Positions 1 through 64,000 of a stretch of DNA of 64,000 nucleotides are shown in pieces. Position 1 is the first letter of the stretch; every line of letters starts with the position of its first letter. The notes under the pieces were generated by a model. It made no database searches. It had not been told where the DNA came from and was given only the letters and a program-made list of their open reading frames with translations. Source of the DNA: Gammaproteobacteria bacterium (lineage in GTDB: Bacteria > Pseudomonadota > Gammaproteobacteria > Arenicellales > Poriferihabitantaceae); the NCBI GenBank assembly GCA_009842505.1, contig VYFG01000018.1, positions 1 to 64,000 on the forward strand, in the 5' to 3' direction. Position numbers and translations under genes: made by a program.

Positions 1-3
1 TAT

Positions 4-2120
<2,117 letters not shown>

Positions 2121-2234
2121 GGCGAGGGCGGAATCCGCGGATTCTAGCGTCCGCGCCGGCGATGGCAACCTTTCCGGGCGCACCCGGCGCCCCATCGTGA
2201 GCCCCGAGTTCTGTGGAATCCGCTCTTCAAACTG

Positions 2235-2242
2235 TATATTAT
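2235..2242 (+). promoter_or_regulatory. putative -10 region of the tRNA-Leu promoter
   Basis: The AT-rich string TATATTAT lies 9 to 16 bases before the mature tRNA and is followed by a GC-rich discriminator (GGCCCCG), as is common for stable-RNA promoters under stringent control. No convincing -35 element was found at 16-18 bp spacing, so the call is tentative. Confidence 0.3.
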
Positions 2243-2251
2243 CGGCCCCGT

Positions 2252-2338
2252 GCCGAGGTGGCGAAACTGGTAGACGCGTCAGACTCAAAATCTGATTGGG
2301 GCAACTCAGTGTCGGTTCGAGTCCGACCCTCGGCACCA
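2252..2338 (+). tRNA. tRNA-Leu (anticodon CAA), CCA encoded
   Basis: The acceptor arms GCCGAGG (2252) and CCTCGGC (2328) pair perfectly and are followed by A plus the encoded CCA. The anticodon stem TCAGA/TCTGA encloses loop CTCAAAA, giving anticodon CAA. A long variable arm (class II tRNA) precedes the T-arm, with stem GTCGG/CCGAC and loop TTCGAGT. It is 87 nt including CCA. No integrase or attachment-site duplication was seen next to it. Confidence 0.95.
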
Positions 2339-2378
2339 CGATCCCGGCGGCATCCCGAAGGAGCGAAGGAGAAATCTG

Positions 2379-2404
2379 AAAAAGCCGCCCGGGGGCGGCT
2401 TTTT
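2379..2404 (+). terminator. intrinsic terminator after tRNA-Leu
   Basis: GCCGCC and GGCGGC form a GC-rich stem around a short CGGG loop, flanked by A5 and T5. The A/T flanks make it functional in both directions, so it may also stop transcription arriving from the opposite strand. Confidence 0.88.
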
Positions 2405-2426
2405 CTGTGCCTGGATTCCGTGGTAC

Positions 2427-3812
2427 TCAGGCCGCCTGTGCCGTCAGCGCACGGTCGATGGCACCGACGATCTCGTCCAGGTCGCCCCGGCTGCAGACCA
2501 GTGCGGGGCTGAGGCAGAGGGTGTTGTTGTACCGGGGGAAGCTGCGCGTGGTGCGCCCGATCATGACCGCGCTCTCACGCAGGCAATGCGTCACCACCGC
2601 CGCGGCCACCGCCTCGTCCACGGGCTCCTTCGTCACCCGGTCCTGCACCAGTTCCGCGCCCACGAACAGGCCCTTTCCGCGCACGTCGCCGACCATGGGG
2701 TGCTTGTCCTTCAGTTCATGGAGGAGACCCATGAGGTACTCGCCCATCTCGTCGACGTTGTCGAGCAGGTTCTCCTGCTCGATGATGCGCATGTTTTCAA
2801 GCGCCGCCGCAGGGCCCGCGGTGCAGCCGCCGAAAGTGCTGATGTCCCGGAAGTAATGCATCGTGTCGGAAACATCGGCGAGAAATTCGCCGAACAGCTC
2901 CTCCGTGGTCACGGTCACCGAGATCGCGGCATACCCGCTGGCTACCCCCTTGGCCATGGTCACGATGTCCGGCTCGACACCGTAATGCTGGTAGCCGAAC
3001 CACTTGCCGGTCCGGCCCATGCCGCAGACCACCTCGTCAATATGGAGGAGTACGCCGTATTTCCTGCAGATCTCCTGCACGGTCTCGAAGTAGCCTTCAG
3101 GCGGCGTGATCACCCCGCCCCCGGCGGTGACGGGCTCGAGGATCAGCGACCCCACCGTGTCGGGACCTTCCCGCAGGATGACCTTCTCGATCTCTCGCGC
3201 CGCCTGCACACCGTAGTCCGGATCGTCTCCGTTCGGTGCCCGGTAGGCGAGACAGTGGGGAACCTCCACGAACCCCGGTGTGAACGGCCCGTACTGGTCC
3301 TTGCGCTGGAGCTGCCCACCGCTCGACAGCGCGGTGATGGTGGTGCCGTGATAGTCACGGTCGCGATAGAGAATCTTGTGCTTCTTGCCGCCGTTCTTCA
3401 GCGCGGCGAGCTGGCGCACCAGCTTGTAGCCCTTTTCATTGGCCTCGGAGCCCGAGTTGCTGTAGTACACCCGGCTGAGCCCCGGCATCTTTTCGGTCAG
3501 CTTTTCCGCGAACATCGCCCCCGGCACGGAACCGGCGGTATTGGCGAAATAGCACATCTTCACCAGCTGTTCGCGGACAGCATCGGCGATGGACTCCCGC
3601 CCATAGCCCACGTTCACGGTCCAGACACCGCCGGACACCGCATCCAGGTATTCCCGGCCGTTGATGTCCTTCACCCTGAGGCCCTTGCCTTCCACGATCA
3701 CCAGGGGATCGGCGTTTTCCAGGGGCTTGTGCTGGATCATGTGATGCCAGACGTGCGCCCTGTCGTCGTCGACGATCCTGGCGCTTTCGAGGCCGGCTAC
3801 TGCTTTGTTCAT
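2427..3812 (-). CDS. tpa: taurine--pyruvate aminotransferase-type class III aminotransferase
   Basis: A PLP-dependent, cytoplasmic class III (omega) aminotransferase of 461 residues. It closely resembles, from memory, the Bilophila taurine:pyruvate aminotransferase, sharing VWHH..QHK near the N-terminus and LDAVSGGVWTVNVGYGR at 57-72. Taurine plus pyruvate would give sulfoacetaldehyde plus alanine. PLP-site residues include HIDEVVCG (Asp259) and TMAKGVASGYA (Schiff-base Lys288). The start is fixed by a GGAGG site 9 bases upstream; a longer in-frame extension lacks homology. It stands alone. No sulfoacetaldehyde acetyltransferase (Xsc) or taurine importer is adjacent, so other omega-amino substrates such as beta-alanine or hypotaurine remain possible. 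Confidence 0.78.
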   Translation of the reverse strand: MNKAVAGLESARIVDDDRAHVWHHMIQHKPLENADPLVIVEGKGLRVKDINGREYLDAVSGGVWTVNVGYGRESIADAVREQLVKMCYFANTAGSVPGAMFAEKLTEKMPGLSRVYYSNSGSEANEKGYKLVRQLAALKNGGKKHKILYRDRDYHGTTITALSSGGQLQRKDQYGPFTPGFVEVPHCLAYRAPNGDDPDYGVQAAREIEKVILREGPDTVGSLILEPVTAGGGVITPPEGYFETVQEICRKYGVLLHIDEVVCGMGRTGKWFGYQHYGVEPDIVTMAKGVASGYAAISVTVTTEELFGEFLADVSDTMHYFRDISTFGGCTAGPAAALENMRIIEQENLLDNVDEMGEYLMGLLHELKDKHPMVGDVRGKGLFVGAELVQDRVTKEPVDEAVAAAVVTHCLRESAVMIGRTTRSFPRYNNTLCLSPALVCSRGDLDEIVGAIDRALTAQAA

Positions 3813-4122
3813 GAAATCTACCTCCAGTCGTACCGTCGGCACGCCGACGGATGGGATTCGTGCGCGTACTCGCAGGGTAACATAGCTTCTGGGAGAAGGT
3901 GCAGATAGGGCCAGATCGGACCGTTGCACGGTGCCAGCCCGGTGAACAGGCACCATCCCGGACACGGGCTCCAGAGTTCCGGAGACGCGCCCCAATGCGC
4001 ATTTTTCTGGCTGATCCCCGGGGACGGGGCGTAGATATCACCGTGCGGGGGCGGAAGTTGACCGTGGCCTTCCATGTATCCGCTGAATTGCCGAATACTC
4101 TGTTTCGGCCGTTGAAAGAGGA
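3813..4122. other. gene-free stretch between tpa and the antitoxin
   Basis: I see no supportable gene here. Short open frames on both strands have no recognisable domain and no ribosome binding site. It should contain the tpa promoter on the minus strand, but no clear -35/-10 pair stood out. This is where a toxin partner for the upstream antitoxin would be expected, and none is present. Confidence 0.5.
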
Positions 4123-4377
4123 TCAGTACAGTTCTACCGATGGGATGTCCGGACCGATGTGCGGCGGGTCGAAATCTGTCTCGGAGAGTCCTTTCATTGA
4201 CATGGCATCCAGAAGGCTCCGGCGCTCTCCCGCAAGCTTACAATAAGCTTCAATACTGAGCAGGACATGCGCGGGCCTTCCGCGATCGGTGATGACCACG
4301 GGACCGGAATCCGCAGCCCTCTTTGCCTTGGCAAGATCCTGATCGAATTCACAGCTGGTTAGGGTTGTGACGGTCAT
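4123..4377 (-). CDS. Phd/YefM family antitoxin, apparently orphan
   Basis: An 84-residue protein beginning MTVTTLTSCEFDQDLAKAK, with the family core GPVVITDRGRPAHVLLS at about residues 28-44. Such antitoxins bind their operator DNA through the N-terminal half and neutralise a toxin (VapC/PIN, Doc or YoeB type) with the C-terminal tail. A GGAG site 7 bases upstream supports this ATG. The toxin gene normally overlaps the antitoxin stop, but the next 300 bp have no toxin-like frame. It is either a solitary antitoxin, a decayed module, or regulates in trans. Confidence 0.8.
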   Translation of the reverse strand: MTVTTLTSCEFDQDLAKAKRAADSGPVVITDRGRPAHVLLSIEAYCKLAGERRSLLDAMSMKGLSETDFDPPHIGPDIPSVELY

Positions 4378-4779
4378 GGCGAATCTCCGGCATGGAATGC
4401 GACTGTGTTGCAACTTCTATTCGGATCGTATCATCCCCGGAACATGACATTCGCGGAATGGCAAAAGGGCTTTCATGCAATGGGCAGGTCCGGGGGCAGA
4501 CAAGTCAAACGGGTCCATGGCATCGTGCTTCGGAACCTCACCTGACTATACTGGCGCAAGTCGGGTCATGAGTTGGCAAACCGCCCGATGTCCATACAAC
4601 GGAAGTTCCGAATGACTTTGCACAGTTGCCTGTTCCCGGGTTTTGGATTGCAATCAGTCCCCTGACCAGATTCTCCATCTGCTAAATCTGAAGACCGGAA
4701 AAGTCATGCAGAATGCACCTATCGTGTCCGACCGCGTCTTGACGACTCATTGCCACCTAATGAGTACAATACCACCCCC
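4378..4779. other. intergenic region between the antitoxin gene and uvrD
   Basis: A 402 bp gap with divergent genes on each side. Near uvrD the sequence has TTGACG (4739) and TACAAT (4765), but 20 bp apart, longer than the usual 16-18. TACAAT ends only 9 bases before the uvrD ATG and no Shine-Dalgarno sequence precedes that ATG. No LexA box of the CTGT-N8-ACAG type was found, although enterobacterial uvrD has one. No small gene or RNA is evident. Confidence 0.4.
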
Positions 4780-6939
4780 ATGGACGTTTCCCATATTCTC
4801 GACCCGCTCAACGACGCCCAGCGCGAAGCGGTCACCCTGCCTCCCGGACCCGCCCTCGTGCTTGCCGGCGCCGGCAGCGGCAAGACCCGGGTCCTGACCC
4901 ACCGCATCAGCTGGCTGGTGCGGGCGGAGGAACTTTCGCCGCTCAACATACTCGCGGTCACCTTCACCAACAAGGCAGCCCGGGAAATGCGCGGGCGCAT
5001 CGAGGAGCTGCTGCAGTTTCCCACCGGCGGTATGTGGATGGGCACCTTCCACGGACTCTGCCACCGCCTGCTCAGGATGCACTGGCAGGAGGCCGGACTG
5101 CCGGAGGCCTTCGAGATCATCGACAGCGAGGACCAGCTTCGCATCGTGCGCCGGGTGCTGGCGAACCTGGACCTGGACGAGTCCCGCTGGGTGCCCCGGC
5201 AGCTGCAGTGGAACATCAACTGGCACAAGGACGAGGCGCGGCGCCCCCGTCATGTGCCGGAGAGCGCCGATTTCCACCAACAGACCCTGCTGCGCATCTT
5301 TACTGCCTATGAGGAAACCTGCCAGCGCCTGGGGCTGGTGGACTTCGCCGAGATCCTGCTGCGGACACTGGAACTGTTCAGGAACAATCAGACCATCCGT
5401 GAAACCTGGCAGCGCCGGTTCCGGCATGTGCTGGTGGACGAGTTCCAGGACACCAACACCATCCAGTACCAGTGGCTCAGGCTGCTTGCCGATACCAGCA
5501 AGAACCTGTTCGCCGTTGGGGATGATGACCAGTCGATCTACAGCTGGCGCGGAGCCAGGGTCGAGAACATGCTGTCCTTCGAGAAGGACTTTCCCGGCAC
5601 CCGGATCATCCGCCTGGAACAGAACTACCGTTCCAGCGGCCACATCCTCGCCGCCGCCAACGCGGTGATCGCCAACAACGCCGGCCGCATGGGCAAGAAT
5701 CTCTGGACCGAGGCCGGCCAGGGCAACCCGATCCGGCTCTACGGCGCCAGCAACGAGATCGACGAGGCTAGGTTCGTGGTCAACACCATCGAATCCTGGG
5801 TCCGGGACGGCAACCGGCGGGACAGCGTGGCCATCCTGTACCGCTCCAACGCCCAGTCCCGGGTGTTCGAGGAACTGCTGCTGTCGACCTCCATTCCCTA
5901 CCGTGTCTACGGCGGGCTGCGTTTCTTCGAGCGAGCGGAAGTCAAGGACGCCCTGGCCTACATGCGGCTGGTGAGCAACCGGGATTCCGATCCCTCGTTC
6001 GAGCGCGTGGTCAACCTTCCGCCCCGGGGAATCGGGGCGCGCACCCTGGAGGTGATCCGGGAGCATGCCCGGGCGGGAGCAGTGTCGATGTGGCAGGCGG
6101 CAATTCAGGTCCTGGAAAAGGGGGCTCTGCCCACCCGGTCCGGTGAAGCGGTCGGGGGCTTTCTCAAGGGGATCGACGCCATGGCCGACGATTCCCTGGA
6201 CCGGCCCCTGGCCGAACTGACCGAGCGGATTCTCGACCAGAGCGGTCTCATGGTCCACCATGCCAAGGACAAGTCGGAACGGGCCCAGGGCCGGGTGGAA
6301 AACCTGCAGGAACTGGTGACCGCAGCCAGGAACTTCATGCCGTCGGAGGCGGACGACGAGACCCCGGACATGCTGTCGATGTTCCTCACCAGCGCCGCCC
6401 TCGAGGCAGGGGAAGGTCAGTCAGAGGAATGGGAGGACTGCGTTCAGCTCATGACCATGCATTCGGCGAAGGGCCTCGAGTTTCCACTGGTCTTCCTCTG
6501 CGGCATGGAGGAAGGCCTGTTCCCCCACCAGCGGTCGCTGGAGGAACCGGGACGCATGGAGGAGGAGCGGCGCCTGTTCTACGTCGGCATGACCCGGGCC
6601 ATGGAACAGCTGTACCTGTGCCACGCGGAAATACGCCGGCTGTACGGCAGAGACCATTACACCCAGGGATCGCGCTTTCTGGGTGAGGTGCCCGCCGGGC
6701 ACCTCGAGGAAATCCGCTCACGGGCGTTCAGCAAGCCACTTCAGAGGACCTACGGCTCCACCGGGACTTCGACCTACAACGGCCTTCGGCCGGGCAGCCA
6801 TGTCCGGCATGAGAAGTTCGGCGAGGGCACGGTGGTGACCCTGGAGGGACAGGGGGAGCATGTCCGGATCCAGATCAACTTCAGCGAAGTGGGAACCAAG
6901 TGGATACTGCCGGCCTATGCCCGGCTGGAGATGGTGTGA
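4780..6939 (+). CDS. uvrD: ATP-dependent DNA helicase II
   Basis: A superfamily 1A 3'-5' helicase that removes incised oligonucleotides in nucleotide excision and mismatch repair and displaces RecA. The 719 residues match Escherichia coli UvrD almost exactly in length and begin MDVSHILDPLND, the UvrD N-terminus, which decides the start over an in-frame ATG 30 bases upstream. Walker A (AGAGSGKT) is at 29-36, Walker B (VDEFQDT) at 219-225, followed by GDDDQSIYSWRGA, the QNYRS motif and HSAKGLEF. The C-terminal Tudor-like RNA-polymerase-binding domain is present (VRHEKFGEGTVV). It is monocistronic and convergent with the next gene. Confidence 0.97.
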   Translation: MDVSHILDPLNDAQREAVTLPPGPALVLAGAGSGKTRVLTHRISWLVRAEELSPLNILAVTFTNKAAREMRGRIEELLQFPTGGMWMGTFHGLCHRLLRMHWQEAGLPEAFEIIDSEDQLRIVRRVLANLDLDESRWVPRQLQWNINWHKDEARRPRHVPESADFHQQTLLRIFTAYEETCQRLGLVDFAEILLRTLELFRNNQTIRETWQRRFRHVLVDEFQDTNTIQYQWLRLLADTSKNLFAVGDDDQSIYSWRGARVENMLSFEKDFPGTRIIRLEQNYRSSGHILAAANAVIANNAGRMGKNLWTEAGQGNPIRLYGASNEIDEARFVVNTIESWVRDGNRRDSVAILYRSNAQSRVFEELLLSTSIPYRVYGGLRFFERAEVKDALAYMRLVSNRDSDPSFERVVNLPPRGIGARTLEVIREHARAGAVSMWQAAIQVLEKGALPTRSGEAVGGFLKGIDAMADDSLDRPLAELTERILDQSGLMVHHAKDKSERAQGRVENLQELVTAARNFMPSEADDETPDMLSMFLTSAALEAGEGQSEEWEDCVQLMTMHSAKGLEFPLVFLCGMEEGLFPHQRSLEEPGRMEEERRLFYVGMTRAMEQLYLCHAEIRRLYGRDHYTQGSRFLGEVPAGHLEEIRSRAFSKPLQRTYGSTGTSTYNGLRPGSHVRHEKFGEGTVVTLEGQGEHVRIQINFSEVGTKWILPAYARLEMV

Positions 6940-7017
6940 GGCCTGCCCTAATCCCGGGCAAGCCGTAAACGCGAATGACCGCCGCTGCCTCCGTGGCGCA
7001 GCGGGGCTTGCCGGGAT

Positions 7018-7245
7018 TCAGGCCGCGTCCTTTTGCTTTTGTTCGAAGCGGTGTCCTTCGGGCTGCTGTTCGAGCATGTGGGGCTCCGCCGGTTCGATCT
7101 CCACCGCCAGCCAGTGGAAACAGGGTTCGCTCACCCTGTACGGCCTCAGCGGCGCCGTGATCAACTCCGGATGCTCATACAGCATTTCGTCGGTCACCGG
7201 GATGAACACCTTGTGCGAAGGCAATGCTTCGGAAACGAGAGGCAT
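7018..7245 (-). CDS. small conserved-looking hypothetical protein
   Basis: A 75-residue protein with a patterned central region (KVFIPVTDEMLYEHPEL, then PCFHWLAVEIE) and an acidic/basic hydrophilic tail; no signal peptide or membrane segment. I do not recognise a domain. Coding character, a normal ATG and its placement in an otherwise empty gap argue that it is real. The ribosome binding site is weak (GGTAG about 11 bases upstream). Convergent with uvrD. Confidence 0.5.
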   Translation of the reverse strand: MPLVSEALPSHKVFIPVTDEMLYEHPELITAPLRPYRVSEPCFHWLAVEIEPAEPHMLEQQPEGHRFEQKQKDAA

Positions 7246-7696
7246 GTGCTTGCTACCAGTTGCTACCTTATTTCTAGACCAGCGTGAATTACACTCCCGC
7301 GCGGTGGTGCGGAATAAGGAGAAATCATGGTATTTTGGTGGCAGTTACGGGTTTCATAGCCCCATGCGGGACCCGGCCAGGGCAATCCCGCCGGAAACGT
7401 CCGTGACGCCGGGCCGCGCATCCTAAACCGTACCGCCGGGCCGATCCCCACCCCCCCCGACAGGAAGACCCGCGGCGCCCCATTGCCAACCTGAAACAGC
7501 GTCCGGGGACGGAGGGCCGCCCTGCGGTGAGATGCCGGAGCAGGAGGCGGTCTGATCCCCTCGGACGTCCGCCCTCACCCGGGGCGCAATTCATGGCAAT
7601 CCGGTGACAGTTTGCGGGGTTTCCGGGGAAGTCTGTCGATGGGGGAAAGGCATCCGGTATACTTTCAGTCCGAAACCACGGGTTCAGTCATACCGA
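7246..7696. other. gene-poor stretch upstream of the response regulator
   Basis: A 451 bp region holding no full-length gene. It contains a ten-codon frame at 7327-7359 behind a strong AAGGAG, and a C-rich tract near 7447. TATACT at 7658 could be the -10 of the response-regulator promoter, but the -35 is poor. Longer frames on the minus strand are arginine-rich shadows without start signals. Confidence 0.4.
7327..7359 (+). other. ten-codon mini-ORF with strong ribosome binding site
   Basis: ATG lies 5 bases after AAGGAG and encodes MVFWWQLRVS before TAG. It has two adjacent Trp codons, reminiscent of leader peptides. A GCGGGA/TCCCGC inverted repeat (7366-7371, 7386-7391) follows, but there is no T-run and no tryptophan gene downstream. 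Translation is not demonstrated; this could be chance. Confidence 0.2.
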
Positions 7697-8392
7697 ATGT
7701 CCAGAACCATCGCCATCGTCGAGGATGACGTCGACCAGCGGGAAAACTACGCCGACGCACTGAAATCCCAGGGCTACGCAATCCAGGTGTACGGGAACCG
7801 CGCCGACGCCAGCGCGGGATTCCGCCGCTCGCTGCCGGATCTCGCCATTCTCGATATCATGCTTGAGAACGACATGGACGGCGGTTTCGATCTCTGCCGG
7901 GAACTCAGGCAGCAGTCCCCCAAGCTTCCGATCATTTTTCTGACTGCCAGGGACAGCGACATCGACCGGATTTCCGGGCTCCGGCTGGATGCCTGGGACT
8001 ACATCACCAAGCCGGTGAACCTCCAGTTTCTGGCGGTGCGGGTCTCTTCCCTGTTCCGGATGGCATCCACGATCCAGAACTCCTCGCAGCTGCCCGCCGC
8101 GATGGTGCTGGGGGACCTGGAGCTGGACCAGAACAGCATGTCGGTGAGCTGGAAGGGTCAGTTGCTCAGTTTCACCCTGACGGAGTTCTGGCTGACCGAC
8201 GCCCTCGCCCGCCACCCGGGCCATGTCAAGACCTATGAGGCGCTGATGCAGACCACGCGCCAGAGCTACGTGGAGAAGAACACCATCAACGGCTACGTCC
8301 GGCGCGTGCGCAAGAAGTTCAAGGAAGTGGACCCCGGCTTCAACAAGATCCAGACCGTGTTCGGTGTCGGATACCGCTGGCAGGCCGATTGA
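7697..8392 (+). CDS. OmpR-type response regulator, PdsR-like (dedicated sortase system regulator family)
   Basis: A 231-residue cytoplasmic DNA-binding regulator. The receiver domain (about 1-120) carries the acidic pair at 10-11, the phosphorylation site Asp53 (ILDIM), FLTARDSD, and the conserved Lys in ITKPV. The C-terminal winged helix (about 135-231) includes FTLTEFWLTDALARHPGHVK and TVFGVGYRW. The N-terminus MSRTIAIVED..Q.ENYADAL and the phrase ARHPGHVK match, from memory, the response regulator of the proteobacterial dedicated sortase system (PdsR). No sortase, PdsK-type kinase or OmpA-like partner is nearby, so it is an orphan here. The start was chosen at the ATG beginning this conserved N-terminus. 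Confidence 0.8.
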   Translation: MSRTIAIVEDDVDQRENYADALKSQGYAIQVYGNRADASAGFRRSLPDLAILDIMLENDMDGGFDLCRELRQQSPKLPIIFLTARDSDIDRISGLRLDAWDYITKPVNLQFLAVRVSSLFRMASTIQNSSQLPAAMVLGDLELDQNSMSVSWKGQLLSFTLTEFWLTDALARHPGHVKTYEALMQTTRQSYVEKNTINGYVRRVRKKFKEVDPGFNKIQTVFGVGYRWQAD

Positions 8393-8454
8393 GCCCGAAC
8401 CGTATCGGGTCACGCCTCCCTGACCATCCGGGTCTAGCGCAACGATAGCTACAG

Positions 8455-10560
8455 ATGGACGTACAAGGACCCGGGAACTGGATCAACGGAACCTGTCCCC
8501 ACGACTGCCCGGATGCCTGCGGCATCCGTACCCGGGTGGAACAGGGACGCGCCGTCGCCTTCGAGGCCCAGCCGGAACATCCTGTCGCCGACGGATGGCT
8601 CTGTGCCAAGGTGAACCCCTATCTTGAGCGTGTCTACCATGCCGATCGGCTGACCACACCCCTGCGCCGGACGGGCCGCCGGGGGTCGGGGCAGTGGCAG
8701 GCTGTCAGCTGGAAGGAAGCCATCGGGGAAATCGCCGAACGCTGGCAGGGCCTGATCGCGTCCCATGGACCGGAAAGTATCCTGCCCTACAGCTACAGCG
8801 GCACGCTGGGACTGGTGCAGATGACCGTCGCCGGCAGCCGGTTCTGGAATCGCCTGGGAGCCAGCCGCCTGGAGCGGTCCATCTGCATGGCGGGCAGCCG
8901 GCACGCCGTGCGCGCCACACTGGGCAAACGCATGAGCCCGCCGTATCACCACGTGCTCGACTCGCGTCTGCTGATTTTCTGGGGGCACAACCCAGTCAGC
9001 ACCGCGCCCCACCTCATGCCATTCGTCCGCCGCGCGCGCCGCCAGGGATGCCGGGTCGTGGTGATCGATCCCGTCAGGAGCCGGAGCGCGCGGGGTTCGG
9101 ACCTGCACCTGCGCCCCCGACCCGGCACGGACGGACTGCTGGCGCTGGGCATCGCGAAGATCCTGGCCGAAGACAACCTGGTGGATGAGGAATGGCTCGC
9201 CGGCCACGCCCATGGCTGGCCCGCATTCCGGCGCAGGATCGCGTCCCTGGACCTGGCGTCCGTGATCTCCGAAACCGGTATCTCCGGCAAACAGCTGCGC
9301 CGCCTCGCGCACTGGCTGGGTTCCTCGCATCCCGCCATGATCCGGCTGGGCGACGCCATCAACCGGCACACCAACGCGGGCCAGACTGTCCGCGCCATTG
9401 CCTGCCTGCCGGCACTGGTCGGGCAGTACGGTGTCCGCGGCGGCGGCCTTGGAAGTTCCACCGGGGACTGGTTCACCTGGGATGACGAGGCCATCAACCG
9501 CTGGGCCGAATGCCCGCCTCCCGGCAGGATCGTGAACATGAACCGCCTGGGCGCCGCGTTGTGCGGCGAAGTCGGGGATCCCCCCATCCGCTCCCTGTTC
9601 GTCTTCGGCGCCAACCCCATGGTTTCCGCACCCAACAGCGCCCTGGTGGAAAAGGGGCTGCTAAGAGAGGATCTGTTCACGGTGGTGCATGACCTGTTCA
9701 TGACGGATACGGCCACACTGGCGGACCTGGTGCTTCCCGCCACATCGCAGCTGGAGCAGGAGGACCTGCACCGGGGTTATGGCCATACGCTGTTGGGTTA
9801 CAACCATCCGGCGATACGCCCGGCGGGCGAATCCAGGAGCAACTGGGAGACGATGCAGCTGCTTTCCCGGGCCATGGGATTCGGTGAGTCGTGGCTGTAC
9901 GAATCCCCGGCAGAAGTCGTCGACGGAATACTCCGGGCGACGGCAGTCACCGAGCCGCCCCTTCGGGGGATCACGCTGCGAAAGCTTCGGCAGAACGGGT
10001 TTGTCGCCTACGCCGACGGGGATGAAGTGCCATTCGCCGACGGGGAATTCGCGACGCCCAGTGGCCGCGTCGAGCTGGATTCTTCCGCCTACTCCGATTG
10101 CGGCCTTAACGGTGTGCCGGACGGCAGCACCGCCACGCCCCGGGAAGATACTCCCCCGGGCTGCAACCCTGCTGACGGACTGCACCTGCTGTCACCCGCC
10201 GCCCACCATTTCGTGAATTCCAGCATGGCCAACCAGGCGGCCCTCGTCCGCCGTGAACGGGAAGCGTCGGTGATGCTGCATCCGGCAGATGCGACATCCC
10301 GCAGCCTGGAAGCGGGCGGCCGGGTGAAAGTATTCAATACCCGGGGCCATTGTTATCGCACCGTCACTGTCAGCGAGGACACATTGCCCGGTGTTGCGGT
10401 GGCGACCAACGGATTCTGGCAGGGTGAGGACAGCATGCAATCGATCAACCGGACCACGTCGGACCGCCTGGCGGATGTCGCCGGACAAAGCACGTTTCAC
10501 AGTAACCGGGTCTGGGTGGTCCCAGACGGTATGGAAACCGGGGAAGAATCGGAAACCTGA
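8455..10560 (+). CDS. molybdopterin-dependent oxidoreductase (DMSO reductase superfamily)
   Basis: A 701-residue soluble catalytic subunit that would bind bis-MGD molybdenum and one [4Fe-4S] cluster. Cluster ligands are visible as Cys14, Cys18, Cys22 and Cys50 (CPHDCPDAC, WLCAK). Molybdopterin-oxidoreductase segments include SICMAGSRHA, FWGHNP, VVVIDPVRS, VFGANPMVSAPN and DLVLPATSQLEQ. The C-terminal molydopterin dinucleotide-binding barrel starts near residue 560. There is no Tat signal and no adjacent iron-sulfur or membrane subunit, so it is probably cytoplasmic and works with a separate electron partner. Substrate unknown; assimilatory nitrate reductase, biotin-sulfoxide reductase or a thiol-type reductase cannot be separated by eye. 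Confidence 0.82.
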   Translation: MDVQGPGNWINGTCPHDCPDACGIRTRVEQGRAVAFEAQPEHPVADGWLCAKVNPYLERVYHADRLTTPLRRTGRRGSGQWQAVSWKEAIGEIAERWQGLIASHGPESILPYSYSGTLGLVQMTVAGSRFWNRLGASRLERSICMAGSRHAVRATLGKRMSPPYHHVLDSRLLIFWGHNPVSTAPHLMPFVRRARRQGCRVVVIDPVRSRSARGSDLHLRPRPGTDGLLALGIAKILAEDNLVDEEWLAGHAHGWPAFRRRIASLDLASVISETGISGKQLRRLAHWLGSSHPAMIRLGDAINRHTNAGQTVRAIACLPALVGQYGVRGGGLGSSTGDWFTWDDEAINRWAECPPPGRIVNMNRLGAALCGEVGDPPIRSLFVFGANPMVSAPNSALVEKGLLREDLFTVVHDLFMTDTATLADLVLPATSQLEQEDLHRGYGHTLLGYNHPAIRPAGESRSNWETMQLLSRAMGFGESWLYESPAEVVDGILRATAVTEPPLRGITLRKLRQNGFVAYADGDEVPFADGEFATPSGRVELDSSAYSDCGLNGVPDGSTATPREDTPPGCNPADGLHLLSPAAHHFVNSSMANQAALVRREREASVMLHPADATSRSLEAGGRVKVFNTRGHCYRTVTVSEDTLPGVAVATNGFWQGEDSMQSINRTTSDRLADVAGQSTFHSNRVWVVPDGMETGEESET

Positions 10561-10608
10561 ATCCGGCAGCCCCACGACGCAGACGGGCCGGAATGCCCGT
10601 TCATGGCA

Positions 10609-11514
10609 TCAGGCAAGGCGCGCCCTGCTCTTTTCCTGACGCTGGTTGACCAGGCTGAATCCGAGCAGAATGAGGACAACCGCCAGCCAGAAAACCGTCC
10701 CGTGGGTTTCACCGAATATCAGCCAGCCCCAGGCGACCCCGGTCAGTGCGATCACGTAATGGCTCATGCTGTAGAACACGGCGCCGGCGAGTTCCATGAT
10801 ACGGAAAAACAGTGAATAGGAGATGCCCGCCATGACTCCGTGCACGATCATCATGGCTTCAGGGGGGCCGAAGTCGTGCCAGAGGGGATGGAATTGACCG
10901 CTTGACAGCGATACCGGAAGGAGAAAGGCGACCGCGACCAGATGCGTTCCCGCCGCCAGGTGAAATGGATGCACCCCTCTTAATGGAAATCGGCCGACGT
11001 ACACACCCATGATGGCGTAGCCCAGCGGACAAAGCATGGCAAACAGAACGTGGCCGTCCAGCGTCAGCGTCCCGTCCACACGCTGCAGCGCGATCATCAC
11101 GGCGCCCACGAATCCCAGGAGTATTCCGCCCAGACGCAAGAGATCGACCTTCTCCTGACGGATCAGCACAACCAGCAGATAGATGAAGATCGGCACGAAC
11201 GTCAACAGAACCGCCATGGCGCCGGCGGCGATATGACGTACCGACTCGAAAAACACCGCGTTGGGCAGCGCCGTTCCCACCAATCCGCACATGAGGTAGA
11301 ACTTCGCGTCCTGCAGCCGGATGGACGGCAGGCTGCCGGTTTGCCGCAGGCCCGTCAGGGTCAGAACCAGCGCCGCCACCAGTGATTGCCAGAACGCGTA
11401 TCCGAACGGTTCGATATGATTGGTCGAAACGAATTTGGAGATGCTGGTGGCTCCACCCCGAATGGTGCCGAGCAGCAGCAGAAGCGCCAATGCCAGGGAG
11501 AAGAACCGGTTCAC
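10609..11514 (-). CDS. EamA/DMT-superfamily transporter
   Basis: A 301-residue integral membrane protein with about ten hydrophobic helices in two EamA repeats, typical of drug/metabolite exporters. The N-terminus has the usual ...GTIRGGATSISKF segment after helix 1 and the protein ends in a short basic tail. It starts at GTG, 7 bases after the stop of the upstream glutamine-synthetase-like gene, and is the last gene of a five-gene minus-strand operon. Substrate unknown; it may export an amino acid or amide made or released by the operon enzymes. Confidence 0.85.
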   Translation of the reverse strand: MNRFFSLALALLLLLGTIRGGATSISKFVSTNHIEPFGYAFWQSLVAALVLTLTGLRQTGSLPSIRLQDAKFYLMCGLVGTALPNAVFFESVRHIAAGAMAVLLTFVPIFIYLLVVLIRQEKVDLLRLGGILLGFVGAVMIALQRVDGTLTLDGHVLFAMLCPLGYAIMGVYVGRFPLRGVHPFHLAAGTHLVAVAFLLPVSLSSGQFHPLWHDFGPPEAMMIVHGVMAGISYSLFFRIMELAGAVFYSMSHYVIALTGVAWGWLIFGETHGTVFWLAVVLILLGFSLVNQRQEKSRARLA

Positions 11515-11521
11515 TGCGGAC

Positions 11522-12883
11522 TCAGTAGAACTTCAGATAGCGCTGGCGTTCCCAGTCCGATACATGATTCAGGTAGCTGAGCCATTCATCTCGCTTGAAC
11601 GCAACATAGGTATCCTTCATGAGCTTGCCCATCACCTGCTCCGTCAACGGGTCCGCCTCCAGCGCATCGACGGCTTCCTCCAGGGTGCGCGGCAGCATCC
11701 GGATCCCGAGGGCGTCCAGTTCCGCCTGGCTCTTCAGGTACATGTTGTCCGTGTGGGGTTCGCCGGGATCCAGGCCTTCACGGACACCTTCCAGGCCGGC
11801 GGCCAGCACCATGGCGCCGCCCAGGTAGGGATTGTTGGCTATATCCGCCGAGCGCAGCTCAACCCGGCCTCCTCCCAGGGGGATGCGCACGGTATCCGTG
11901 CGGTTGTTGTTGCCATAGCACTGGAACACGGGCGCCCAGGTAAAGCCCGACATGCTACCCTCCTTGATCAACCGCTTGTAGCTGTTGACGGTCGGGGATA
12001 CCACCGCGCTCAGTGCCGGCAGATGACGCAGGATCCCGGCAATGAACTGGTACCCCAACTCACTGATTCCGCAGCCCCGGGGGTCATCGTCCGACTCGAA
12101 CAGGTTGACGCCGGTTTCGATGTCGGCGAGAGACATGTTGTAGTGGGCGCCGCTCCCGGCGCGGTCACTGAACGGTTTGGGCATGAAGGATGCGAAATAG
12201 CCCCTGCGGTTGGCAAGTTCCTGAATCAGCAGGCGGAAGAAAACGAACCGGTCCGCCATGCGGAGCCCCTCCGTGTACATGAAGTCGATTTCAAACTGCC
12301 CGTTGCCATCCTCATGATCAAAGGAGTAGACATCGTAGCCAAGTCCATTGAGCTCGCTGACGATTTCCTCCAGCATTTCAAAACTGTCCAGCGTGGAGCG
12401 GACATCGTAGGCCGGTTTGGGCATGTCATCCCGGGGGCCGATGGGCGCGTAACCGCCGTTCCCGTCCTCCCTGAGCAGAAAGAACTCGGGCTCGATTCCG
12501 AAATTGAAGCGATACCCCATGGATTCCGCCTGGGCCAGGATCTTCCTGAAAATCGTCCGATTGCAGGGTTCAAACGGTTTCCCCTCGCAGTACAGGTCGC
12601 TGGCGAACCACGCCACATCCGGTTGCCAGGGCATGACCATCACGGATTCGGGATCCGGATGGGGAGAGATCTCCTCGTCGCTGATGTCCTGGGGAACCCC
12701 ATCCAGGGCGGCGCCGGTACACAATTCCGACCCGCCCATCATGCGGTCCAGGTGTCCGATCGGCACGACCTTGGATTTGGACACCCCATGCATGTCCGAA
12801 TAGGAAGCCAGGGCATAGCGGACCCCCCGGGATTCCAGGGACTGCTGCAGCGCCTTGATGTCGGCGGAACCGGATTCGTTCAT
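11522..12883 (-). CDS. glnT: type III glutamate--ammonia ligase family (GlnT-like glutamine synthetase)
   Basis: A 453-residue ATP-grasp-like glutamine synthetase fold enzyme ligating an amine to glutamate's gamma-carboxylate. Hallmarks are MHGVSKSKVVP (35-45 region), YDVYSFDHEDGNGQFEIDF, the metal/ATP loops SGAHYNMSL and NSYKRL, and a terminal SDWERQRYLKFY that matches type III enzymes as I remember them. Relatives include glutamine synthetase III and gamma-glutamylmethylamide synthetase, so methylamine or another amine is a possible co-substrate. A GGAGG site 7 bases upstream confirms the start, and the ATG overlaps the previous stop by 4 bp. Its operon context (transport plus methyltransferase) argues for a catabolic rather than housekeeping role. 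Confidence 0.85.
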   Translation of the reverse strand: MNESGSADIKALQQSLESRGVRYALASYSDMHGVSKSKVVPIGHLDRMMGGSELCTGAALDGVPQDISDEEISPHPDPESVMVMPWQPDVAWFASDLYCEGKPFEPCNRTIFRKILAQAESMGYRFNFGIEPEFFLLREDGNGGYAPIGPRDDMPKPAYDVRSTLDSFEMLEEIVSELNGLGYDVYSFDHEDGNGQFEIDFMYTEGLRMADRFVFFRLLIQELANRRGYFASFMPKPFSDRAGSGAHYNMSLADIETGVNLFESDDDPRGCGISELGYQFIAGILRHLPALSAVVSPTVNSYKRLIKEGSMSGFTWAPVFQCYGNNNRTDTVRIPLGGGRVELRSADIANNPYLGGAMVLAAGLEGVREGLDPGEPHTDNMYLKSQAELDALGIRMLPRTLEEAVDALEADPLTEQVMGKLMKDTYVAFKRDEWLSYLNHVSDWERQRYLKFY

Positions 12884-13959
12884 GGTAGATCCTCCACGAT
12901 AAGATGTTGATGACGTTTGATTTCGGAATCGAGCACGCCCGCCAGGCGGTCATGATCGGGCATCAGGTCGTACTCCGTGCACCGGGCAACATCTTCCGCC
13001 AGGGAATCCCATTGGATGGCGTCGAGTTCGGCGCTGGTGAACCGTTCCATCACGGCCGGATTGCCCATCTGGAGCACCGGGTTCAGCGTCCTGGGCGCGG
13101 TGGCTGCCCGGTGCGCGGCGTCTTCTGAAAGCATCCATTCAAGGAACCTGTCCGCCAGCGGGTGGGGATCCGGATTCACCAGCACACTGGTCACCTCGGT
13201 GAACACGATCCCGCCCAGGCCGTCCACCGGACCGCTTCGGGGGGTTACCGCCCGGATCTGTCCGTGGCCTGCCAGGCGGGCCGGCGAGGCGGTATAGGTG
13301 CCGCCGGACAGGTAGAAATCGATTTCCCCGTCAACGAGCTTCCGGTTCAGGACGAAGTGGTCCTCGCTCAGCAGCCCGGCACTTTCGAACCAGTGTGCAG
13401 CCATGGCCTCGAACTTCGCGAACGCCTCCTCCTCGAAAGGCCTGAACGGATTCAACCCGGCCGCGATAGCCAGGTGAAACAAGTTGAAGTCCCGGTAGAG
13501 CAGGATCCCGTAGCGCCGCTTCATCGACGGGTCCCGCGCCAGCGAAAAGCCTTCGGCCTCCGCCGTTCCAAGGGAGATCCTGCGGGTATTGACCACCAGG
13601 TTGAAGGCGCCGAAGCGCTGGGCTATGCCGAGGCGCCTGTCACCATCCGCGGAACGCGTCCACGCGGCCAGGCGCGCGAAGTCCGGGTGAATGTCCCCGT
13701 CCATGCCACTGAACTGGCCGTCTTGCAGCGGCCGGATTGCACCAAGCGGGTCCAGGTATCCCCGAATCCAGGCATTGTTGATATTGAGGATATCGGGACG
13801 TTCGGATTCTGCCGCGGCGCAGTTCCGGGCGGCCTCGTAGTCCGTCACCAGCGCCTGCACCGAGACGTCCGCACCGTACCTGTCCCGGAACGGCGCCAGA
13901 AAACCGGCCCGCTCGTAACCCTCCCAGCAATGCAGCCTGAGCGGCCTGTGGTCCGTCAT
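12880..13959 (-). CDS. PotD-like solute-binding-fold protein without signal peptide
   Basis: A 359-residue protein with the bacterial extracellular solute-binding family 1 architecture: the LRLHCWEGYE start strand, DILNINNAWI, then LVVNTRRI, FYLSGGTYT and LVNPDPHPLADRFLEWML. Yet it begins MTDHRPLRLHCW with no signal sequence, no lipobox and no membrane helix, so it should be cytoplasmic. An upstream extension that could supply a signal peptide is blocked by the neighbouring gene 3 bp away. It lies between a DMT exporter and the type III glutamine synthetase in one operon. It may be a cytoplasmic binder or a derived enzyme; no ABC permease is in this operon. Confidence 0.7.
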   Translation of the reverse strand: MTDHRPLRLHCWEGYERAGFLAPFRDRYGADVSVQALVTDYEAARNCAAAESERPDILNINNAWIRGYLDPLGAIRPLQDGQFSGMDGDIHPDFARLAAWTRSADGDRRLGIAQRFGAFNLVVNTRRISLGTAEAEGFSLARDPSMKRRYGILLYRDFNLFHLAIAAGLNPFRPFEEEAFAKFEAMAAHWFESAGLLSEDHFVLNRKLVDGEIDFYLSGGTYTASPARLAGHGQIRAVTPRSGPVDGLGGIVFTEVTSVLVNPDPHPLADRFLEWMLSEDAAHRAATAPRTLNPVLQMGNPAVMERFTSAELDAIQWDSLAEDVARCTEYDLMPDHDRLAGVLDSEIKRHQHLIVEDLP

Positions 13960-13962
13960 GAT

Positions 13963-14841
13963 TCAGGCGCGGAACAGCGGCGACTTGGGGCGGTCCGGAA
14001 CCGCTACCAGCAGCGCGCCGATGAAGATCACCAGACCGCCGATCCAGGTCCAGACATCCGGTAACTCGAAAAAGAACAGATAGCCAAAAAGTGCCATCCA
14101 CACCAGGCGGAGGAAATCCAGTGGCATGATGATGCTGGTCGCCGCCTCCCGCATTGCCTGGGTGAACAGGATCAGCGACGTGATGTTGATGATGCCCATA
14201 ATGGCCAGCAGCACCAGATGCCCGGTATCCGGCCAGACCCAGACGCTGATCGCCATGGGCAGGGACAGCGGTATCAGCAGAACCGTGATGTAGGCGGTGA
14301 TCACCGTACTGGAGTCTTCCCGCCCCAGCACCTTGATGACCGTCAGGTTGATGGAAAAAAGTATGGTCGACAGGATCATGAGTACCGTTCCCACGTCGAG
14401 GGGAATGGTTCCCGGCCGCAGGACCAGCAGCATGCCGGCCACGCCCATGGCCAGGGACAGCCAGTTGACCAGCCTGGACCGCTCCTTGAAAAACACCACG
14501 GCCATCAGGCTGACCACCACCGGGGCGAAAAAGCCGATGGCGGTCGCCTTGGCCAGGGGAATCGCCGTCAGGGCATAGTAAAAGCAGGTCAGCGAGGAGA
14601 CCGAGAACACCGCACGGACGACATGCAGCCGCAGCTGCCTGGTCCGAAACAGCGCCTTTCCCTGGCGCATGAACAGCGGGAGGAGAACGAACAGGCCGAA
14701 GAACCCCCGGAAGAAGACCGATTGGGAGCTGTGTATTTCGGGGGAAACGTAACGCACAATCAGGTGTGAAATGGAAAACCCGATCGTGGACAGCAGCATC
14801 CAGAGCAGTCCGCGACCGGTACCGGGACGTAACAGGTTCAA
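13963..14841 (-). CDS. EamA/DMT-superfamily transporter
   Basis: A 292-residue membrane protein with about ten helices in two EamA halves. The second half begins around SSTVITAYITVLLIPLSLP. It is only distantly similar to the other DMT protein at 10609. The start used is TTG with a purine-rich GAGGGGGG upstream; an internal ATG at 14799 is an alternative. Second gene of the minus-strand operon. Exporter of an unknown metabolite. Confidence 0.82.
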   Translation of the reverse strand: MNLLRPGTGRGLLWMLLSTIGFSISHLIVRYVSPEIHSSQSVFFRGFFGLFVLLPLFMRQGKALFRTRQLRLHVVRAVFSVSSLTCFYYALTAIPLAKATAIGFFAPVVVSLMAVVFFKERSRLVNWLSLAMGVAGMLLVLRPGTIPLDVGTVLMILSTILFSINLTVIKVLGREDSSTVITAYITVLLIPLSLPMAISVWVWPDTGHLVLLAIMGIINITSLILFTQAMREAATSIIMPLDFLRLVWMALFGYLFFFELPDVWTWIGGLVIFIGALLVAVPDRPKSPLFRA

Positions 14842-14893
14842 GCGCCCCCCTCAGCAATGCCGCCCGGCGGCGCCTGGCCAACCGGACGCATTC

Positions 14894-15850
14894 CTATCCG
14901 GCCAACGCATGCTTGAGGTCCGTGAAATACTCCAGGTTGATGCCGCAGCAGCCGCCGACCACCTGTACGCCGCCGGCAAACCATCGCTGAGCGATCCCGG
15001 GGAATTCCGCCGGCGTCACATTGCTCTCCACTTCATCATCCCGCTGCGGCAGGGTGTAATCCGACCGGTCGGCCTCGGGATAGACCGCCAGCGGTCCGGA
15101 CCAGATGGAGCGTGCCACGGGAATGGCCGCGTCGGTGGCGTCGATGGTGCTGTGGAAGATGGCGACACCGGAAAGACCCTTGTCCATGAACTCGCCGAGG
15201 CCATCGGCGAGGGACGTGGTGGAGCTGTAGCCGACTCTCGGGGTGTCGTCTCCCTCATCCAGCCGGCAGCGGAACCCAAGCCAGAGGGGCAGTCCGGCCC
15301 CGACGCATTCGTCCACCATCCAGTGACGGTGCTCAATGCTGCCGGTTCCCTCCAGCAGCAGTAAATCGACCCCGGCTTCGGCCAGGATCTCCGCCTGTTC
15401 ACGCAGGTTCCAACGGGCCTGCCGCTCGGTGATTTCCGCCCGCGGGCGTGCATGTCGATGGAGACTGCGAACGGATTCCCCGCCCACTGTCAGGCCAAAG
15501 GCGGAAATCGAGCCGGCCAGCGTGACGTTCCGGTCGGGTGCGGACCGTTCCCGGGCTTCCATGGCCAGGTTCACCGCGCGGTAGTTGAGTTCCCGGGTCA
15601 GGTCGCCGAGACCCAGCGGCTCCAGGTTGTGCCGCGCCGAGGCGTACGTGTTGGTCGTGATGATGTCCACCCCGCAGTCAAGGTACCGCCTGTGCATCAG
15701 GCGAATAGTGTCCGGGTGGGTATGGAGCGCCTTCGCCGCCCAGGCCGTGTTGTCCATCGGCACGGACATGGCCTGGAGCTGCGTCCCGATCGCACCGTCG
15801 AGGAGCGCGGTGCCATCCTGCTTCAGGTTTTCTACGAGTTGTTGATACAT
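14894..15850 (-). CDS. homocysteine S-methyltransferase family protein
   Basis: A 318-residue TIM-barrel zinc methyltransferase of the MmuM/BHMT family, moving a methyl group from S-methylmethionine, betaine or a sulfonium compound to homocysteine. N-terminal LLDGAIGTQLQ and TTNTY, and the C-terminal zinc ligands in GGCCG (about 298-302) with Cys in GFRC upstream, are intact. ATG at 15850 is preferred over a TTG two codons earlier. First gene of the five-gene minus operon and divergent from a deacylase operon, so both likely share a control region. The methyl donor is unknown; dimethylsulfoniopropionate or S-methylmethionine would fit the local theme. Confidence 0.82.
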   Translation of the reverse strand: MYQQLVENLKQDGTALLDGAIGTQLQAMSVPMDNTAWAAKALHTHPDTIRLMHRRYLDCGVDIITTNTYASARHNLEPLGLGDLTRELNYRAVNLAMEARERSAPDRNVTLAGSISAFGLTVGGESVRSLHRHARPRAEITERQARWNLREQAEILAEAGVDLLLLEGTGSIEHRHWMVDECVGAGLPLWLGFRCRLDEGDDTPRVGYSSTTSLADGLGEFMDKGLSGVAIFHSTIDATDAAIPVARSIWSGPLAVYPEADRSDYTLPQRDDEVESNVTPAEFPGIAQRWFAGGVQVVGGCCGINLEYFTDLKHALAG

Positions 15851-15920
15851 AACCAAATGTGATGCTTATATTGTTTGAAAACAGCAATTTATCGATTCCG
15901 GTCTAGTATAAGAGACCTGC

Positions 15921-15949
15921 TTGTGAAAGACACCTTTCCGGTTTATGCT
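15921..15949 (+). promoter_or_regulatory. putative promoter of the deacylase operon
   Basis: TTGTGA and TATGCT are separated by 17 bp. The -10 ends 6 bases before the ATG at 15956, which would give a leaderless or nearly leaderless transcript; consistent with this, no Shine-Dalgarno sequence precedes that ATG. Confidence 0.4.
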
Positions 15950-15955
15950 GGCACT

Positions 15956-16978
15956 ATGAATACCACCACCCGCATTCGTAGCGACATCGACTACGACCGG
16001 CCGGGCAAGCAGACTTCCGTCTTGCGGCTCGTGCATTCCGATAACGAAACCCCCTGGGGATTCATTCCCGTTCCCGTTGCGGTGATCGCCGGCGGGCGCT
16101 TCGGCCGGGAAAACACGGTGCTGCTGTCAGCCGGCAACCACGGCAACGAGTACGAAGGGCAGGTCATTGTCCGCCGGCTGATCCGCGAACTGGACCCGGA
16201 GGCGATGAATGGCCGGGTTATCGTCCTGCCGGCACTCAATTATCCCGCGGTGATGGAGAACAGCCGCGTGTCACGCATCGACGGCGTCAACATGAACCGG
16301 GCGTACCCCGGCGACCCGGACGGGACGCCCACGCCCGCCATGGCACACTACGTGGAGACCGTCGTGTTGCCGCAATGCGCCGCCGCCGCGGACCTGCATT
16401 CCGGCGGCGCGGTTTCCGACTTCCTGCCCTGCGCCTACATGCGTCACGCCGGCGAGGCGGAATTCATGGCGCGCAAGCTGGCCGCCTGCGATGCGTTCGC
16501 CGCACCGTGGACCGTGGTGGTATCCGGCACCGCGGACAACCGGTCGCTGTCCGCGTCCTGTGACCGCAACGGGGTTGTCATGGTGGCCACGGAACTCGCC
16601 GGATCCGCCGGCATGGACCTGGATGCGCTGGAGATCGGCTATGCCGCCACCCGCCGCTACCTGGCCCATTTCGGCATCATCGGGGACAGCCCTGCCGCCG
16701 ACGCGGCCACCCGCTACATCCAGACGCCGGATGCGAGCTGGTTCGTCTGGGCCACCGCGGACGGCATCTTCGAACCGGCCGTCCGGCTGGGAGACACGGT
16801 CCATGCCGGACAGCAGGCCGGACTGATCCACCCGTTGAACGACCCGTTCCGGGAGCCGGACGTCATTCACTTCGCCCATGGCGGCATCATCGCCGCCATC
16901 CACACGCCCGCCATTGTCCACCGCGGACAGTATGTCTTTCAGGTCGCGGAGGAGATCGACGCCGCCCGGCTTACATGA
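15956..16978 (+). CDS. succinylglutamate desuccinylase/aspartoacylase family deacylase, DoeB-like
   Basis: A 340-residue zinc-dependent N-acyl amino acid hydrolase. Zinc ligands are visible as His62 and Glu65 (AGNHGNEYEGQV) and His148 (DLHSGG). The block IDGVNMNRAYPGDPDGTPT is nearly that of DoeB, the ectoine-pathway deacetylase, by memory. A C-terminal barrel follows from about 250. I chose the ATG giving MNTTTRIRSDIDYDRPGKQ because DoeB starts this way. The stop overlaps the next gene by 4 bp. No DoeA (ectoine hydrolase), DoeC or DoeD is here, so the acyl amino acid is probably not acetyl-diaminobutyrate; releasing a free amino acid for the following aminotransferase is the simplest reading. 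Confidence 0.82.
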   Translation: MNTTTRIRSDIDYDRPGKQTSVLRLVHSDNETPWGFIPVPVAVIAGGRFGRENTVLLSAGNHGNEYEGQVIVRRLIRELDPEAMNGRVIVLPALNYPAVMENSRVSRIDGVNMNRAYPGDPDGTPTPAMAHYVETVVLPQCAAAADLHSGGAVSDFLPCAYMRHAGEAEFMARKLAACDAFAAPWTVVVSGTADNRSLSASCDRNGVVMVATELAGSAGMDLDALEIGYAATRRYLAHFGIIGDSPAADAATRYIQTPDASWFVWATADGIFEPAVRLGDTVHAGQQAGLIHPLNDPFREPDVIHFAHGGIIAAIHTPAIVHRGQYVFQVAEEIDAARLT

Positions 16979-18066
16979 ACCTGTCCCCCGCCAAGCGGCG
17001 TATCGTCGATATCCGGGCCCACATGACAGCGTTGCCCGAGGGGTTTTCCAGCGACACCATCAAGCTGTGTTCCAATGAAAGCTCTTTCGGTCCGGCCCCG
17101 GGCGTCATCGATGCCGCGGAAAAGGCGGTGCGCCGGATGCAGTTCTACGCCGAGCAGGGAACCGGGGAGTTGCAGGAGGCCATTGCGCAGCGGGAGGGCA
17201 TCGATCCCTACCGCATCGTTTGCGGGCCGGGTTCCGACGAATTGCTGTCCCGCCTGTGCCGCGCCTATCTCGGTGTCGGAGATGAGCTGCTGTACACCAT
17301 CAACGGCTACGCCAAGTTCAGCAACTACGGGCTCGCCAACGATGCCATGCCGGTTCGCGTGCCGGATGCGGATTTCAGGGTCAGTGTCGACAACCTGCTG
17401 GCAAGCGTGACGCCGAAAACCCGGATGGTGATGGTGGCCAATCCGGACAACCCGACGGGCTCCTGGCTGCCGCACAGTGAAATCGTCCGGTTGCATGCGG
17501 GCCTGCCGGAGTCCGTACTCCTGGTGTTGGACTCCGCCTATGCGGAATACGTGGACGACCCAAACTATGCAGTGCCATCCGCCCTGGTTGAAGGTCACGA
17601 CAACGTCGTCATGACGCGGACGTTCTCGAAAATCCATGGCCTGGCCGGCCTTCGCCTCGGCTGGCTGTACGGTCCTGCGGAAATTGTGGAAATCCTGCGG
17701 CGTATCGGCCCCACCTTTCCCATCAGCAACATCGCCCTGGATTGCGGAATCGCGGCCATGGACAGCGGGGACTATCCGGAGGAAATCAAGCAGCTCAACC
17801 GGTCGTTGAGGAACGAACTGCGGGACGGCATGCGCTCCCTGGGCCTCTACCCGTTGGAAAGCCAGACGAATTTCGTGCTGATCGGTTTTCCCGAAGACGG
17901 TCCCGATGCATTGAAGATCACTGAGGCGCTGTGGGAGCGGAAAATCATGGTCAGGTGCTTTCCGAACCCGATTCTGATCAATTATATCCGCGTCTCCATC
18001 GGTACCGAGGAGGAGATGGCGCTGTTCCATTCCGCCATGCGTACCTGCCTGGATGAATTATGCTGA
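16975..18066 (+). CDS. HisC-like PLP-dependent aminotransferase (fold type I)
   Basis: A 363-residue class I/II aminotransferase resembling histidinol-phosphate aminotransferase. Features: LCSNESSFGP at 31-40, GPGSDELL for PLP phosphate contact, NPDNPTG around 160, LDSAYAEY, and TFSKIHGLAGLRLGW with the Schiff-base lysine near 218. It sits between a deacylase and a two-subunit 2-oxoacid decarboxylase, joined by 4 and 7 bp overlaps, so it most likely converts the freed amino acid into the 2-oxo acid. No other his genes are here, so a histidine-biosynthetic role is unlikely. Confidence 0.83.
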   Translation: MNLSPAKRRIVDIRAHMTALPEGFSSDTIKLCSNESSFGPAPGVIDAAEKAVRRMQFYAEQGTGELQEAIAQREGIDPYRIVCGPGSDELLSRLCRAYLGVGDELLYTINGYAKFSNYGLANDAMPVRVPDADFRVSVDNLLASVTPKTRMVMVANPDNPTGSWLPHSEIVRLHAGLPESVLLVLDSAYAEYVDDPNYAVPSALVEGHDNVVMTRTFSKIHGLAGLRLGWLYGPAEIVEILRRIGPTFPISNIALDCGIAAMDSGDYPEEIKQLNRSLRNELRDGMRSLGLYPLESQTNFVLIGFPEDGPDALKITEALWERKIMVRCFPNPILINYIRVSIGTEEEMALFHSAMRTCLDELC

Positions 18067-18560
18067 GCGGGAAGTGCATCATCGACGCGCTGAAAACGTC
18101 CGGTATCCGTTACATACTGTCCGTACCGGACATCGTCACCAGCGACGGCCTGCTCTGGCCTGTCAGCAGGGATCCGGATTTCAGGCTGGTGCGGGTGTGC
18201 AAGGAGGACGAGGCGGTATCCATCGCCGCGGGGCTGTCGTTCGGCGGCGTCCGGTCCCTGGTGCTGATACAGAACACGGGATTCATGGATTCCATCAATG
18301 CCATCCGGGTCATGGCGGTGGAGTACAACCTGCCGATCTGCCTGATGGTGGGATTGCAGGGCCTGGAGCCAGGCCGCCTTCCCGCAGAATCCGGAAAATA
18401 CAGTGTTCGCATCTGCCCGCCCCTGGCGGATGTCATGGAACTCGGGAACCACCTCATCCGGAACGACGATGACATCCCCGTGATCTCGGGGGAGATCGAA
18501 CGCGCCTATGCCGCGCCCGGGCCGGTTGCCTTCTTTCTCGGGAGGTCCCCCGCAGCATGA
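18060..18560 (+). CDS. ThDP-dependent decarboxylase, pyrimidine-binding subunit (sulfopyruvate decarboxylase alpha-like)
   Basis: A 166-residue stand-alone PYR domain. The catalytic glutamate is in KEDEAVSIAAGL (Glu51), followed by the VLIQNTGF segment seen in ComD and in the N-terminus of phosphonopyruvate decarboxylases. With the next gene it would form a heteromeric decarboxylase acting on a 2-oxo acid such as sulfopyruvate or phosphonopyruvate. It overlaps both neighbours (7 and 4 bp), fitting stoichiometric expression of both subunits. Confidence 0.82.
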   Translation: MLSGKCIIDALKTSGIRYILSVPDIVTSDGLLWPVSRDPDFRLVRVCKEDEAVSIAAGLSFGGVRSLVLIQNTGFMDSINAIRVMAVEYNLPICLMVGLQGLEPGRLPAESGKYSVRICPPLADVMELGNHLIRNDDDIPVISGEIERAYAAPGPVAFFLGRSPAA

Positions 18561-19126
18561 TGAAGCGGGACGAATGCCTGCAGGTCCTCAGCCGGCACTA
18601 CACCGACCAGGTGGTGGTCCCGGCCTACCAGGCCGCGTTCGAATGGATGGTGATCTGTCCGTCGGACCTCACCTATCTCACCACCGGCGCCATGGGACAG
18701 GCGTCGTCCCATGCCCTGGGGCTGGCCCTGGCGCGGCCCGACAAGGCCGTATGGGTACTGGACGGCGACGGCAGCCTGTTGATGAATCTCGGCTCCCTGG
18801 TCACGATCGCCAGCGTGGCGCCGGAAAACTTTCACCACTTTCTCTGCCACAACGGCGTCTACGAGGCGAATGGCTCGCACCCGATTCCCGGACAGGACAT
18901 CGTGGATTTTCCCGGACTTGCCAGGTCCGCGGGATATCCCCACTGCCACCGTTTCGACGACCTGGACGACTTCCGTTCGCGGATCGGGGATGTGCTTGGC
19001 CTGGATGGACCGGTGTTCATCGAACTGATCGTGGAACAGGGCGCGGTCTATCCCCAGGATTATGTCCAGTTGCACAGCGCGGAGCGAAGAGCGCGCTTTC
19101 ACGCCGCATTCAATCCCCCGGCGTGA
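18557..19126 (+). CDS. ThDP-dependent decarboxylase, pyrophosphate-binding subunit (sulfopyruvate decarboxylase beta-like)
   Basis: A 189-residue ThDP C-terminal domain. The Mg/ThDP motif is GDG at 70-72 with the distal Asn99 (LDGDGSLLMN ... LCHNGVYE), and TTGAMGQASSHALGLA precedes it, as in ComE. It completes the active site with the preceding subunit. The product would be an aldehyde, which the convergent aldehyde dehydrogenase 18 bp downstream could oxidise. Classification as sulfopyruvate versus phosphonopyruvate or another 2-oxoacid decarboxylase is open. Confidence 0.83.
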   Translation: MMKRDECLQVLSRHYTDQVVVPAYQAAFEWMVICPSDLTYLTTGAMGQASSHALGLALARPDKAVWVLDGDGSLLMNLGSLVTIASVAPENFHHFLCHNGVYEANGSHPIPGQDIVDFPGLARSAGYPHCHRFDDLDDFRSRIGDVLGLDGPVFIELIVEQGAVYPQDYVQLHSAERRARFHAAFNPPA

Positions 19127-19144
19127 CGGCCTGCTGCGGAGGGT

Positions 19145-20617
19145 TCAGGCAAACGGGTTCGGCACCACTTCCGCGTTGTTGATCCAAACGCTTTTCACCT
19201 GCAGGAACTCCCGGATCATCTCCTGGCCGTTTTCCCGGCCGATACCGCTCAGCTTGTAGCCGCCTGCCGGTGACATCATGCTGACGGACCGGTAGGTATT
19301 GATATAGACGGTTCCGCATTTGAGGCTCGCCGCCATCCGGTGCGCCAGGCGGATGTTTTCCGTCCATACCCCCGCGGCCAGCCCGAAGGGGCTGTCATTG
19401 GCCATGGCCACCGCTTCGGCCTCATCGGTGAAGGTCATCATGCCGGCCACCGGCCCGAAGATTTCCTCCCTGGCGATGCGCATGTCCGGGCGGACATTGC
19501 GATAGACGGTGGGTTCGACGAACCAGCCCTCTTCGCAGCCCGGACGGGTGGCGCGATGCCCGCCCACGACCAGTTCCGCGCCTTCGGCCTTTGCAGAGTC
19601 GAGGAAGCCCAGGATGGTGTCGAACTGCATTTCATTAGCGATGGGGCCGATCCGGGTCGCCGGGTCGGATGGATCACCCATCCGGAGATCCGCCAGCGCG
19701 CCGACCAGCCTTTGTTCGAATTCCGGCGCGATCTCCTCCTGCACCAGGATGCGCGAGCCCGCCACGCAGGTCTGGCCGTTCGACAGGAACAGGCCGGACA
19801 GCACCCCGTTGACGGCATTGTCCAGGTTGGCGTCGGCAAACACGATCTGGGGCGACTTTCCGCCGAGCTCCAGGGTCACCGGTTTCAGCTGGTCTGCTGC
19901 CGTGCGATTGACCGCGCGACCGCCGTTCACCGAGCCGGTAAAGGTCACCTTGGCCACATCCGGATGGGAAACCAGGGGCTCCCCCGCGCCATCGGCGAAT
20001 CCCGTCACCACATTGACCACGCCCGGCGGGAATCCGGCCTGCTGCACGAGTTCCATGAACGCCAGCGTGGATGCGGATGCATGTTCGGAGGGCTTGACCA
20101 CCAGGGTGTTTCCCGCGGCCAGGGCGGGCGCGAGTTTCCACAGCATGAGCATGACCGGAGAATTCCAGGGCGTGATCGCGGCGACCACGCCCAGGGGCTC
20201 GTAGCGGGTGAAATTGAAGACATCCGGAATATCCAGCGGAATCACCGCGCCTTCGACCTTGTCGGCCAGCCCGCCATAGTAATACAGCCATTCCGGCAGG
20301 TAGCGGAACTGGGGCAATGCCTCGGCCAGTCGCTTGCCGTTGTCCCTGGCCTCGATCCGGGCGATCTCCTCCCCCTGATCCCGCAGCAGGTCGCCCAGGC
20401 GCCGCAGCAGCCTCCCCCGGGTGGTGGCGTTCGTGCGCGCCCAGTCTCCCTGCTCGAAAGCATGCCTGGCCGCGGCTACCGCGGCCTCGACGTCCTCGGG
20501 GCCGCCATGGGGAATCCGGGCCCAGGGTCTGCCGGTGTATGGTTCGATGCTGTCAAACCACTTTCCGCCCGCCGGGTCGCACCAGTCGCCGCCGATGAAC
20601 AGCCGGAATGTCTTCAT
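19145..20617 (-). CDS. aldehyde dehydrogenase (NAD(P)+-dependent)
   Basis: A 490-residue ALDH superfamily enzyme oxidising an aldehyde to its acid. Motifs: TPWNSPVMLMLWK (Asn in catalysis), FTGSVNGGRAV, the general base Glu in LELGGKSP, the nucleophile Cys in SNGQTCVAGSR, and EEIFGPV. Start overlaps the LysR stop by 4 bp, so regulator and dehydrogenase form one minus-strand transcript. It converges on the decarboxylase genes, consistent with removing their aldehyde product. Betaine-aldehyde and hydroxymuconic-semialdehyde dehydrogenases are related; the substrate cannot be assigned from sequence. Confidence 0.9.
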   Translation of the reverse strand: MKTFRLFIGGDWCDPAGGKWFDSIEPYTGRPWARIPHGGPEDVEAAVAAARHAFEQGDWARTNATTRGRLLRRLGDLLRDQGEEIARIEARDNGKRLAEALPQFRYLPEWLYYYGGLADKVEGAVIPLDIPDVFNFTRYEPLGVVAAITPWNSPVMLMLWKLAPALAAGNTLVVKPSEHASASTLAFMELVQQAGFPPGVVNVVTGFADGAGEPLVSHPDVAKVTFTGSVNGGRAVNRTAADQLKPVTLELGGKSPQIVFADANLDNAVNGVLSGLFLSNGQTCVAGSRILVQEEIAPEFEQRLVGALADLRMGDPSDPATRIGPIANEMQFDTILGFLDSAKAEGAELVVGGHRATRPGCEEGWFVEPTVYRNVRPDMRIAREEIFGPVAGMMTFTDEAEAVAMANDSPFGLAAGVWTENIRLAHRMAASLKCGTVYINTYRSVSMMSPAGGYKLSGIGRENGQEMIREFLQVKSVWINNAEVVPNPFA

Positions 20618-21522
20618 GCCCGTACCGCCTTGTCTGCTTCCTGGCGCCTGCAGTGGTCCAGCGCATGTTCGTAGAACAGGCGGCCCAGACGGGAGGTGGG
20701 GGTATTGGCCCGGGTGACCAGCATGATGTCGATATGCATGGGCGGTTGCAGCGGCCGGAATGCCAGCAGGTCGTCATTCATCGAGGTGGGCAGTTCCGGT
20801 CCGACGATGGATACCCCGAGGCCCGCCCCGACCAGTCCGTAGATCGCGTCAGCGGTCCGGGCCTGGATATCCAGACGGCAATTGACCTCGTGCTGCTCCA
20901 GCATCATCATCGCCTGGTAGCGGAACAGCGAGTCCCGCGCCAGGGAGATGAACCGTTCGCCTTCAAGGTCCTCCGGGCGGATGCTCTGCTTCCCGGACAG
21001 CGGATGCTTCGCCGGCAGCACGCAGTAGGCCTGCAGCCTGCAAAGACGCTCGGCACTCAATTCCCTGTCGTCGATGGGCCCCGAGGCGATGCAGACATCG
21101 TATTGATCCGTCGTGATGGCCACCAGTGCCTCGCTGCGGGGCAGCACCTCCAGCCAGACCCCGACGCCGGAATGGACGGCGGAGAAATCGGCGACCAGTT
21201 CGGGCAATACCCGGGACGCCAGTCCGGGCATGGTGACGAGGTTCAAAGTTCCGGTGCGGCAATGGCGGATGGCCTCGGCGGTGGACTTGAGATCCTCCAG
21301 TCCGACAAAGGCGCGTTTGACCTCCTTGTAGAGTGCCACGCCTTCCTCGGTGGCCACCAGGTTGCGGCCTCTCTTGCGGAACAGGGGGAAACCCACATTC
21401 CGTTCCAGATCCCCCACCAGCCGGCTCACCGCGGGCTGGCTGATGGACATGAGCTGCGCCGCGCCGGTCACCGAACCGGATGCCATGACCGTACGGAACG
21501 CCTCGATCTGCCGAAAGTTCAT
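20614..21522 (-). CDS. LysR-family transcriptional regulator
   Basis: A 302-residue regulator with an N-terminal winged helix-turn-helix (MNFRQIEAFRTVM, then SVTGAAQLMSISQPAVSRLV) and a C-terminal effector domain of the periplasmic-binding fold. The N-terminus resembles OccR-type members. I placed the start at the ATG opening the conserved HTH; another ATG 5 codons upstream lies inside an inverted repeat. It shares a transcript with the aldehyde dehydrogenase and is divergent from Rieske oxygenase A, so it probably controls both and its own promoter. Confidence 0.9.
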   Translation of the reverse strand: MNFRQIEAFRTVMASGSVTGAAQLMSISQPAVSRLVGDLERNVGFPLFRKRGRNLVATEEGVALYKEVKRAFVGLEDLKSTAEAIRHCRTGTLNLVTMPGLASRVLPELVADFSAVHSGVGVWLEVLPRSEALVAITTDQYDVCIASGPIDDRELSAERLCRLQAYCVLPAKHPLSGKQSIRPEDLEGERFISLARDSLFRYQAMMMLEQHEVNCRLDIQARTADAIYGLVGAGLGVSIVGPELPTSMNDDLLAFRPLQPPMHIDIMLVTRANTPTSRLGRLFYEHALDHCRRQEADKAVRA

Positions 21523-21528
21523 CAAGGC

Positions 21529-21534
21529 ATTATA
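21529..21534 (-). promoter_or_regulatory. putative -10 element of the lysR promoter
   Basis: A perfect TATAAT on the minus strand ends 6 bases before the lysR ATG at 21522. If used, transcription would begin at about the start codon, giving a leaderless mRNA. No good -35 was found at 17 bp. Confidence 0.35.
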
Positions 21535-21582
21535 CATAACAAACTGACATTCAAGTAGTGATTTAAAAATGTTTTTGTTATG
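21535..21582. promoter_or_regulatory. interrupted inverted repeat in the lysR/Rieske divergent promoter
   Basis: CATAACAAA (21535-21543) and its exact complement TTTGTTATG (21574-21582) flank 30 bp that contain a second nested pair, ACATT (21547) and AATGT (21568). The arrangement lies between two divergent starts and overlaps both presumed -10 regions (TATAAT on minus, TATGAT at 21579 on plus). This is what a LysR recognition plus activation site would look like. Confidence 0.55.
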
Positions 21583-21611
21583 ATTAACCGAGATCCCTTC
21601 AGCCAATCACC

Positions 21612-22955
21612 ATGTCCAGAGAAACCCGCTGGGTAGACCAGCCCTACCACGGATACCACCTCGCCGAACTCCCGGCAGAGGATGAGGAACTGACCCATGT
21701 GGAGCCCGGCACGCCGTGCGGTGAATACATGCGCCGGTTCTGGCATCCCGTCGCGATGACCGAGCGCATCGGCGAGCGGCCGGAAGTCATCCGCATCCTG
21801 GGGGAGGATCTGGTGATCTTCCGCACCCTGAAAGGCGAGATCGGCCTGCTGCACAAGCACTGCCTGCACCGCCGGATGTCCCTTGAGTTCGGCAAGATCG
21901 AGGAGGACGGCATCCGCTGCGCGTACCATGGCTGGAAATTCTCCGCCAACGGGCGCGTCCTGGACAAGCCCGGCGAACCCAACCCCGCCGGCATCCAGGA
22001 ACGCAACTGCATGGGCGCCTATCCGGTGGAGGAATACCACGGCCTGGTATTCGCCTACATGGGTCCACCGGAAGAGTACCCCGAATTCCCCTACCTGGAT
22101 TCCATGGAGATCGAGGGCCACGATCTCGTTCCCTATTCCATCCATTCTCCCTGCAACTGGCTGCAGGAAAGTGAAAACTCCATGGACCCGTTTCACAGCG
22201 TCTTCCTTCACGGGCGCATCAACGGCCCGCAATTTCCGGGGCTGGAGAACTTCGTCAACCTGCCCGTGGTGGTCTACCACAAGATCCCGGCGGGGTTCGT
22301 CTACAGCCATGCCAGGCGCGTGGACGACCTGGTCTGGATCCGCTTCCATGACCACCTGACACCCAACTTCGCCCAGAACGGCGGCATGTTCCAAAGCTAT
22401 TCCAAGCCCACCTTCTTTGGCCGTCCCAGCCTGTCGAAATGGGTCGTGCCTGTCGACAACACCAACAGCCGCAAGTTCGGCTGGCGGCATTTTGACGACA
22501 CCAGCGAAGTCCTGCGCCGGGGCGAGCGTGCGGAAGTCGGCTGGGAAAGCGTGGACTTCTACGGCCAGACAGCCCATCGCAGCCGCGATGAAATGCGGAG
22601 CAATCCGGGGGACTGGGAGGCATGGACCAGCCAGGGCCCCATCAATCTCCACGCCAGGGAGTACCTTGGCTTCACCGACAGGGGGGTCGCCATGCTGCGC
22701 AGCAAACTGCGCAAGGACATCCGGGCGGTGGCGGCCGGGGAGCTCGTGGAACGCCCCGAGGGCACACCGGAAAAGCCGGTGCACACCTACGGCGGCGACA
22801 CCGTGCTCCGCATCCCCCGGCAGCAGGAAGACGAAGGCACCTTTCTGGCGGACCTCCAGAAACAGGTGGCGGAGGTCTACTTTCGCGGCGACGGATATGA
22901 GGGCGGTGACCGGCTGGAATTCCTCAAACGGGAGCTTGCGCAGCTGTCCGGCTGA
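21612..22955 (+). CDS. Rieske non-heme iron oxygenase, alpha subunit (module A)
   Basis: A 447-residue oxygenase component. Rieske [2Fe-2S] ligands are Cys84, His86, Cys103 and His106. The mononuclear iron site begins with Asp192, His195 and His200 in SMDPFHSVFLHG. The opening LTHVEPGTPCGEYMRRFWHPV resembles phthalate-dioxygenase-type proteins. Members hydroxylate aromatic or heterocyclic rings or demethylate N- or O-methyl groups, using a separate reductase, and none is adjacent. It heads a plus-strand unit with a small protein and an amidase, next to a full amino-acid-type importer. It is paralogous to the oxygenases at 37370 and 59113. Confidence 0.92.
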   Translation: MSRETRWVDQPYHGYHLAELPAEDEELTHVEPGTPCGEYMRRFWHPVAMTERIGERPEVIRILGEDLVIFRTLKGEIGLLHKHCLHRRMSLEFGKIEEDGIRCAYHGWKFSANGRVLDKPGEPNPAGIQERNCMGAYPVEEYHGLVFAYMGPPEEYPEFPYLDSMEIEGHDLVPYSIHSPCNWLQESENSMDPFHSVFLHGRINGPQFPGLENFVNLPVVVYHKIPAGFVYSHARRVDDLVWIRFHDHLTPNFAQNGGMFQSYSKPTFFGRPSLSKWVVPVDNTNSRKFGWRHFDDTSEVLRRGERAEVGWESVDFYGQTAHRSRDEMRSNPGDWEAWTSQGPINLHAREYLGFTDRGVAMLRSKLRKDIRAVAAGELVERPEGTPEKPVHTYGGDTVLRIPRQQEDEGTFLADLQKQVAEVYFRGDGYEGGDRLEFLKRELAQLSG

Positions 22956-22969
22956 CGGGTCTGCATCCC

Positions 22970-23170
22970 GTGGATGTATTTGCAAGGCAAAAGGCGCTCG
23001 GCGGTGAGGTACAGCGCCTGTTGCAGGCAGTGGAATCCGCCATGGCGGGAACCCGGGATTTCCATCACTGCCCGGAGTCGGATGGTTTCCTGGTCCTGCT
23101 GAGGGAGTGGACGGACTACCGGTCGCCCTCGGAGCCGGCGGGAAGCGCCGCCACTTCCCCGGGTGACTGA
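22970..23170 (+). CDS. small protein coupled to the amidase
   Basis: A 66-residue frame starting at GTG, 14 bp after the Rieske stop and overlapping the amidase start by 8 bp. It is mostly helical in appearance at the N-terminus (ARQKALGGEVQRLLQAVESA) with a charged, proline-containing tail. I recognise no domain. Position and overlap recall the small GatC/AtzG-like partners of amidase-signature enzymes, but sequence similarity to those is not evident. It could also be a translated linker with no function. Confidence 0.45.
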   Translation: MDVFARQKALGGEVQRLLQAVESAMAGTRDFHHCPESDGFLVLLREWTDYRSPSEPAGSAATSPGD

Positions 23171-24545
23171 CAACGACATCCTGTCGCTGGGTGTTCCGGA
23201 CATGGTCCGGTCGCTGGCATCGGGCGAGCTGAGCTCGGTAGCCATCACTTCGGCCTATCTCGATCTTGCCCGGAGCCTGAATCCCGAAATCAATTGCTAC
23301 ATCCGGATCGAGCCGGACAGCGCCCTGACCTGCGCGGAACAGGCGGATGCCGCCCGGCGCCGCGGCAATGAGGTCCATCCCCTTTGCGGCATGCCGATCG
23401 CCATCAAGGACATTTTCCATCGCCGCGGCATCCCGGTGTCGGCGGGGTCCGGCGCCCATGCCATCGATTCCGGTCCCGATGCGACGGTGGTCCGGCGGCT
23501 GAGACAGGTGGGCATGCCCGTTCTCGGCATCCTGAACCTGGACGAATTCGCCGCCGGGGGCTCCGGCATCAATGCACACTTCGGCCGCTGCCTCAACCCG
23601 GTGAACCACCGTTTCCTTTCGGGCGGGTCATCGTCAGGATCCGCCGCCGCGGTCGGCGCCCGCATGGCGCCCTGGTCGCTGGGCTCCGATGCCGGCGGGT
23701 CCGTCCGCCTGCCCGCAGGGTGGTGCGGCGTGACCGGGCTGAAGCCGACCTACGGCCAGGTGCCCCGAACCGGTGTGATACCCCGCACCTGGTCGATGGA
23801 CTGCATCGGCCCGCTGGCAGGTGATGCCGCAAGTTGCGCCCTGCTCCTGGAACTCATCGCCGGAGAGGATGGCCGGGATTCCTCGACGCTGCCGGGAAGG
23901 CAATCGTTCACGCCCGTGCCCGAGGTTCCGGACCGTTCGCTGCGGATCGGGGTGGACCGGGGTATTCCCGAAACCATCGGCAGGCACCAGGGCGCGGCGC
24001 TTTCCCGGGCGGAAGCCGTATTCCGGGACATGGGCCTCGGCATCGCCGAGACCGTGTTGCAGGATATCGAACCGTTGAACCAACTTCACCAGGTGGTCGT
24101 CAAGTGCGAGGGCGCCGCCTACCTGGCTCCGCTGCTGTCATCCGATGAATGCGGGGTGTCGGAATCGGTCCGGCACGTAGTACGGGAAGGTTACGAGATT
24201 CCCGCAGCGGCCTATCTTTCCGCATTGCGGCTCCGGCTGCCCATGCTACAGGCATTTCTCGAAAGCGCATTCGGCAACGCGGACGCCATACTGCTGCCCC
24301 TGTGCCCGGATGATGTCCCGGCAAGCGACCATCCCGACATCCAGGGGCTCTTTGCCCGCTCCGCGCGCTTTACCCGGTTTGTGAACTACCTGGGATTGCC
24401 GGCGATCGCTTTTCCGGTATGCCGGGACGACAACGGCATGCCGGTATCGGTCCAATTGCTGGGCAAGCCCAGGGACGAATTTACCTTGCTCTCGCTCGCC
24501 GATGCCTTCGGGCGCGTCTCGGGGCCATTCAGTGAAGGCACTTGA
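23163..24545 (+). CDS. amidase (amidase signature family)
   Basis: A 460-residue Ser-cisSer-Lys amide hydrolase. The triad is visible: Lys82 in PIAIKD, cis-Ser156 in SGGSSSGSAAAVGA, and nucleophile Ser180 in GSDAGGSVRLPA. It starts at GTG inside the end of the preceding small gene. Relatives include AtzE-type, Asp/Glu-tRNA amidotransferase A and aryl-acylamidases; absence of a GatB neighbour rules against the tRNA role. It follows the Rieske oxygenase and converges on an ABC importer 14 bp away, suggesting it hydrolyses an amide produced from or contained in the imported substrate. Confidence 0.9.
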   Translation: MTDNDILSLGVPDMVRSLASGELSSVAITSAYLDLARSLNPEINCYIRIEPDSALTCAEQADAARRRGNEVHPLCGMPIAIKDIFHRRGIPVSAGSGAHAIDSGPDATVVRRLRQVGMPVLGILNLDEFAAGGSGINAHFGRCLNPVNHRFLSGGSSSGSAAAVGARMAPWSLGSDAGGSVRLPAGWCGVTGLKPTYGQVPRTGVIPRTWSMDCIGPLAGDAASCALLLELIAGEDGRDSSTLPGRQSFTPVPEVPDRSLRIGVDRGIPETIGRHQGAALSRAEAVFRDMGLGIAETVLQDIEPLNQLHQVVVKCEGAAYLAPLLSSDECGVSESVRHVVREGYEIPAAAYLSALRLRLPMLQAFLESAFGNADAILLPLCPDDVPASDHPDIQGLFARSARFTRFVNYLGLPAIAFPVCRDDNGMPVSVQLLGKPRDEFTLLSLADAFGRVSGPFSEGT

Positions 24546-24559
24546 TCCAGCGCTTGAAT

Positions 24560-25456
24560 CTAGCGCTTGGATCTCTCAGCCCGGCGTTCCAGCCAGTTGA
24601 ACACGATGACACAGGCGTAGCAAATCACGAAGTACATGACCGCAGTCAGGATCCAGACTTCGAATACCCGGGATGTGGAAACGCCGACCTCCACCGCCAT
24701 GAACGTCAGTTCCTGAATCGAGATCAATGAGACGATGGAGGAATCCTTGATCAGGATGATGAACTGGTTGGCCAGCGGCGGCATGATGCGTGAGACCGCC
24801 TGGGGCAGAATCACGTTGCGCATCACATCGAAGCCGGAAAGCCCCATGCTCTTGCCGGCTTCCCATTGCCCCCGGGGAATGGACTGGATGCCGGCGCGGA
24901 CAATTTCGGTAATGTAGGCGCCCTCAAAGAGACTGAGGCAGATCAGTCCGGCGACGAAGTTGGAAAACAGGGACGGATCTCCCGCCACCATCCTGACCAT
25001 CCACTGCACGAACTCCGAATCGCTGCGCGCCAGGTCATCCACGCCCAGCAGGGGCATCAGTTGGCTGGACAGGAAAAAGTAGAAGATGAAGATGAAGACA
25101 AGCGGCGGGGTGTTGCGCACCAGTTCAACATAGGTGCGGGCCACCATGCGCAGAAAAAGGTTGTTGGAAATCCGGCAAAGCCCCATCACCACCCCGATCA
25201 GGGCCGAGATCACGATGCCGATCACGGCCAGGCGCATGGTCAGTATCAGGCCTTCCAGCAACAGGTTGGTCACCCACCGCCCGGTATCCTCGTCCACGTA
25301 CGCCAGGAAGGGCATGACATGGCCCCAGTTCCAGGTGTAGCGAAGCACGGTTTCGACCCGCACCACCACGAACACCACGAAAGCGATCACCGCGGCGATG
25401 ACCAGCAGGTCGATCCACGACCACCTGGTTTTCTTGTTCCGGCGCCCCGCCGTCAT
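24560..25456 (-). CDS. amino-acid-type ABC transporter permease
   Basis: A 298-residue inner-membrane permease of the HisM/GlnP family: a basic cytoplasmic N-terminus, several helices and the EAA loop EAGKSMGLSGFDVMRNVILPQA. A large periplasmic insertion after helix 1 (about 45-65) and another around 135-165 are visible. Start overlaps the preceding permease stop by 4 bp. Last gene of the ATPase-permease-permease transcript. Confidence 0.92.
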   Translation of the reverse strand: MTAGRRNKKTRWSWIDLLVIAAVIAFVVFVVVRVETVLRYTWNWGHVMPFLAYVDEDTGRWVTNLLLEGLILTMRLAVIGIVISALIGVVMGLCRISNNLFLRMVARTYVELVRNTPPLVFIFIFYFFLSSQLMPLLGVDDLARSDSEFVQWMVRMVAGDPSLFSNFVAGLICLSLFEGAYITEIVRAGIQSIPRGQWEAGKSMGLSGFDVMRNVILPQAVSRIMPPLANQFIILIKDSSIVSLISIQELTFMAVEVGVSTSRVFEVWILTAVMYFVICYACVIVFNWLERRAERSKR

Positions 25457-26265
25457 GTCCGCACCCGCACCCGCCGCTCAAGCCAGGTCACGAACACCGA
25501 CAGGGTCAGGGTGATCACCAGGTAGATGCCCGCCACCGTGAACCAGATTTCGAAGCTCATGAAGGTATCGGCGATGATATTGCGCCCTTCCGTGGTCAGG
25601 TCCGCCACGGCGATGACACTGACGATGGCGGAGTGTTTGATCAGATTGATGATCTGCCCTGTCAGGGGCGGCAGCATCAGCGGTACCGCCTGGGGCAGGA
25701 CGATGAACCGATAGGCATCGCGCCGACTGAGGCCCACGGCATCGCCAGCCTCCCACTGACCCCGGTCCACCGACACGATGCCCGAGCGGATAATCTCGGC
25801 GACAAAGGATGCCTCGTAGAATGTCAGGCAGATCACCCCAGTCCAGAACCGGTCCACGCCGAAAATGGGCGACAGCACGAAATAGAACAGGTAAAGCTGA
25901 ACCAGCAGGGGCGTATTGCGCACCACTTCCAGGTAGATTGTCGCCAGCAGGCTTCCGGACCAGGAATTCGACATCCGCAGAAGCGCGGTAATGAGTCCGA
26001 CCAGCAAGGTGAAAATGGTGCACCAGAATGTCATCTCCAGCGTCACCATCAGGCCCTTGGTCAGCTGTCCCGGATAGAGCTCCCCCTTGTACTCCTTCCA
26101 GAGGTACTCGGGAATGTTGTACCACTGCCACTGGTAACCCATTTCCGCCGCGCCGCGCAGCACCACCCACATCACGAGAGCCATGAATATCAGGAACTGC
26201 AGCGTGGCAATCCATGGGGACTGTTGTGAAAGCCGCCACCAGCGTCTGACTTGGGTGCGGTTCAT
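25453..26265 (-). CDS. amino-acid-type ABC transporter permease
   Basis: A 270-residue HisM/GlnP-family permease with the EAA loop EAGDAVGLSRRDAYRFIVLPQA and LVRNTPL-like segment VVRNTPLLVQLYLFY. It pairs with the adjacent permease to form the heterodimeric channel of one importer. It follows the ATPase gene by 9 bp. Confidence 0.92.
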   Translation of the reverse strand: MNRTQVRRWWRLSQQSPWIATLQFLIFMALVMWVVLRGAAEMGYQWQWYNIPEYLWKEYKGELYPGQLTKGLMVTLEMTFWCTIFTLLVGLITALLRMSNSWSGSLLATIYLEVVRNTPLLVQLYLFYFVLSPIFGVDRFWTGVICLTFYEASFVAEIIRSGIVSVDRGQWEAGDAVGLSRRDAYRFIVLPQAVPLMLPPLTGQIINLIKHSAIVSVIAVADLTTEGRNIIADTFMSFEIWFTVAGIYLVITLTLSVFVTWLERRVRVRT

Positions 26266-26274
26266 CGGGAAGGG

Positions 26275-27024
26275 TCAGTGCGAGAGGATCTGGCTGAGAA
26301 AAAGCTGCGTTCTCTCGCTTTCCGGGGCGGTGAAGAAGTCCGAAGGCGGCGCCGACTCCACGATCTCCCCGTGGTCCATGAAGACCATGGTGTCCGCTAC
26401 GGTCTTGGCAAAACCCATTTCATGGGTAACGACGATCATGGTCATGCCTTCCCGGGCCAGTTCGATCATGACATCGAGCACTTCCTTGATCATTTCGGGA
26501 TCCAGCGCGGAAGTGGGCTCATCGAACAGCATGATCCGGGGCTTCATGCAAAGGCTGCGGGCGATGGCCACGCGCTGCTGCTGACCGCCGGACAACTGGC
26601 TCGGATACTTGTTGGCCTGATCCGGAATCTGCACCCTCTCCAGGTACTGCATGGCCACCTCCTCGGCCTCCTTCAGGGACAGCTTCCTCGCCCGCATGGG
26701 CGCCAGGGTCAGGTTGCGCAGCACCGTGAGATGGGGAAACAGGTTGAACTGCTGAAACACCATGCCCACTTCCCTGCGAACCGCGAGGATGTTACCCATG
26801 TCCTCGGTGAGTTCCTTGCCGTCCACCACGATGCGGCCGGCGTCGTGTTCCTCCAGCCGGTTGATGCAGCGGATCATGGTGGACTTGCCGGAACCCGAAG
26901 GGCCGCAGACCACCACCCGCTCCCCCAGCTGCACTTCCATGTTGACGCTCTTCAATGCCTGGAATTCTCCGAAGAACTTGCTTACATCAGTCAGACGGAT
27001 GATCGGATCCTGATTTTCTGTCAT
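26275..27024 (-). CDS. polar amino acid ABC transporter ATP-binding protein
   Basis: A 249-residue GlnQ/HisP-type ATPase. Walker [10 protein letters not shown] lies near 40-48, the Q-loop at [11 protein letters not shown], the signature [15 protein letters not shown], and Walker B with [15 protein letters not shown]. It energises import by the two permeases downstream. First gene of the minus-strand transcript, divergent from the binding-protein gene. Confidence 0.95.
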
Positions 27025-27109
27025 GGCTCTGGTTCTTTGAAGCCGGGTGCCGGGTCATTCTAGCATGAAGCCTTTTTCGGCATTGCCCATTCCGGTACGT
27101 GGATAAAGA

Positions 27110-27124
27110 ATAACTGAATGTTAT
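27110..27124. promoter_or_regulatory. LysR-type box upstream of the binding-protein gene
   Basis: ATAAC-N5-GTTAT is a perfect dyad with T-N11-A geometry, the classical LysR-type target. It lies in the 232 bp divergent region between the ATPase and binding-protein genes. The same ATAAC/GTTAT half-sites occur in the inverted repeat at 21535-21582. Confidence 0.4.
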
Positions 27125-27165
27125 GCAGGGCAGCGGGGGCCCGGAGTTTTCCGGGTTTATCCGGA

Positions 27166-27196
27166 TTGATTACAGGCCCTCATTCTTGTCTATAAT
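27166..27196 (+). promoter_or_regulatory. putative promoter of the module A binding-protein gene
   Basis: TTGATT (27166) and a perfect TATAAT (27191) are 19 bp apart, slightly long. It would give a leader of about 54 bases that contains AGTGGTC/GACCGCT (27208, 27221), a 7 bp inverted repeat with one mismatch. Confidence 0.4.
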
Positions 27197-27256
27197 GGCA
27201 TCCTCGAAGTGGTCCATTGAGACCGCTCCATATCAGACACCATATACCCGGAGACA

Positions 27257-28105
27257 ATGATGAAGAAACGAAATCTATTAATCACCATCGCCGCCATGGC
27301 GCTTGGGGCCCTGGTGGGCTCCCAGGCACTGGCGCAAAACGATCTTGCCGCATCCAGTACGCTCGAGGAAATCAAGAAGCGCAAGGTACTGAAGGTGGGT
27401 TTTTCCACGTTCGTGCCATGGGCGATGCGTAACAGCAAGGGTGAATTCATCGGCTTCGAGATCGAGGTCGCCCGCAAGCTCGCGGCAGACAACGGCTGGG
27501 AAGTCGAACATATCTCGACCGCCTGGGACGGCATCATTCCCGCGCTGATTGCCGGCAAGTTCGATGTCATCATCGGCGGCATGTCAGCCACGCCGAAGCG
27601 CTCCCAGACGGTGAATTTCACCATCCCCTATGCCTATTCCACGATCACGATGTCAGCCAACAAGGAGCTTGCCGGTGATTTCAAGACCTTCGAGGACTTC
27701 AACCGGCCCGATGTCACGCTGGCGGTGCGCCGCGGAAGCTCCAATGTGGAATGGATGAAACAGCATTTCCCCAATGCCGAGTACACCTATTTCGATTCCG
27801 ACCCGCTGGCATTCCAGGAGGTACTGAACGGCAATGCCCACGGCGTGGTCAGCGCGGAACCCAAGCCATCCCTGTACACACTCGCCAACAGCGATGTGCT
27901 GTTCAAGCCGTTCGGCGATGAGAAGTTCAACTTTTATCCCGGCGGCCTCGCGGTCCGCAAGGGGGATCCGGACTTCCTGACATTCCTCAACACATGGATT
28001 CAGCTCCATACAGCCAATGGCTGGCTCCAGGAACGGAAGCGGTACTGGTTCGAGACGGACGGATGGTTCGGTGAAGTGGATGACAATCCCTTTGTCGTCA
28101 AGTAA
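27257..28105 (+). CDS. periplasmic amino-acid-type substrate-binding protein
   Basis: A 282-residue family 3 solute-binding protein. Signal peptide MMKKRNLLITIAAMALGALV ends at QALA/QN near residue 27. The mature part opens with the typical LEEIKKRKVLKVGFSTFVPW, then SKGEFIGFEIEVARKLA and WDGIIPALIAGKFDVIIGGMSATPKRSQTVNFT. Start is supported by GGAG 6 bases before the ATG pair. It is divergent from the ATPase-permease genes with which it forms a complete importer, and is followed by a strong terminator, typical of a highly expressed binding protein. The ligand is probably an amino acid or related zwitterion. Confidence 0.93.
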   Translation: MMKKRNLLITIAAMALGALVGSQALAQNDLAASSTLEEIKKRKVLKVGFSTFVPWAMRNSKGEFIGFEIEVARKLAADNGWEVEHISTAWDGIIPALIAGKFDVIIGGMSATPKRSQTVNFTIPYAYSTITMSANKELAGDFKTFEDFNRPDVTLAVRRGSSNVEWMKQHFPNAEYTYFDSDPLAFQEVLNGNAHGVVSAEPKPSLYTLANSDVLFKPFGDEKFNFYPGGLAVRKGDPDFLTFLNTWIQLHTANGWLQERKRYWFETDGWFGEVDDNPFVVK

Positions 28106-28143
28106 AACCCGCCATGGCGTTTCGATACGCTGACCCCGTTTGG

Positions 28144-28173
28144 AAAACCCGCGCCCCGCGCGGGTTTTCTTTT
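28144..28173 (+). terminator. intrinsic terminator after the binding-protein gene
   Basis: AAAACCCGCG and CGCGGGTTTT form a 10 bp stem around a short loop, followed by CTTTTC. It separates the importer from the downstream Fe(II)/2OG enzyme. Confidence 0.85.
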
Positions 28174-28211
28174 CAGTCCCGGCACGAATACGGCCGGCGG
28201 GTAGGCCGCCC

Positions 28212-29039
28212 ATGAGTCAGCTGAACCGGTTCGTTGACCTGGACCGTTATCCGATACACAGGCTGAAGCACGACGAAGGAAGGTCGCTGGTATCGAAGTG
28301 CCGGCAGGAGATTGCAGGCAACTCCTTCTGCGCCCTGCCGGGCTTTATCCTGCCGGAGGCGCTTGCCCAACTGTCCCGGGAAGCGGTGTCGATGGAAAAC
28401 ATCGCCCGGCGCCTTGATTATCCCGTCACGCTGTACAGCTGGATGGACAATTCCGGCTTTCCCGAAGACCACCCGAGGTCCGCGCTTCTCAAGCGGCGTT
28501 GCGGGGCGATTACCGCGGATCAGTTCGCCGGGGATTCGCAGTGCCGGGCACTGTACGAATGCGACGAAATCACGGATTTCGTCAGAAGCCTGCTCGGCTA
28601 CGATACGCTGTACCGGTCCGCCGACCCCGCCATTTCCCTGCGCATGAACGTGATGGGGACGGGGGATATTTTCGACTGGCATTTCGACACCAATGACGGC
28701 GCCGTGTCACTCCTCCTGCAATGTGCGGACCGCGGCGGTGTCTTCGAGTATGCCCCGCTGATCCGCAGCGAGGCGGATGAAAACTACGCCGCCGTCTCGG
28801 CCATCGTGAATGGCCTCGCGGAGCCCCGCCGCGCCGAAATGCCGCCGGGAACGTTCATGCTGTTCATGGGAAGGCGGAGCCTGCACCGGGTGTCCGCCGT
28901 CGGCGCAACACGCAACCTCAGGCACAGCCTTCTGTTCAGCTACGACCGCCGGCCCGGCATGACCTTTCCGGAAGAGACCCGCAGGCGCCTGACGGAACCG
29001 TCCGGCGCTCCCTACCGCGGCGCGTTGACACCCGGGTAG
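28212..29039 (+). CDS. HalD/BesD-like Fe(II)/2-oxoglutarate enzyme
   Basis: A 275-residue jelly-roll oxygenase. By memory it matches the HalD/BesD family of free-amino-acid halogenases and hydroxylases in the block MNVMGTGDIFDWHFD, GGVFEYAPLIRSEADENY and RHSLLFSYDRRPG. The iron ligands are His157, Asp159 and His225, with a 2OG-binding Arg downstream. Known halogenases of this family replace the Asp with Gly or Ala to make room for chloride. Here Asp159 is present, so hydroxylation is the likelier reaction. Start chosen at MSQLNRF, just past the terminator; the longer frame would run through the hairpin. Flanked by two importers, its substrate may be an imported amino acid. Confidence 0.8.
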   Translation: MSQLNRFVDLDRYPIHRLKHDEGRSLVSKCRQEIAGNSFCALPGFILPEALAQLSREAVSMENIARRLDYPVTLYSWMDNSGFPEDHPRSALLKRRCGAITADQFAGDSQCRALYECDEITDFVRSLLGYDTLYRSADPAISLRMNVMGTGDIFDWHFDTNDGAVSLLLQCADRGGVFEYAPLIRSEADENYAAVSAIVNGLAEPRRAEMPPGTFMLFMGRRSLHRVSAVGATRNLRHSLLFSYDRRPGMTFPEETRRRLTEPSGAPYRGALTPG

Positions 29040-29045
29040 TCGCCG

Positions 29046-29513
29046 CTACTTGACGAGATCAAAGGATTCCAGGACAACCGTCAGATCGTCCCGCCATTCC
29101 CTTCCCCACACGCTGAGCTGGAGCTTGAAGTAATCCTCGTGAATACGTGACCAGTATTCCAGGCTGCCGTCGCCCTCCCCTTCCCGGGCGGCGAACGCGG
29201 CGTCCACCTCACGGAACGGACGCTCCTGGACCTTGACTATCTTCAGCACGCAGGCAGGGGTCATGTCTTCCCACAAGATGACCCAGTAATCCCCCTCCTT
29301 CCGCCTGGTGACGTGATTGATTTCGAAGTCCATGGCCAGATGCGCGGTGGCGCGCTTGGTCTCATCGATGGCAAGCTGGGTCACGTGGTCGCCATAGTCG
29401 GCGAATCGCGGATCACCGAACGTGCTGCAATGGTATTCCTCGGCCTCAATGCCGAACTTTCGTCTGGCTTCAGCCCAGTAGGCTTCCACTTCGGGGGTTT
29501 TCTCTCCAATCAT
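29046..29513 (-). CDS. ASCH domain-containing protein
   Basis: A 155-residue protein of the YhfF-like ASCH group (PUA-related fold). The N-terminus VEAYWAEARRKFG, central THLAMDFEIN-type region, and the pattern PACVLKIVKVQERPF..VDAAFAAREGEGDGSLEYW are typical. ASCH proteins bind RNA or nucleosides, and one member hydrolyses N4-acetylcytidine. It is the last gene of the ten-gene operon, 18 bp after the amidase, with a GGAG site 8 bases before ATG. Role in the operon unknown. Confidence 0.8.
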   Translation of the reverse strand: MIGEKTPEVEAYWAEARRKFGIEAEEYHCSTFGDPRFADYGDHVTQLAIDETKRATAHLAMDFEINHVTRRKEGDYWVILWEDMTPACVLKIVKVQERPFREVDAAFAAREGEGDGSLEYWSRIHEDYFKLQLSVWGREWRDDLTVVLESFDLVK

Positions 29514-29531
29514 GGTTATTTCTCCGGATTC

Positions 29532-30818
29532 TCAGTTCAGGTTCAGTGCGGCTTGAATCCACTGTGCATCCCGCAGCAGTGCATTGTCTTCGTCGAGTCT
29601 GCCGATCAGTTGTATGCCGAGCGGCAGACCGGCCGGCCCCCTGCCCGCCGGCAGGGTGACCGAGGGCACCTTGAGCAATGTCCACATGCGGCTGAAAATC
29701 GGGTTCCCCGTGGATCCAAGGCCCAGGGGGGCTTCGCCGGTTGCGCTCGGTGCCAGCAGGACATCGTGGCGGTCAAACAGCGTTGCCAGTTGATTCATCG
29801 CCTCGGCTGCCTGGCCCTTCAGGCCCCTGTAGGCGTGATGGGTCACCGCCCGGCCCGTCTCCATCAGCTCCCGAAACTGCGGACTCAGGAGGTCGGCGTG
29901 GGCGAGATATTCGTAGGCCCGGGCGCGGGCGGCCTCGAACGCCATGATGCCGTTGTGACAGTCCGCAAGATCGCCGAACCCTGGCGGCAGTTCCACCTCT
30001 TCTGTGGGCGTCAGGTCGGCCAGTGAATCGGCGGCCTTGGTCAGCAGGTTCCGTGTGGCATCGTCAGCCTGTTCCCAATGGGGTGTTTTCACGAAAGCGA
30101 CCCGGGGGCCATCGCCGTCCCCGCGCGGCTCGAGATCGGCCCGGTCCCCGCACAGGACGGACCGCATCAACGGGATATCCTCGATCTCCCTGCAGAAAAA
30201 CCCCAGGGTATCCAGCGACGGCGCCAAGCCGCAGATGCCCTGCAGGTCAAAACTGCCCCAGGAGGCTTTGTAGCCGATCACCCCGCAGTACGCCGCGGGG
30301 CGGGTCACCGAAGCGGCGGTCTGGGTGCCGAAGGCGAACGGCAGCATGCCATCCGCCACGGCCGCGGCGGAACCCATGGAAGAGCCGCCGGGCGTGTGTT
30401 CGGGATTGTGGGGGTTAACCGTGCGCCCGGGAGAGAAATAGGCGAACTCCGTGGTGACGGTCTTGCCGAAGAGATTGCCGCCCGCGGCGCGGCACAGGGC
30501 CACACAACTGGCGTCCCCGTGGGGCATGCGCCCCCGGTAGATCGGCGAGCCCCAGGCGGCGGTGTGTCCCCGCATGTCGATCACGTCCTTGACGCCGATC
30601 GGAGCACCCCGGAGCGGTCCGGCGTCCGGCATGCCGTCCAGCCGCCGTGCGGACTCCAGCACTTCCTCTTCGTCGAAGCTCTCGAAGGCGCCCACCGTGG
30701 ATTCCCGGGCCCGGATCCGCGAGACAAACACTTCGGCAACTTCGGCACAGGAAGCCCGCCCATCCCGGATATGCCGCACGATGCGGTTGAGGCCGAGCTG
30801 ATTGAGTTCACCGGTCAT
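29532..30818 (-). CDS. amidase (amidase signature family)
   Basis: A 428-residue amide hydrolase. Triad: Lys77 (PIGVKD), cis-Ser146 (GGSSMGSAAAV), nucleophile Ser170 (GTQTAASVTRPAA). The GTQT variant of the second motif differs from the GSDAGGS form of the other amidase at 23163, so the two are from different subgroups and not a local duplication. Placed 28 bp after the DUF1116 gene in the Rieske/importer operon. It probably releases ammonia or an amine from a pathway intermediate. Confidence 0.9.
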   Translation of the reverse strand: MTGELNQLGLNRIVRHIRDGRASCAEVAEVFVSRIRARESTVGAFESFDEEEVLESARRLDGMPDAGPLRGAPIGVKDVIDMRGHTAAWGSPIYRGRMPHGDASCVALCRAAGGNLFGKTVTTEFAYFSPGRTVNPHNPEHTPGGSSMGSAAAVADGMLPFAFGTQTAASVTRPAAYCGVIGYKASWGSFDLQGICGLAPSLDTLGFFCREIEDIPLMRSVLCGDRADLEPRGDGDGPRVAFVKTPHWEQADDATRNLLTKAADSLADLTPTEEVELPPGFGDLADCHNGIMAFEAARARAYEYLAHADLLSPQFRELMETGRAVTHHAYRGLKGQAAEAMNQLATLFDRHDVLLAPSATGEAPLGLGSTGNPIFSRMWTLLKVPSVTLPAGRGPAGLPLGIQLIGRLDEDNALLRDAQWIQAALNLN

Positions 30819-30846
30819 GGCACTACCTTACCTGGCAACGGAATCC

Positions 30847-32046
30847 TCAGGCAGGCAACGCATCCACTGCCTGTTCGAACAATGTCATGGGCTGCCTGAA
30901 TATACCGCCTCCCAGCCGCCCGAGTTCACCCTGGATATCGAGAATGCCCAGGCTGACCACCGGGCACTGGCCGGATTCGACGACGTCGCGGGCGCACAGC
31001 CCCACCCGCAGTCCGAGTTCGCCGAATCCGGGGTGTACGGCGCCAAGCAGGATGGCGGGGAGTGCCAGGCCGTTCTGCGGCAGGTAGGCGCCGAGGCCGG
31101 CCTTCTGGGCGGGTGCATAGTTCATGGCCATGGCGCCGAGCCCCAGCGCGTCCACTACCGCGCTGTCACCGATGGCGCCCAGTTTGCGGCTTGCCGGAAC
31201 ATCGACATCCAGCTTTCCCTCGGGCGGCGCGGCAGGTGCGGTAAACCAGCGCCCGGCAAGACCGGACACCTGGATGCCCGTCTCAAGGCCATTGGCGCCG
31301 GCAGCGGTCACCAGGCTGCTGCCCGCCACGCCATCAGCGCATCGGAACATGCACTTCACCGCGGCCATCCACAGGTTGAGAAAAAAGCTGGGACCCTGCT
31401 GAAGGAACTCGCGCGCCTTCTGGTCCAAGCGGTCGCCGCCCATGCCCGTGGTCATCCATTCGGTCAGCAGCCGGGTAGCCTCGATGGTGCGCCCGTGGCA
31501 GTCGTCTCCCAGCTCAAGGGATTGCCGGGCGATATCGACCAGGTTCAGGGGCGTGCCGACAGTGCCGGCCAGTTGTTCCGCGAACGGCCCGTTCAGCCAG
31601 CGCAGGTGCGCCAGGACCGCGTCATTGCAAAGTCCGAGGCGCATGGCCGGACCGTTCCCGCCATTGATGGGCGCCCATGCCCGGACATCGGGCCGGCTGG
31701 CGTCCCGGACGGCATGCAGGGGCATGTCCGCGGAAACCACCGAGGCCAGCGGCGTCGCCACGCCATGGTCCTGGGCGGGGGCAAGCCGGATTTCCCCCTT
31801 GAGTATCCGCTCGCGGGCCTCCTCGAAATCCGCCGCCAGTCCCTGGAAGACCGCGGCCACCCGGGCGGAATTCATGATCGGCGCGGTGATGTCCCCCGGT
31901 GAAGCGAACGCGGGCCCGGCATGGAGCAGCGTCGAGCCTTCGCAGCCCGCAGCTTCGCCGGCGGTGGTCATGCCGAACCATTCGGGCGAGGCGGAGGTCA
32001 GGCGTGCAATCGCGGCACTGTCCGCTTCATTGAGCATCCCGGTCAT
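30847..32046 (-). CDS. DUF1116 family protein (AllG/YlbE-like)
   Basis: A 399-residue protein. The run of segments WAPINGGNGPAMRLGLCNDAVL, ANGLETGIQVSG and GLGAMAMNYAP identifies DUF1116 by memory. In enterobacteria the DUF1116 protein AllG works with FdrA (AllF) and AllH as oxamate carbamoyltransferase in anaerobic allantoin use. Neither partner is seen here. The ATG at 32046 overlaps the upstream stop by 4 bp and is preferred to a GTG 21 bases earlier. A carbamoyl-transfer or related C-N reaction on a product of this operon is plausible but unproven. Confidence 0.75.
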   Translation of the reverse strand: MTGMLNEADSAAIARLTSASPEWFGMTTAGEAAGCEGSTLLHAGPAFASPGDITAPIMNSARVAAVFQGLAADFEEARERILKGEIRLAPAQDHGVATPLASVVSADMPLHAVRDASRPDVRAWAPINGGNGPAMRLGLCNDAVLAHLRWLNGPFAEQLAGTVGTPLNLVDIARQSLELGDDCHGRTIEATRLLTEWMTTGMGGDRLDQKAREFLQQGPSFFLNLWMAAVKCMFRCADGVAGSSLVTAAGANGLETGIQVSGLAGRWFTAPAAPPEGKLDVDVPASRKLGAIGDSAVVDALGLGAMAMNYAPAQKAGLGAYLPQNGLALPAILLGAVHPGFGELGLRVGLCARDVVESGQCPVVSLGILDIQGELGRLGGGIFRQPMTLFEQAVDALPA

Positions 32047-32666
32047 GCCGTCGCGGGGTCGATCCACGACTCCGAGAAATACAGGAAGGCACTGGTGGTT
32101 TCGATACCCGCCTGCACCCGCGGCCCCGGCTTTCCGGGCAGTATGCGCCCGTTAAGGCGGATCTCCGGCCGGCGGCATTCCACCAGCACGTTGTAGGCTT
32201 CGTGCTCCTTGCCGCCGGTCAGTTCCGCCGGCAATTCCAGTGCCACCGGCGCCCCCAGGTCATCCCACGTCAAGGTAATCTCCAGGCCATCCGCCCGGAC
32301 CTGCTCCCGGTAGCAGGAATTGGAATCCCCTTCGGGCCAGGCCTCGGTAATGGCCACGTGGGTCAGCGCGGAAAACGCTGGCGCGTCGGCGAACGCCGCC
32401 AGTTTGGCAATGAAGTTCAGCCGCAGGAACTCGGCCAGTTCCCGGTTGTCCGACAACAGCACATTCGCCGCATCCGGCAGACTGGCCGCGCTGCCGGGAT
32501 CTTCATACAGCATCAGGACCGTGCCTCTTCCCGCCGGCGACCAGGCGATGCGGAAGAACAGGGCCACCGCGGACAGCGGGCCGTCGGGATCCTCCTTCAG
32601 CAGGATACCGGGGTTCTCGCCGGTCCAGACGACGCGGCCGGGATGTATGGGTGATTCAAGGGGCAT
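32043..32666 (-). CDS. protein of unknown family, twin 2
   Basis: A 207-residue soluble protein, no signal peptide or membrane helix, 15 bp after its paralogue. Shared with the neighbour: NPGI-LK-DP near residues 18-27, SP-GRG, SAA--PDA-N, DN--L, YRE---ADG, and a C-terminal ST-FL--SE-W. It contains few cysteines and no recognisable catalytic or cofactor motif. It is translationally coupled to the DUF1116 gene. I cannot assign a family or function; a heterodimer with twin 1 is a reasonable guess. Confidence 0.75.
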   Translation of the reverse strand: MPLESPIHPGRVVWTGENPGILLKEDPDGPLSAVALFFRIAWSPAGRGTVLMLYEDPGSAASLPDAANVLLSDNRELAEFLRLNFIAKLAAFADAPAFSALTHVAITEAWPEGDSNSCYREQVRADGLEITLTWDDLGAPVALELPAELTGGKEHEAYNVLVECRRPEIRLNGRILPGKPGPRVQAGIETTSAFLYFSESWIDPATA

Positions 32667-32681
32667 GGCAATAACCTGCGG

Positions 32682-33302
32682 TCAGGAGCGTGGCCTGACC
32701 CAGGTTTCGGAGACCGCGAGAAACGCCGTGCTCATGGTCTGTCCGAAAAACAGGCGGTCAGTGACCCTGCCATCAAAGGATACGCCGTTGACGGAGATGG
32801 ATGCGTCCCCGGCCTCGAAGAATACGCTGTACATGTCATGTGCCCCGGTGGCGCAGTCCTTCGGCGTCACCTCCACGGCAAACGGCTCGCCCAGCCGGCG
32901 CCATTCCAGGCAGCATTCGACCCCGTCGGCGGACATCAGCTCGCGGTATACCGACTTCATGTCGCCTTCACAGCGCCTGCTCTTCATGGGCAACCTACTC
33001 ATGCCGTCGATGCCCGCCCTTCCCCTGAACGTGGGGAAGTACCGGATGAAATCATCCAGCAGGTAGTCCGTCAACGCGTCATTGTCCGTGATGCACAGGT
33101 TATTGGCATCCGGAAACCCGGCGGCGCTGTCCGGCTGTTCCAGCAGCAGCATGATATGGCCGCGGCCATGGGGCGAGAGCGTCACCCGGAAATACACCGC
33201 CAGCGACGACCAGTCCCCTTCGGGGTCCTGTTTGAGATAGATGCCCGGATTGTCGCCGCACCATTCCACGGTGCCGGGATTGACTGGAATTCTGTCTGTC
33301 AT
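32682..33302 (-). CDS. protein of unknown family, twin 1
   Basis: A 206-residue soluble protein paralogous along its whole length to the following gene. Conserved pairs include GTVEWCGDNPGIYLKQDPEG here versus RVVWTGENPGILLKEDPDG there, and STAFLAVSETW versus SAFLYFSESW. ATG at 33302 gives the same length as the twin, which decides the start over a 13-codon extension. It lies 49 bp after the importer ATPase. No domain recognised. Confidence 0.75.
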   Translation of the reverse strand: MTDRIPVNPGTVEWCGDNPGIYLKQDPEGDWSSLAVYFRVTLSPHGRGHIMLLLEQPDSAAGFPDANNLCITDNDALTDYLLDDFIRYFPTFRGRAGIDGMSRLPMKSRRCEGDMKSVYRELMSADGVECCLEWRRLGEPFAVEVTPKDCATGAHDMYSVFFEAGDASISVNGVSFDGRVTDRLFFGQTMSTAFLAVSETWVRPRS

Positions 33303-33351
33303 GAAGATGCGGTTGGTGTTCGGTCGTTTGTGAAACGGCAATCGTAACGGA

Positions 33352-34437
33352 TTACTCCGTCAGCAGCGTGGATTCGCTCACCCGCCAGGCAAGCGTCACC
33401 TGCTCCCCGGGCTGGACATCGAGATTCCTCGGGTGGTCTTCCAGGGTCATGGTGCTGCCGTCCTCCATGGAAACCAAGATACTGACCAGGTTGCCAGCGA
33501 ACCGCCGTGTCGACACGGTTCCGCTGACGCGGTTCACGGTGCCGTCGGAAGCATCGGAATCACCGGAAGCGCCGGATATCAGGCGGATCGACTCCGGCCG
33601 GATTGCGATCATGACCGCCGAGCCCGCAGCCGCCTCACCCTGCGAGGCACAGCGGAATTCACCGATGTCCGTGCCGATGGTGACGACGCCGTCGCCGCGG
33701 CCGAGGAGCCGCCCGGGCAACGTGTTGACCTGGCCGACGAAGTTCGCCACATAACTGGTCTTTGGATGGTTGTAGATCTCCTCGGCGCTGCCCATCTGTT
33801 CGATCTCCCCCAGATTCATCACCACGATGGTGTCGGACATGTTCATCGCCTCGGTCTGGTCGTGGGTGACGTAGACGGTGGTTATACCGAGTTCCTGCTG
33901 GATCCGGCGAAGCTCCACCTGCATCGCTTCGCGCAACTTGAGGTCAAGCGCTCCCAGGGGTTCATCCATCAGCATCACCCTGGGCGGATAGGCCACTGCA
34001 CGGGCCACGGCGATCCGCTGCTGCTGCCCGCCGCTGACCTCGGAAGGGTACCGGTCGTGCACTTCCGGCAACTGGATCAGGTCCAGCAACTCGTCCACCC
34101 GCTGGCGGATCTTGTCCTTGGGGTATCCCCTTTCCTGCAGGCCAAAGCCGATGTTGTCGCTGATGGTGAGGTGGGGAAAAAGGGCGTAGTCCTGGAACAC
34201 CATGCCGATTTCGCGGTGCTGGGGCGCCACCCTGGTGACGTCCTCGTCGCCGAGCAGGATCGTGCCCGAGGTCGGTGTCAGGAACCCCGCGATCAGCCGC
34301 AGGGTAGTGGTTTTGCCACAACCCGAGGGACCAAGGAGGGTGAGGAATTCACCCTCCTTGACCTCGAGATCCAGCGACTTGAGGGCAGTGAAGTCCCCGA
34401 ATTTCTTGACAACCCGGGTAAGTAGAACGCGGGACAT
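33352..34437 (-). CDS. spermidine/putrescine-type ABC transporter ATP-binding protein
   Basis: A 361-residue PotA/CysA-group ATPase: Walker A GPSGCGKTT near 37-45, Q-loop VFQDYALFPHL, signature VSGGQQQRIAVARA, Walker B VMLMDEPLGALDLKLR, and a C-terminal TOBE domain (about 245-355) containing RPESIRLI. It energises the importer formed by the two permeases and binding protein upstream in the same operon. Confidence 0.95.
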   Translation of the reverse strand: MSRVLLTRVVKKFGDFTALKSLDLEVKEGEFLTLLGPSGCGKTTTLRLIAGFLTPTSGTILLGDEDVTRVAPQHREIGMVFQDYALFPHLTISDNIGFGLQERGYPKDKIRQRVDELLDLIQLPEVHDRYPSEVSGGQQQRIAVARAVAYPPRVMLMDEPLGALDLKLREAMQVELRRIQQELGITTVYVTHDQTEAMNMSDTIVVMNLGEIEQMGSAEEIYNHPKTSYVANFVGQVNTLPGRLLGRGDGVVTIGTDIGEFRCASQGEAAAGSAVMIAIRPESIRLISGASGDSDASDGTVNRVSGTVSTRRFAGNLVSILVSMEDGSTMTLEDHPRNLDVQPGEQVTLAWRVSESTLLTE

Positions 34438-34469
34438 GATGATTCGGATTCTTTAGTGCCCAGCCGGTC

Positions 34470-35543
34470 CTATTGCGCCACGGAACGGTTCCACTGATCC
34501 GTCCAGTCCGCAATATCGGCCTTGGAGTAGTCGATCCGAAGCTGCTGCGAAATTTCCTCGGAAGAGGTCTGCAGCATTTCATCCAGTACCGGATCCTCGC
34601 TCAGCCTGCCGATGGCTTCCTTGTTTACCGGCACTACACCGCTCTTGGTGGCGAATTCGAACTGGAACCCGGCGTCCAGGTATTCATTGATGAACCAGTT
34701 GGCCGCGGCGGCGTTTTCGCTGCTTTTCATGATGCCCAGCCAGCCATGCTTGTGAACGCCAGTATGCTGGTCGTTGATGTACGGATGCACCGTGGTGACG
34801 TTGGAGCCGGCATTCTTGGCGCGCACGCACCAACCGGCATGGACGACCGCGGCATACACATCGCCACTTTGAAACTGCGTGACCACCTCGCCTCCCCGGG
34901 ACCAGAACTTCAGGGCATTCATGCTCTTCACCAGGTCAAGGCCGGGCTGGATGTTGGCTTCATCGCCGCCTCCGGCATGGGCGAACGCACCGAAATTCGC
35001 CAGCCCGCCGCCGGAAGTGATGTCGGGAATCGACAGCCTGCCTTCCAGCTTGGGATTGGCCAGATCGCTGTAGGTCTTCGGCGGTTCGATGCCGAGCTCG
35101 GCAAACTTGTCCTTGTTGTAGCAGATGGTCTCCTGGGTAAACCAGGATCCGATCGTGTCATCGCTCACCTGCCAGTCTTCCAGATGGGCCTTGTTGGGAA
35201 TCGCATCCAGGCTGAGGGGCTGAAGGAACTCGGCGCTGCGGAAATCCTGAATCTGCGCGTCCAGTATTTCCATGATGTCGAAGGGCGCCTTGCCCCTACC
35301 CGCGATCAGCTTGGCCAGATTCGCCTGGGGGCTGCCGGTGACGAATTCGATCGTGCCGCCCTCTGCCTCGAATTTGGGCACGATGACGTTGACTATGTTT
35401 TCCTTCCAGGAGCCTCCCCAGGTGCCCACCTTCAGCGTGACACCATCGAACTCGCCGGCCAGCGATGCGCCGGTGGCCAGAACTGAGCCGACACCCAGAG
35501 CCATGGCGACACTGGTTGCTATGAATGATTTACGGTACTTCAT
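34470..35543 (-). CDS. PotD-type periplasmic substrate-binding protein
   Basis: A 357-residue family 1 binding protein. Signal peptide MKYRKSFIATSVAMALGVGS with cleavage near SLAGEFDG (about residue 29). The mature part begins LKVGTWGGSWKENI and includes DIMEILDAQ and GSPQANLAKLIAG. ATG is preceded by GGAGG 5 bases upstream, overruling a 21-codon longer frame. Such proteins bind polyamines, opines, or quaternary ammonium and other basic compounds. The neighbouring Rieske oxygenase suggests a nitrogenous ring or methylated amine. Confidence 0.92.
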   Translation of the reverse strand: MKYRKSFIATSVAMALGVGSVLATGASLAGEFDGVTLKVGTWGGSWKENIVNVIVPKFEAEGGTIEFVTGSPQANLAKLIAGRGKAPFDIMEILDAQIQDFRSAEFLQPLSLDAIPNKAHLEDWQVSDDTIGSWFTQETICYNKDKFAELGIEPPKTYSDLANPKLEGRLSIPDITSGGGLANFGAFAHAGGGDEANIQPGLDLVKSMNALKFWSRGGEVVTQFQSGDVYAAVVHAGWCVRAKNAGSNVTTVHPYINDQHTGVHKHGWLGIMKSSENAAAANWFINEYLDAGFQFEFATKSGVVPVNKEAIGRLSEDPVLDEMLQTSSEEISQQLRIDYSKADIADWTDQWNRSVAQ

Positions 35544-35607
35544 TGGATCCTCCACATATAGTGTATGAGATATTGGTGTGAGTCCATTGGATGGGTCGGC
35601 CGGCACA

Positions 35608-36498
35608 TCATCGGCTTCCCGAACGCAGCAGGGCTTCCAGCCCCACCAGTTTCTGCATGCCCAGTAATACGATCAGGCAGAAGAAAATGACAAGAGAGGC
35701 GGACGCGAGGATGCTGGGATCAAAATCATTCTCGAGTCCGTAGAACAGTTCAACCGGGTAAGTGGTGAATCCCGGCGCAGTCAGAAAAATGGATATCGGC
35801 ACGTCGCCGAACGACACCATGAAGGAGTACAGCGCGCCGGCATAGACCCCGGGCATGATCACCGGCAGCGTCACCCGGCGGAATGTCCGCCAGCGCGAGG
35901 CCCCCAGGCTGAGCGCGGCTTCCTCGAGCCGGTTGTCGAAGCGTTGCAGGATGGCGGTCACGGTGCCGATGACATAGGGTGTGGCGACGAAAAAGTGCCC
36001 GAGATACAGGCCAAGGAACGTTCCCTGTGCATAGAGGCCGGTGGCGTCACCCACCAGGAAATAGAGCTGGAGAAAAGCGATGCCCGTGACGATGGCCGGT
36101 ATCTGCAGCGGGGCGCGGAACAACGCCGAGATCAGTGTTTTCAACGGCAGGTTGCTGCGAACGATGCCGAGGGCTGCGGGAATGCCCACGAGACAGGCGC
36201 CCAGGGTGGCGGCCCCTCCCAGCAGGAAGCTCAGCCCGAGAGCGTGGAACTGCGCCGCCGGAATCTTGAAATACCACTGAAAGGACGGGTCTTCTGGCGG
36301 GAATTTAATGGCGGTGTAGTACTCGCCGCCGTGCAGCGAAGCGCCGATCACCACGATCATCGGAGACAGCAGGAAGATGTAGGACAGGCTGCAATACAGC
36401 CAGTGAAACCACCTTCCCCAGGGCAGTCCCCGCTTCGGCAGTGGGCCGGAACGGGCACGGGGCTGGATCACGGCCATTTCCGAGCGCATTTCCATCAT
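35608..36498 (-). CDS. PotC-type ABC transporter permease
   Basis: A 296-residue permease with about six helices, the EAA loop EEAALSLGASRWRTFRRVTLPVIMPG and a C-terminal basic stub. The ATG overlaps the preceding permease stop (ATGA), which sets the start; the much longer in-frame extension is a shadow of that permease. Forms the channel with the adjacent gene. Confidence 0.93.
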   Translation of the reverse strand: MMEMRSEMAVIQPRARSGPLPKRGLPWGRWFHWLYCSLSYIFLLSPMIVVIGASLHGGEYYTAIKFPPEDPSFQWYFKIPAAQFHALGLSFLLGGAATLGACLVGIPAALGIVRSNLPLKTLISALFRAPLQIPAIVTGIAFLQLYFLVGDATGLYAQGTFLGLYLGHFFVATPYVIGTVTAILQRFDNRLEEAALSLGASRWRTFRRVTLPVIMPGVYAGALYSFMVSFGDVPISIFLTAPGFTTYPVELFYGLENDFDPSILASASLVIFFCLIVLLGMQKLVGLEALLRSGSR

Positions 36499-37349
36499 GC
36501 GATCACCAGCCGGGCCGCCTTCAGCCGCTTGAGCAGGTAAACGGACAGCAGATTGATCAGGATGACCGATACCAGCAGCACCGCCGCCAGCGTACCTGCC
36601 ATCGCGTACTTGATCTCCATCATGACCGTCCGCTGGATCAGTACCGGCAGGGTGAAGACCCTGCCACCACCAAGCAGCGCCGCCGATGTGAAGGCGCCCA
36701 TGCTCATGTTGAAGATCATCAGCGCACCGACGGTGATGCCCGGCAGGCTGAGCGGCAGCATGATCCGCCAATGCACCCGCCACCGGCTGGCGCCGTGAAT
36801 CTGCGCTGCGTCCTCGTAGGACCGGGGAATCGTCTGGATCACGCTGTAGAGCAGCAGCACCCCAAATCCGAGGGTGAAGTGCATCAGCCCGACCACCACG
36901 CCGACCTCGTTCCCGATGATGGTATAGGGCCGATCGATGAATCCGACCCACAGGAGAAACCTGTTCAGCCAGCCGTCGGCAGAAAAGATGATGATCAGGC
37001 CGAACACCTTGATCACGATGGTGACGAACGTCGCCACCACGACACCGGCCAGCAGGATCATCGCCCAGCGGGACCGCATCCGGGCAATCAGGTAGGCCAC
37101 AGGGAAGCCCAGCAGGATGGTGGACAGCGTCGCAAGCGCCGACGTCTTGATCGTGATCCAGAGCGTATTGAGGTAGAAGGTGTCGGAAAAGAACTTGAAG
37201 TAGTTGCCGAGGTTCATCGCTTCGGACAGGCGTCCCAATCCGAGATCCCGGTGGAAGCTGCCCTGCAGGAAAACATACTGGGAAGACACGATGAGCAGGA
37301 TCGTGATCAGAAATCCCGGTATCAGCAGTAATTCCCAGCGTACTTTCAT
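36495..37349 (-). CDS. PotB-type ABC transporter permease
   Basis: A 284-residue permease with six hydrophobic segments and the EAA-loop-like EDAAQIHGASRWRVHWRIMLPLSLPG. It follows the Rieske gene by 20 bp in the same transcript. Confidence 0.93.
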   Translation of the reverse strand: MKVRWELLLIPGFLITILLIVSSQYVFLQGSFHRDLGLGRLSEAMNLGNYFKFFSDTFYLNTLWITIKTSALATLSTILLGFPVAYLIARMRSRWAMILLAGVVVATFVTIVIKVFGLIIIFSADGWLNRFLLWVGFIDRPYTIIGNEVGVVVGLMHFTLGFGVLLLYSVIQTIPRSYEDAAQIHGASRWRVHWRIMLPLSLPGITVGALMIFNMSMGAFTSAALLGGGRVFTLPVLIQRTVMMEIKYAMAGTLAAVLLVSVILINLLSVYLLKRLKAARLVIA

Positions 37350-37369
37350 GGAATGGGCGGACCTAGCCG

Positions 37370-38722
37370 TTAACCGGTGAATCTCGGGTCCTGGCGGATT
37401 TTCTTCAGTTCCGTCTGGATGTAGTCAATCCGTTCCTTACCACTGTACCTGTCACCGTCGAACACGACAGCCATGACCGCATCAGTCACCTCCTTCATCA
37501 GCTGCTTGTCGTCCATGTCATCCTTGGGCGGTATGGGCAGCACCGTGTCCTGCACATGGGTCATCCATTCGTCTCCGACCCGGGTCAGCGGGGACGGGTC
37601 GCCGCCTTCCTGGACCGTGCGGATTCCCTTGCGAAGCTGTCGCCTGAGCTGGATCAGCCCCGCATCGGTCACGCCCAGGTTTTCCGCCGCGTGGGAATTG
37701 ATCAGGCCCTGGGACACCTGGGCTTCATAGTCATTGGGATGCCGCTGGCGATACTCATAACTCTCGACACCGGTCTGCCCTTCAAAGTCCACGCTCTGTT
37801 TGCCGCATTTCGCGCGGTCCCCGTGGATCCCTTCAGGGTCGATCCCCGGACCGAAGCTGCGCCAGGCAATGATCATGCAATGCCTGTCATCATGGGGAAT
37901 GGTCCACTTGGTGATGCTGGCCCGGACAAAGTACTTTTCGTCCTTGCCCTCTTCCCAGAAAGCGCCCACCTGGCTGAAGGACGGCAATACCGTTTCCTGG
38001 GAGCGCACCCAGATCATGTCGTCGATCCGGTACGTCAGCGTCGCCCAGATCTTCTCGTCCCGGCGATGGAACACCACTTCGGGCATCGTGCCCCAGGTGG
38101 ATCCGAAATGCACATCCGTTACCCGGGCATGAAGGAAGACGGTATGGTATGGGTCCATGGTGTTTTCACACACCTGCAGCCAGTTGCAGGGATAGTGAAT
38201 GCAGTACGGCACCAACTCCACATCCGGCAACATGGTCGTATCGAAGCGGGGAAAATCCGGTTTCTTGTCGGGGGGTCCCAAGTAGGCGAACAGCAGGCCA
38301 TGGTATTCGACGACCGGATAGGCACCATGCATGACCGAGTCCTTGCGCGTGCTGCCGGCAGGCTCCCCCGGTGTCTCCAGCACCGTCCCGTCTGTCCCGT
38401 AAAGCCATCCATGGTAGCAGCAACGCAAACCACAATCCTCAACCACGCCAAACTCGAGTGAGGCATTGCGATGGCTGCAATGCAGATGCAGCAAGCCATA
38501 TTCGCCGTCGCGGGTCTTGAATGCCACCAGGTCTTCCCCAAGAATCCGGATGCGGAGCGGAAGATCGGTAATCTCGCTGGTCATCACCACCGGGATCCAG
38601 AAACGACGGAAGTACTCCCCACACGGCGTACCCGGTCCGACATGGGTCAGTTCGGCGTCTTCTTCCGGCCGAATGGCTTTGTGATATCCGCCATAGGCTT
38701 CTATCGGTGTCATCCGATTCAT
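37370..38722 (-). CDS. Rieske non-heme iron oxygenase, alpha subunit (module B)
   Basis: A 450-residue oxygenase component. Rieske ligands Cys82, His84, Cys101, His104; iron-site residues Asp190, His193, His198 in TMDPYHTVFLHA. It shares LTHVGPGTPCGEYFRRFW and CCYHGW with the other two oxygenases in the window. A GGGAGAG site 5 bases before the ATG supports the start. It is the promoter-proximal gene of the ten-gene operon ending at 29046. No reductase in the operon. Ring hydroxylation or N-demethylation of the substrate brought in by the PotABCD-type importer is the expected first step. Confidence 0.92.
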   Translation of the reverse strand: MNRMTPIEAYGGYHKAIRPEEDAELTHVGPGTPCGEYFRRFWIPVVMTSEITDLPLRIRILGEDLVAFKTRDGEYGLLHLHCSHRNASLEFGVVEDCGLRCCYHGWLYGTDGTVLETPGEPAGSTRKDSVMHGAYPVVEYHGLLFAYLGPPDKKPDFPRFDTTMLPDVELVPYCIHYPCNWLQVCENTMDPYHTVFLHARVTDVHFGSTWGTMPEVVFHRRDEKIWATLTYRIDDMIWVRSQETVLPSFSQVGAFWEEGKDEKYFVRASITKWTIPHDDRHCMIIAWRSFGPGIDPEGIHGDRAKCGKQSVDFEGQTGVESYEYRQRHPNDYEAQVSQGLINSHAAENLGVTDAGLIQLRRQLRKGIRTVQEGGDPSPLTRVGDEWMTHVQDTVLPIPPKDDMDDKQLMKEVTDAVMAVVFDGDRYSGKERIDYIQTELKKIRQDPRFTG

Positions 38723-38842
38723 AACACTCTCCCGACTATTGGACGTTTGTTGATATTAGCCGTCATCTTCGGCGCAACCGGTTAGCCGGAATAGAATAAT
38801 CTGATCCGGGCCGGAGTCCTATACAGTAATCCCCGGGTTTCA

Positions 38843-38860
38843 CTCAGGGAAAACCCTGAG
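38843..38860. repeat. perfect palindromic hairpin between module B and the SDR gene
   Basis: CTCAGGG-AAAA-CCCTGAG, a 7 bp perfect stem with a 4-base loop, in the 205 bp divergent region. There is no T-run, so it is not a standard terminator; an operator or an mRNA leader hairpin for the minus-strand operon is possible. Confidence 0.4.
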
Positions 38861-38927
38861 CCGGACCGTTTCATCAATCACCCGGATCTGGCGCATAATC
38901 CCACCTTGGCAAACCGCAACCGATCTC

Positions 38928-39668
38928 GTGTCCAATCCACGAAACCCGCATCCCGTAACCCTGATCAGCGGCGCTGCCCGCGGCATCGGCAGGGCGTGCG
39001 CCGAACAGCTGAGGCGCGATGGGCACGACATCATCGGGCTGGGCCGTCAGTGCCCGGCGGATGCATTCCCGGGCGAGTTCATTGAAGTGGACTTCACCGA
39101 CCGCGCGGCCGTTTCCCGTGTGTGTGAACAACTGCCCCGGAAGGAGGAGATCAATGGCGTGGTAAACAACGTCGGGGACCCCGGACCCGAGTTGCTGGAG
39201 GAGATCGACCTCGATACGGTGGACCGGGTCATGGAAGTGAATTTCTACAGCGCCATCCAGCTGGTCAGGGCGGCTCTTCCGGGCATGAAGGCCCAGGGTT
39301 ACGGGCGTATCGTCAATGTCTCCAGCGAACTTGCCCTCGGCCTTTCGACCAGGACCGCCTATGGTGCGGCAAAGGCCGCCCTGATCAGCGCCGCCCGGAC
39401 ATGGTCCCTGGAGCTGGCCGGATACGGCATTTCAGCCAACTGCGTCGCACCCGGACCGGTGGATACGGATCTGTTCAATCGCAACAACCCGCCGGGCAGC
39501 GATATCCGGAAGATGAAGGAAGACAAAATCCCCATGGGAAGAATCGCTACCGTGGAGGATATCGCCCGGGCGGTGGCATTCTTCATGGCGCCGGAGAACG
39601 GCTACGTCACCGGCCAGACGCTGTTCGTCGACGGCGGATCCAGCCTGGGCGCCAAGGGACTGCTCTGA
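38928..39668 (+). CDS. short-chain dehydrogenase/reductase (SDR) family oxidoreductase
   Basis: A 246-residue NAD(P)-binding Rossmann enzyme. Cofactor motif SGAARGIG at 14-21, NNVG at 80-83, catalytic Ser132/133, Tyr145 and Lys149 (YGAAK), and the C-terminal YVTGQTLFVDGG. It starts at GTG without an obvious ribosome binding site. Divergent from the Rieske operon and convergent with the TauD-type gene. The absence of further genes suggests a single-gene transcript. Substrate unknown. Confidence 0.9.
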   Translation: MSNPRNPHPVTLISGAARGIGRACAEQLRRDGHDIIGLGRQCPADAFPGEFIEVDFTDRAAVSRVCEQLPRKEEINGVVNNVGDPGPELLEEIDLDTVDRVMEVNFYSAIQLVRAALPGMKAQGYGRIVNVSSELALGLSTRTAYGAAKAALISAARTWSLELAGYGISANCVAPGPVDTDLFNRNNPPGSDIRKMKEDKIPMGRIATVEDIARAVAFFMAPENGYVTGQTLFVDGGSSLGAKGLL

Positions 39669-39704
39669 AGCACGGCAACGCCCGCCGAAGCCGGCGGCGG
39701 CGCC

Positions 39705-40652
39705 TCAATGGGCGAATACTTCCGATACGCTGATTGAATTGTCGCCGGGCCAGAAGATCTTGCTGACTTCCTCGTAGTTCGGCAGGGGCCGTTCCGTCGG
39801 CATGGTGTAGACGAAGGAGCGCAGCATCAGGCGCCGGTCCGATTCGTACATGTATGTCGGCGTACCGCTGTGCAGCATGGCGTGATTGTCCCAGATGATC
39901 AGTTCACCCGGCGTCCACCGGTGGCGATACACCCGATCCGGATGACTGGCGATTTCCAGCGCCTGCTTCAGCAGCGCCTTGCCGGTTTCGAAATCCACAC
40001 CGGACAATTCCAGCGGGTTGAAATTGAGATAGTAGACCGTGCGGCCGGTGACGGGATGAGTCTGGACGACACGATGCCAGACCGGCGGCAGGGCCTCCCG
40101 CTCAAGGGGCGTCAGGGGGATGAAGGATTCCGGATCCTTCACGAGCAATGGATCATTGTGCGCGTGAAAACTGGCCAGGGCACTGACGTCCCTGAGGGCG
40201 TCCTGCAACTCCGGCGGGGAAGCGTCCCAGGCATCCGCCGTGCTCAGGAACAGGGTGTCTCCGCCTTCATGGGGAACCTCCACCGCATACAGCAAAGTGG
40301 CGGCATCGACGTGGCAGGCGGCGGATCCGTCGGTATGCCATCCGAATCCTCCCCTGGCAAAGAAGGCCAGCGGCTTGCCGTCATCATCCTCAATGTTGCC
40401 GACCGTAGACACTTCGGGATACTCGCGGAAATTGAACTGCTTGCGGGTTTCGATCTTTGGCTGGCCGAAATAGTGGCTGATGCGGGCCTGGTCCTCGGGT
40501 GACAGATCCTGCTCCCGGAACAGCAACAGCGAATGCTGGTCATACAACCGGCGGATCTGGTCAAACTGGTCCGTCGACAACGGCCTTGACAGGTCGACGC
40601 CAACGACCTCCATACCGAAATTCGGCATCAGGGGTTTGGTCTCGATATTCAT
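39705..40652 (-). CDS. TauD/TfdA-family Fe(II)/2-oxoglutarate dioxygenase
   Basis: A 315-residue dioxygenase with iron ligands His106, Asp108 (GWHTDGS) and His261 (MLHSGTP) and the 2OG-binding Arg278 (LMLRSF). TauD itself releases sulfite from taurine; relatives act on chlorophenoxyacetates, sulfate esters and betaines. The start overlaps the response-regulator stop by 4 bp, so it is expressed with the two-component system. A DddP-like gene diverges from the same locus. No sulfonate importer is adjacent, so taurine is only one candidate substrate. Confidence 0.9.
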   Translation of the reverse strand: MNIETKPLMPNFGMEVVGVDLSRPLSTDQFDQIRRLYDQHSLLLFREQDLSPEDQARISHYFGQPKIETRKQFNFREYPEVSTVGNIEDDDGKPLAFFARGGFGWHTDGSAACHVDAATLLYAVEVPHEGGDTLFLSTADAWDASPPELQDALRDVSALASFHAHNDPLLVKDPESFIPLTPLEREALPPVWHRVVQTHPVTGRTVYYLNFNPLELSGVDFETGKALLKQALEIASHPDRVYRHRWTPGELIIWDNHAMLHSGTPTYMYESDRRLMLRSFVYTMPTERPLPNYEEVSKIFWPGDNSISVSEVFAH

Positions 40653-41287
40653 AACTGCATTCCTGAATTAGGCTTTCTACCCTCCACCACGCCTGCAAGT
40701 ATAGCAAGCCTGACCAAGTCGGCCAGTGATTCCGCATCCAGCTTCCGCATCAGGTTGGCCCGATGCGTCTCGATGGTCTTGGGACTCACGCTGAGCAATT
40801 GGGCGGTTTCGCGGTTGGACTTGCCGCTCGCCACCAGCGCCATGACCTCCCGCTCCCTGTCGCTGAGACGGGACAGGGATGTCCGCAGCATTTTCACCTC
40901 CTCGAGCTCGCTCCGGTTATAGGCATCGGATTCAATCGCGCCCTGGACCTTGTCGATCAGCGCCTGGTCGCTGCAGGGCTTTTCCAGGAAATCCAGGGCG
41001 CCAAGCTTCATCGCCCGGACCGCTGCCGGAACATCGCCGTGGCCGGTCATGATGATCACCGGAATGTCGATGCCCCGGGCACGAATCAGTTCCTGGGTTT
41101 CAAGCCCGCTGTATCCCGGCATCCGCAGGTCCAGCAGAAGACACGCGGGACCGGTGTGATCGTAACCTTCCAGGAATTCAGGGGCCGAGGCGTACAGGCG
41201 GGTTTTCAGGCCCACCGACTCCATCAGGTAGCACACGCTGTCCCGTACCCCGGCGTCGTCATCCACGATGTAGACGATACCCTTCAT
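40649..41287 (-). CDS. FixJ-type response regulator (receiver plus LuxR-type HTH)
   Basis: A 212-residue regulator: receiver domain about 3-118 with Asp53 (LLLDLRMPG), IIMTGHGDVPAAVRAMKLGA and FLEKP, then a LuxR/FixJ helix-turn-helix about 140-205 (LSDREREVMALVASG, SVSPKTIETHRANLMRKL). Its start overlaps the kinase stop by 4 bp, making it the direct partner of that kinase. Targets probably include its own operon and the divergent DddP-like gene. Confidence 0.93.
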   Translation of the reverse strand: MKGIVYIVDDDAGVRDSVCYLMESVGLKTRLYASAPEFLEGYDHTGPACLLLDLRMPGYSGLETQELIRARGIDIPVIIMTGHGDVPAAVRAMKLGALDFLEKPCSDQALIDKVQGAIESDAYNRSELEEVKMLRTSLSRLSDREREVMALVASGKSNRETAQLLSVSPKTIETHRANLMRKLDAESLADLVRLAILAGVVEGRKPNSGMQL

Positions 41288-42996
41288 GCGCCGTCGATCC
41301 GGGCATCGGGCAGATTGAATATCAACCTGGCACCGGTGGTGCAGCTTTCGTCCACCCGCAAACGGCCCCCATGGGACTCGACGATCGTCCGGCTGATGGG
41401 CAGGCCCATGCCGAGACCGGAGTCCTTGGTGGTGACATAGGGCTCGAACAGCCTGCCGACAATGTCATCACTGATACCGGACCCGTTGTCGGAAACGCTG
41501 ACTTCGCATCCGGTGCGCGAATCGCGGACCACGCTCACTGACAGGAAGCGATCTTGCGAAGGCGCCTGTTTCAGGGAGTCGATGCTGTTCCGGATCAGGT
41601 TGAAAACCACCTGCTCCATCTCGATCCGGTTCACCTGTACAAGGACCGCGGCATTCGGCAGGTTCTTGCGCCACTTGATTCCGTTTCGCCGCAACGATGC
41701 CTCGGCGAGTTCGAACACCGCGTTCACGATTTCGACCATGTCGTGCTCGTTGACGGACGGGACGGAATTCCGCACGAATTCGCCGACATGGCTCAGGATA
41801 GCTTTTGCCCTTTCCGCCTCCCTGGTGGACTTCTCCAGGGCGTCGACCACTTCCGGATACCGGTCCCGGCAATTTTCCAGGCGCCGGAGGGAGCCCCGGG
41901 CATAGTAGGTGATCGCCGTCAGCGGCTGACTGAGTTCATGGGCCAGGGCCGATGCCATCTCTCCCATGGAGGCGCGGCGCAACACCGCCGCCATCTGCTC
42001 CTGCTGCTGCCTGATCTTTTCTTCCGCCTGCTTCCTTTCCGTGATATCGGTTCTGAGGCCGACCACGCCGCCGGTCCGGGTGCGCCGGTCGGTGGCCATG
42101 ATCCATCGGCCGTCGGAGAGCTGAACCTCCACGGACCCCTTCTGGTTCAGGTAATCCGCCATGCGCTCTTCGAGCCACTCGTCCACGCGGCCGACGGCTT
42201 CGCGCACCTCCCCGGACCCGGCGCTGATGCGCAACAGGTCCCTGAACGATACTCCCGGATTCAGCTTGCCCCGGATACTCGGAAACAGGTCCACGATACG
42301 GGAGTTGGAGGCAACCAGGCACCCGTCGCTGTCGAACAGCAGAAAGCCATCCGTCATCGATTCGAGGGCCTCGTCCAGCCATTCCTGGTTCGCTCTCAGC
42401 TGCTCCTCGGTTTCACGGCGTATGCGGATCTCCTCTCTGAGCTCGCGGTTGCTGGATTCAAGGGCCGCAGTGGCATGCCGGATCCGTTCATCCAGTTTCT
42501 CATAGGCCTGGCGCAGTTCCCGTTCCGCGCGCTTGCGGGTACTGATATCCCTGACCAGGAAAAAATAGCCGAGGACCCGACCATCCTGCACATCCGGTAT
42601 GTAATTGAGATGCACATCACGGCAGACGCCGTCCCGATAGGTGATCGTGCTTTCCTGGCTGACTTCCTTCCCGGAGAGCACCTGCTCCAGCAGGGTCTCC
42701 ACCGTATGGTAGTGCTCGTCGGTGAACAGGTCCCGCAGCGACATGCCGATCAGGTCGTCCCGGCTCAGGCAGTACCAGGACTCCAGCTGCCGGTTGGCGA
42801 AGACAATGCGCTGATTGAGGTCAACGTAGCCGGTCATGGCCGGCAGGGCATCGACGATCTGCTGCAGCCGGTTGTTCTCCTCCACCAGCCGGGAGAAATC
42901 GACGTCCGGGTTCCCGGTACGCAATACTGCCCTCTCTTCCCCCGCCTGACGGGCATTGGCAGGAGAAAAGTCAGGTGCGTCGCCGATACGATTCAT
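41284..42996 (-). CDS. cytoplasmic PAS sensor histidine kinase (FixL-like)
   Basis: A 570-residue kinase without membrane helices. PAS 1 spans about 42-155 (MTGYVDLNQRIVFANRQ, ending RDISTRKRAE), a coiled coil 155-205, PAS 2 about 205-325 (ending TDITERKQAE), then HisKA with phospho-acceptor His353 (LAHELSQPL), an N-box (FNLIRNSID), and ATP lid motifs DNGSGIS and GLGMGLPIS. The start at MNRIGDAPDF is preferred because the longer frame lies over the divergent gene. No heme-binding residue can be confirmed; the signal could be redox, oxygen or a small molecule. Confidence 0.9.
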   Translation of the reverse strand: MNRIGDAPDFSPANARQAGEERAVLRTGNPDVDFSRLVEENNRLQQIVDALPAMTGYVDLNQRIVFANRQLESWYCLSRDDLIGMSLRDLFTDEHYHTVETLLEQVLSGKEVSQESTITYRDGVCRDVHLNYIPDVQDGRVLGYFFLVRDISTRKRAERELRQAYEKLDERIRHATAALESSNRELREEIRIRRETEEQLRANQEWLDEALESMTDGFLLFDSDGCLVASNSRIVDLFPSIRGKLNPGVSFRDLLRISAGSGEVREAVGRVDEWLEERMADYLNQKGSVEVQLSDGRWIMATDRRTRTGGVVGLRTDITERKQAEEKIRQQQEQMAAVLRRASMGEMASALAHELSQPLTAITYYARGSLRRLENCRDRYPEVVDALEKSTREAERAKAILSHVGEFVRNSVPSVNEHDMVEIVNAVFELAEASLRRNGIKWRKNLPNAAVLVQVNRIEMEQVVFNLIRNSIDSLKQAPSQDRFLSVSVVRDSRTGCEVSVSDNGSGISDDIVGRLFEPYVTTKDSGLGMGLPISRTIVESHGGRLRVDESCTTGARLIFNLPDARIDGA

Positions 42997-43045
42997 GTCA
43001 CGCCGAAACCGGAAGACAAGTGATCCGGACAACGATACCATTATC

Positions 43046-44362
43046 ATGGACCTCATTTCCAACCAACTCCCCATGAACGATCCCGCAAACCCTTCCTCCT
43101 CCGCGCCGCACGAGTCGCCGGACCAGCGCATGCAGGCCGCGCTGAACCTGTACCGGAATCTCATTGATGATCAATCCTGGTCCATCGATATCACGGCCCT
43201 GTGGCAATACCGCCTCGCGCAGGTGCGAAAGATGATCGATGCGTCCGGGTTCGCCGGGGTGGTGCTGTATGACCCGGTCAATATCCGCTACGCCACCGGC
43301 ACCAGCACCAGCCCGGTGTTCTCCCTGCACTTCCGTGACCGCTACTGCTTCATCGGCGCCCATGGGCCGGTGGTGTTCTTTGAAAAGCCGCACTGGCGCC
43401 ATCTCACCGAGGGCTCCGGCCTGGTCGGCGAGGTGCGCGACCGGATTTCCTGCCGCGGCGCCACGGGCGGTGCGGACATCGACGGAAACATTGCCCGCTG
43501 GATCGGTGAGATCGGGGACCTCGTAGACAGCTACGGCGCCGGCGGCCGCAGGCTGGCCATGGACCACTGCGAACCGGCGCTGCTGCGGGCGCTGGAATCT
43601 AAGGGCTACACGGTATGCGAGGCCCAGGAGCCCATGGAACGGATCCGGGCCATCAAGTCGGCCGAGGAACTGGACTGCATGCGGGTGGCGCTGGCCGTCA
43701 CGGAATACGGCATGCAAAAAATGCAGGATGTGCTGCGTCCCGGCGTTACGGAGAACTATCTCTGGAGCATCCTCGGAGGCAACAATATCGAATACGGCGG
43801 CGAGTGGCTTGAATGCCGACTGCTGACATCGGGTCCGCGTACCAATCCCTGGCTGCAAGAGGCGTCGGACCGGCCCGTACAGGCCGGAGAGGTGGTCGCC
43901 TTCGACACCGACATTATCGGGCCATTCGGATACTGCGCGGATATCTCGCGAACGTTCTTCTGCGGGCCGGGCACACCGACCCCGCGGCAAAAGGCGATGT
44001 ATGCACTTGCCAGGGAGGAACTGGCGCACAACACGGAACTGCTGCAGCCGGGCAGGACGCTGCAGGAGATTGCACAGCGGGCCTTTGCCGTGCCGGCTGA
44101 ATACAAGGAGAACAGCTACGCCTTCGTCGCCCACGGCATCGGGCTGTGCGACGAATGGCCGAACTGCTACCAGCTCGAAATACTGGAAGAACGGGGTGAG
44201 GGCGATATCGTGATCGAGGCGGGCATGACTCTTTGCGTGGAAAGCTATATCGGGGAAACCGGCGGTCCGGACGGCATCAAGCTCGAAGAGCAGGTTCTGG
44301 TCACGGAGTCCGGCCCGGTGACGCTTTCGCGATTCCCCTTCGAGACCGCGATGGCCGGTTAG
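43046..44362 (+). CDS. M24 metallopeptidase-fold protein, DddP-like (candidate DMSP lyase)
   Basis: A 438-residue protein of the creatinase/prolidase fold. Metal ligands fit Asp287, Asp289, Asp299, His363, Glu399 and Glu414. Asp369 in HGIGLCDEWP sits where DddP has its catalytic Asp377. As I recall the Roseovarius/Ruegeria DddP residues, all fall at a constant offset of 7-8. Blocks such as GGEWLECRLLTSGPRTNPW also match DddP. DddP cleaves dimethylsulfoniopropionate to dimethyl sulfide and acrylate. The next ATG at 43073 is an alternative start; neither has a ribosome site. Divergent from a two-component/TauD operon. No acrylate-use genes (AcuK, AcuI) are adjacent, so another substrate is possible. 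Confidence 0.75.
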   Translation: MDLISNQLPMNDPANPSSSAPHESPDQRMQAALNLYRNLIDDQSWSIDITALWQYRLAQVRKMIDASGFAGVVLYDPVNIRYATGTSTSPVFSLHFRDRYCFIGAHGPVVFFEKPHWRHLTEGSGLVGEVRDRISCRGATGGADIDGNIARWIGEIGDLVDSYGAGGRRLAMDHCEPALLRALESKGYTVCEAQEPMERIRAIKSAEELDCMRVALAVTEYGMQKMQDVLRPGVTENYLWSILGGNNIEYGGEWLECRLLTSGPRTNPWLQEASDRPVQAGEVVAFDTDIIGPFGYCADISRTFFCGPGTPTPRQKAMYALAREELAHNTELLQPGRTLQEIAQRAFAVPAEYKENSYAFVAHGIGLCDEWPNCYQLEILEERGEGDIVIEAGMTLCVESYIGETGGPDGIKLEEQVLVTESGPVTLSRFPFETAMAG

Positions 44363-44377
44363 GGATGCTGCCGGTTC

Positions 44378-45103
44378 TCATCGCACCAGCCCCGCCAGGG
44401 CAAGACCGGCCAGCACGATCAATGCCACGTTCCTGTACTGCGCCTCCCCCACCCCGCCGAACAGGCGGGACCCGAGCCAGGTGCCGGCCAGATACAGCAC
44501 CGCGGCGGGCAATGCGATCAGCAGGTCGCTGCTCCCCACGGTTCCCGCATAGACAGAGATGAACGTGAACCAGATCTGCACCAGGAAGGCCCAGGCAACA
44601 ATCAGGGTGCGTGCCTCCACGTGATTCCACGGGCCCAGCAGAACCGCCGTGATGGTCACCAGGGCAATGTAACTGGCACCGAAAATGACGCCGCTGATGA
44701 CCCCGATGAGCACCATGCCGACCAGACCGGGGCGTTTTCGATACCGCCAGCCCGCCAGCATCATCAGGCTGGTCAACAGGATCGTGACGGCGATTCCCCG
44801 GGCCAGGACATCCGGATCCATCGCCACCAGCAACCATTGGCCGGCCGGCATCACCAGCAAGCTCGGGATCACCAGGCTGAGGGTCGGCTTCCATTGAATC
44901 CGGCGAAAGCATGAGTGAAACAGGAAGGTGCTGGCAGCGAAATCCACGATCAGCACCTTGCCCACGATCATGATCGGCGGATAGAAAATGGTCAGAACGG
45001 CGATGAGGAAAGCGGGACCGCCGAAACCGGTGAATCCACGCAACAGCCCGGCGACAAGCGCCACCACGGCGAGAACCCCCGTTCCCGGTTCTTCACCTAA
45101 CAT
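44378..45103 (-). CDS. TauE/SafE-family sulfite exporter-like permease
   Basis: A 241-residue membrane protein with about seven to eight helices; the N-terminal GLLRGFTGFGGPAFLIAVL is the family signature. TauE/SafE proteins are proposed exporters of sulfite or sulfoacetate produced during sulfonate breakdown, and some handle other anions. It converges on the DddP-like gene and is alone on its strand. It fits the taurine-type aminotransferase and sulfopyruvate-decarboxylase-like genes elsewhere in the window. Confidence 0.88.
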   Translation of the reverse strand: MLGEEPGTGVLAVVALVAGLLRGFTGFGGPAFLIAVLTIFYPPIMIVGKVLIVDFAASTFLFHSCFRRIQWKPTLSLVIPSLLVMPAGQWLLVAMDPDVLARGIAVTILLTSLMMLAGWRYRKRPGLVGMVLIGVISGVIFGASYIALVTITAVLLGPWNHVEARTLIVAWAFLVQIWFTFISVYAGTVGSSDLLIALPAAVLYLAGTWLGSRLFGGVGEAQYRNVALIVLAGLALAGLVR

Positions 45104-45136
45104 CGTTCAACGAATACTGCCAACCGCAACGGCTGC

Positions 45137-45610
45137 ATGATCACCTACCTTCTGGCCTGGAATCCGCGGCGCGCCCCCTGGCGGGAACGCACCGGACTGC
45201 TGCGCCGCCTCGAAGCCGGCCTGCCCGCCGTCACTTCCTGGGGCATGCTGTCGAAATCCATCCGTCCGGGCGACAGGGTCTTCCTCATCAGGCTGGGAGT
45301 ACCCCCCCGGGGGATCATTGCTTCGGGCTCCGCGGTCAGCGGCGCCTACCTTACACCACACTGGGACCCGGAGAAACGGAGGCAGGGAAAAAGCAGCCGC
45401 TGCGTGGATATCGCATTTTCCCGGCTGCTCGATACGGACGCGGCCCCGCCGCTGTCCGTGGACGATCTCGACACACCGCCACTTGACGAGATGCATTGGC
45501 GCATCCAGGGTTCGGGCGTCTTGATCCCGGCCCATGTCGCCGCGGCGCTGGAATCACGCTGGTCGGCCCATCTCGAACGCACCGGCGCCGGTTCATCGGC
45601 CGACATATAG
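45137..45610 (+). CDS. EVE-like (PUA superfamily) protein
   Basis: A 157-residue soluble protein. The pattern ITYLLAWNPRRAPW near the N-terminus, followed by IRPGDRVFLIRLGVPPRGIIASGSAVS, resembles the EVE/PUA-like domain found at the N-terminus of some HNH or McrB-type modified-DNA restriction proteins. Here the domain stands alone, with no nuclease or ATPase. It may bind modified nucleic acid. Divergent from the TauE gene, 33 bp away. Family call is from the fold pattern only. Confidence 0.6.
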   Translation: MITYLLAWNPRRAPWRERTGLLRRLEAGLPAVTSWGMLSKSIRPGDRVFLIRLGVPPRGIIASGSAVSGAYLTPHWDPEKRRQGKSSRCVDIAFSRLLDTDAAPPLSVDDLDTPPLDEMHWRIQGSGVLIPAHVAAALESRWSAHLERTGAGSSADI

Positions 45611-45671
45611 CAATCCGGCATACGTCATCACGGCGGATGACGGGTCTTTAATGCTGTGCTAATTTCAGCGC

Positions 45672-46919
45672 ATGCAGCGGTATTCCATCTTCAGCCTGGC
45701 CCGCAACGCCCTCAGCCACCACCGGAACTGGCAGCGCGCCTGGCGCAGCCCGGCGCCGAAGGCCCGTTACAATGCCGTCATCATCGGCGGCGGCGGACAT
45801 GGACTCGGCACCGCGCATTACCTTGCCACGGAGCACGGCCTGACCAACATCGCGGTACTGGAGAAAGGCTGGATCGGCGGCGGCAACACCGGCCGAAACA
45901 CCATGACCGTGCGATCGAATTTCCTTCGCGAGGCCAGCGTCCCGTTTCACGAGCATTCGCTGGATCTCTACCGGCAGCTGAGCCGCGAGCTCAATTTCAA
46001 CACCATGACCAACGAACGCGGGATGATCACGTTCATCCAGAGTTCCGCGGTGAACCGCATCGCCATGCAGATGGCCAACACGATGCATATCTACGGTGCG
46101 GATTACCGCGTCATCGGACTCGACGAGGTCAGGCGCCGGATCCCGATCTTCGAACCCGCCGAAGACATGCGCATGCCCATCCACGGCGCGGTGTACCAGC
46201 CCCGGGCCTCCATGGTGCGGCACGACGCCGTGGCCTGGGGGTTCGCCCGGTCCGCCGACGCCCGCGGGGCGGACATCATCCAGAACTGCGAGGTCACCGG
46301 CATCCTCAGGGAAGGCGGCCGGGTAACCGGCGTCGAAACCACCCGCGGCGTCATACATGCGGACAAGGTGGGCATGGCCGTGGCGGGCCACGGCAGCGTC
46401 GTCGCCGGCATGGCAGGCATCCGGCTGCCCATCGTCACCCAGCCGCTCCAGGCCTGGGTATCCGAACCCATCAAGCCGGTGCTGGACGAGATCGTGGTGA
46501 TCCGCAGCTATTTCGGCACCTACCTGATGCAATCCGACAAGGGGGAGATCGTGGTGGGCCAGGGCTGCGACCCCTATCCGTCCTATGCCCAGCGCGGAAC
46601 GTTTCCCATCATCGAGGACGCCACCACCGCGATGCTGGAGGTGTTCCCCAGTTTCCGCCGGCTGAAGCTGCTGCGCCACTGGGCCGGCATGCTGGACATG
46701 GTCTACGACGGCAGTCCGGTCATATCCCGCACCGACCTGAAGGGCTTTTACGTGGATCTTGCCGGGTCCGGCGGTTTCAAGACCACCCCGGCGGCGGCGC
46801 GGACCTTCGCCCACCTCATCGCCCGGGATGAACCCCATCCGCTGGCGGCGGCCTATGAACTGAACCGCTTCAGCAACGGGCAACTGATTCCGGAGGGCGG
46901 CGTATCCGCCAATCGATGA
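45672..46919 (+). CDS. soxB: heterotetrameric sarcosine oxidase, beta subunit
   Basis: A 415-residue FAD subunit where sarcosine is oxidised to glycine and formaldehyde. The dinucleotide motif GGGGHGLGTAHYL lies at 39-51, and the opening YSIFSLARNALSHHRNWQRAW is characteristic of SoxB. It leads soxBDAG, with a 1 bp gap to soxD. It gives the cell a way to use sarcosine formed from glycine betaine, creatine or other N-methyl compounds. Confidence 0.96.
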   Translation: MQRYSIFSLARNALSHHRNWQRAWRSPAPKARYNAVIIGGGGHGLGTAHYLATEHGLTNIAVLEKGWIGGGNTGRNTMTVRSNFLREASVPFHEHSLDLYRQLSRELNFNTMTNERGMITFIQSSAVNRIAMQMANTMHIYGADYRVIGLDEVRRRIPIFEPAEDMRMPIHGAVYQPRASMVRHDAVAWGFARSADARGADIIQNCEVTGILREGGRVTGVETTRGVIHADKVGMAVAGHGSVVAGMAGIRLPIVTQPLQAWVSEPIKPVLDEIVVIRSYFGTYLMQSDKGEIVVGQGCDPYPSYAQRGTFPIIEDATTAMLEVFPSFRRLKLLRHWAGMLDMVYDGSPVISRTDLKGFYVDLAGSGGFKTTPAAARTFAHLIARDEPHPLAAAYELNRFSNGQLIPEGGVSANR

Positions 46920-46920
46920 C

Positions 46921-47190
46921 ATGCTGCTGATTCCCTGCCCGTATTGCGGAGAGCGAAACGAACACGAATTCGTCTGTGGCGGCGATGCGGAGCGCATGCG
47001 GCCGCCGTCTCCCCAGGATCTGGACGATGCCGCCTGGCAGGACTACCTGTACAACAACACCAACGCCAAGGGCTGGGTCCGGGAGCGCTGGTGGCATGTC
47101 CTTGGCTGCGGACGCTGGTTCGAAATCGAGCGCCACACGGTGGCGCACGCCATCCGCCAGCCGGAAGGTTCCGGAGGTTCCGATGGCTGA
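46921..47190 (+). CDS. soxD: heterotetrameric sarcosine oxidase, delta subunit
   Basis: An 89-residue zinc-binding subunit. Ligands are in PCPYCGERNEHEFVC (two CxxC-like cysteines and a His) with a C-terminal Cys in VLGCGRWFEIER. Length and motif are standard for SoxD. The last 8 bases overlap the soxA start. Confidence 0.95.
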   Translation: MLLIPCPYCGERNEHEFVCGGDAERMRPPSPQDLDDAAWQDYLYNNTNAKGWVRERWWHVLGCGRWFEIERHTVAHAIRQPEGSGGSDG

Positions 47191-50137
47191 GCCCATGCGG
47201 CTGCCCCGGGGCGGCCTGATCGACCGGGACGCCCGGCTGAATTTCACCTTCAACGGCCGGCAGTACACGGGGTACCGCGGCGACACCCTGGCCTCAGCGC
47301 TGCTGGCCAACGGCGTGCGGCTGGTCGGGCGCAGTTTCAAGTATCACCGCCCCCGGGGTGTCATGGGCGCCGGTATCGAGGAAACCAATGCGCTGGTACA
47401 GCTGCTGCATCCCAGGGACGAACCCAATGTACAGGCCACCCGGCTGCCCCTGACCGACGGCCTGGTGGCCCGCAGCATCAACTGCTGGCCCTCGGTGGGA
47501 TTCGACCTCGGCGCGGTCAATTCCCTGCTTTCACCGTTATTCCCCGCCGGGTTCTACTACAAGACTTTCATGTGGCGCCCGTGGAAGGAATATGCCCGCG
47601 TCATCCGCCGTTTCGCGGGCCTAGGAAACAATCCGGTTGCCCGGGACCAGGGGCACTACGAACGCCGCTACCACCACTGCGATCTGCTGATCGTCGGATC
47701 GGGGCCCGCCGGGCTGGCCGCCGCGCTGGCCGCGGCCAGCGCGGATCTCCGCGTCATGCTGGTGGACGACGGCGAGCGTCCCGGCGGGGACCTGCTGAAC
47801 CTGCCGCGGACGGTCGATGGCAGCGATGGGGAAGTCTGGGCCCGGGAGTCCGCCGCATGGCTGGATTCCCGGCCGAACGTCCTCATGCTGAGCCGGTCGC
47901 TGGTTGCCGGCTACTACGATCACAACCTGCTGACCGCGGTGGAGCGTGATCCGGATGCGGACTGGATCGCGGAACGACTGTGGCGGATCCGGGCGGGCCG
48001 GGTCATCCTGGCCACCGGCGCGGTGGAGCGCCCCCTGCTCTTTCCGGGCAATGACAGGCCGGGGGTGATGCTCGCCTCCGCCGCCGCAGCCTACTGCCAC
48101 CGTTACGGCGTCAGGCCGGGCCGGGCGGCGGCGGTCGCCACCAACAACAACAGCGCCTATGCCGCCGCCTTCGCGCTCAGGCAGGCCGGCGTGGACATTC
48201 CCGTGCTGCTGGACCAGCGCACCGCGCCGCCGGAGTCACTGCTTGCCCGGGCGGCGGAACTCGGCATCCCGGTACTGACCGGCCGGCGAATCACCGGCGT
48301 GTCCGGCCGGACCGCCCTGTCCGGCGTCAGCTCTCAGACTGTCCAGGGCACCCATGCGCAGCACCATCGCTGCGATGTTCTCTGCACTTCCGGCGGCTGG
48401 AATCCATCCGTGCAACTGCATTCCCAGTCCGGCGCCAGGCCGGGCTACGACGGATCCAACGCCTGCTTCGTGCCCGGGGAGGCGGTGCAGCCAGAGCGCA
48501 CGATCGGCGCCGCGGCGGGGGCGTTTTCCCTGGCGGCCTGCCTGCAGCAGGGCCTGGATGCCGCGAACGAGGCGGTATCGGCGCTGGGTCGGGACGCACC
48601 AACGATGCCGGCCTTCGGCGCTGACGGTGAACCCGCACTGGATATCGAGGCGGACTGGTCCGTGGCGCACGGTCCCGCCGGCTCCAAGACCTTCGTTGAC
48701 TTCCAGAATGATGTCACCACGGCGGATATCGACCTGGCGCTGAGGGAAAATTACACCTCGGTGGAGCACGTCAAGCGCTATACCACCGCCGGCATGGCAA
48801 CCGACCAGGGCAAGTCCGGCAACACGCATGTCATCGGCTACATGGCAGCGCAGCTCGGAAGCCCCCCCGGGGATGTGGGCACCACCACGTTCCGCCCCCC
48901 GGTGGCGCCGGTCAGCTTCGGCGCCATCGGCGGGATGGATACCGGTGAACTGATCATCCCCATCCGGCGAACACCGCTGACGCCGTGGCACATCCGCCAG
49001 GGCGCCCGGATGAACGAAGCCGGGGCCAACTACCGCCGGCCGTTCTGGTACCCGCGTCCGGGCGAAAGCGATGAAGATGCCATCTGGCGCGCGGCCAAGG
49101 CGGTGCGGACGAGCGCCGGTATTTACGACGGTTCGCCTCTCGGCAAGTTCGAACTGTTCGGTCCGGACGTGGCGAATCTGCTGGAGCTGGTGTACACCAA
49201 CCGCTGGCGGCAGCTCGAGCCGGGCCAGGGCAGGTTCGGCCTCATGCTGCTCGAGGACGGCCGCCTGCTGGATGACGGGGTCACGTTCCGCCTGGACGAG
49301 CAACGCTGGCTGATGTCCACGGGAACAGGTACCGCGGACCAGGTCCATGGGCACCTGGAACGCTTGCTCCAGGTGGAGTTTCCCCACTGGCAGGTGTACA
49401 TCACACCGGTCACCAACCAATGGGCGAACATCTGCGTCTGCGGCCCGAAGGCGCGCTCCGTTATGACCCGGGCCGGAACGGACATCGACCTCAACCCTGA
49501 AAAATTTCCGTTCCTGGCATTGCGGACGGGCCGGGTGGCCGGGGTGGACGCCCAGATGGCGCGGGTCAGCTTTACCGGCGAACTCAGCTTCGAGGTCAAC
49601 GTCCGCCGCCGGGATGCCCTGCGGGTATGGGAAGCACTGATGGAAGCCGGAGAGGCTTATGACATCACCCCCGTGGGCTCTGAAACCAGCAACGTGCTGC
49701 GCATCGAGAAGGGATTCATCTCTGCCGGCAGCGAAGGCGACAACATCACCAACCCGTTCGACGCCGGGATGGGTTGGGTGGTCGACATGGACAAGGCGGA
49801 TTTCATCGGCAAACGCACCCTCATCCGCGACCTGGCGGACGACACCCTTGTGCGTCAGCATGTGGTCGGCCTGCTGCCCGAAGACACCTCCTTCGTGCCG
49901 ACCGAGGGCAGTGCGCTGATCCAGCCGGGCAGCGAATCGGGGCCGGATTTCCAGGGGCATGTCACCGCTTCGTGCTACAGCCCGAACCTCGAGCGGTCCA
50001 TTTGCCTGGCGCTGCTGAAGAACGGGCGCCGGCGCCTGGGGGAAACCATCGTGATTTCCGGACTGGAACGCACCGTGGAGGCGGAAGTCACCCGCCCGGT
50101 GTTTATCGACCCAAAGGGCGAGAGGATGAAATCTTGA
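47183..50137 (+). CDS. soxA: heterotetrameric sarcosine oxidase, alpha subunit
   Basis: A 984-residue subunit that binds NAD+ and tetrahydrofolate and channels formaldehyde to 5,10-methylene-THF. Domains: an N-terminal ferredoxin-like region (FTFNGRQYTGYRGDTLASAL), a pyridine-nucleotide oxidoreductase region (LIVGSGPAGLAAALAA at about 172-187), and a GcvT-like aminomethyltransferase half from about 590 to the end. The ATG behind GGAGG at 47183 is the correct start; the longer frame overlaps soxD. Confidence 0.96.
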   Translation: MAEPMRLPRGGLIDRDARLNFTFNGRQYTGYRGDTLASALLANGVRLVGRSFKYHRPRGVMGAGIEETNALVQLLHPRDEPNVQATRLPLTDGLVARSINCWPSVGFDLGAVNSLLSPLFPAGFYYKTFMWRPWKEYARVIRRFAGLGNNPVARDQGHYERRYHHCDLLIVGSGPAGLAAALAAASADLRVMLVDDGERPGGDLLNLPRTVDGSDGEVWARESAAWLDSRPNVLMLSRSLVAGYYDHNLLTAVERDPDADWIAERLWRIRAGRVILATGAVERPLLFPGNDRPGVMLASAAAAYCHRYGVRPGRAAAVATNNNSAYAAAFALRQAGVDIPVLLDQRTAPPESLLARAAELGIPVLTGRRITGVSGRTALSGVSSQTVQGTHAQHHRCDVLCTSGGWNPSVQLHSQSGARPGYDGSNACFVPGEAVQPERTIGAAAGAFSLAACLQQGLDAANEAVSALGRDAPTMPAFGADGEPALDIEADWSVAHGPAGSKTFVDFQNDVTTADIDLALRENYTSVEHVKRYTTAGMATDQGKSGNTHVIGYMAAQLGSPPGDVGTTTFRPPVAPVSFGAIGGMDTGELIIPIRRTPLTPWHIRQGARMNEAGANYRRPFWYPRPGESDEDAIWRAAKAVRTSAGIYDGSPLGKFELFGPDVANLLELVYTNRWRQLEPGQGRFGLMLLEDGRLLDDGVTFRLDEQRWLMSTGTGTADQVHGHLERLLQVEFPHWQVYITPVTNQWANICVCGPKARSVMTRAGTDIDLNPEKFPFLALRTGRVAGVDAQMARVSFTGELSFEVNVRRRDALRVWEALMEAGEAYDITPVGSETSNVLRIEKGFISAGSEGDNITNPFDAGMGWVVDMDKADFIGKRTLIRDLADDTLVRQHVVGLLPEDTSFVPTEGSALIQPGSESGPDFQGHVTASCYSPNLERSICLALLKNGRRRLGETIVISGLERTVEAEVTRPVFIDPKGERMKS

Positions 50138-50652
50138 GCGGCTACGATGTCCAGGTGACCGGGGTGGATTGCTGCCTCATCGATATCCGGTCGGACCGGG
50201 ACGGCCGCCCTGCCCTGGCGGAGACGCTCGGCATGGCGCTGCCGGCGGCGACCGGTCACTGCACCACCGACGGCCACAGGCATCTGATGCGACTGTCGCC
50301 GGATCATTGGCTGTATTCGTCCACGGATGCAGCCGACGAGGCGCTGGTGGCGCGGCTCAACGGAGCATTCAGCGGTTGCCATGCGCTCGCCACGCTGGTC
50401 ACCGACCAGTACGCGGAGTTCCGCCTGGAAGGCAGAGATGTCCTGGACGTGCTTTGCCAGGGCGTCTCCATGGACCTGTCCCCGGACCGCTTCGGCCCCG
50501 GGCAATGCGCCGCCTGCGCGTTCGCCCGGATCCGTGCCGTCCTCCTGCCCCTGGAACCCGGCCGGTGCTACCAGGTGTACGTCGAGTCCAGCCTGGGCGA
50601 ACATGTCGCCGAGTGGCTGAACCGGGCGATCGGCGGCCGCGGCGCGGCGTGA
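50134..50652 (+). CDS. soxG: heterotetrameric sarcosine oxidase, gamma subunit
   Basis: A 172-residue subunit with the SoxG/GcvT-like pattern VDCCLIDIRSDRD, LRLSPDHWLY and VTDQYAEFRLEGRDVLDVLCQG. The start is TTG, overlapping the soxA stop by 4 bases (TTGA) with AGAGG 8 bases upstream; no in-frame ATG is available nearby. TTG starts are inefficient, so coupling to soxA probably sets its level. Confidence 0.9.
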   Translation: MSGYDVQVTGVDCCLIDIRSDRDGRPALAETLGMALPAATGHCTTDGHRHLMRLSPDHWLYSSTDAADEALVARLNGAFSGCHALATLVTDQYAEFRLEGRDVLDVLCQGVSMDLSPDRFGPGQCAACAFARIRAVLLPLEPGRCYQVYVESSLGEHVAEWLNRAIGGRGAA

Positions 50653-50930
50653 TCGCCCGCCACAGGTACCTCATCGAAGGCCGGGTGCAGGGCGTAGGGT
50701 TCCGCTACGCCACGATCAGGCAGGCGGAACGCCTGGGCCTGACGGGGTGGGTCCGGAACCTGCCGGACGGCCGGGTGGAGGTCGAGGCCCATGGCGACGG
50801 CCGGGCGATGGACGCGCTGGAGAATTGGCTGTGGGAGGGTCCCACCCATGCCAGGGTGAGCCGGGTCACCCGCACCGACGCCGACCAGGCCGACCACGGA
50901 ACCTTCCGCGCACGGCACGATCCGCCCTGA
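50649..50930 (+). CDS. acylphosphatase
   Basis: A 93-residue enzyme hydrolysing acyl phosphates. The family signature GRVQGVGFR contains the catalytic Arg19, and GWVRNLPDGRVEVEAHG the catalytic Asn36. It starts at GTG and overlaps the soxG stop by 4 bp. Its link to sarcosine metabolism is unclear; it may simply ride in the operon. Confidence 0.92.
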   Translation: MIARHRYLIEGRVQGVGFRYATIRQAERLGLTGWVRNLPDGRVEVEAHGDGRAMDALENWLWEGPTHARVSRVTRTDADQADHGTFRARHDPP

Positions 50931-50946
50931 CGTTTCCGTACCTGGT

Positions 50947-51945
50947 TCAATCCGGTACGCTGTTCCGATGAACGCCCTCGGCGAGAAACAGCCGGGCGGT
51001 TTCCGCAGCCTGGAAGCGGCATTCCGCCATCGAATGATCGGAATAAAAGGCGTTGTGCGGCGTGATCACCAATCGACCTCGCAACCAGTCCTCGTCGCGC
51101 CGCCAGGCATCCACCAGGGGATGGGGCGCCGGGGGCTCTTCGGGCAAGACATCGAGTCCCACCCCGGCCAATTGGCCGCTTTTCAGTCCGTCCTCGATCA
51201 TGTCGAGCCCCTGGATCAGGTGGCCCCGCGCGGTATTGACCAGGATAAGACCCGGCCGTGACAGCGTCAGCAGCTCCGGCGTGATCATCCCGCGGCTTTC
51301 TTCCGTCAGCGGGCAATGCAAAGTCACCATGTCGCATTCTGCGAACAGGGACGCCAGGTCCGGCATCCGGGTGATGCCCACGGCCCGGGCGAGACCGTTG
51401 CTGATGTACGGGTCATAGCCAAGAACACGATAACCGAACGGCTTCAGCCGGTTGATCACGCTGATGCCGATACGGCCCACGCCCACCACGCCGACGGTGC
51501 ACCGGTTCGAGTGGTGCACGGGACTGAGATGGTTTTCCTGCCAACTGTCCCGGTAGAAGCGTGCGGCCCAGTCGTGCTCGTGGATTTTCCGTTGCAGCCC
51601 CAGCAGCATGGCCATGGCGGTGTCCGCCACGTCCTCCGGGCCGTATTCCGGGTTGTTGGAAAACGCGATTCCGGCCCGGGACAGGGCCTGCCGGTCGATC
51701 TTGTCGTAGCCGACGCCGTAACGGACGAGAATCCGGCAGTTCTTCAGCCGGTCGATGGTGGCCGTGGTGATGCGCGGCGTCCAGACCAGGAAGACGTCGA
51801 GCCGCTGCAGTTCCCCGGGGTCGAACTCCGCTTCGTCCCGGGTGTTGAAATGGACCACCTCGATATCGCTGCCAAGGGCCGCCATTTCCGGCTTGAACGG
51901 CGGCTGGACCAGGTGGGTGACGCCAACGACCAGCGACGACGGCAT
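50947..51945 (-). CDS. D-2-hydroxyacid dehydrogenase (C-terminal-binding-protein-like group)
   Basis: A 332-residue NAD-dependent oxidoreductase interconverting 2-oxo acids and D-2-hydroxy acids. Rossmann motif VGVVGVGRIG near 156, catalytic Arg in VNTARG, Glu in LPEEPP, and His in TPHNAFYS. The ATG at 51945 shares one base with the deformylase stop; an ATG 12 bases upstream is possible. Follows a peptide deformylase gene in a two-gene minus-strand unit. Confidence 0.9.
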   Translation of the reverse strand: MPSSLVVGVTHLVQPPFKPEMAALGSDIEVVHFNTRDEAEFDPGELQRLDVFLVWTPRITTATIDRLKNCRILVRYGVGYDKIDRQALSRAGIAFSNNPEYGPEDVADTAMAMLLGLQRKIHEHDWAARFYRDSWQENHLSPVHHSNRCTVGVVGVGRIGISVINRLKPFGYRVLGYDPYISNGLARAVGITRMPDLASLFAECDMVTLHCPLTEESRGMITPELLTLSRPGLILVNTARGHLIQGLDMIEDGLKSGQLAGVGLDVLPEEPPAPHPLVDAWRRDEDWLRGRLVITPHNAFYSDHSMAECRFQAAETARLFLAEGVHRNSVPD

Positions 51946-52520
51946 CAGGCGCCCCATTCCGCCACCAGGCCGCGGACATACTCGGCAAACGCCGGCTGGT
52001 GGTATTCAACAAACACGGACCAGGAACAGAACGTCCTGGGGTCGGTGACCCGATGCGGAAACAGGATGCCGTCAAGGTGGTCCAGCTCGTGCTGCCAGGT
52101 GCCGGCCGAATACCCCCTGACTTCGAACGACACGGGTTCGCCCTCCCGGTTGTAGCCGCTGACGCCGATCTCCAGGTGCCGGGCCACGGTACCTCGCAGG
52201 TTGGGTACCGACAGACAGCCCTCGTTGCCGTCATAGGTTCTGTCCGACAGGAAACGGATCTCCGGGTTGATCAGGACCGTCAGCGGAATCCGTGGCTTGT
52301 AGGGGTAGCGGGGATTGTCTCCGACCTCCACCGTAAACAGCCGGTAGGGAATGCCCACCTGGTTGGCGGCGATGCCGGCGCCGTGGGCATGGCGCATCGT
52401 GTCGATCAGGTCATCCACCCAGCCCTGCACCTCGGGACTGGCGATGGCATCCGGCGCCACCTCCTCGGCGCGGGACGCCAGGACGGGATGCCCGATCTGC
52501 AATATCTCTCTGACCGCCAT
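51945..52520 (-). CDS. def: peptide deformylase
   Basis: A 191-residue metalloenzyme removing the formyl group from nascent N-formylmethionine. Motif I GAGIAANQVG at 48-57, motif II EGCLSVP with Cys102, and motif III HELDH at 144-148 are intact. Start chosen at MAVREILQIG; the longer frame lacks homology. It is not next to fmt, so it may be a secondary deformylase. It is divergent from the nitrile-hydratase genes. Confidence 0.93.
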   Translation of the reverse strand: MAVREILQIGHPVLASRAEEVAPDAIASPEVQGWVDDLIDTMRHAHGAGIAANQVGIPYRLFTVEVGDNPRYPYKPRIPLTVLINPEIRFLSDRTYDGNEGCLSVPNLRGTVARHLEIGVSGYNREGEPVSFEVRGYSAGTWQHELDHLDGILFPHRVTDPRTFCSWSVFVEYHQPAFAEYVRGLVAEWGA

Positions 52521-52638
52521 GCTCGATCCGGTGGGGAAGTGCGGATGGATTTTGCCTGTTGTCCGGACGGGAAACAATGCGCGCCGCAGAATTCCGGAGC
52601 ACCTTGCATTGCCGGGAAACCAAGCCAATAATCATTCC

Positions 52639-52953
52639 ATGAATGTCCCCCAGTCCCGCCCCCATGATCTTGGCGGTTCTCCCGCCGGGCCCGTGGATCA
52701 GGCACCCCATGAAATCCCGTTCCGGGAACAGCGCATCGACGCCATGGTCAACCTGATGCGCACCAAGGGCGTGATTTCGGACTGGGCCGAGTTGCGCGCC
52801 GGCATCGAGGCCTTGACCCCGGAAGAGTACGAACAGCTCGGATACTATGAACGTTGGGCGATCGTCGCGGCGGAAATCGCGGTCCGCCGGAAACTGGTGA
52901 CCCGGGAGGAACTGGATGCCCGCATCCGGCACCTGGCGGAGAAGGCGTCATGA
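52639..52953 (+). CDS. nitrile hydratase-type beta subunit, N-terminal half as separate protein
   Basis: A 104-residue protein. The segment EIPFREQRIDAMVNLMRTKG and GYYERWAIVAAEIAVRRKLVTREELDARI match the helical N-terminal half of nitrile hydratase beta subunits. In thiocyanate hydrolase the beta chain is likewise split in two; P14K-type activators also resemble this half. It begins a three-gene plus-strand unit and overlaps the next gene by 4 bp. Confidence 0.8.
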   Translation: MNVPQSRPHDLGGSPAGPVDQAPHEIPFREQRIDAMVNLMRTKGVISDWAELRAGIEALTPEEYEQLGYYERWAIVAAEIAVRRKLVTREELDARIRHLAEKAS

Positions 52954-53258
52954 GTTTTCATGCGGGAGACACCGTCAGGATATTGCGCCGCGATGTCGCC
53001 GGCCATCACCGTGTTCCCGGCTACGTCATGGATCGGGTCGGCGTGGTCACCGAAGTGCTCGGGCCGGAAGCGGTGCCGGAAGAAGCAGCCCTTGGCCATG
53101 CCGCGCCGGCCAGGGTGCCGGTCTATCGCGTGCGGCTGGATCAGACGTCGCTCTGGCCGCGCTATGAAGGGCCGTCGCATGACACCCTGGAGATCGAGGT
53201 CCACCAGCACTGGCTCGCGCCCGCCGACGGTCCCGATCCGGTGCGGCCTGAAACCTGA
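52950..53258 (+). CDS. nitrile hydratase-type beta subunit, C-terminal half as separate protein
   Basis: A 102-residue SH3-like barrel protein: FHAGDTVRILRRDVAGHHRVPGYV, then GVVTEVLG and VYRVRLDQTSLW match the C-terminal barrel of nitrile hydratase beta subunits. Expressed in tandem with the N-terminal half (ATGA overlap), it should reassemble with it into one beta unit. Confidence 0.82.
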   Translation: MSFHAGDTVRILRRDVAGHHRVPGYVMDRVGVVTEVLGPEAVPEEAALGHAAPARVPVYRVRLDQTSLWPRYEGPSHDTLEIEVHQHWLAPADGPDPVRPET

Positions 53259-53270
53259 CGCCTGCCCGGC

Positions 53271-53882
53271 ATGGCCAGAGACCATTCCCATTCGCCGCCC
53301 CGGCCGGATCATCCGCCGCCGCAGACCCGGCACCGGTTTCTGGACCTGGCGCTGAACGAACTGCTGATCGAGCGCGGCCTGTATACCGAGGCGGAACTCC
53401 GTGACATGATCGCGTCCATCGATTCGGTGGACCCTTCCACCCATGGCGCCCGGGTGGTGGCCCGATCCTGGATCGACGCCGATTTCAGGCGGCGACTGCT
53501 CAACGATGCCAACGCCGCAATCGCGGACATCGGGATGGACCCGGGAACCGCGCAGCTGCGGGTACTGGAAAACACGCCGGAAACCCACAACGTCGTGGTG
53601 TGTACACTTTGCTCCTGCTATCCCCGGGCCCTGCTGGGACGTCCCCCGGCCTGGTACAGGGACAGGGAGTACCGCGCAAGGGTGGTGCGGGAGCCCCGCG
53701 CGGTACTGGCGGAATTCGGTCTGTCACTGGCGGAGGAGCAGACAGTCAGGGTCCACGACTCCACCGCGGAACTGCGCTTTCTCGTACTCCCGGAACGGCC
53801 CGCCGGAACAGGACACCTGGCGGAATCCGAACTGGCCGGCCTGGTCACCCGGGACGGCATGATCGGCGTGGCGAAACGGTAG
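53271..53882 (+). CDS. nitrile hydratase-type alpha subunit, cobalt-type metal motif
   Basis: A 203-residue catalytic subunit. The metal claw VCTLCSCYP contributes Cys111, Cys114 and Cys116, and the Thr between the first cysteines marks the cobalt rather than the iron (CSLCSC) class. The enzyme would hydrate nitriles to amides or, if thiocyanate-hydrolase-like, hydrolyse thiocyanate. The three-gene order beta-N, beta-C, alpha resembles thiocyanate hydrolase and split nitrile hydratases. No separate activator gene follows, so maturation may depend on the small beta-N protein. Amidases elsewhere in the window could use its products. Confidence 0.88.
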   Translation: MARDHSHSPPRPDHPPPQTRHRFLDLALNELLIERGLYTEAELRDMIASIDSVDPSTHGARVVARSWIDADFRRRLLNDANAAIADIGMDPGTAQLRVLENTPETHNVVVCTLCSCYPRALLGRPPAWYRDREYRARVVREPRAVLAEFGLSLAEEQTVRVHDSTAELRFLVLPERPAGTGHLAESELAGLVTRDGMIGVAKR

Positions 53883-53923
53883 CGGAGGCGCCATCTTTCC
53901 GGATGACGGCCCGGGCCGCGGTT

Positions 53924-54334
53924 TCAGTCCGCGGGACGATAGCGTTTCGGTCCCGACATCATCTCGATGACCAGCTCTTCCTGGCCGAATCCGCCCCTCG
54001 GCAACGTCAGGGCCTGCTGCCCGGGATAATTCAGTAACCGCCGCACCTCGGGGTGCAGGTAGTAGGCGGCGCAGACGAGAATCACCACCTGCCGGCAGTC
54101 TTCCGGGCACTCCCTGGCGCAGTCATCGAACCAGTCCGGCGTCACGCTCTCCGGGCACCGCGCCAGCAGCCGCAGGAGCACCGCTTCCGAGGCAGGCCGC
54201 AATTTCCGCACCATCCCCAGTTCCCGCGCTGCCAGATCCAGGGCGCCCGCGGCCGGCATCTGACCACTGGCCGGCAGGATGACGCTGCACAGCGCGCTGA
54301 ACCTGGCTGCCTGGGCCTGCGTCAGGGGAGTCAT
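53924..54334 (-). CDS. gluconate 2-dehydrogenase subunit 3-like small protein
   Basis: A 136-residue helical protein directly after a GMC oxidoreductase (5 bp). The N-terminal RFSALCSVILPA and the C-terminal YYLHPEVRRLLNYPGQ are typical of the small subunits accompanying GMC dehydrogenases. There is no Tat or Sec signal, unlike the classical periplasmic gluconate dehydrogenase subunit. Last gene of the six-gene minus-strand operon. Confidence 0.7.
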   Translation of the reverse strand: MTPLTQAQAARFSALCSVILPASGQMPAAGALDLAARELGMVRKLRPASEAVLLRLLARCPESVTPDWFDDCARECPEDCRQVVILVCAAYYLHPEVRRLLNYPGQQALTLPRGGFGQEELVIEMMSGPKRYRPAD

Positions 54335-54339
54335 GGCGA

Positions 54340-55953
54340 TCAGATCGGCACCCGCTGGTTCCGGCGCTGGTCGAGCAGCCGTTCCGTGGCCCGGAGCGCC
54401 AGCGCGGCGATGGTCGCCGCGGGATTCACCGAAGAGCCGGTCACGAACGTGCTGCCGTCCACCACGTACAGATTGGGTATATCATGGCTGCGGTTCCAGC
54501 GGTCCACGACCGATGTGGCGGAGTCATCCCCCATCCGGCAGGTGCCCAGCGCATGCCACCCGGTGTCGGGGGCCAGGGCCTGTGCTTCCGTTCCCGTGGC
54601 GCCCGCCTCGAGAAACGATTCCCGGGCACGTTCCACCATGTATGCCAGCATGCTGCGGCTATTATCATCCACGCGGTAATGCAGCCGGGGGGCCGGATTC
54701 CCGTGGGCGTCCGACAGTGCGTCATCCAGCGTGACCCGGTTGTCCGGATGGGGGATATCCTCTGCGGTGATTCCCCAGATCGCGGAACGGCCGAGCCAGC
54801 GTGATACCCGCTCGTGGATGCCGGCGCCCCACCCGGGCGCCCCGTCCGTGGGATACAGGGCCGCCAGCAGCGGGCCGCCGCTCGGCACCAGGTTCCATTT
54901 CGCACCACGAACGAATCCCCGGCGCCGGTCCGTTTCCGCGAACTCAAGACTGTAGAGGCTCTGGCCCCAATGGCCCTGCCAGCTATGCAGGTCCGCGTCA
55001 AAGAACCCCACCACCCTGGCCAGCGGATGCATCATGAGATTTCTCCCGACCCGGCCGGACCGGTTGGCCACGCCGTCCTGCCAGCCCGGACAGGCGGACA
55101 TCAGCAGCAGCCGCGCGGTACCGATGGCATGGGCGGCCAGGATGACAACCTTCGCGCGGACTTCCCGTTCCTCCCCGCCAGCGTCGTGGTAGACCACGCC
55201 CCTGGCCAGGCCGTTTCGGTCGACGACGATACGCGATACCCTGGCGCCCGTTCTCAGGTCGACGCCCAGGGAAAGCGCCTTGGGCCAATGCGTGCGGTCG
55301 ACGGTTCCCTTGGCGCCTTCGTTGCAACCGCCGCGGCAGGTGGACCGCTGCACGCACGGACGCCGCCCGTTGTAGGGCCGTGAGGTAATGGCGTTGCTGC
55401 CCGGCCACCAATGCCAGCCCAGGCGGTGATGCGCCGCCGCCACCCTTTCGCCCCAATCACCAATCGGCAGCGGCGGCATGGGGTATTCCGGCCGGTCCGG
55501 ATAGGCCGGGTCGCCGGCGATGCCGGAGACACCGATATCGTGCTCCACGCGGTCATAGTACGGCGCCAGTTCCCCGTAATCGAACGGCCAGTCCGCCGCC
55601 ACGCCATCGAGGGAGTGGACACGAAAATCAGACGGCAGAAAGCGCATCCAGTGGGCGCTGAACAGTACCGTGCTGCCGCCGACGCCGTTGAACAGCATGG
55701 GAGCGATATCCGAGGTGTCGTCGGCGACGGGGTAATCCGCGGAATTGCCGCGAACATTCGGATTGGCATGCCATGGACCCATGGCGGCGACTTCGAACGT
55801 CGGCTTGTCACCGGGGTAGTCTTCCGGATTCTGCCATTCCCCCTGCTCCAGGCAGGTAACGCGGATGCCGGCCTGGGCCAGCCGCAACGAGGTGATCGCC
55901 CCGGACAATCCCGCCCCGATGACCAGGACATCGGACTCGTCCCTTGCGGTCAT
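54340..55953 (-). CDS. GMC-family FAD oxidoreductase
   Basis: A 537-residue flavoprotein oxidising an alcohol or related group. FAD motif VLVIGAGLSGAITSLRL near residues 9-25; FNGVGGSTVLFSAHWMRF; and the C-terminal HALGTCRMG, NLYVVDGSTF and NPAATIAALALR with the active-site His/Asn region. The ATG shares one base with the upstream GST stop and is preferred over a start 30 bases earlier. With its small neighbour it resembles gluconate/fructose dehydrogenase pairs but lacks an export signal. Electron acceptor unknown. Confidence 0.9.
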   Translation of the reverse strand: MTARDESDVLVIGAGLSGAITSLRLAQAGIRVTCLEQGEWQNPEDYPGDKPTFEVAAMGPWHANPNVRGNSADYPVADDTSDIAPMLFNGVGGSTVLFSAHWMRFLPSDFRVHSLDGVAADWPFDYGELAPYYDRVEHDIGVSGIAGDPAYPDRPEYPMPPLPIGDWGERVAAAHHRLGWHWWPGSNAITSRPYNGRRPCVQRSTCRGGCNEGAKGTVDRTHWPKALSLGVDLRTGARVSRIVVDRNGLARGVVYHDAGGEEREVRAKVVILAAHAIGTARLLLMSACPGWQDGVANRSGRVGRNLMMHPLARVVGFFDADLHSWQGHWGQSLYSLEFAETDRRRGFVRGAKWNLVPSGGPLLAALYPTDGAPGWGAGIHERVSRWLGRSAIWGITAEDIPHPDNRVTLDDALSDAHGNPAPRLHYRVDDNSRSMLAYMVERARESFLEAGATGTEAQALAPDTGWHALGTCRMGDDSATSVVDRWNRSHDIPNLYVVDGSTFVTGSSVNPAATIAALALRATERLLDQRRNQRVPI

Positions 55954-56615
55954 CAGCCGGTCCGGCGAAACCCCTTGAGCCAATCCCCGACCGCCGCACG
56001 GTTGGCGGCCACCTCCTCGCCGATCACGGCATGACCCTCCAGCGTACCCAGCCAGGCGTCGAGCCGGGAGCTGAACGAAACGTCTGCGCCTAGGTAGGCG
56101 AGAATATCCTGGCCCATGCGCAGCGTGGCGGGAAAGGCGCAGTCCGCGAGACAGGGTTTGGCACCGCCGACATACGGCGCCGGATCAATGATCCGTTCCA
56201 GTTTCTCCAGTTGCCGGAAGAAACCGTCCAGCAGGTCGCCGTGGTGATCCTCCCCGGGCGTTTCCGACCCCTGCCTGACCAGCGGGAACAGCACCCTGAC
56301 CGCCGGCTCGACCCGGGTATTGTGAAACTGGGAAATCGCGCGCTGCCGTGCCCGTTGTCGGGGATCTTCCGCGCGCAGCGACGGAACCGGGTAGACCTCC
56401 TCCAGATACTCGACGATGGCTTCGGAGTCGAACAGTTTGAACCCGTCGTGCTCGATTGATGGGATCGTGCCCGGCGGCATGCGGGCCTGGTAATCCGCGC
56501 TCGAATAATGGCCTCCGGGTGGCGGGGATTCCTCGTAGGGAATGCCCTTGATGCGCAGAACGATCCGGACCTTGGTGCAGTAGACGCTCAGCGGCAGCGC
56601 ATAGAGGCGGATCAT
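55953..56615 (-). CDS. glutathione S-transferase family protein
   Basis: A 220-residue protein with thioredoxin-like N-terminal domain (IRLYALPLSVYCTKVRIVL, then PPGTIPSIEHDGFKLFDSEAIVEYLEE with the cis-Pro and glutathione-binding ES/SEA turn) and a helical C-terminal domain. The Ser/Cys of SVYC could be catalytic. Catabolic GSTs isomerise, dehalogenate or open rings and epoxides. It overlaps the CMD-fold gene by 4 bp in an operon with two oxygenase-type enzymes, which fits processing of a reactive intermediate. Confidence 0.88.
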   Translation of the reverse strand: MIRLYALPLSVYCTKVRIVLRIKGIPYEESPPPGGHYSSADYQARMPPGTIPSIEHDGFKLFDSEAIVEYLEEVYPVPSLRAEDPRQRARQRAISQFHNTRVEPAVRVLFPLVRQGSETPGEDHHGDLLDGFFRQLEKLERIIDPAPYVGGAKPCLADCAFPATLRMGQDILAYLGADVSFSSRLDAWLGTLEGHAVIGEEVAANRAAVGDWLKGFRRTG

Positions 56616-57193
56616 TCCGGTTTCCTGTAATAACCCACCGTGTCGCCCTCGGTCGTCACGCCGAGCCCGTTGAGCAGGCGATTGGAATAGTTGAAGTACG
56701 CGACGACCTGGTTGACCTCGAGGATTTCACCATCGGTGCAGCCCTCGGCCTTCATGGCATCGAACACGGACCTGTCCATTCCCGCAACGTCCACGGTCAA
56801 CCGTTCCGCGTAGCGCAGGAAAGCCAGTTCCCGGCCGGCAAATTCCCGCTCCGGCTGACGGTCGACGAACGCCTGATAGATCCGGTCTGATCGTGGGTCG
56901 TCGTTCATCAGGTTGCGCGCATTGGTCCAGTGATGGGTGAAGCTGTAGTCGCACCGGTTCAGCAGGCTGGTATAGGAAGCCACCACCTCCAGGAACCAGA
57001 ACGGCAGCACGTTGGCGTCATTGTGCAGTACGCTCCTGTACAGCGTCACATGACCCTTCATGGTGGCGGGACGCAGGCTGTGGGCGCGCATCACGTTGTC
57101 CACCGTGCCATGGGGCGTCTTCACCAGTTCGTACATCTCCCTGAGTTCCCCTTCGGCGGCGTCCGTGGGCACCATCTCGATCCAGGCGCTCAT
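56612..57193 (-). CDS. carboxymuconolactone decarboxylase (AhpD-like) fold protein with altered Cys motif
   Basis: A 193-residue helical protein. The AhpD-type active-site pattern E-x11-C-x2-C-x3-H reads here Glu69, Cys81, Ser84, His88 (NRCDYSFTHH), so the second, peroxidatic cysteine is Ser. A thiol peroxidase is therefore unlikely; a decarboxylase, isomerase or hydratase role fits better. Start and stop overlap both neighbours by 4 bp. Confidence 0.8.
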   Translation of the reverse strand: MSAWIEMVPTDAAEGELREMYELVKTPHGTVDNVMRAHSLRPATMKGHVTLYRSVLHNDANVLPFWFLEVVASYTSLLNRCDYSFTHHWTNARNLMNDDPRSDRIYQAFVDRQPEREFAGRELAFLRYAERLTVDVAGMDRSVFDAMKAEGCTDGEILEVNQVVAYFNYSNRLLNGLGVTTEGDTVGYYRKPE

Positions 57194-58170
57194 ATTGCCT
57201 CCCCGGGTTTGCGATAGGAAAACGACCGGTCGAAGCGGCCGCGGATGTACTCTCCGCAGGTCACGTCCTCATACAGGGGCGCCTCATTGTCCACGGTTAC
57301 CGGGCTGATCAGGGTGTCCCAGTCCGGATCCATGGCGATGGCGATGGAAAAACGCTCCCCGCCGGAAGTATTCACCACCGCGTGCGGAGTCGACTGGAAC
57401 CGGTCATTGCTCCAGCGGGCCAGGAGATCGCCGACATTGACCACCAGGGTCCCTGGAATCGGATGTGCCGTCAGCCACTCGTCCTGCCTTGACCTGACCC
57501 GCAGCCCGCCGCTCATGTCCTGCGCCAGAATGGTCATCGTGCCGTAGTCCGTATGGGGCGAGACGCCGAACTGGTCGGCGCCCAGGTCCGGCGGCTGCGG
57601 CGGATAGTGGATCAGGGTTCCCCGGGTGATGGGCCTGTTGAAGCGCCCGATGAAATAGTCCCGGTCGATTTCGAGGCTGGCCGCGACCGCCCTGAGCAGC
57701 GCCTTGCCGCAGCGATGGGCGGCGTCCATGTAGTCCAGCAGCACGGGGCGCATTTCCGGCATGAATTCCGGCCAGCGGTTTGGCGGCATGAATTCATTGC
57801 CCGCCAGGAAGTCGGGATTGTCGGCGGCAAAGTCCATTCCCCAGATAAAGCTTTCCTTGAGATCGTCCTTCGCCTGACCCTCCATTCTCGACGCGCCGAA
57901 AGGCAGCAGTCCGCGGTGGTATTCCCGGGCCAGCACCCCGGCCTTCTCGGCTTCTTCCCGGGCGAAGAACTCATGGGCCATGGCGAATGCCCGCCGCATC
58001 AGGGATTCATCGATGCAATGGCCGGATACATAGAAGAATCCGACGGCGGTGGCGGCGCGCCGGATCTGTTCGCCGACGCCCATGAAATCCGGTGCGTCGC
58101 CGAACAGCGGCGCGATGTCGATGACAGGAATTTCCGTGACGTCAATGTTGCGAACCTCAGCATAGGACAT
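57190..58170 (-). CDS. isopenicillin-N-synthase-like Fe(II)/2-oxoglutarate oxygenase
   Basis: A 326-residue dioxygenase of the plant-type 2OG superfamily. The N-terminal domain reads EIPVIDIAPLF and VGFFYVSGHCID; the iron ligands are His206, Asp208 (SPHTDYG) and His263 (STPHAVV), with 2OG contacts Arg273 and Ser275 (RFSIA). Members hydroxylate, demethylate or ring-open small molecules. It sits 12 bp after an ABC permease in the module C minus-strand operon. Confidence 0.92.
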   Translation of the reverse strand: MSYAEVRNIDVTEIPVIDIAPLFGDAPDFMGVGEQIRRAATAVGFFYVSGHCIDESLMRRAFAMAHEFFAREEAEKAGVLAREYHRGLLPFGASRMEGQAKDDLKESFIWGMDFAADNPDFLAGNEFMPPNRWPEFMPEMRPVLLDYMDAAHRCGKALLRAVAASLEIDRDYFIGRFNRPITRGTLIHYPPQPPDLGADQFGVSPHTDYGTMTILAQDMSGGLRVRSRQDEWLTAHPIPGTLVVNVGDLLARWSNDRFQSTPHAVVNTSGGERFSIAIAMDPDWDTLISPVTVDNEAPLYEDVTCGEYIRGRFDRSFSYRKPGEAI

Positions 58171-58182
58171 GACCGCACCTCG

Positions 58183-58989
58183 TCAATGATCGGTCTGGGC
58201 GGAACCGCCCAACCGTTCATCCGCGCCCATCCTGCGCTCGAGACGGCGGACCCCGGCCGAAACGATCAGCACCAGCAGCAGGTATTGAATGGCGACGAAC
58301 GTGTAGATCTCCAGCGGGCGGTACTCGGTGACCGCCAGCTCGTTGCCCCGGCGAAGCACCTCGGAGACGCCGATCACGGATACCAGCGATGTCATCTTCA
58401 GCATGATCACCAGCTGGTTGCCGATGGCCGGCAGGGCGCGCCTGAGCGCCTGGGGAAAGATCACGTAACGCATGGTATCCAGGTAGGTCAGCCCGAGCGC
58501 ATTGGACGTTTCGAACTGGCCCCGTTCGATGGACTGCACGCCGCCGCGAAAGATTTCCGCCATGAACGCCGACCCGTAGACGGACAGGGCCAGCATGCCG
58601 GCGGGATAGGGCGACAGCGTGATATCGATCATGATCGGCAGCCCGTAGTACACCCAGAAGATCGACACCAGCGGCGGTATGGAACGGAATACCTCGACAT
58701 AGACCCGGTAGACGAGCCTGAGCCAGCGACCCCGGGCGAGGCCGAGCAGGCTCACCAGGAATCCCACCACGTTGGAGATGATGACGCAACAGATTGTAAG
58801 GGCGATGGTCCAGGGGATTCCGGATAGCAGGAAGGACAAGTTGATTCGTCCCCGCTTCAGCGTCGGGTCGATCACGTACCAGCCCCATTCCTGGGAACTG
58901 GCGCAGCCGCCGAGCAGAACCAGGACAGCGAGAATCAGCAGGATTCTGAGGTGGGCTGTCTGCGCAAACCACCGACCGGACAAGAGCAT
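58183..58989 (-). CDS. amino-acid-type ABC transporter permease
   Basis: A 268-residue HisM/GlnP-family permease with the EAA loop ETSNALGLTYLDTMRYVIFPQA and VEVFRSIPPLVSIFWVYYG. ATG at 58989 is preferred to a TTG one codon upstream. The first helix ends LVLLGGCASSQ, which looks like a lipobox, an odd feature in a permease and perhaps chance. The binding protein is on the opposite strand at 60527; a second permease and the ATPase are not in the window. Confidence 0.9.
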   Translation of the reverse strand: MLLSGRWFAQTAHLRILLILAVLVLLGGCASSQEWGWYVIDPTLKRGRINLSFLLSGIPWTIALTICCVIISNVVGFLVSLLGLARGRWLRLVYRVYVEVFRSIPPLVSIFWVYYGLPIMIDITLSPYPAGMLALSVYGSAFMAEIFRGGVQSIERGQFETSNALGLTYLDTMRYVIFPQALRRALPAIGNQLVIMLKMTSLVSVIGVSEVLRRGNELAVTEYRPLEIYTFVAIQYLLLVLIVSAGVRRLERRMGADERLGGSAQTDH

Positions 58990-59112
58990 CAATACCGTTT
59001 TGTTATATGGAAAGGGCCTTGGAAACCGCGCGTTTTCAAATCATCTTGACCTTGATGACGACTGTGGGTACCGTTCGATTCTAGCGCGATTCCACGGTGC
59101 ATTGTCCCCGAA
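58990..59112. promoter_or_regulatory. divergent control region of module C
   Basis: 123 bp separate the permease and Rieske starts. TTTTGTTAT (58998-59006) is identical to the string at 21573-21581 upstream of Rieske oxygenase A. TTGACC (59046) lies 17 bp from a poor -10 (TACCGT, 59069) in the Rieske direction, and TATAAC on the minus strand could be the permease -10. Confidence 0.35.
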
Positions 59113-60456
59113 ATGAACGAAAACCAGCACCGGCCTGCAGGGTTCCAGGGATACCACCTGCCCACCCATGGCGAGCCGGATCCGGAACTCACCCATGTCG
59201 ATCGGGGTACGCCTGGCGGCGAGTACCTGCGCAGATTCTGGCATCCGGTTGCGCTCGCCTCGGAACTCGGCGACCTGCCCGTCACGGTGGAAGTCCTGGG
59301 CGAGGCGCTGGTCCTGTTTCGCGACCGCAGCGGTCGTCTCGGACTGCTGCATCGGCATTGTTCCCACCGCGGCGCCTCGCTGGAATACGGTATCATCGCC
59401 GAGCAAGGCATCATCTGCTGCTATCACGGCTGGCATTACGATACCGACGGCACCCTGATCCGGGCGGGATCCGAGCCCGCGGACAGTCCCGTCTGCCGGC
59501 GCGTGGTACATGGCGCCTACCCGACCCATGAACACAACGGCATCATCTTCGCCTACCTGGGCCCGCCGGATTCGAAGCCGCCGTTTCCGGTCTTCGACAC
59601 GGAGAACAGGGCGGATACGGAAGCCGTTCCGTTTGTCATCACCACGCCCTGCAACTGGCTGCAGGTGTACGAAAACACCCAGGATCCGATTCATGTGCTG
59701 CACCTGCACGCCCGCTCCAGCGGCGTGCAGTTCGGCGCCGCCTCCGGCGTCGACCAAGAAATCGAATACCGCAACACGCCCATCGGCATGATCAACGTGC
59801 AGACCCGGCGCGTCGGCGACATGCTCTGGGTCCGCAGCACCGAGTCGATCCTGCCCAACGTCAACCAGACCGGCGCCATCTTCGAGGAGGCGGAGTGCGA
59901 GAAGTATTTCCAGCGCAGCGCCATCCTGCGCTGGATGGTGCCGAGCAACAATTTCGTCACGCGCACCATCGGCTGGCGCTTCTTCAGCGACGAGCTGGAC
60001 CCCAATGGCCGGGGAGACCGCCACCAGGTGGGGCTCGAGAAGATCGACTTCATCGGCCAGACCGAAGAAGAGCGGCCCTACCAGGAACGCCAGCGGCAAC
60101 CCGGCGACTACGAGGCCCAGGTATCGCAGCGAGCCATCGCCGTGCATGCACTGGAACATCACGGCAGCTCCGACGCCGGCGTCATCCGCCTGCGCCACCT
60201 GCTGCGCAAGCAGGTTCGCGGCCTGTCCGAAGATGCCGCGCCCGGCTATCCGCCGGCCGGCCCGGACGGTATCGCCACCTATATACAGGACAGTGTCGCC
60301 CCCTGGCCGGAAAACGCCAATGGCCTGGATGAACGTCAGCTGATGCGGCATTCCGGAGATCGCGTGGCCCAGGCAATCATCGAGAGCGCCGCACTCCCCA
60401 CCGGGCAGCGCAGGCAGCTTGTCCGGGAAGCATTCGGCACCGCCGGGGCGACCTGA
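59113..60456 (+). CDS. Rieske non-heme iron oxygenase, alpha subunit (module C)
   Basis: A 447-residue oxygenase component. Rieske ligands Cys83, His85, Cys102, His105; iron-site residues Asp191, His194, His199 in TQDPIHVLHLHA. It shares the LTHVDRGTPGGEYLRRFWHPV opening and CCYHGW block with the oxygenases at 21612 and 37370. First gene of a plus-strand operon with binding protein, creatininase-family amidohydrolase, a possible NicX-like protein and a MetX-like hydrolase. No reductase adjacent. Confidence 0.92.
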   Translation: MNENQHRPAGFQGYHLPTHGEPDPELTHVDRGTPGGEYLRRFWHPVALASELGDLPVTVEVLGEALVLFRDRSGRLGLLHRHCSHRGASLEYGIIAEQGIICCYHGWHYDTDGTLIRAGSEPADSPVCRRVVHGAYPTHEHNGIIFAYLGPPDSKPPFPVFDTENRADTEAVPFVITTPCNWLQVYENTQDPIHVLHLHARSSGVQFGAASGVDQEIEYRNTPIGMINVQTRRVGDMLWVRSTESILPNVNQTGAIFEEAECEKYFQRSAILRWMVPSNNFVTRTIGWRFFSDELDPNGRGDRHQVGLEKIDFIGQTEEERPYQERQRQPGDYEAQVSQRAIAVHALEHHGSSDAGVIRLRHLLRKQVRGLSEDAAPGYPPAGPDGIATYIQDSVAPWPENANGLDERQLMRHSGDRVAQAIIESAALPTGQRRQLVREAFGTAGAT

Positions 60457-60526
60457 CAGAAGGTTTTAACCACCAACCAACCGGGTAATATCGCCCGACT
60501 CCAACCATCACCAAGAGGAATAACCA

Positions 60527-61321
60527 ATGATCCCAAGAAAACTCGTGGCCCTGGCGACCGGCCTTGCGGCACTGCTGCTTTCCACTGCAACCCTGGCCCA
60601 GGACCAGTCCATCCTGAACAAGGTACTGGACAGCGGAACGCTGAGAGTAGGCACCACCGGTGATTTCAATCCGATGTCCTTCAAGGATCCGGAAACCAAG
60701 GAATACATGGGCCACCAGATCGACGCCGCCAAGCAACTGGCTACGGACATGGGCGTGGAAGTGGAATTCGTTCCCACCGACTGGAAGACGCTGATCAACG
60801 GCGTGGTGGCCGGCAAGTACGACATCGTCATGACCGGCACCTCCATGACGGTCACCCGGGCCAAGGCCGCCGGTTACACCATTCCCTGGGGCCGCACCGG
60901 TTACCTGCCGCTGACCCGTGGAGAGATCGCCGATCGGTTCAAGTCCTGGGACGATATCAACCAGCCAGACGTCACCGTCGGCTACAACCTGGGCACCTCC
61001 TTCGCCGACTTCGTCAAGCTGAGACTGCCCAACGCCAAGGTCAAGGAAGTGGAGTCCCCGGCCCGTGACTGGCAGGAACTCCTGGCCGGTCGGGTGGACG
61101 TGACCGTTTCCAGCATCCTGGAGGCCGGCAAGCTTTCCAGCACCCACGAAACCCTTGCCATTCCATTCCAGAAGGTGGCCAACAGCCTGCCGCTGTCATT
61201 CATCGCGCCACAGTCGGACCACGTCTGGCTTGGCTTTCTCAACAACTGGATGCGGATCAAGCATGAGGGCGGCTACTTCAAGTCCCTGAACGAGAAATGG
61301 GGCATTCAGGGTCAGGACTGA
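60527..61321 (+). CDS. periplasmic amino-acid-type substrate-binding protein
   Basis: A 264-residue family 3 binding protein. Signal peptide MIPRKLVALATGLAALLLST, cleavage near TLAQ/DQ (about residue 24). The mature part has LDSGTLRVGTTGDFNPMSFKD and VVAGKYDIVMTGTSMTVTRAKAAGYT. This type also resembles periplasmic cyclohexadienyl dehydratase (PheC), so an enzymatic role cannot be excluded. The ribosome site AGAGGA is 8 bases upstream. The permease is in the divergent operon. Confidence 0.9.
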   Translation: MIPRKLVALATGLAALLLSTATLAQDQSILNKVLDSGTLRVGTTGDFNPMSFKDPETKEYMGHQIDAAKQLATDMGVEVEFVPTDWKTLINGVVAGKYDIVMTGTSMTVTRAKAAGYTIPWGRTGYLPLTRGEIADRFKSWDDINQPDVTVGYNLGTSFADFVKLRLPNAKVKEVESPARDWQELLAGRVDVTVSSILEAGKLSSTHETLAIPFQKVANSLPLSFIAPQSDHVWLGFLNNWMRIKHEGGYFKSLNEKWGIQGQD

Positions 61322-61335
61322 CCCCGGCCCACCTT

Positions 61336-61370
61336 CCCGGTTCGCCCGGAAACTGACCAGGCGAACCGGG
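61336..61370 (+). repeat. strong intergenic hairpin abutting the creatininase start codon
   Basis: CCCGGTTCGCC and GGCGAACCGGG form a perfect 11 bp stem with a 13-base loop, ending one base before the ATG at 61372. It lacks a T-run, so it should not terminate fully. It could protect the binding-protein mRNA from decay, reduce read-through, and hide the ribosome site of the downstream gene. Confidence 0.6.
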
Positions 61371-61371
61371 G

Positions 61372-62172
61372 ATGCATCTGGCCCATGCCACCTGGCCACA
61401 GGTCCGGGATTACCTGGAAGCCCACGATGGCATCGTCATTCCGCTGGGTTCCACCGAGCAGCATGGGCCTACAGGATACTTCGGAACCGACTCGATCTGC
61501 GCCAGGGCCATTGCCGAAAGCGCCGCAGAGTCGCGTGACGACATCCTGGTGGCGCCGGTGATGTCCTATGCCCCGGCGCAGTTCAACCTGGGATTCGCCG
61601 GCAGCATATCGGTGCGCAGCACCACGCTGATCGAACTGGTGAAGGATGTCGTGAACTCGCTGGCGACCGGCGGATTCCGCCGGTTCTATTTTCTCAACGG
61701 ACACGGCGCGAACATCGCGCCCGTGCGCTGCGCAATCCATGACCTTTATCATGCCGTGAGCACCGGCCAGAGTGCGGCCGGCGGACTCGACTTCCGCCTG
61801 CGCAGCTGGTGGGAGCTGCCGGGCGTGGACGCCTTGCGCCAGCGGATGTTCGGTGACCGCGAGGGTATCCATGCCACACCCAGTGAAATCGCCATTACCC
61901 TGGCCGCCAGCGAGTCGCGGCCCGCCCGCAGCGAAGCGGCGTTCAGGGCACTCGACCCCGCGGAAATACGGGAGCACGCCGGTGACAATCACCAGGACGC
62001 CAGGCGTCACAGGGAGGCGTTTCCCGACGGCTGCGTCGGTTCCGACCCGGCCATGGCGAGCAAGGCGCTTGGGGAGGAAATCCTGGCCGAGGCCGCCAGG
62101 GCCTTTCGCAACGACTACCTGGAATTCACGGCGGCCTCCAGCCTGCCATCGGAACGACCCCACGCGCAGTGA
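61372..62172 (+). CDS. creatininase-family amidohydrolase
   Basis: A 266-residue metal-dependent amide or ring hydrolase. Metal-site residues Glu29, His31 (STEQHGP) and Asp40, then NGHGAN with His111, and HATPSE. Family members open creatinine, hydrolyse formamides in riboflavin/F420 synthesis, or cut other cyclic amides. Placed directly behind the binding-protein hairpin and before a possible NicX-like gene, so it most likely acts on a product of the Rieske reaction. Substrate unassigned. Confidence 0.87.
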   Translation: MHLAHATWPQVRDYLEAHDGIVIPLGSTEQHGPTGYFGTDSICARAIAESAAESRDDILVAPVMSYAPAQFNLGFAGSISVRSTTLIELVKDVVNSLATGGFRRFYFLNGHGANIAPVRCAIHDLYHAVSTGQSAAGGLDFRLRSWWELPGVDALRQRMFGDREGIHATPSEIAITLAASESRPARSEAAFRALDPAEIREHAGDNHQDARRHREAFPDGCVGSDPAMASKALGEEILAEAARAFRNDYLEFTAASSLPSERPHAQ

Positions 62173-63260
62173 TGGCGGCCATGGACAACCTGACCGCCGG
62201 TGCGGACAACCTGCTTCTCGACTCCATGGGCGTCGGCCCGAACCAACGGATGCTCGTGGTGGAGGAACCCGATGACTGTACGCTTTTCGAGAAACGGTTC
62301 GCGGACTTCATCGTGCAGCGCGCCGGATTCCATGGGGTCACTTCGGTGCGGCGGTCCCCGGCGCTGATCGCGGATCCGGGGGACTTTCCCCGGGACATTC
62401 TGCAGATGATGCAGGAGGTCGACCATACCCTGTTTCTCAGCCGGCTCGGTGATTACTGCCGATTCACCGACCTCGAGGCGCCCTGCAGCAAGACCATCTG
62501 TTACGTACGCAGCCTTGACATGCTGGGGTCCGCGTTTGCAGGGACGTGCAACCGGCTCTTTCACTCCCTCCTGGAGCGGTTTGAATCAGAGCTCTTCGCT
62601 GCACGGGAGTGGCGCATACGATGCCCGCTCGGCACGGACATCAAGGGTGGGTTTGCCTGGGATAAAGAGAGTGAGGGTGAATTCTCGATGAATCTCTTTC
62701 CGGTAACCACATTCCGGCCGGCTCCCTGCGGCACGGCGGATGGCCGGGTCGCATTGTCGCGCTGGCTCATGCCGGGGGGCGCTCCCAAGGTCGACAATGC
62801 GTACCTGATGCTGGATGAGACCATTGTCGCCGAGGTATCCGATGGCGAACTTACCGGATTCGCCGGTCCCATCGAATCCGTGCGCGCGGCGAATGACCAC
62901 TATGATCATGTTGCCGGAACCCTCGGCATCAACCGCAACCGGATTCATTCCTGGCATGCGGGGATGAATCCCTTTACCCGGTTTGACGGCGATCTTGCCA
63001 CGGACAGGGGACTGGCCGAATGGGAAGCCATCTCCTTCGCCAGCCCCAGGTATCTTCACATGCACACCTGCGGCGACGTTCCGCCCGGCGAAATCTCCTG
63101 GTCGATGTTCAATCCCACGGTGCAGGTCGATGGACAGACGTTATGGCAGGACGGCCAGTTCCTCTGGCTGCAGCGTCCGGATATCCGCCCGATGCTGGAC
63201 GGCACCCCCGGCGCCCTCGCGCTCCTGGAAACGAGCGCCGATATCGGCGTCGGCCGGTGA
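62172..63260 (+). CDS. uncharacterised protein, distant M29 aminopeptidase/NicX-like
   Basis: A 362-residue soluble protein. The C-terminal half has a His/Asp/Glu-rich series: [10 protein letters not shown], then [13 protein letters not shown] and [15 protein letters not shown]. The order and spacing recall 2,5-dihydroxypyridine 5,6-dioxygenase (NicX) and aminopeptidase T, but the similarity is weak and I could not match metal ligands with certainty. The ATG shares a base with the creatininase stop; a GTG one codon earlier is possible. It overlaps the next gene by 4 bp. Confidence 0.55.
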
Positions 63261-64000
63261 CGGACTGCAGCTACTATTCGCTCGGCGATGTAACGCTCCA
63301 GTCCGGCGAGCGCCTGGCTGACGCCAGGCTCGGCTACAAGACCTACGGCACGCTGAACAAAAGCGGCGACAACGCGGTTCTCCTGCCGACGTTCTATACG
63401 GGTACCCACGTGCGCAACGAGGGTTTCTTCGGCCCCGGGCGCGCGCTGGATCCCGAACGGCATTTCATCGTCTCGATCAATCTGTTCGGCAACGGGATTT
63501 CAACCTCGCCGAGCAATGCCCACCCGGACTGCGCCGGTCACCGTTTTCCCCTGGTTACCTTCTTCGACAACGTGGCCTGCCAGCACCGCCTGTTGACCGA
63601 GGGACTCGGCGTCGAGCGCCTCGCCCTGGTGACGGGCTGGTCCATGGGCGGCTGCCAGAGCTACCAGTGGGCTTCCCAGTACTCGGACATGGTGCGCGCC
63701 GCGGTGCCGTTTTGCGGATCCGCCCGGACATCGCCCCACAACAGGGTATTCCTGGAGGGCGTCAAGGCTGCACTGCTGGCGGACGCCGAGTTTGCCGACG
63801 GTCGATATACCAGGCCCCCGGAGCGCGGCCTTCGCGCCTTTGGCAGGGTCTATGCCGGCTGGGCCTTCTCGCAGACGTTTTTCCGGGAAGGCCTGTTCCG
63901 CCAATTGGGATTCGACACCTACGAAGAACTCCTGCTGGACTGGGAGGAGGACCACCTGAACTGGGACGCCAATGACCTGCTTGCCATGCTGCATACATGG
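63257..64000 (+). CDS. alpha/beta hydrolase of the homoserine O-acetyltransferase (MetX) group, truncated by window end
   Basis: 248 codons are visible with no stop before the window ends. It starts at GTG and overlaps the preceding stop (GTGA). Family features are [32 protein letters not shown], an oxyanion/nucleophile elbow GWSMGG (Ser about 138), and [13 protein letters not shown]. MetX itself usually has GGSMGG; the Trp variant points to a non-methionine member such as an esterase or acyltransferase in this catabolic operon. The Asp and His of the triad lie beyond the window. Confidence 0.82.

Follow-up and report, generated by a model that had tools for sequence, protein, structure and literature searches.

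A tandem pair of paralogous proteins associated with a divergent class of AllG that lacks AllF and AllH

The pair and its neighbourhood

Two adjacent genes on the minus strand of the window, by which we mean the whole 64,000-nucleotide stretch of DNA analysed here, encode proteins A and B, which belong to one unnamed family and whose genes are separated by a gap of 15 bp. The pair and the genes around it are as follows.

15875 to 16978, plus strand: AstE/AspA hydrolase, part of the conserved wider set
16975 to 18066, plus strand: class I/II aminotransferase (HisC-like in homologues), part of the conserved wider set
18060 to 19126, plus strand: two-subunit TPP decarboxylase (alpha 18060-18560, beta 18557-19126), sulfopyruvate/phosphonopyruvate decarboxylase-like in homologues
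19145 to 20617, minus strand: aldehyde dehydrogenase
21612 to 22955, plus strand: second Rieske oxygenase, 48% identical to that of the Ruegeria conchae cluster
29532 to 30818, minus strand: amidase-signature hydrolase (PF01425), a recurrent neighbour
30847 to 32046, minus strand: AllG-like protein (PF06545, formerly DUF1116) of the divergent class without AllF/AllH
32043 to 32666, minus strand: protein B (207 aa), paralogue of A, complete open reading frame
32682 to 33302, minus strand: protein A (206 aa), the member retained in single-copy clusters, complete open reading frame
33352 to 34437, minus strand: PotA-like ABC importer ATPase, upstream of A
34470 to 35543, minus strand: ABC importer substrate-binding protein (SBP_bac_1/8)
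35608 to 36540, minus strand: ABC importer permease, PotC-like, start approximate
36495 to 37349, minus strand: ABC importer permease, PotB-like
37370 to 38722, minus strand: Rieske oxygenase (450 aa) with a LigXa-like C-terminal part
45672 to 50137, plus strand: heterotetrameric sarcosine-oxidase-like genes (SoxB, D, A), recurrent neighbours

An earlier sequence-only reading of this DNA had described tandem paralogues of 206 and 207 residues, similar end to end and wedged between an importer ATPase and a DUF1116 gene, and it was right on both counts. BLASTP aligned A and B without gaps over 201 residues (38% identity, 57% positives, E 3e-52), a similarity that is far above chance and runs from end to end. 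Upstream lies the PotA-like ATPase, and the downstream product matches the whole PF06545 profile at E 8e-60. The AllG open reading frame is longest from GTG 32067, and its start is most likely ATG 32046, which overlaps the stop codon of B as ATGA.

The same reading had recognised no domain in either protein, and library searches bore this out at the level of sequence. Neither A nor B had a match in Pfam (E <= 1), NCBIfam or PHROG (E <= 0.1), none of 38 homologues had a credible match in Pfam, and a PDB sequence search with the family profile returned nothing, the best E being 0.34. The claim holds at that level only, because the predicted fold, described below, is recognisable. A and B also contain no cofactor motif and no DNA-binding or signalling domain. 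Six residues (N18, R183, E199, W14, W134 and W201) are invariant across A, B and the A-only members, in AllG-linked and AllG-free clades, with the exception of one remote sequence (G247) that has no W14. Since these residues are invariant in B too, we concluded that B is not a degenerate copy. K24 is present in 56% of A sequences and 100% of B sequences, and no lysine column reaches 90% in A.

The window carries the whole of the gene set that is conserved across loci, dispersed over 15.9 to 50.1 kb. Some other genes lie near it. An ASCH-domain protein is encoded directly downstream of the amidase gene (29046-29513) and was not seen in the other loci, and a homocysteine S-methyltransferase gene (PF02574, 14894-15856) has a similar-looking counterpart in locus L030 (8962-9930). 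A creatininase-family gene (PF02633, 61372-62172) lies near a third Rieske-like gene, judged by its N-terminus (59113-60456), and an amino-acid SBP-like gene, and these possibly form another nitrogen-compound catabolic set.

Association of A with a divergent class of AllG

Three genes, allF, allG and allH, encode the oxamate carbamoyltransferase (OXTCase) of Escherichia coli, formerly FdrA-YlbE-YlbF, which forms oxamate and carbamoyl phosphate from oxalurate and phosphate and in which AllG needs AllF and AllH as partners (PMC11326118). The AllG-like protein of the window is 29% identical to E. coli AllG. Full-length PF06545 matches in the window's order, Arenicellales, fell into three score classes (293-334, about 233-240 and 177-217 bits), and the genomes with the lowest class were precisely the 18, among 109 in all, that encode A (Fisher p 6e-21, with related genomes counted as independent). 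Likewise, in a sample of 296 Rhodobacteraceae genomes, again counted over related genomes with independence uncorrected, all 8 A-bearing genomes had an AllG of 170-210 bits, so that the pattern is repeated in two separate lineages.

The two types of AllG also differ in their neighbours. At all 14 loci with canonical AllG, that of the E. coli class, an AllF gene lay no more than 1.5 kb away, whereas AllF adjoined AllG in none of the A-type loci. Only weak partial matches to AllF (E 1e-8 or worse) were found in the window's own genome, and these lay on other contigs; in genome G024, AllF sits with a canonical AllG copy on C127. AllH (PF11392), in a search for which the E. coli control was positive, was missing from 10 of 11 genomes, namely the window's own (a draft, 96% complete) and 9 of 10 others. 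The sole AllH-positive genome was again G024, which also bears separate canonical AllG copies.

In the AllG tree, 24 A-linked and 16 AllF-linked rows lay on opposite sides of a branch with 100/100 support, and six partnerless rows were scattered over both sides. The AllG of G772 has a score similar to those of the A-type class but was rejected as a member of it, as the tree puts G772 in the AllF clade. Of 129 alignment columns with almost no variation in the AllF clade, A-type AllG retains 43, and the retained residues include H49, N135, R143, W157, D188, H191, N259, D301 and S302; at other columns, several of them fixed in the AllF clade, it shows clade-wide changes. Because A-type AllG has no AllF beside it and forms a separate 100/100 clade, we concluded that A and B hold the genomic place of AllF and AllH. 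The association of A/B with a divergent AllG class lacking AllF and AllH is our main finding, and the DUF1116 gene, which had been taken as mere context, turns out to be specifically associated with the pair. What is new here is an unnamed protein family with a specific and phylogenetically clean link to that class, and the link suggests a function for it.

Some AllG genes (L087, L112, L113, L142 and L143) had no AllF or A gene in the surrounding 1.5 kb or so. Such partnerless genes include very divergent ones (95-104 bits), and they hint at further AllG architectures.

Distribution, duplication and conserved gene set

Both A and B are encoded in 12 of the 18 A-bearing genomes of the window's order and A alone in the other 6, which belong to one genus; B was seen only in A-encoding genomes. 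In the Rhodobacteraceae sample, the family was present in 8 of 296 genomes, 7 of which had A and B. Among 397 other genomes sampled sparsely from the phylum, one had a homologue (29% identity), and a species-wide scan gave 28 loci, including some from Alphaproteobacteria, one betaproteobacterium and Actinomycetota. A and B appear as hypothetical proteins in the annotation of plasmid NZ_CP081104.1 of Ruegeria conchae, where they lie between Rieske and DUF1116 genes, and a related arrangement occurs on a plasmid of Variovorax (Betaproteobacteria). Plasmid IV of Paracoccus aminovorans (L156) carries A alone (9992-10597), annotated as an “NAD-dependent dehydratase,” which is probably a propagated misannotation, as the family has no such domain.

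Clusters with AllG and A but no B occur in Paracoccaceae, in Actinomycetota and in one family of the window's order. The A-like genes of Devosia, of relatives of Acetobacteraceae/Roseomonas and of a betaproteobacterium (L060-L065) stand apart from AllG. Four genomes, those of the Acetobacteraceae/Roseomonas relatives, have an A-like gene and no AllG at all, and Devosia has an A-like gene and a canonical AllG elsewhere in the genome. The family can therefore act without divergent AllG.

In the family tree, B forms one clade (91/91 support), and B keeps its place next to A in both Gamma- and Alphaproteobacteria. The single-copy genes of one family in the window's order nest within A. We concluded that there was one old duplication and that some lineages later lost B. 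The single copies of Paracoccaceae and Actinomycetota, most of which are also near AllG and an amidase, branch outside the A clade, and members of the Acetobacteraceae type stand apart in the tree.

Over 36 loci, not all of which are independent, A was present in 33, AllG in 32, B in 25, a Rieske oxygenase in 21, an amidase in 20, a HisC-like aminotransferase in 17, a two-subunit TPP decarboxylase in 16, an importer in 12-14, sarcosine oxidase in 13-14, AstE in 10 and an aldehyde dehydrogenase in 6; the carbamate kinase AllK was not found in the clusters. The order Rieske-A-B-AllG-amidase is contiguous in Rhodobacteraceae, with overlaps of 1-4 bp. In L038, L057, L059 and G752, A is separated from AllG by kilobases or lies on the other strand. 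The gene set would suit an aerobic route that degrades a nitrogen compound taken up by the cell, possibly an N-methylated one. The homarine operon (homABCDER) may be a lead to the identity of the cluster. The lumichrome pathway was not adopted; it shares the two-subunit TPP decarboxylase, hydrolases and a Rieske enzyme, but the accessible text of the source gives no family for LumI and does not mention AllG (PMC12746152). In an actinobacterial metagenome-assembled genome (L068), two FMN oxidoreductases (Oxidored_FMN, trimethylamine-dehydrogenase-like; 6151-8238 and 13467-15674) flank a second A homologue.

The position of the Rieske gene in Rhodobacteraceae, directly upstream of A with a 4-bp overlap, would suit A and B as accessory subunits of the oxygenase, for example as a scaffold or an electron-transfer adaptor. 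However, A and B have no cofactor motif, importer genes separate the Rieske gene from A in the window, and the Paracoccaceae clusters pair a diverged Rieske (29% identity) that has its own reductase with A only, all of which makes such a role highly improbable. We think it least probable of all that A and B are noncatalytic barrels that bind the imported compound to store or sense it. The adjoining importer in the window and a predicted fold with conserved aromatic residues would be in keeping with this, but the importer is missing from most of the Rhodobacteraceae pair clusters, A and B have no domain for DNA binding or signalling, and such a role would not explain why the pair goes exclusively with one class of AllG.

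Predicted structure, proposed function and known systems

AlphaFold predicted A to be a beta-rich barrel with two short helices (pLDDT 95.6, pTM 0.91). A and B are in frame in the window, and the TGA of A was read through to give an artificial A-linker-B chain; this chain is a computational device, and we do not claim natural read-through. In its model (pLDDT 94.1, pTM 0.92) the relative placement of A and B is predicted with confidence. The sequence-only reading proposed that the two are subunits of one heteromer; this model, the single B clade beside A and the overlaps of 1-4 bp in Rhodobacteraceae support the proposal but fall short of proof. Pairs are not obligatory, however, and nor is the presence of AllG, as shown by the A-only clusters and by the A-like genes in AllG-free genomes.

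A Foldseek search of the PDB with A alone gave no match at E <= 0.001, whereas VIA-align matched it to acetoacetate decarboxylases (ADC) at Z 8-9 and matched A and B to CrtC/AttH-type barrels at Z 7-8, against less than 5.5 for unrelated folds. Phm7 and Fsa2 were rejected as identities of the A-B chain, the matches being too weak (Foldseek E under 1e-3 but TM under 0.2), and with hhalign the profiles of the family supported descent from neither ADC nor CrtC/AttH.

The fold bears on the main rival to a complex with AllG, which is that A (and B) acts in the pathway as an enzyme in its own right, a small ADC/AttH-like barrel (hydratase, isomerase or lyase) working on a neighbouring intermediate, which shares only a regulon with AllG and makes no contact with it. 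The nearest structures are ADC-superfamily enzymes and hydratases and pericyclases of the CrtC/AttH type (Z 7-9, with unrelated folds below 5.5), some genomes with A-like genes have no AllG, and the six invariant residues, all polar or aromatic, are common to AllG-linked and AllG-free clades. On the other hand, A is found in two lineages only where divergent AllG occurs, the A-associated AllG clade is the one without AllF/AllH, and the lack of an invariant lysine makes Schiff-base chemistry of the ADC type unlikely. We regard a separate enzyme as credible but not as the better account.

We give about an even chance to the preferred reading, that A and B are paralogous subunits that work with divergent AllG in place of AllF/AllH, probably on a carbamoyl- or amide-bearing intermediate of an aerobic catabolic route. 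An AllG-A-B complex is suggested by the exclusive co-occurrence of A and divergent AllG within two lineages, the lack of AllF and AllH partners for this AllG, the split of the AllG tree by partner type, the three-gene make-up of the E. coli enzyme, the short overlaps (1-4 bp), the pTM of 0.92 and the retained AllG residues. It is weakened by the A-like genes without AllG and by the loci in which A and AllG lie apart (L038, L057, L059 and G752), and carbamoyl chemistry is weakened by the changes in divergent AllG at several residues fixed in the AllF clade. A and B would pack as a heterodimer, and A as a homodimer where B is missing, and as partners of the divergent AllG-like protein they would take the place of the AllF and AllH subunits of OXTCase. 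The imported nitrogen compound may be oxidised by the Rieske oxygenase and then opened or deamidated by the amidase, after which AllG-A-B would decarbamoylate or similarly cleave the intermediate. AllG would supply the retained chemistry, and A/B would hold the substrate or complete the site instead of AllF/AllH.

More tentatively, with the balance slightly against it, A/B may be an unrecognised subunit family that replaces AllF-AllH, giving a second AllG-type architecture for carbamoyl transfer (AllG with A2 or AB) in an undescribed aerobic degradation pathway of Gamma- and Alphaproteobacteria and Actinomycetota. A link between the AllG family and an enzyme dates only from 2024, when AllG was assigned to the three-subunit oxamate carbamoyltransferase of E. 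coli. If AllG does swap its partners for an unrelated barrel pair, then AllF-AllG-AllH would be just one architecture among several, and what AllG itself does would become testable. In addition, two “hypothetical proteins” can be placed in a candidate complex and a pathway context, with R. conchae as a named host, and the locus draws attention to a catabolic route, as yet uncharacterised, for a nitrogen compound that is possibly N-methylated.

Among known systems, the ADC superfamily (PF06314) gives the top structural match for each of the two proteins, with Z 8-9 across some 150 residues, but identity is 8-12%, the rmsd is about 4.6-5 A, the hhalign probability is 0.3, none of 38 A/B members matches PF06314, and the A/B family appears from its alignment to have no invariant lysine. 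The CrtC/AttH-like two-barrel proteins (PF07143), which include 25-phosphosteroid lyase and the Diels-Alderases Phm7 and Fsa2, resemble A and B as single barrels (Z 7-8) and the A-B pair in Foldseek (E 1e-4). They differ in that two barrels are fused in one chain whereas A and B have separate genes, the TM-score for the A-B pair is under 0.2, the hhalign probability is 2.9, and none of the 38 members matches PF07143. Compared with AllFGH, window-type loci have A/B in place of AllF and AllH, to which A and B have no detected sequence similarity; their AllG belongs to a separate clade (100/100), and their gene set is aerobic (Rieske oxygenases, sarcosine oxidase), with AllK not found in the clusters. 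Nevertheless, both systems lie in nitrogen-compound catabolic loci, and both have the AllG family (PF06545) in common over its full length, with many invariant residues retained.
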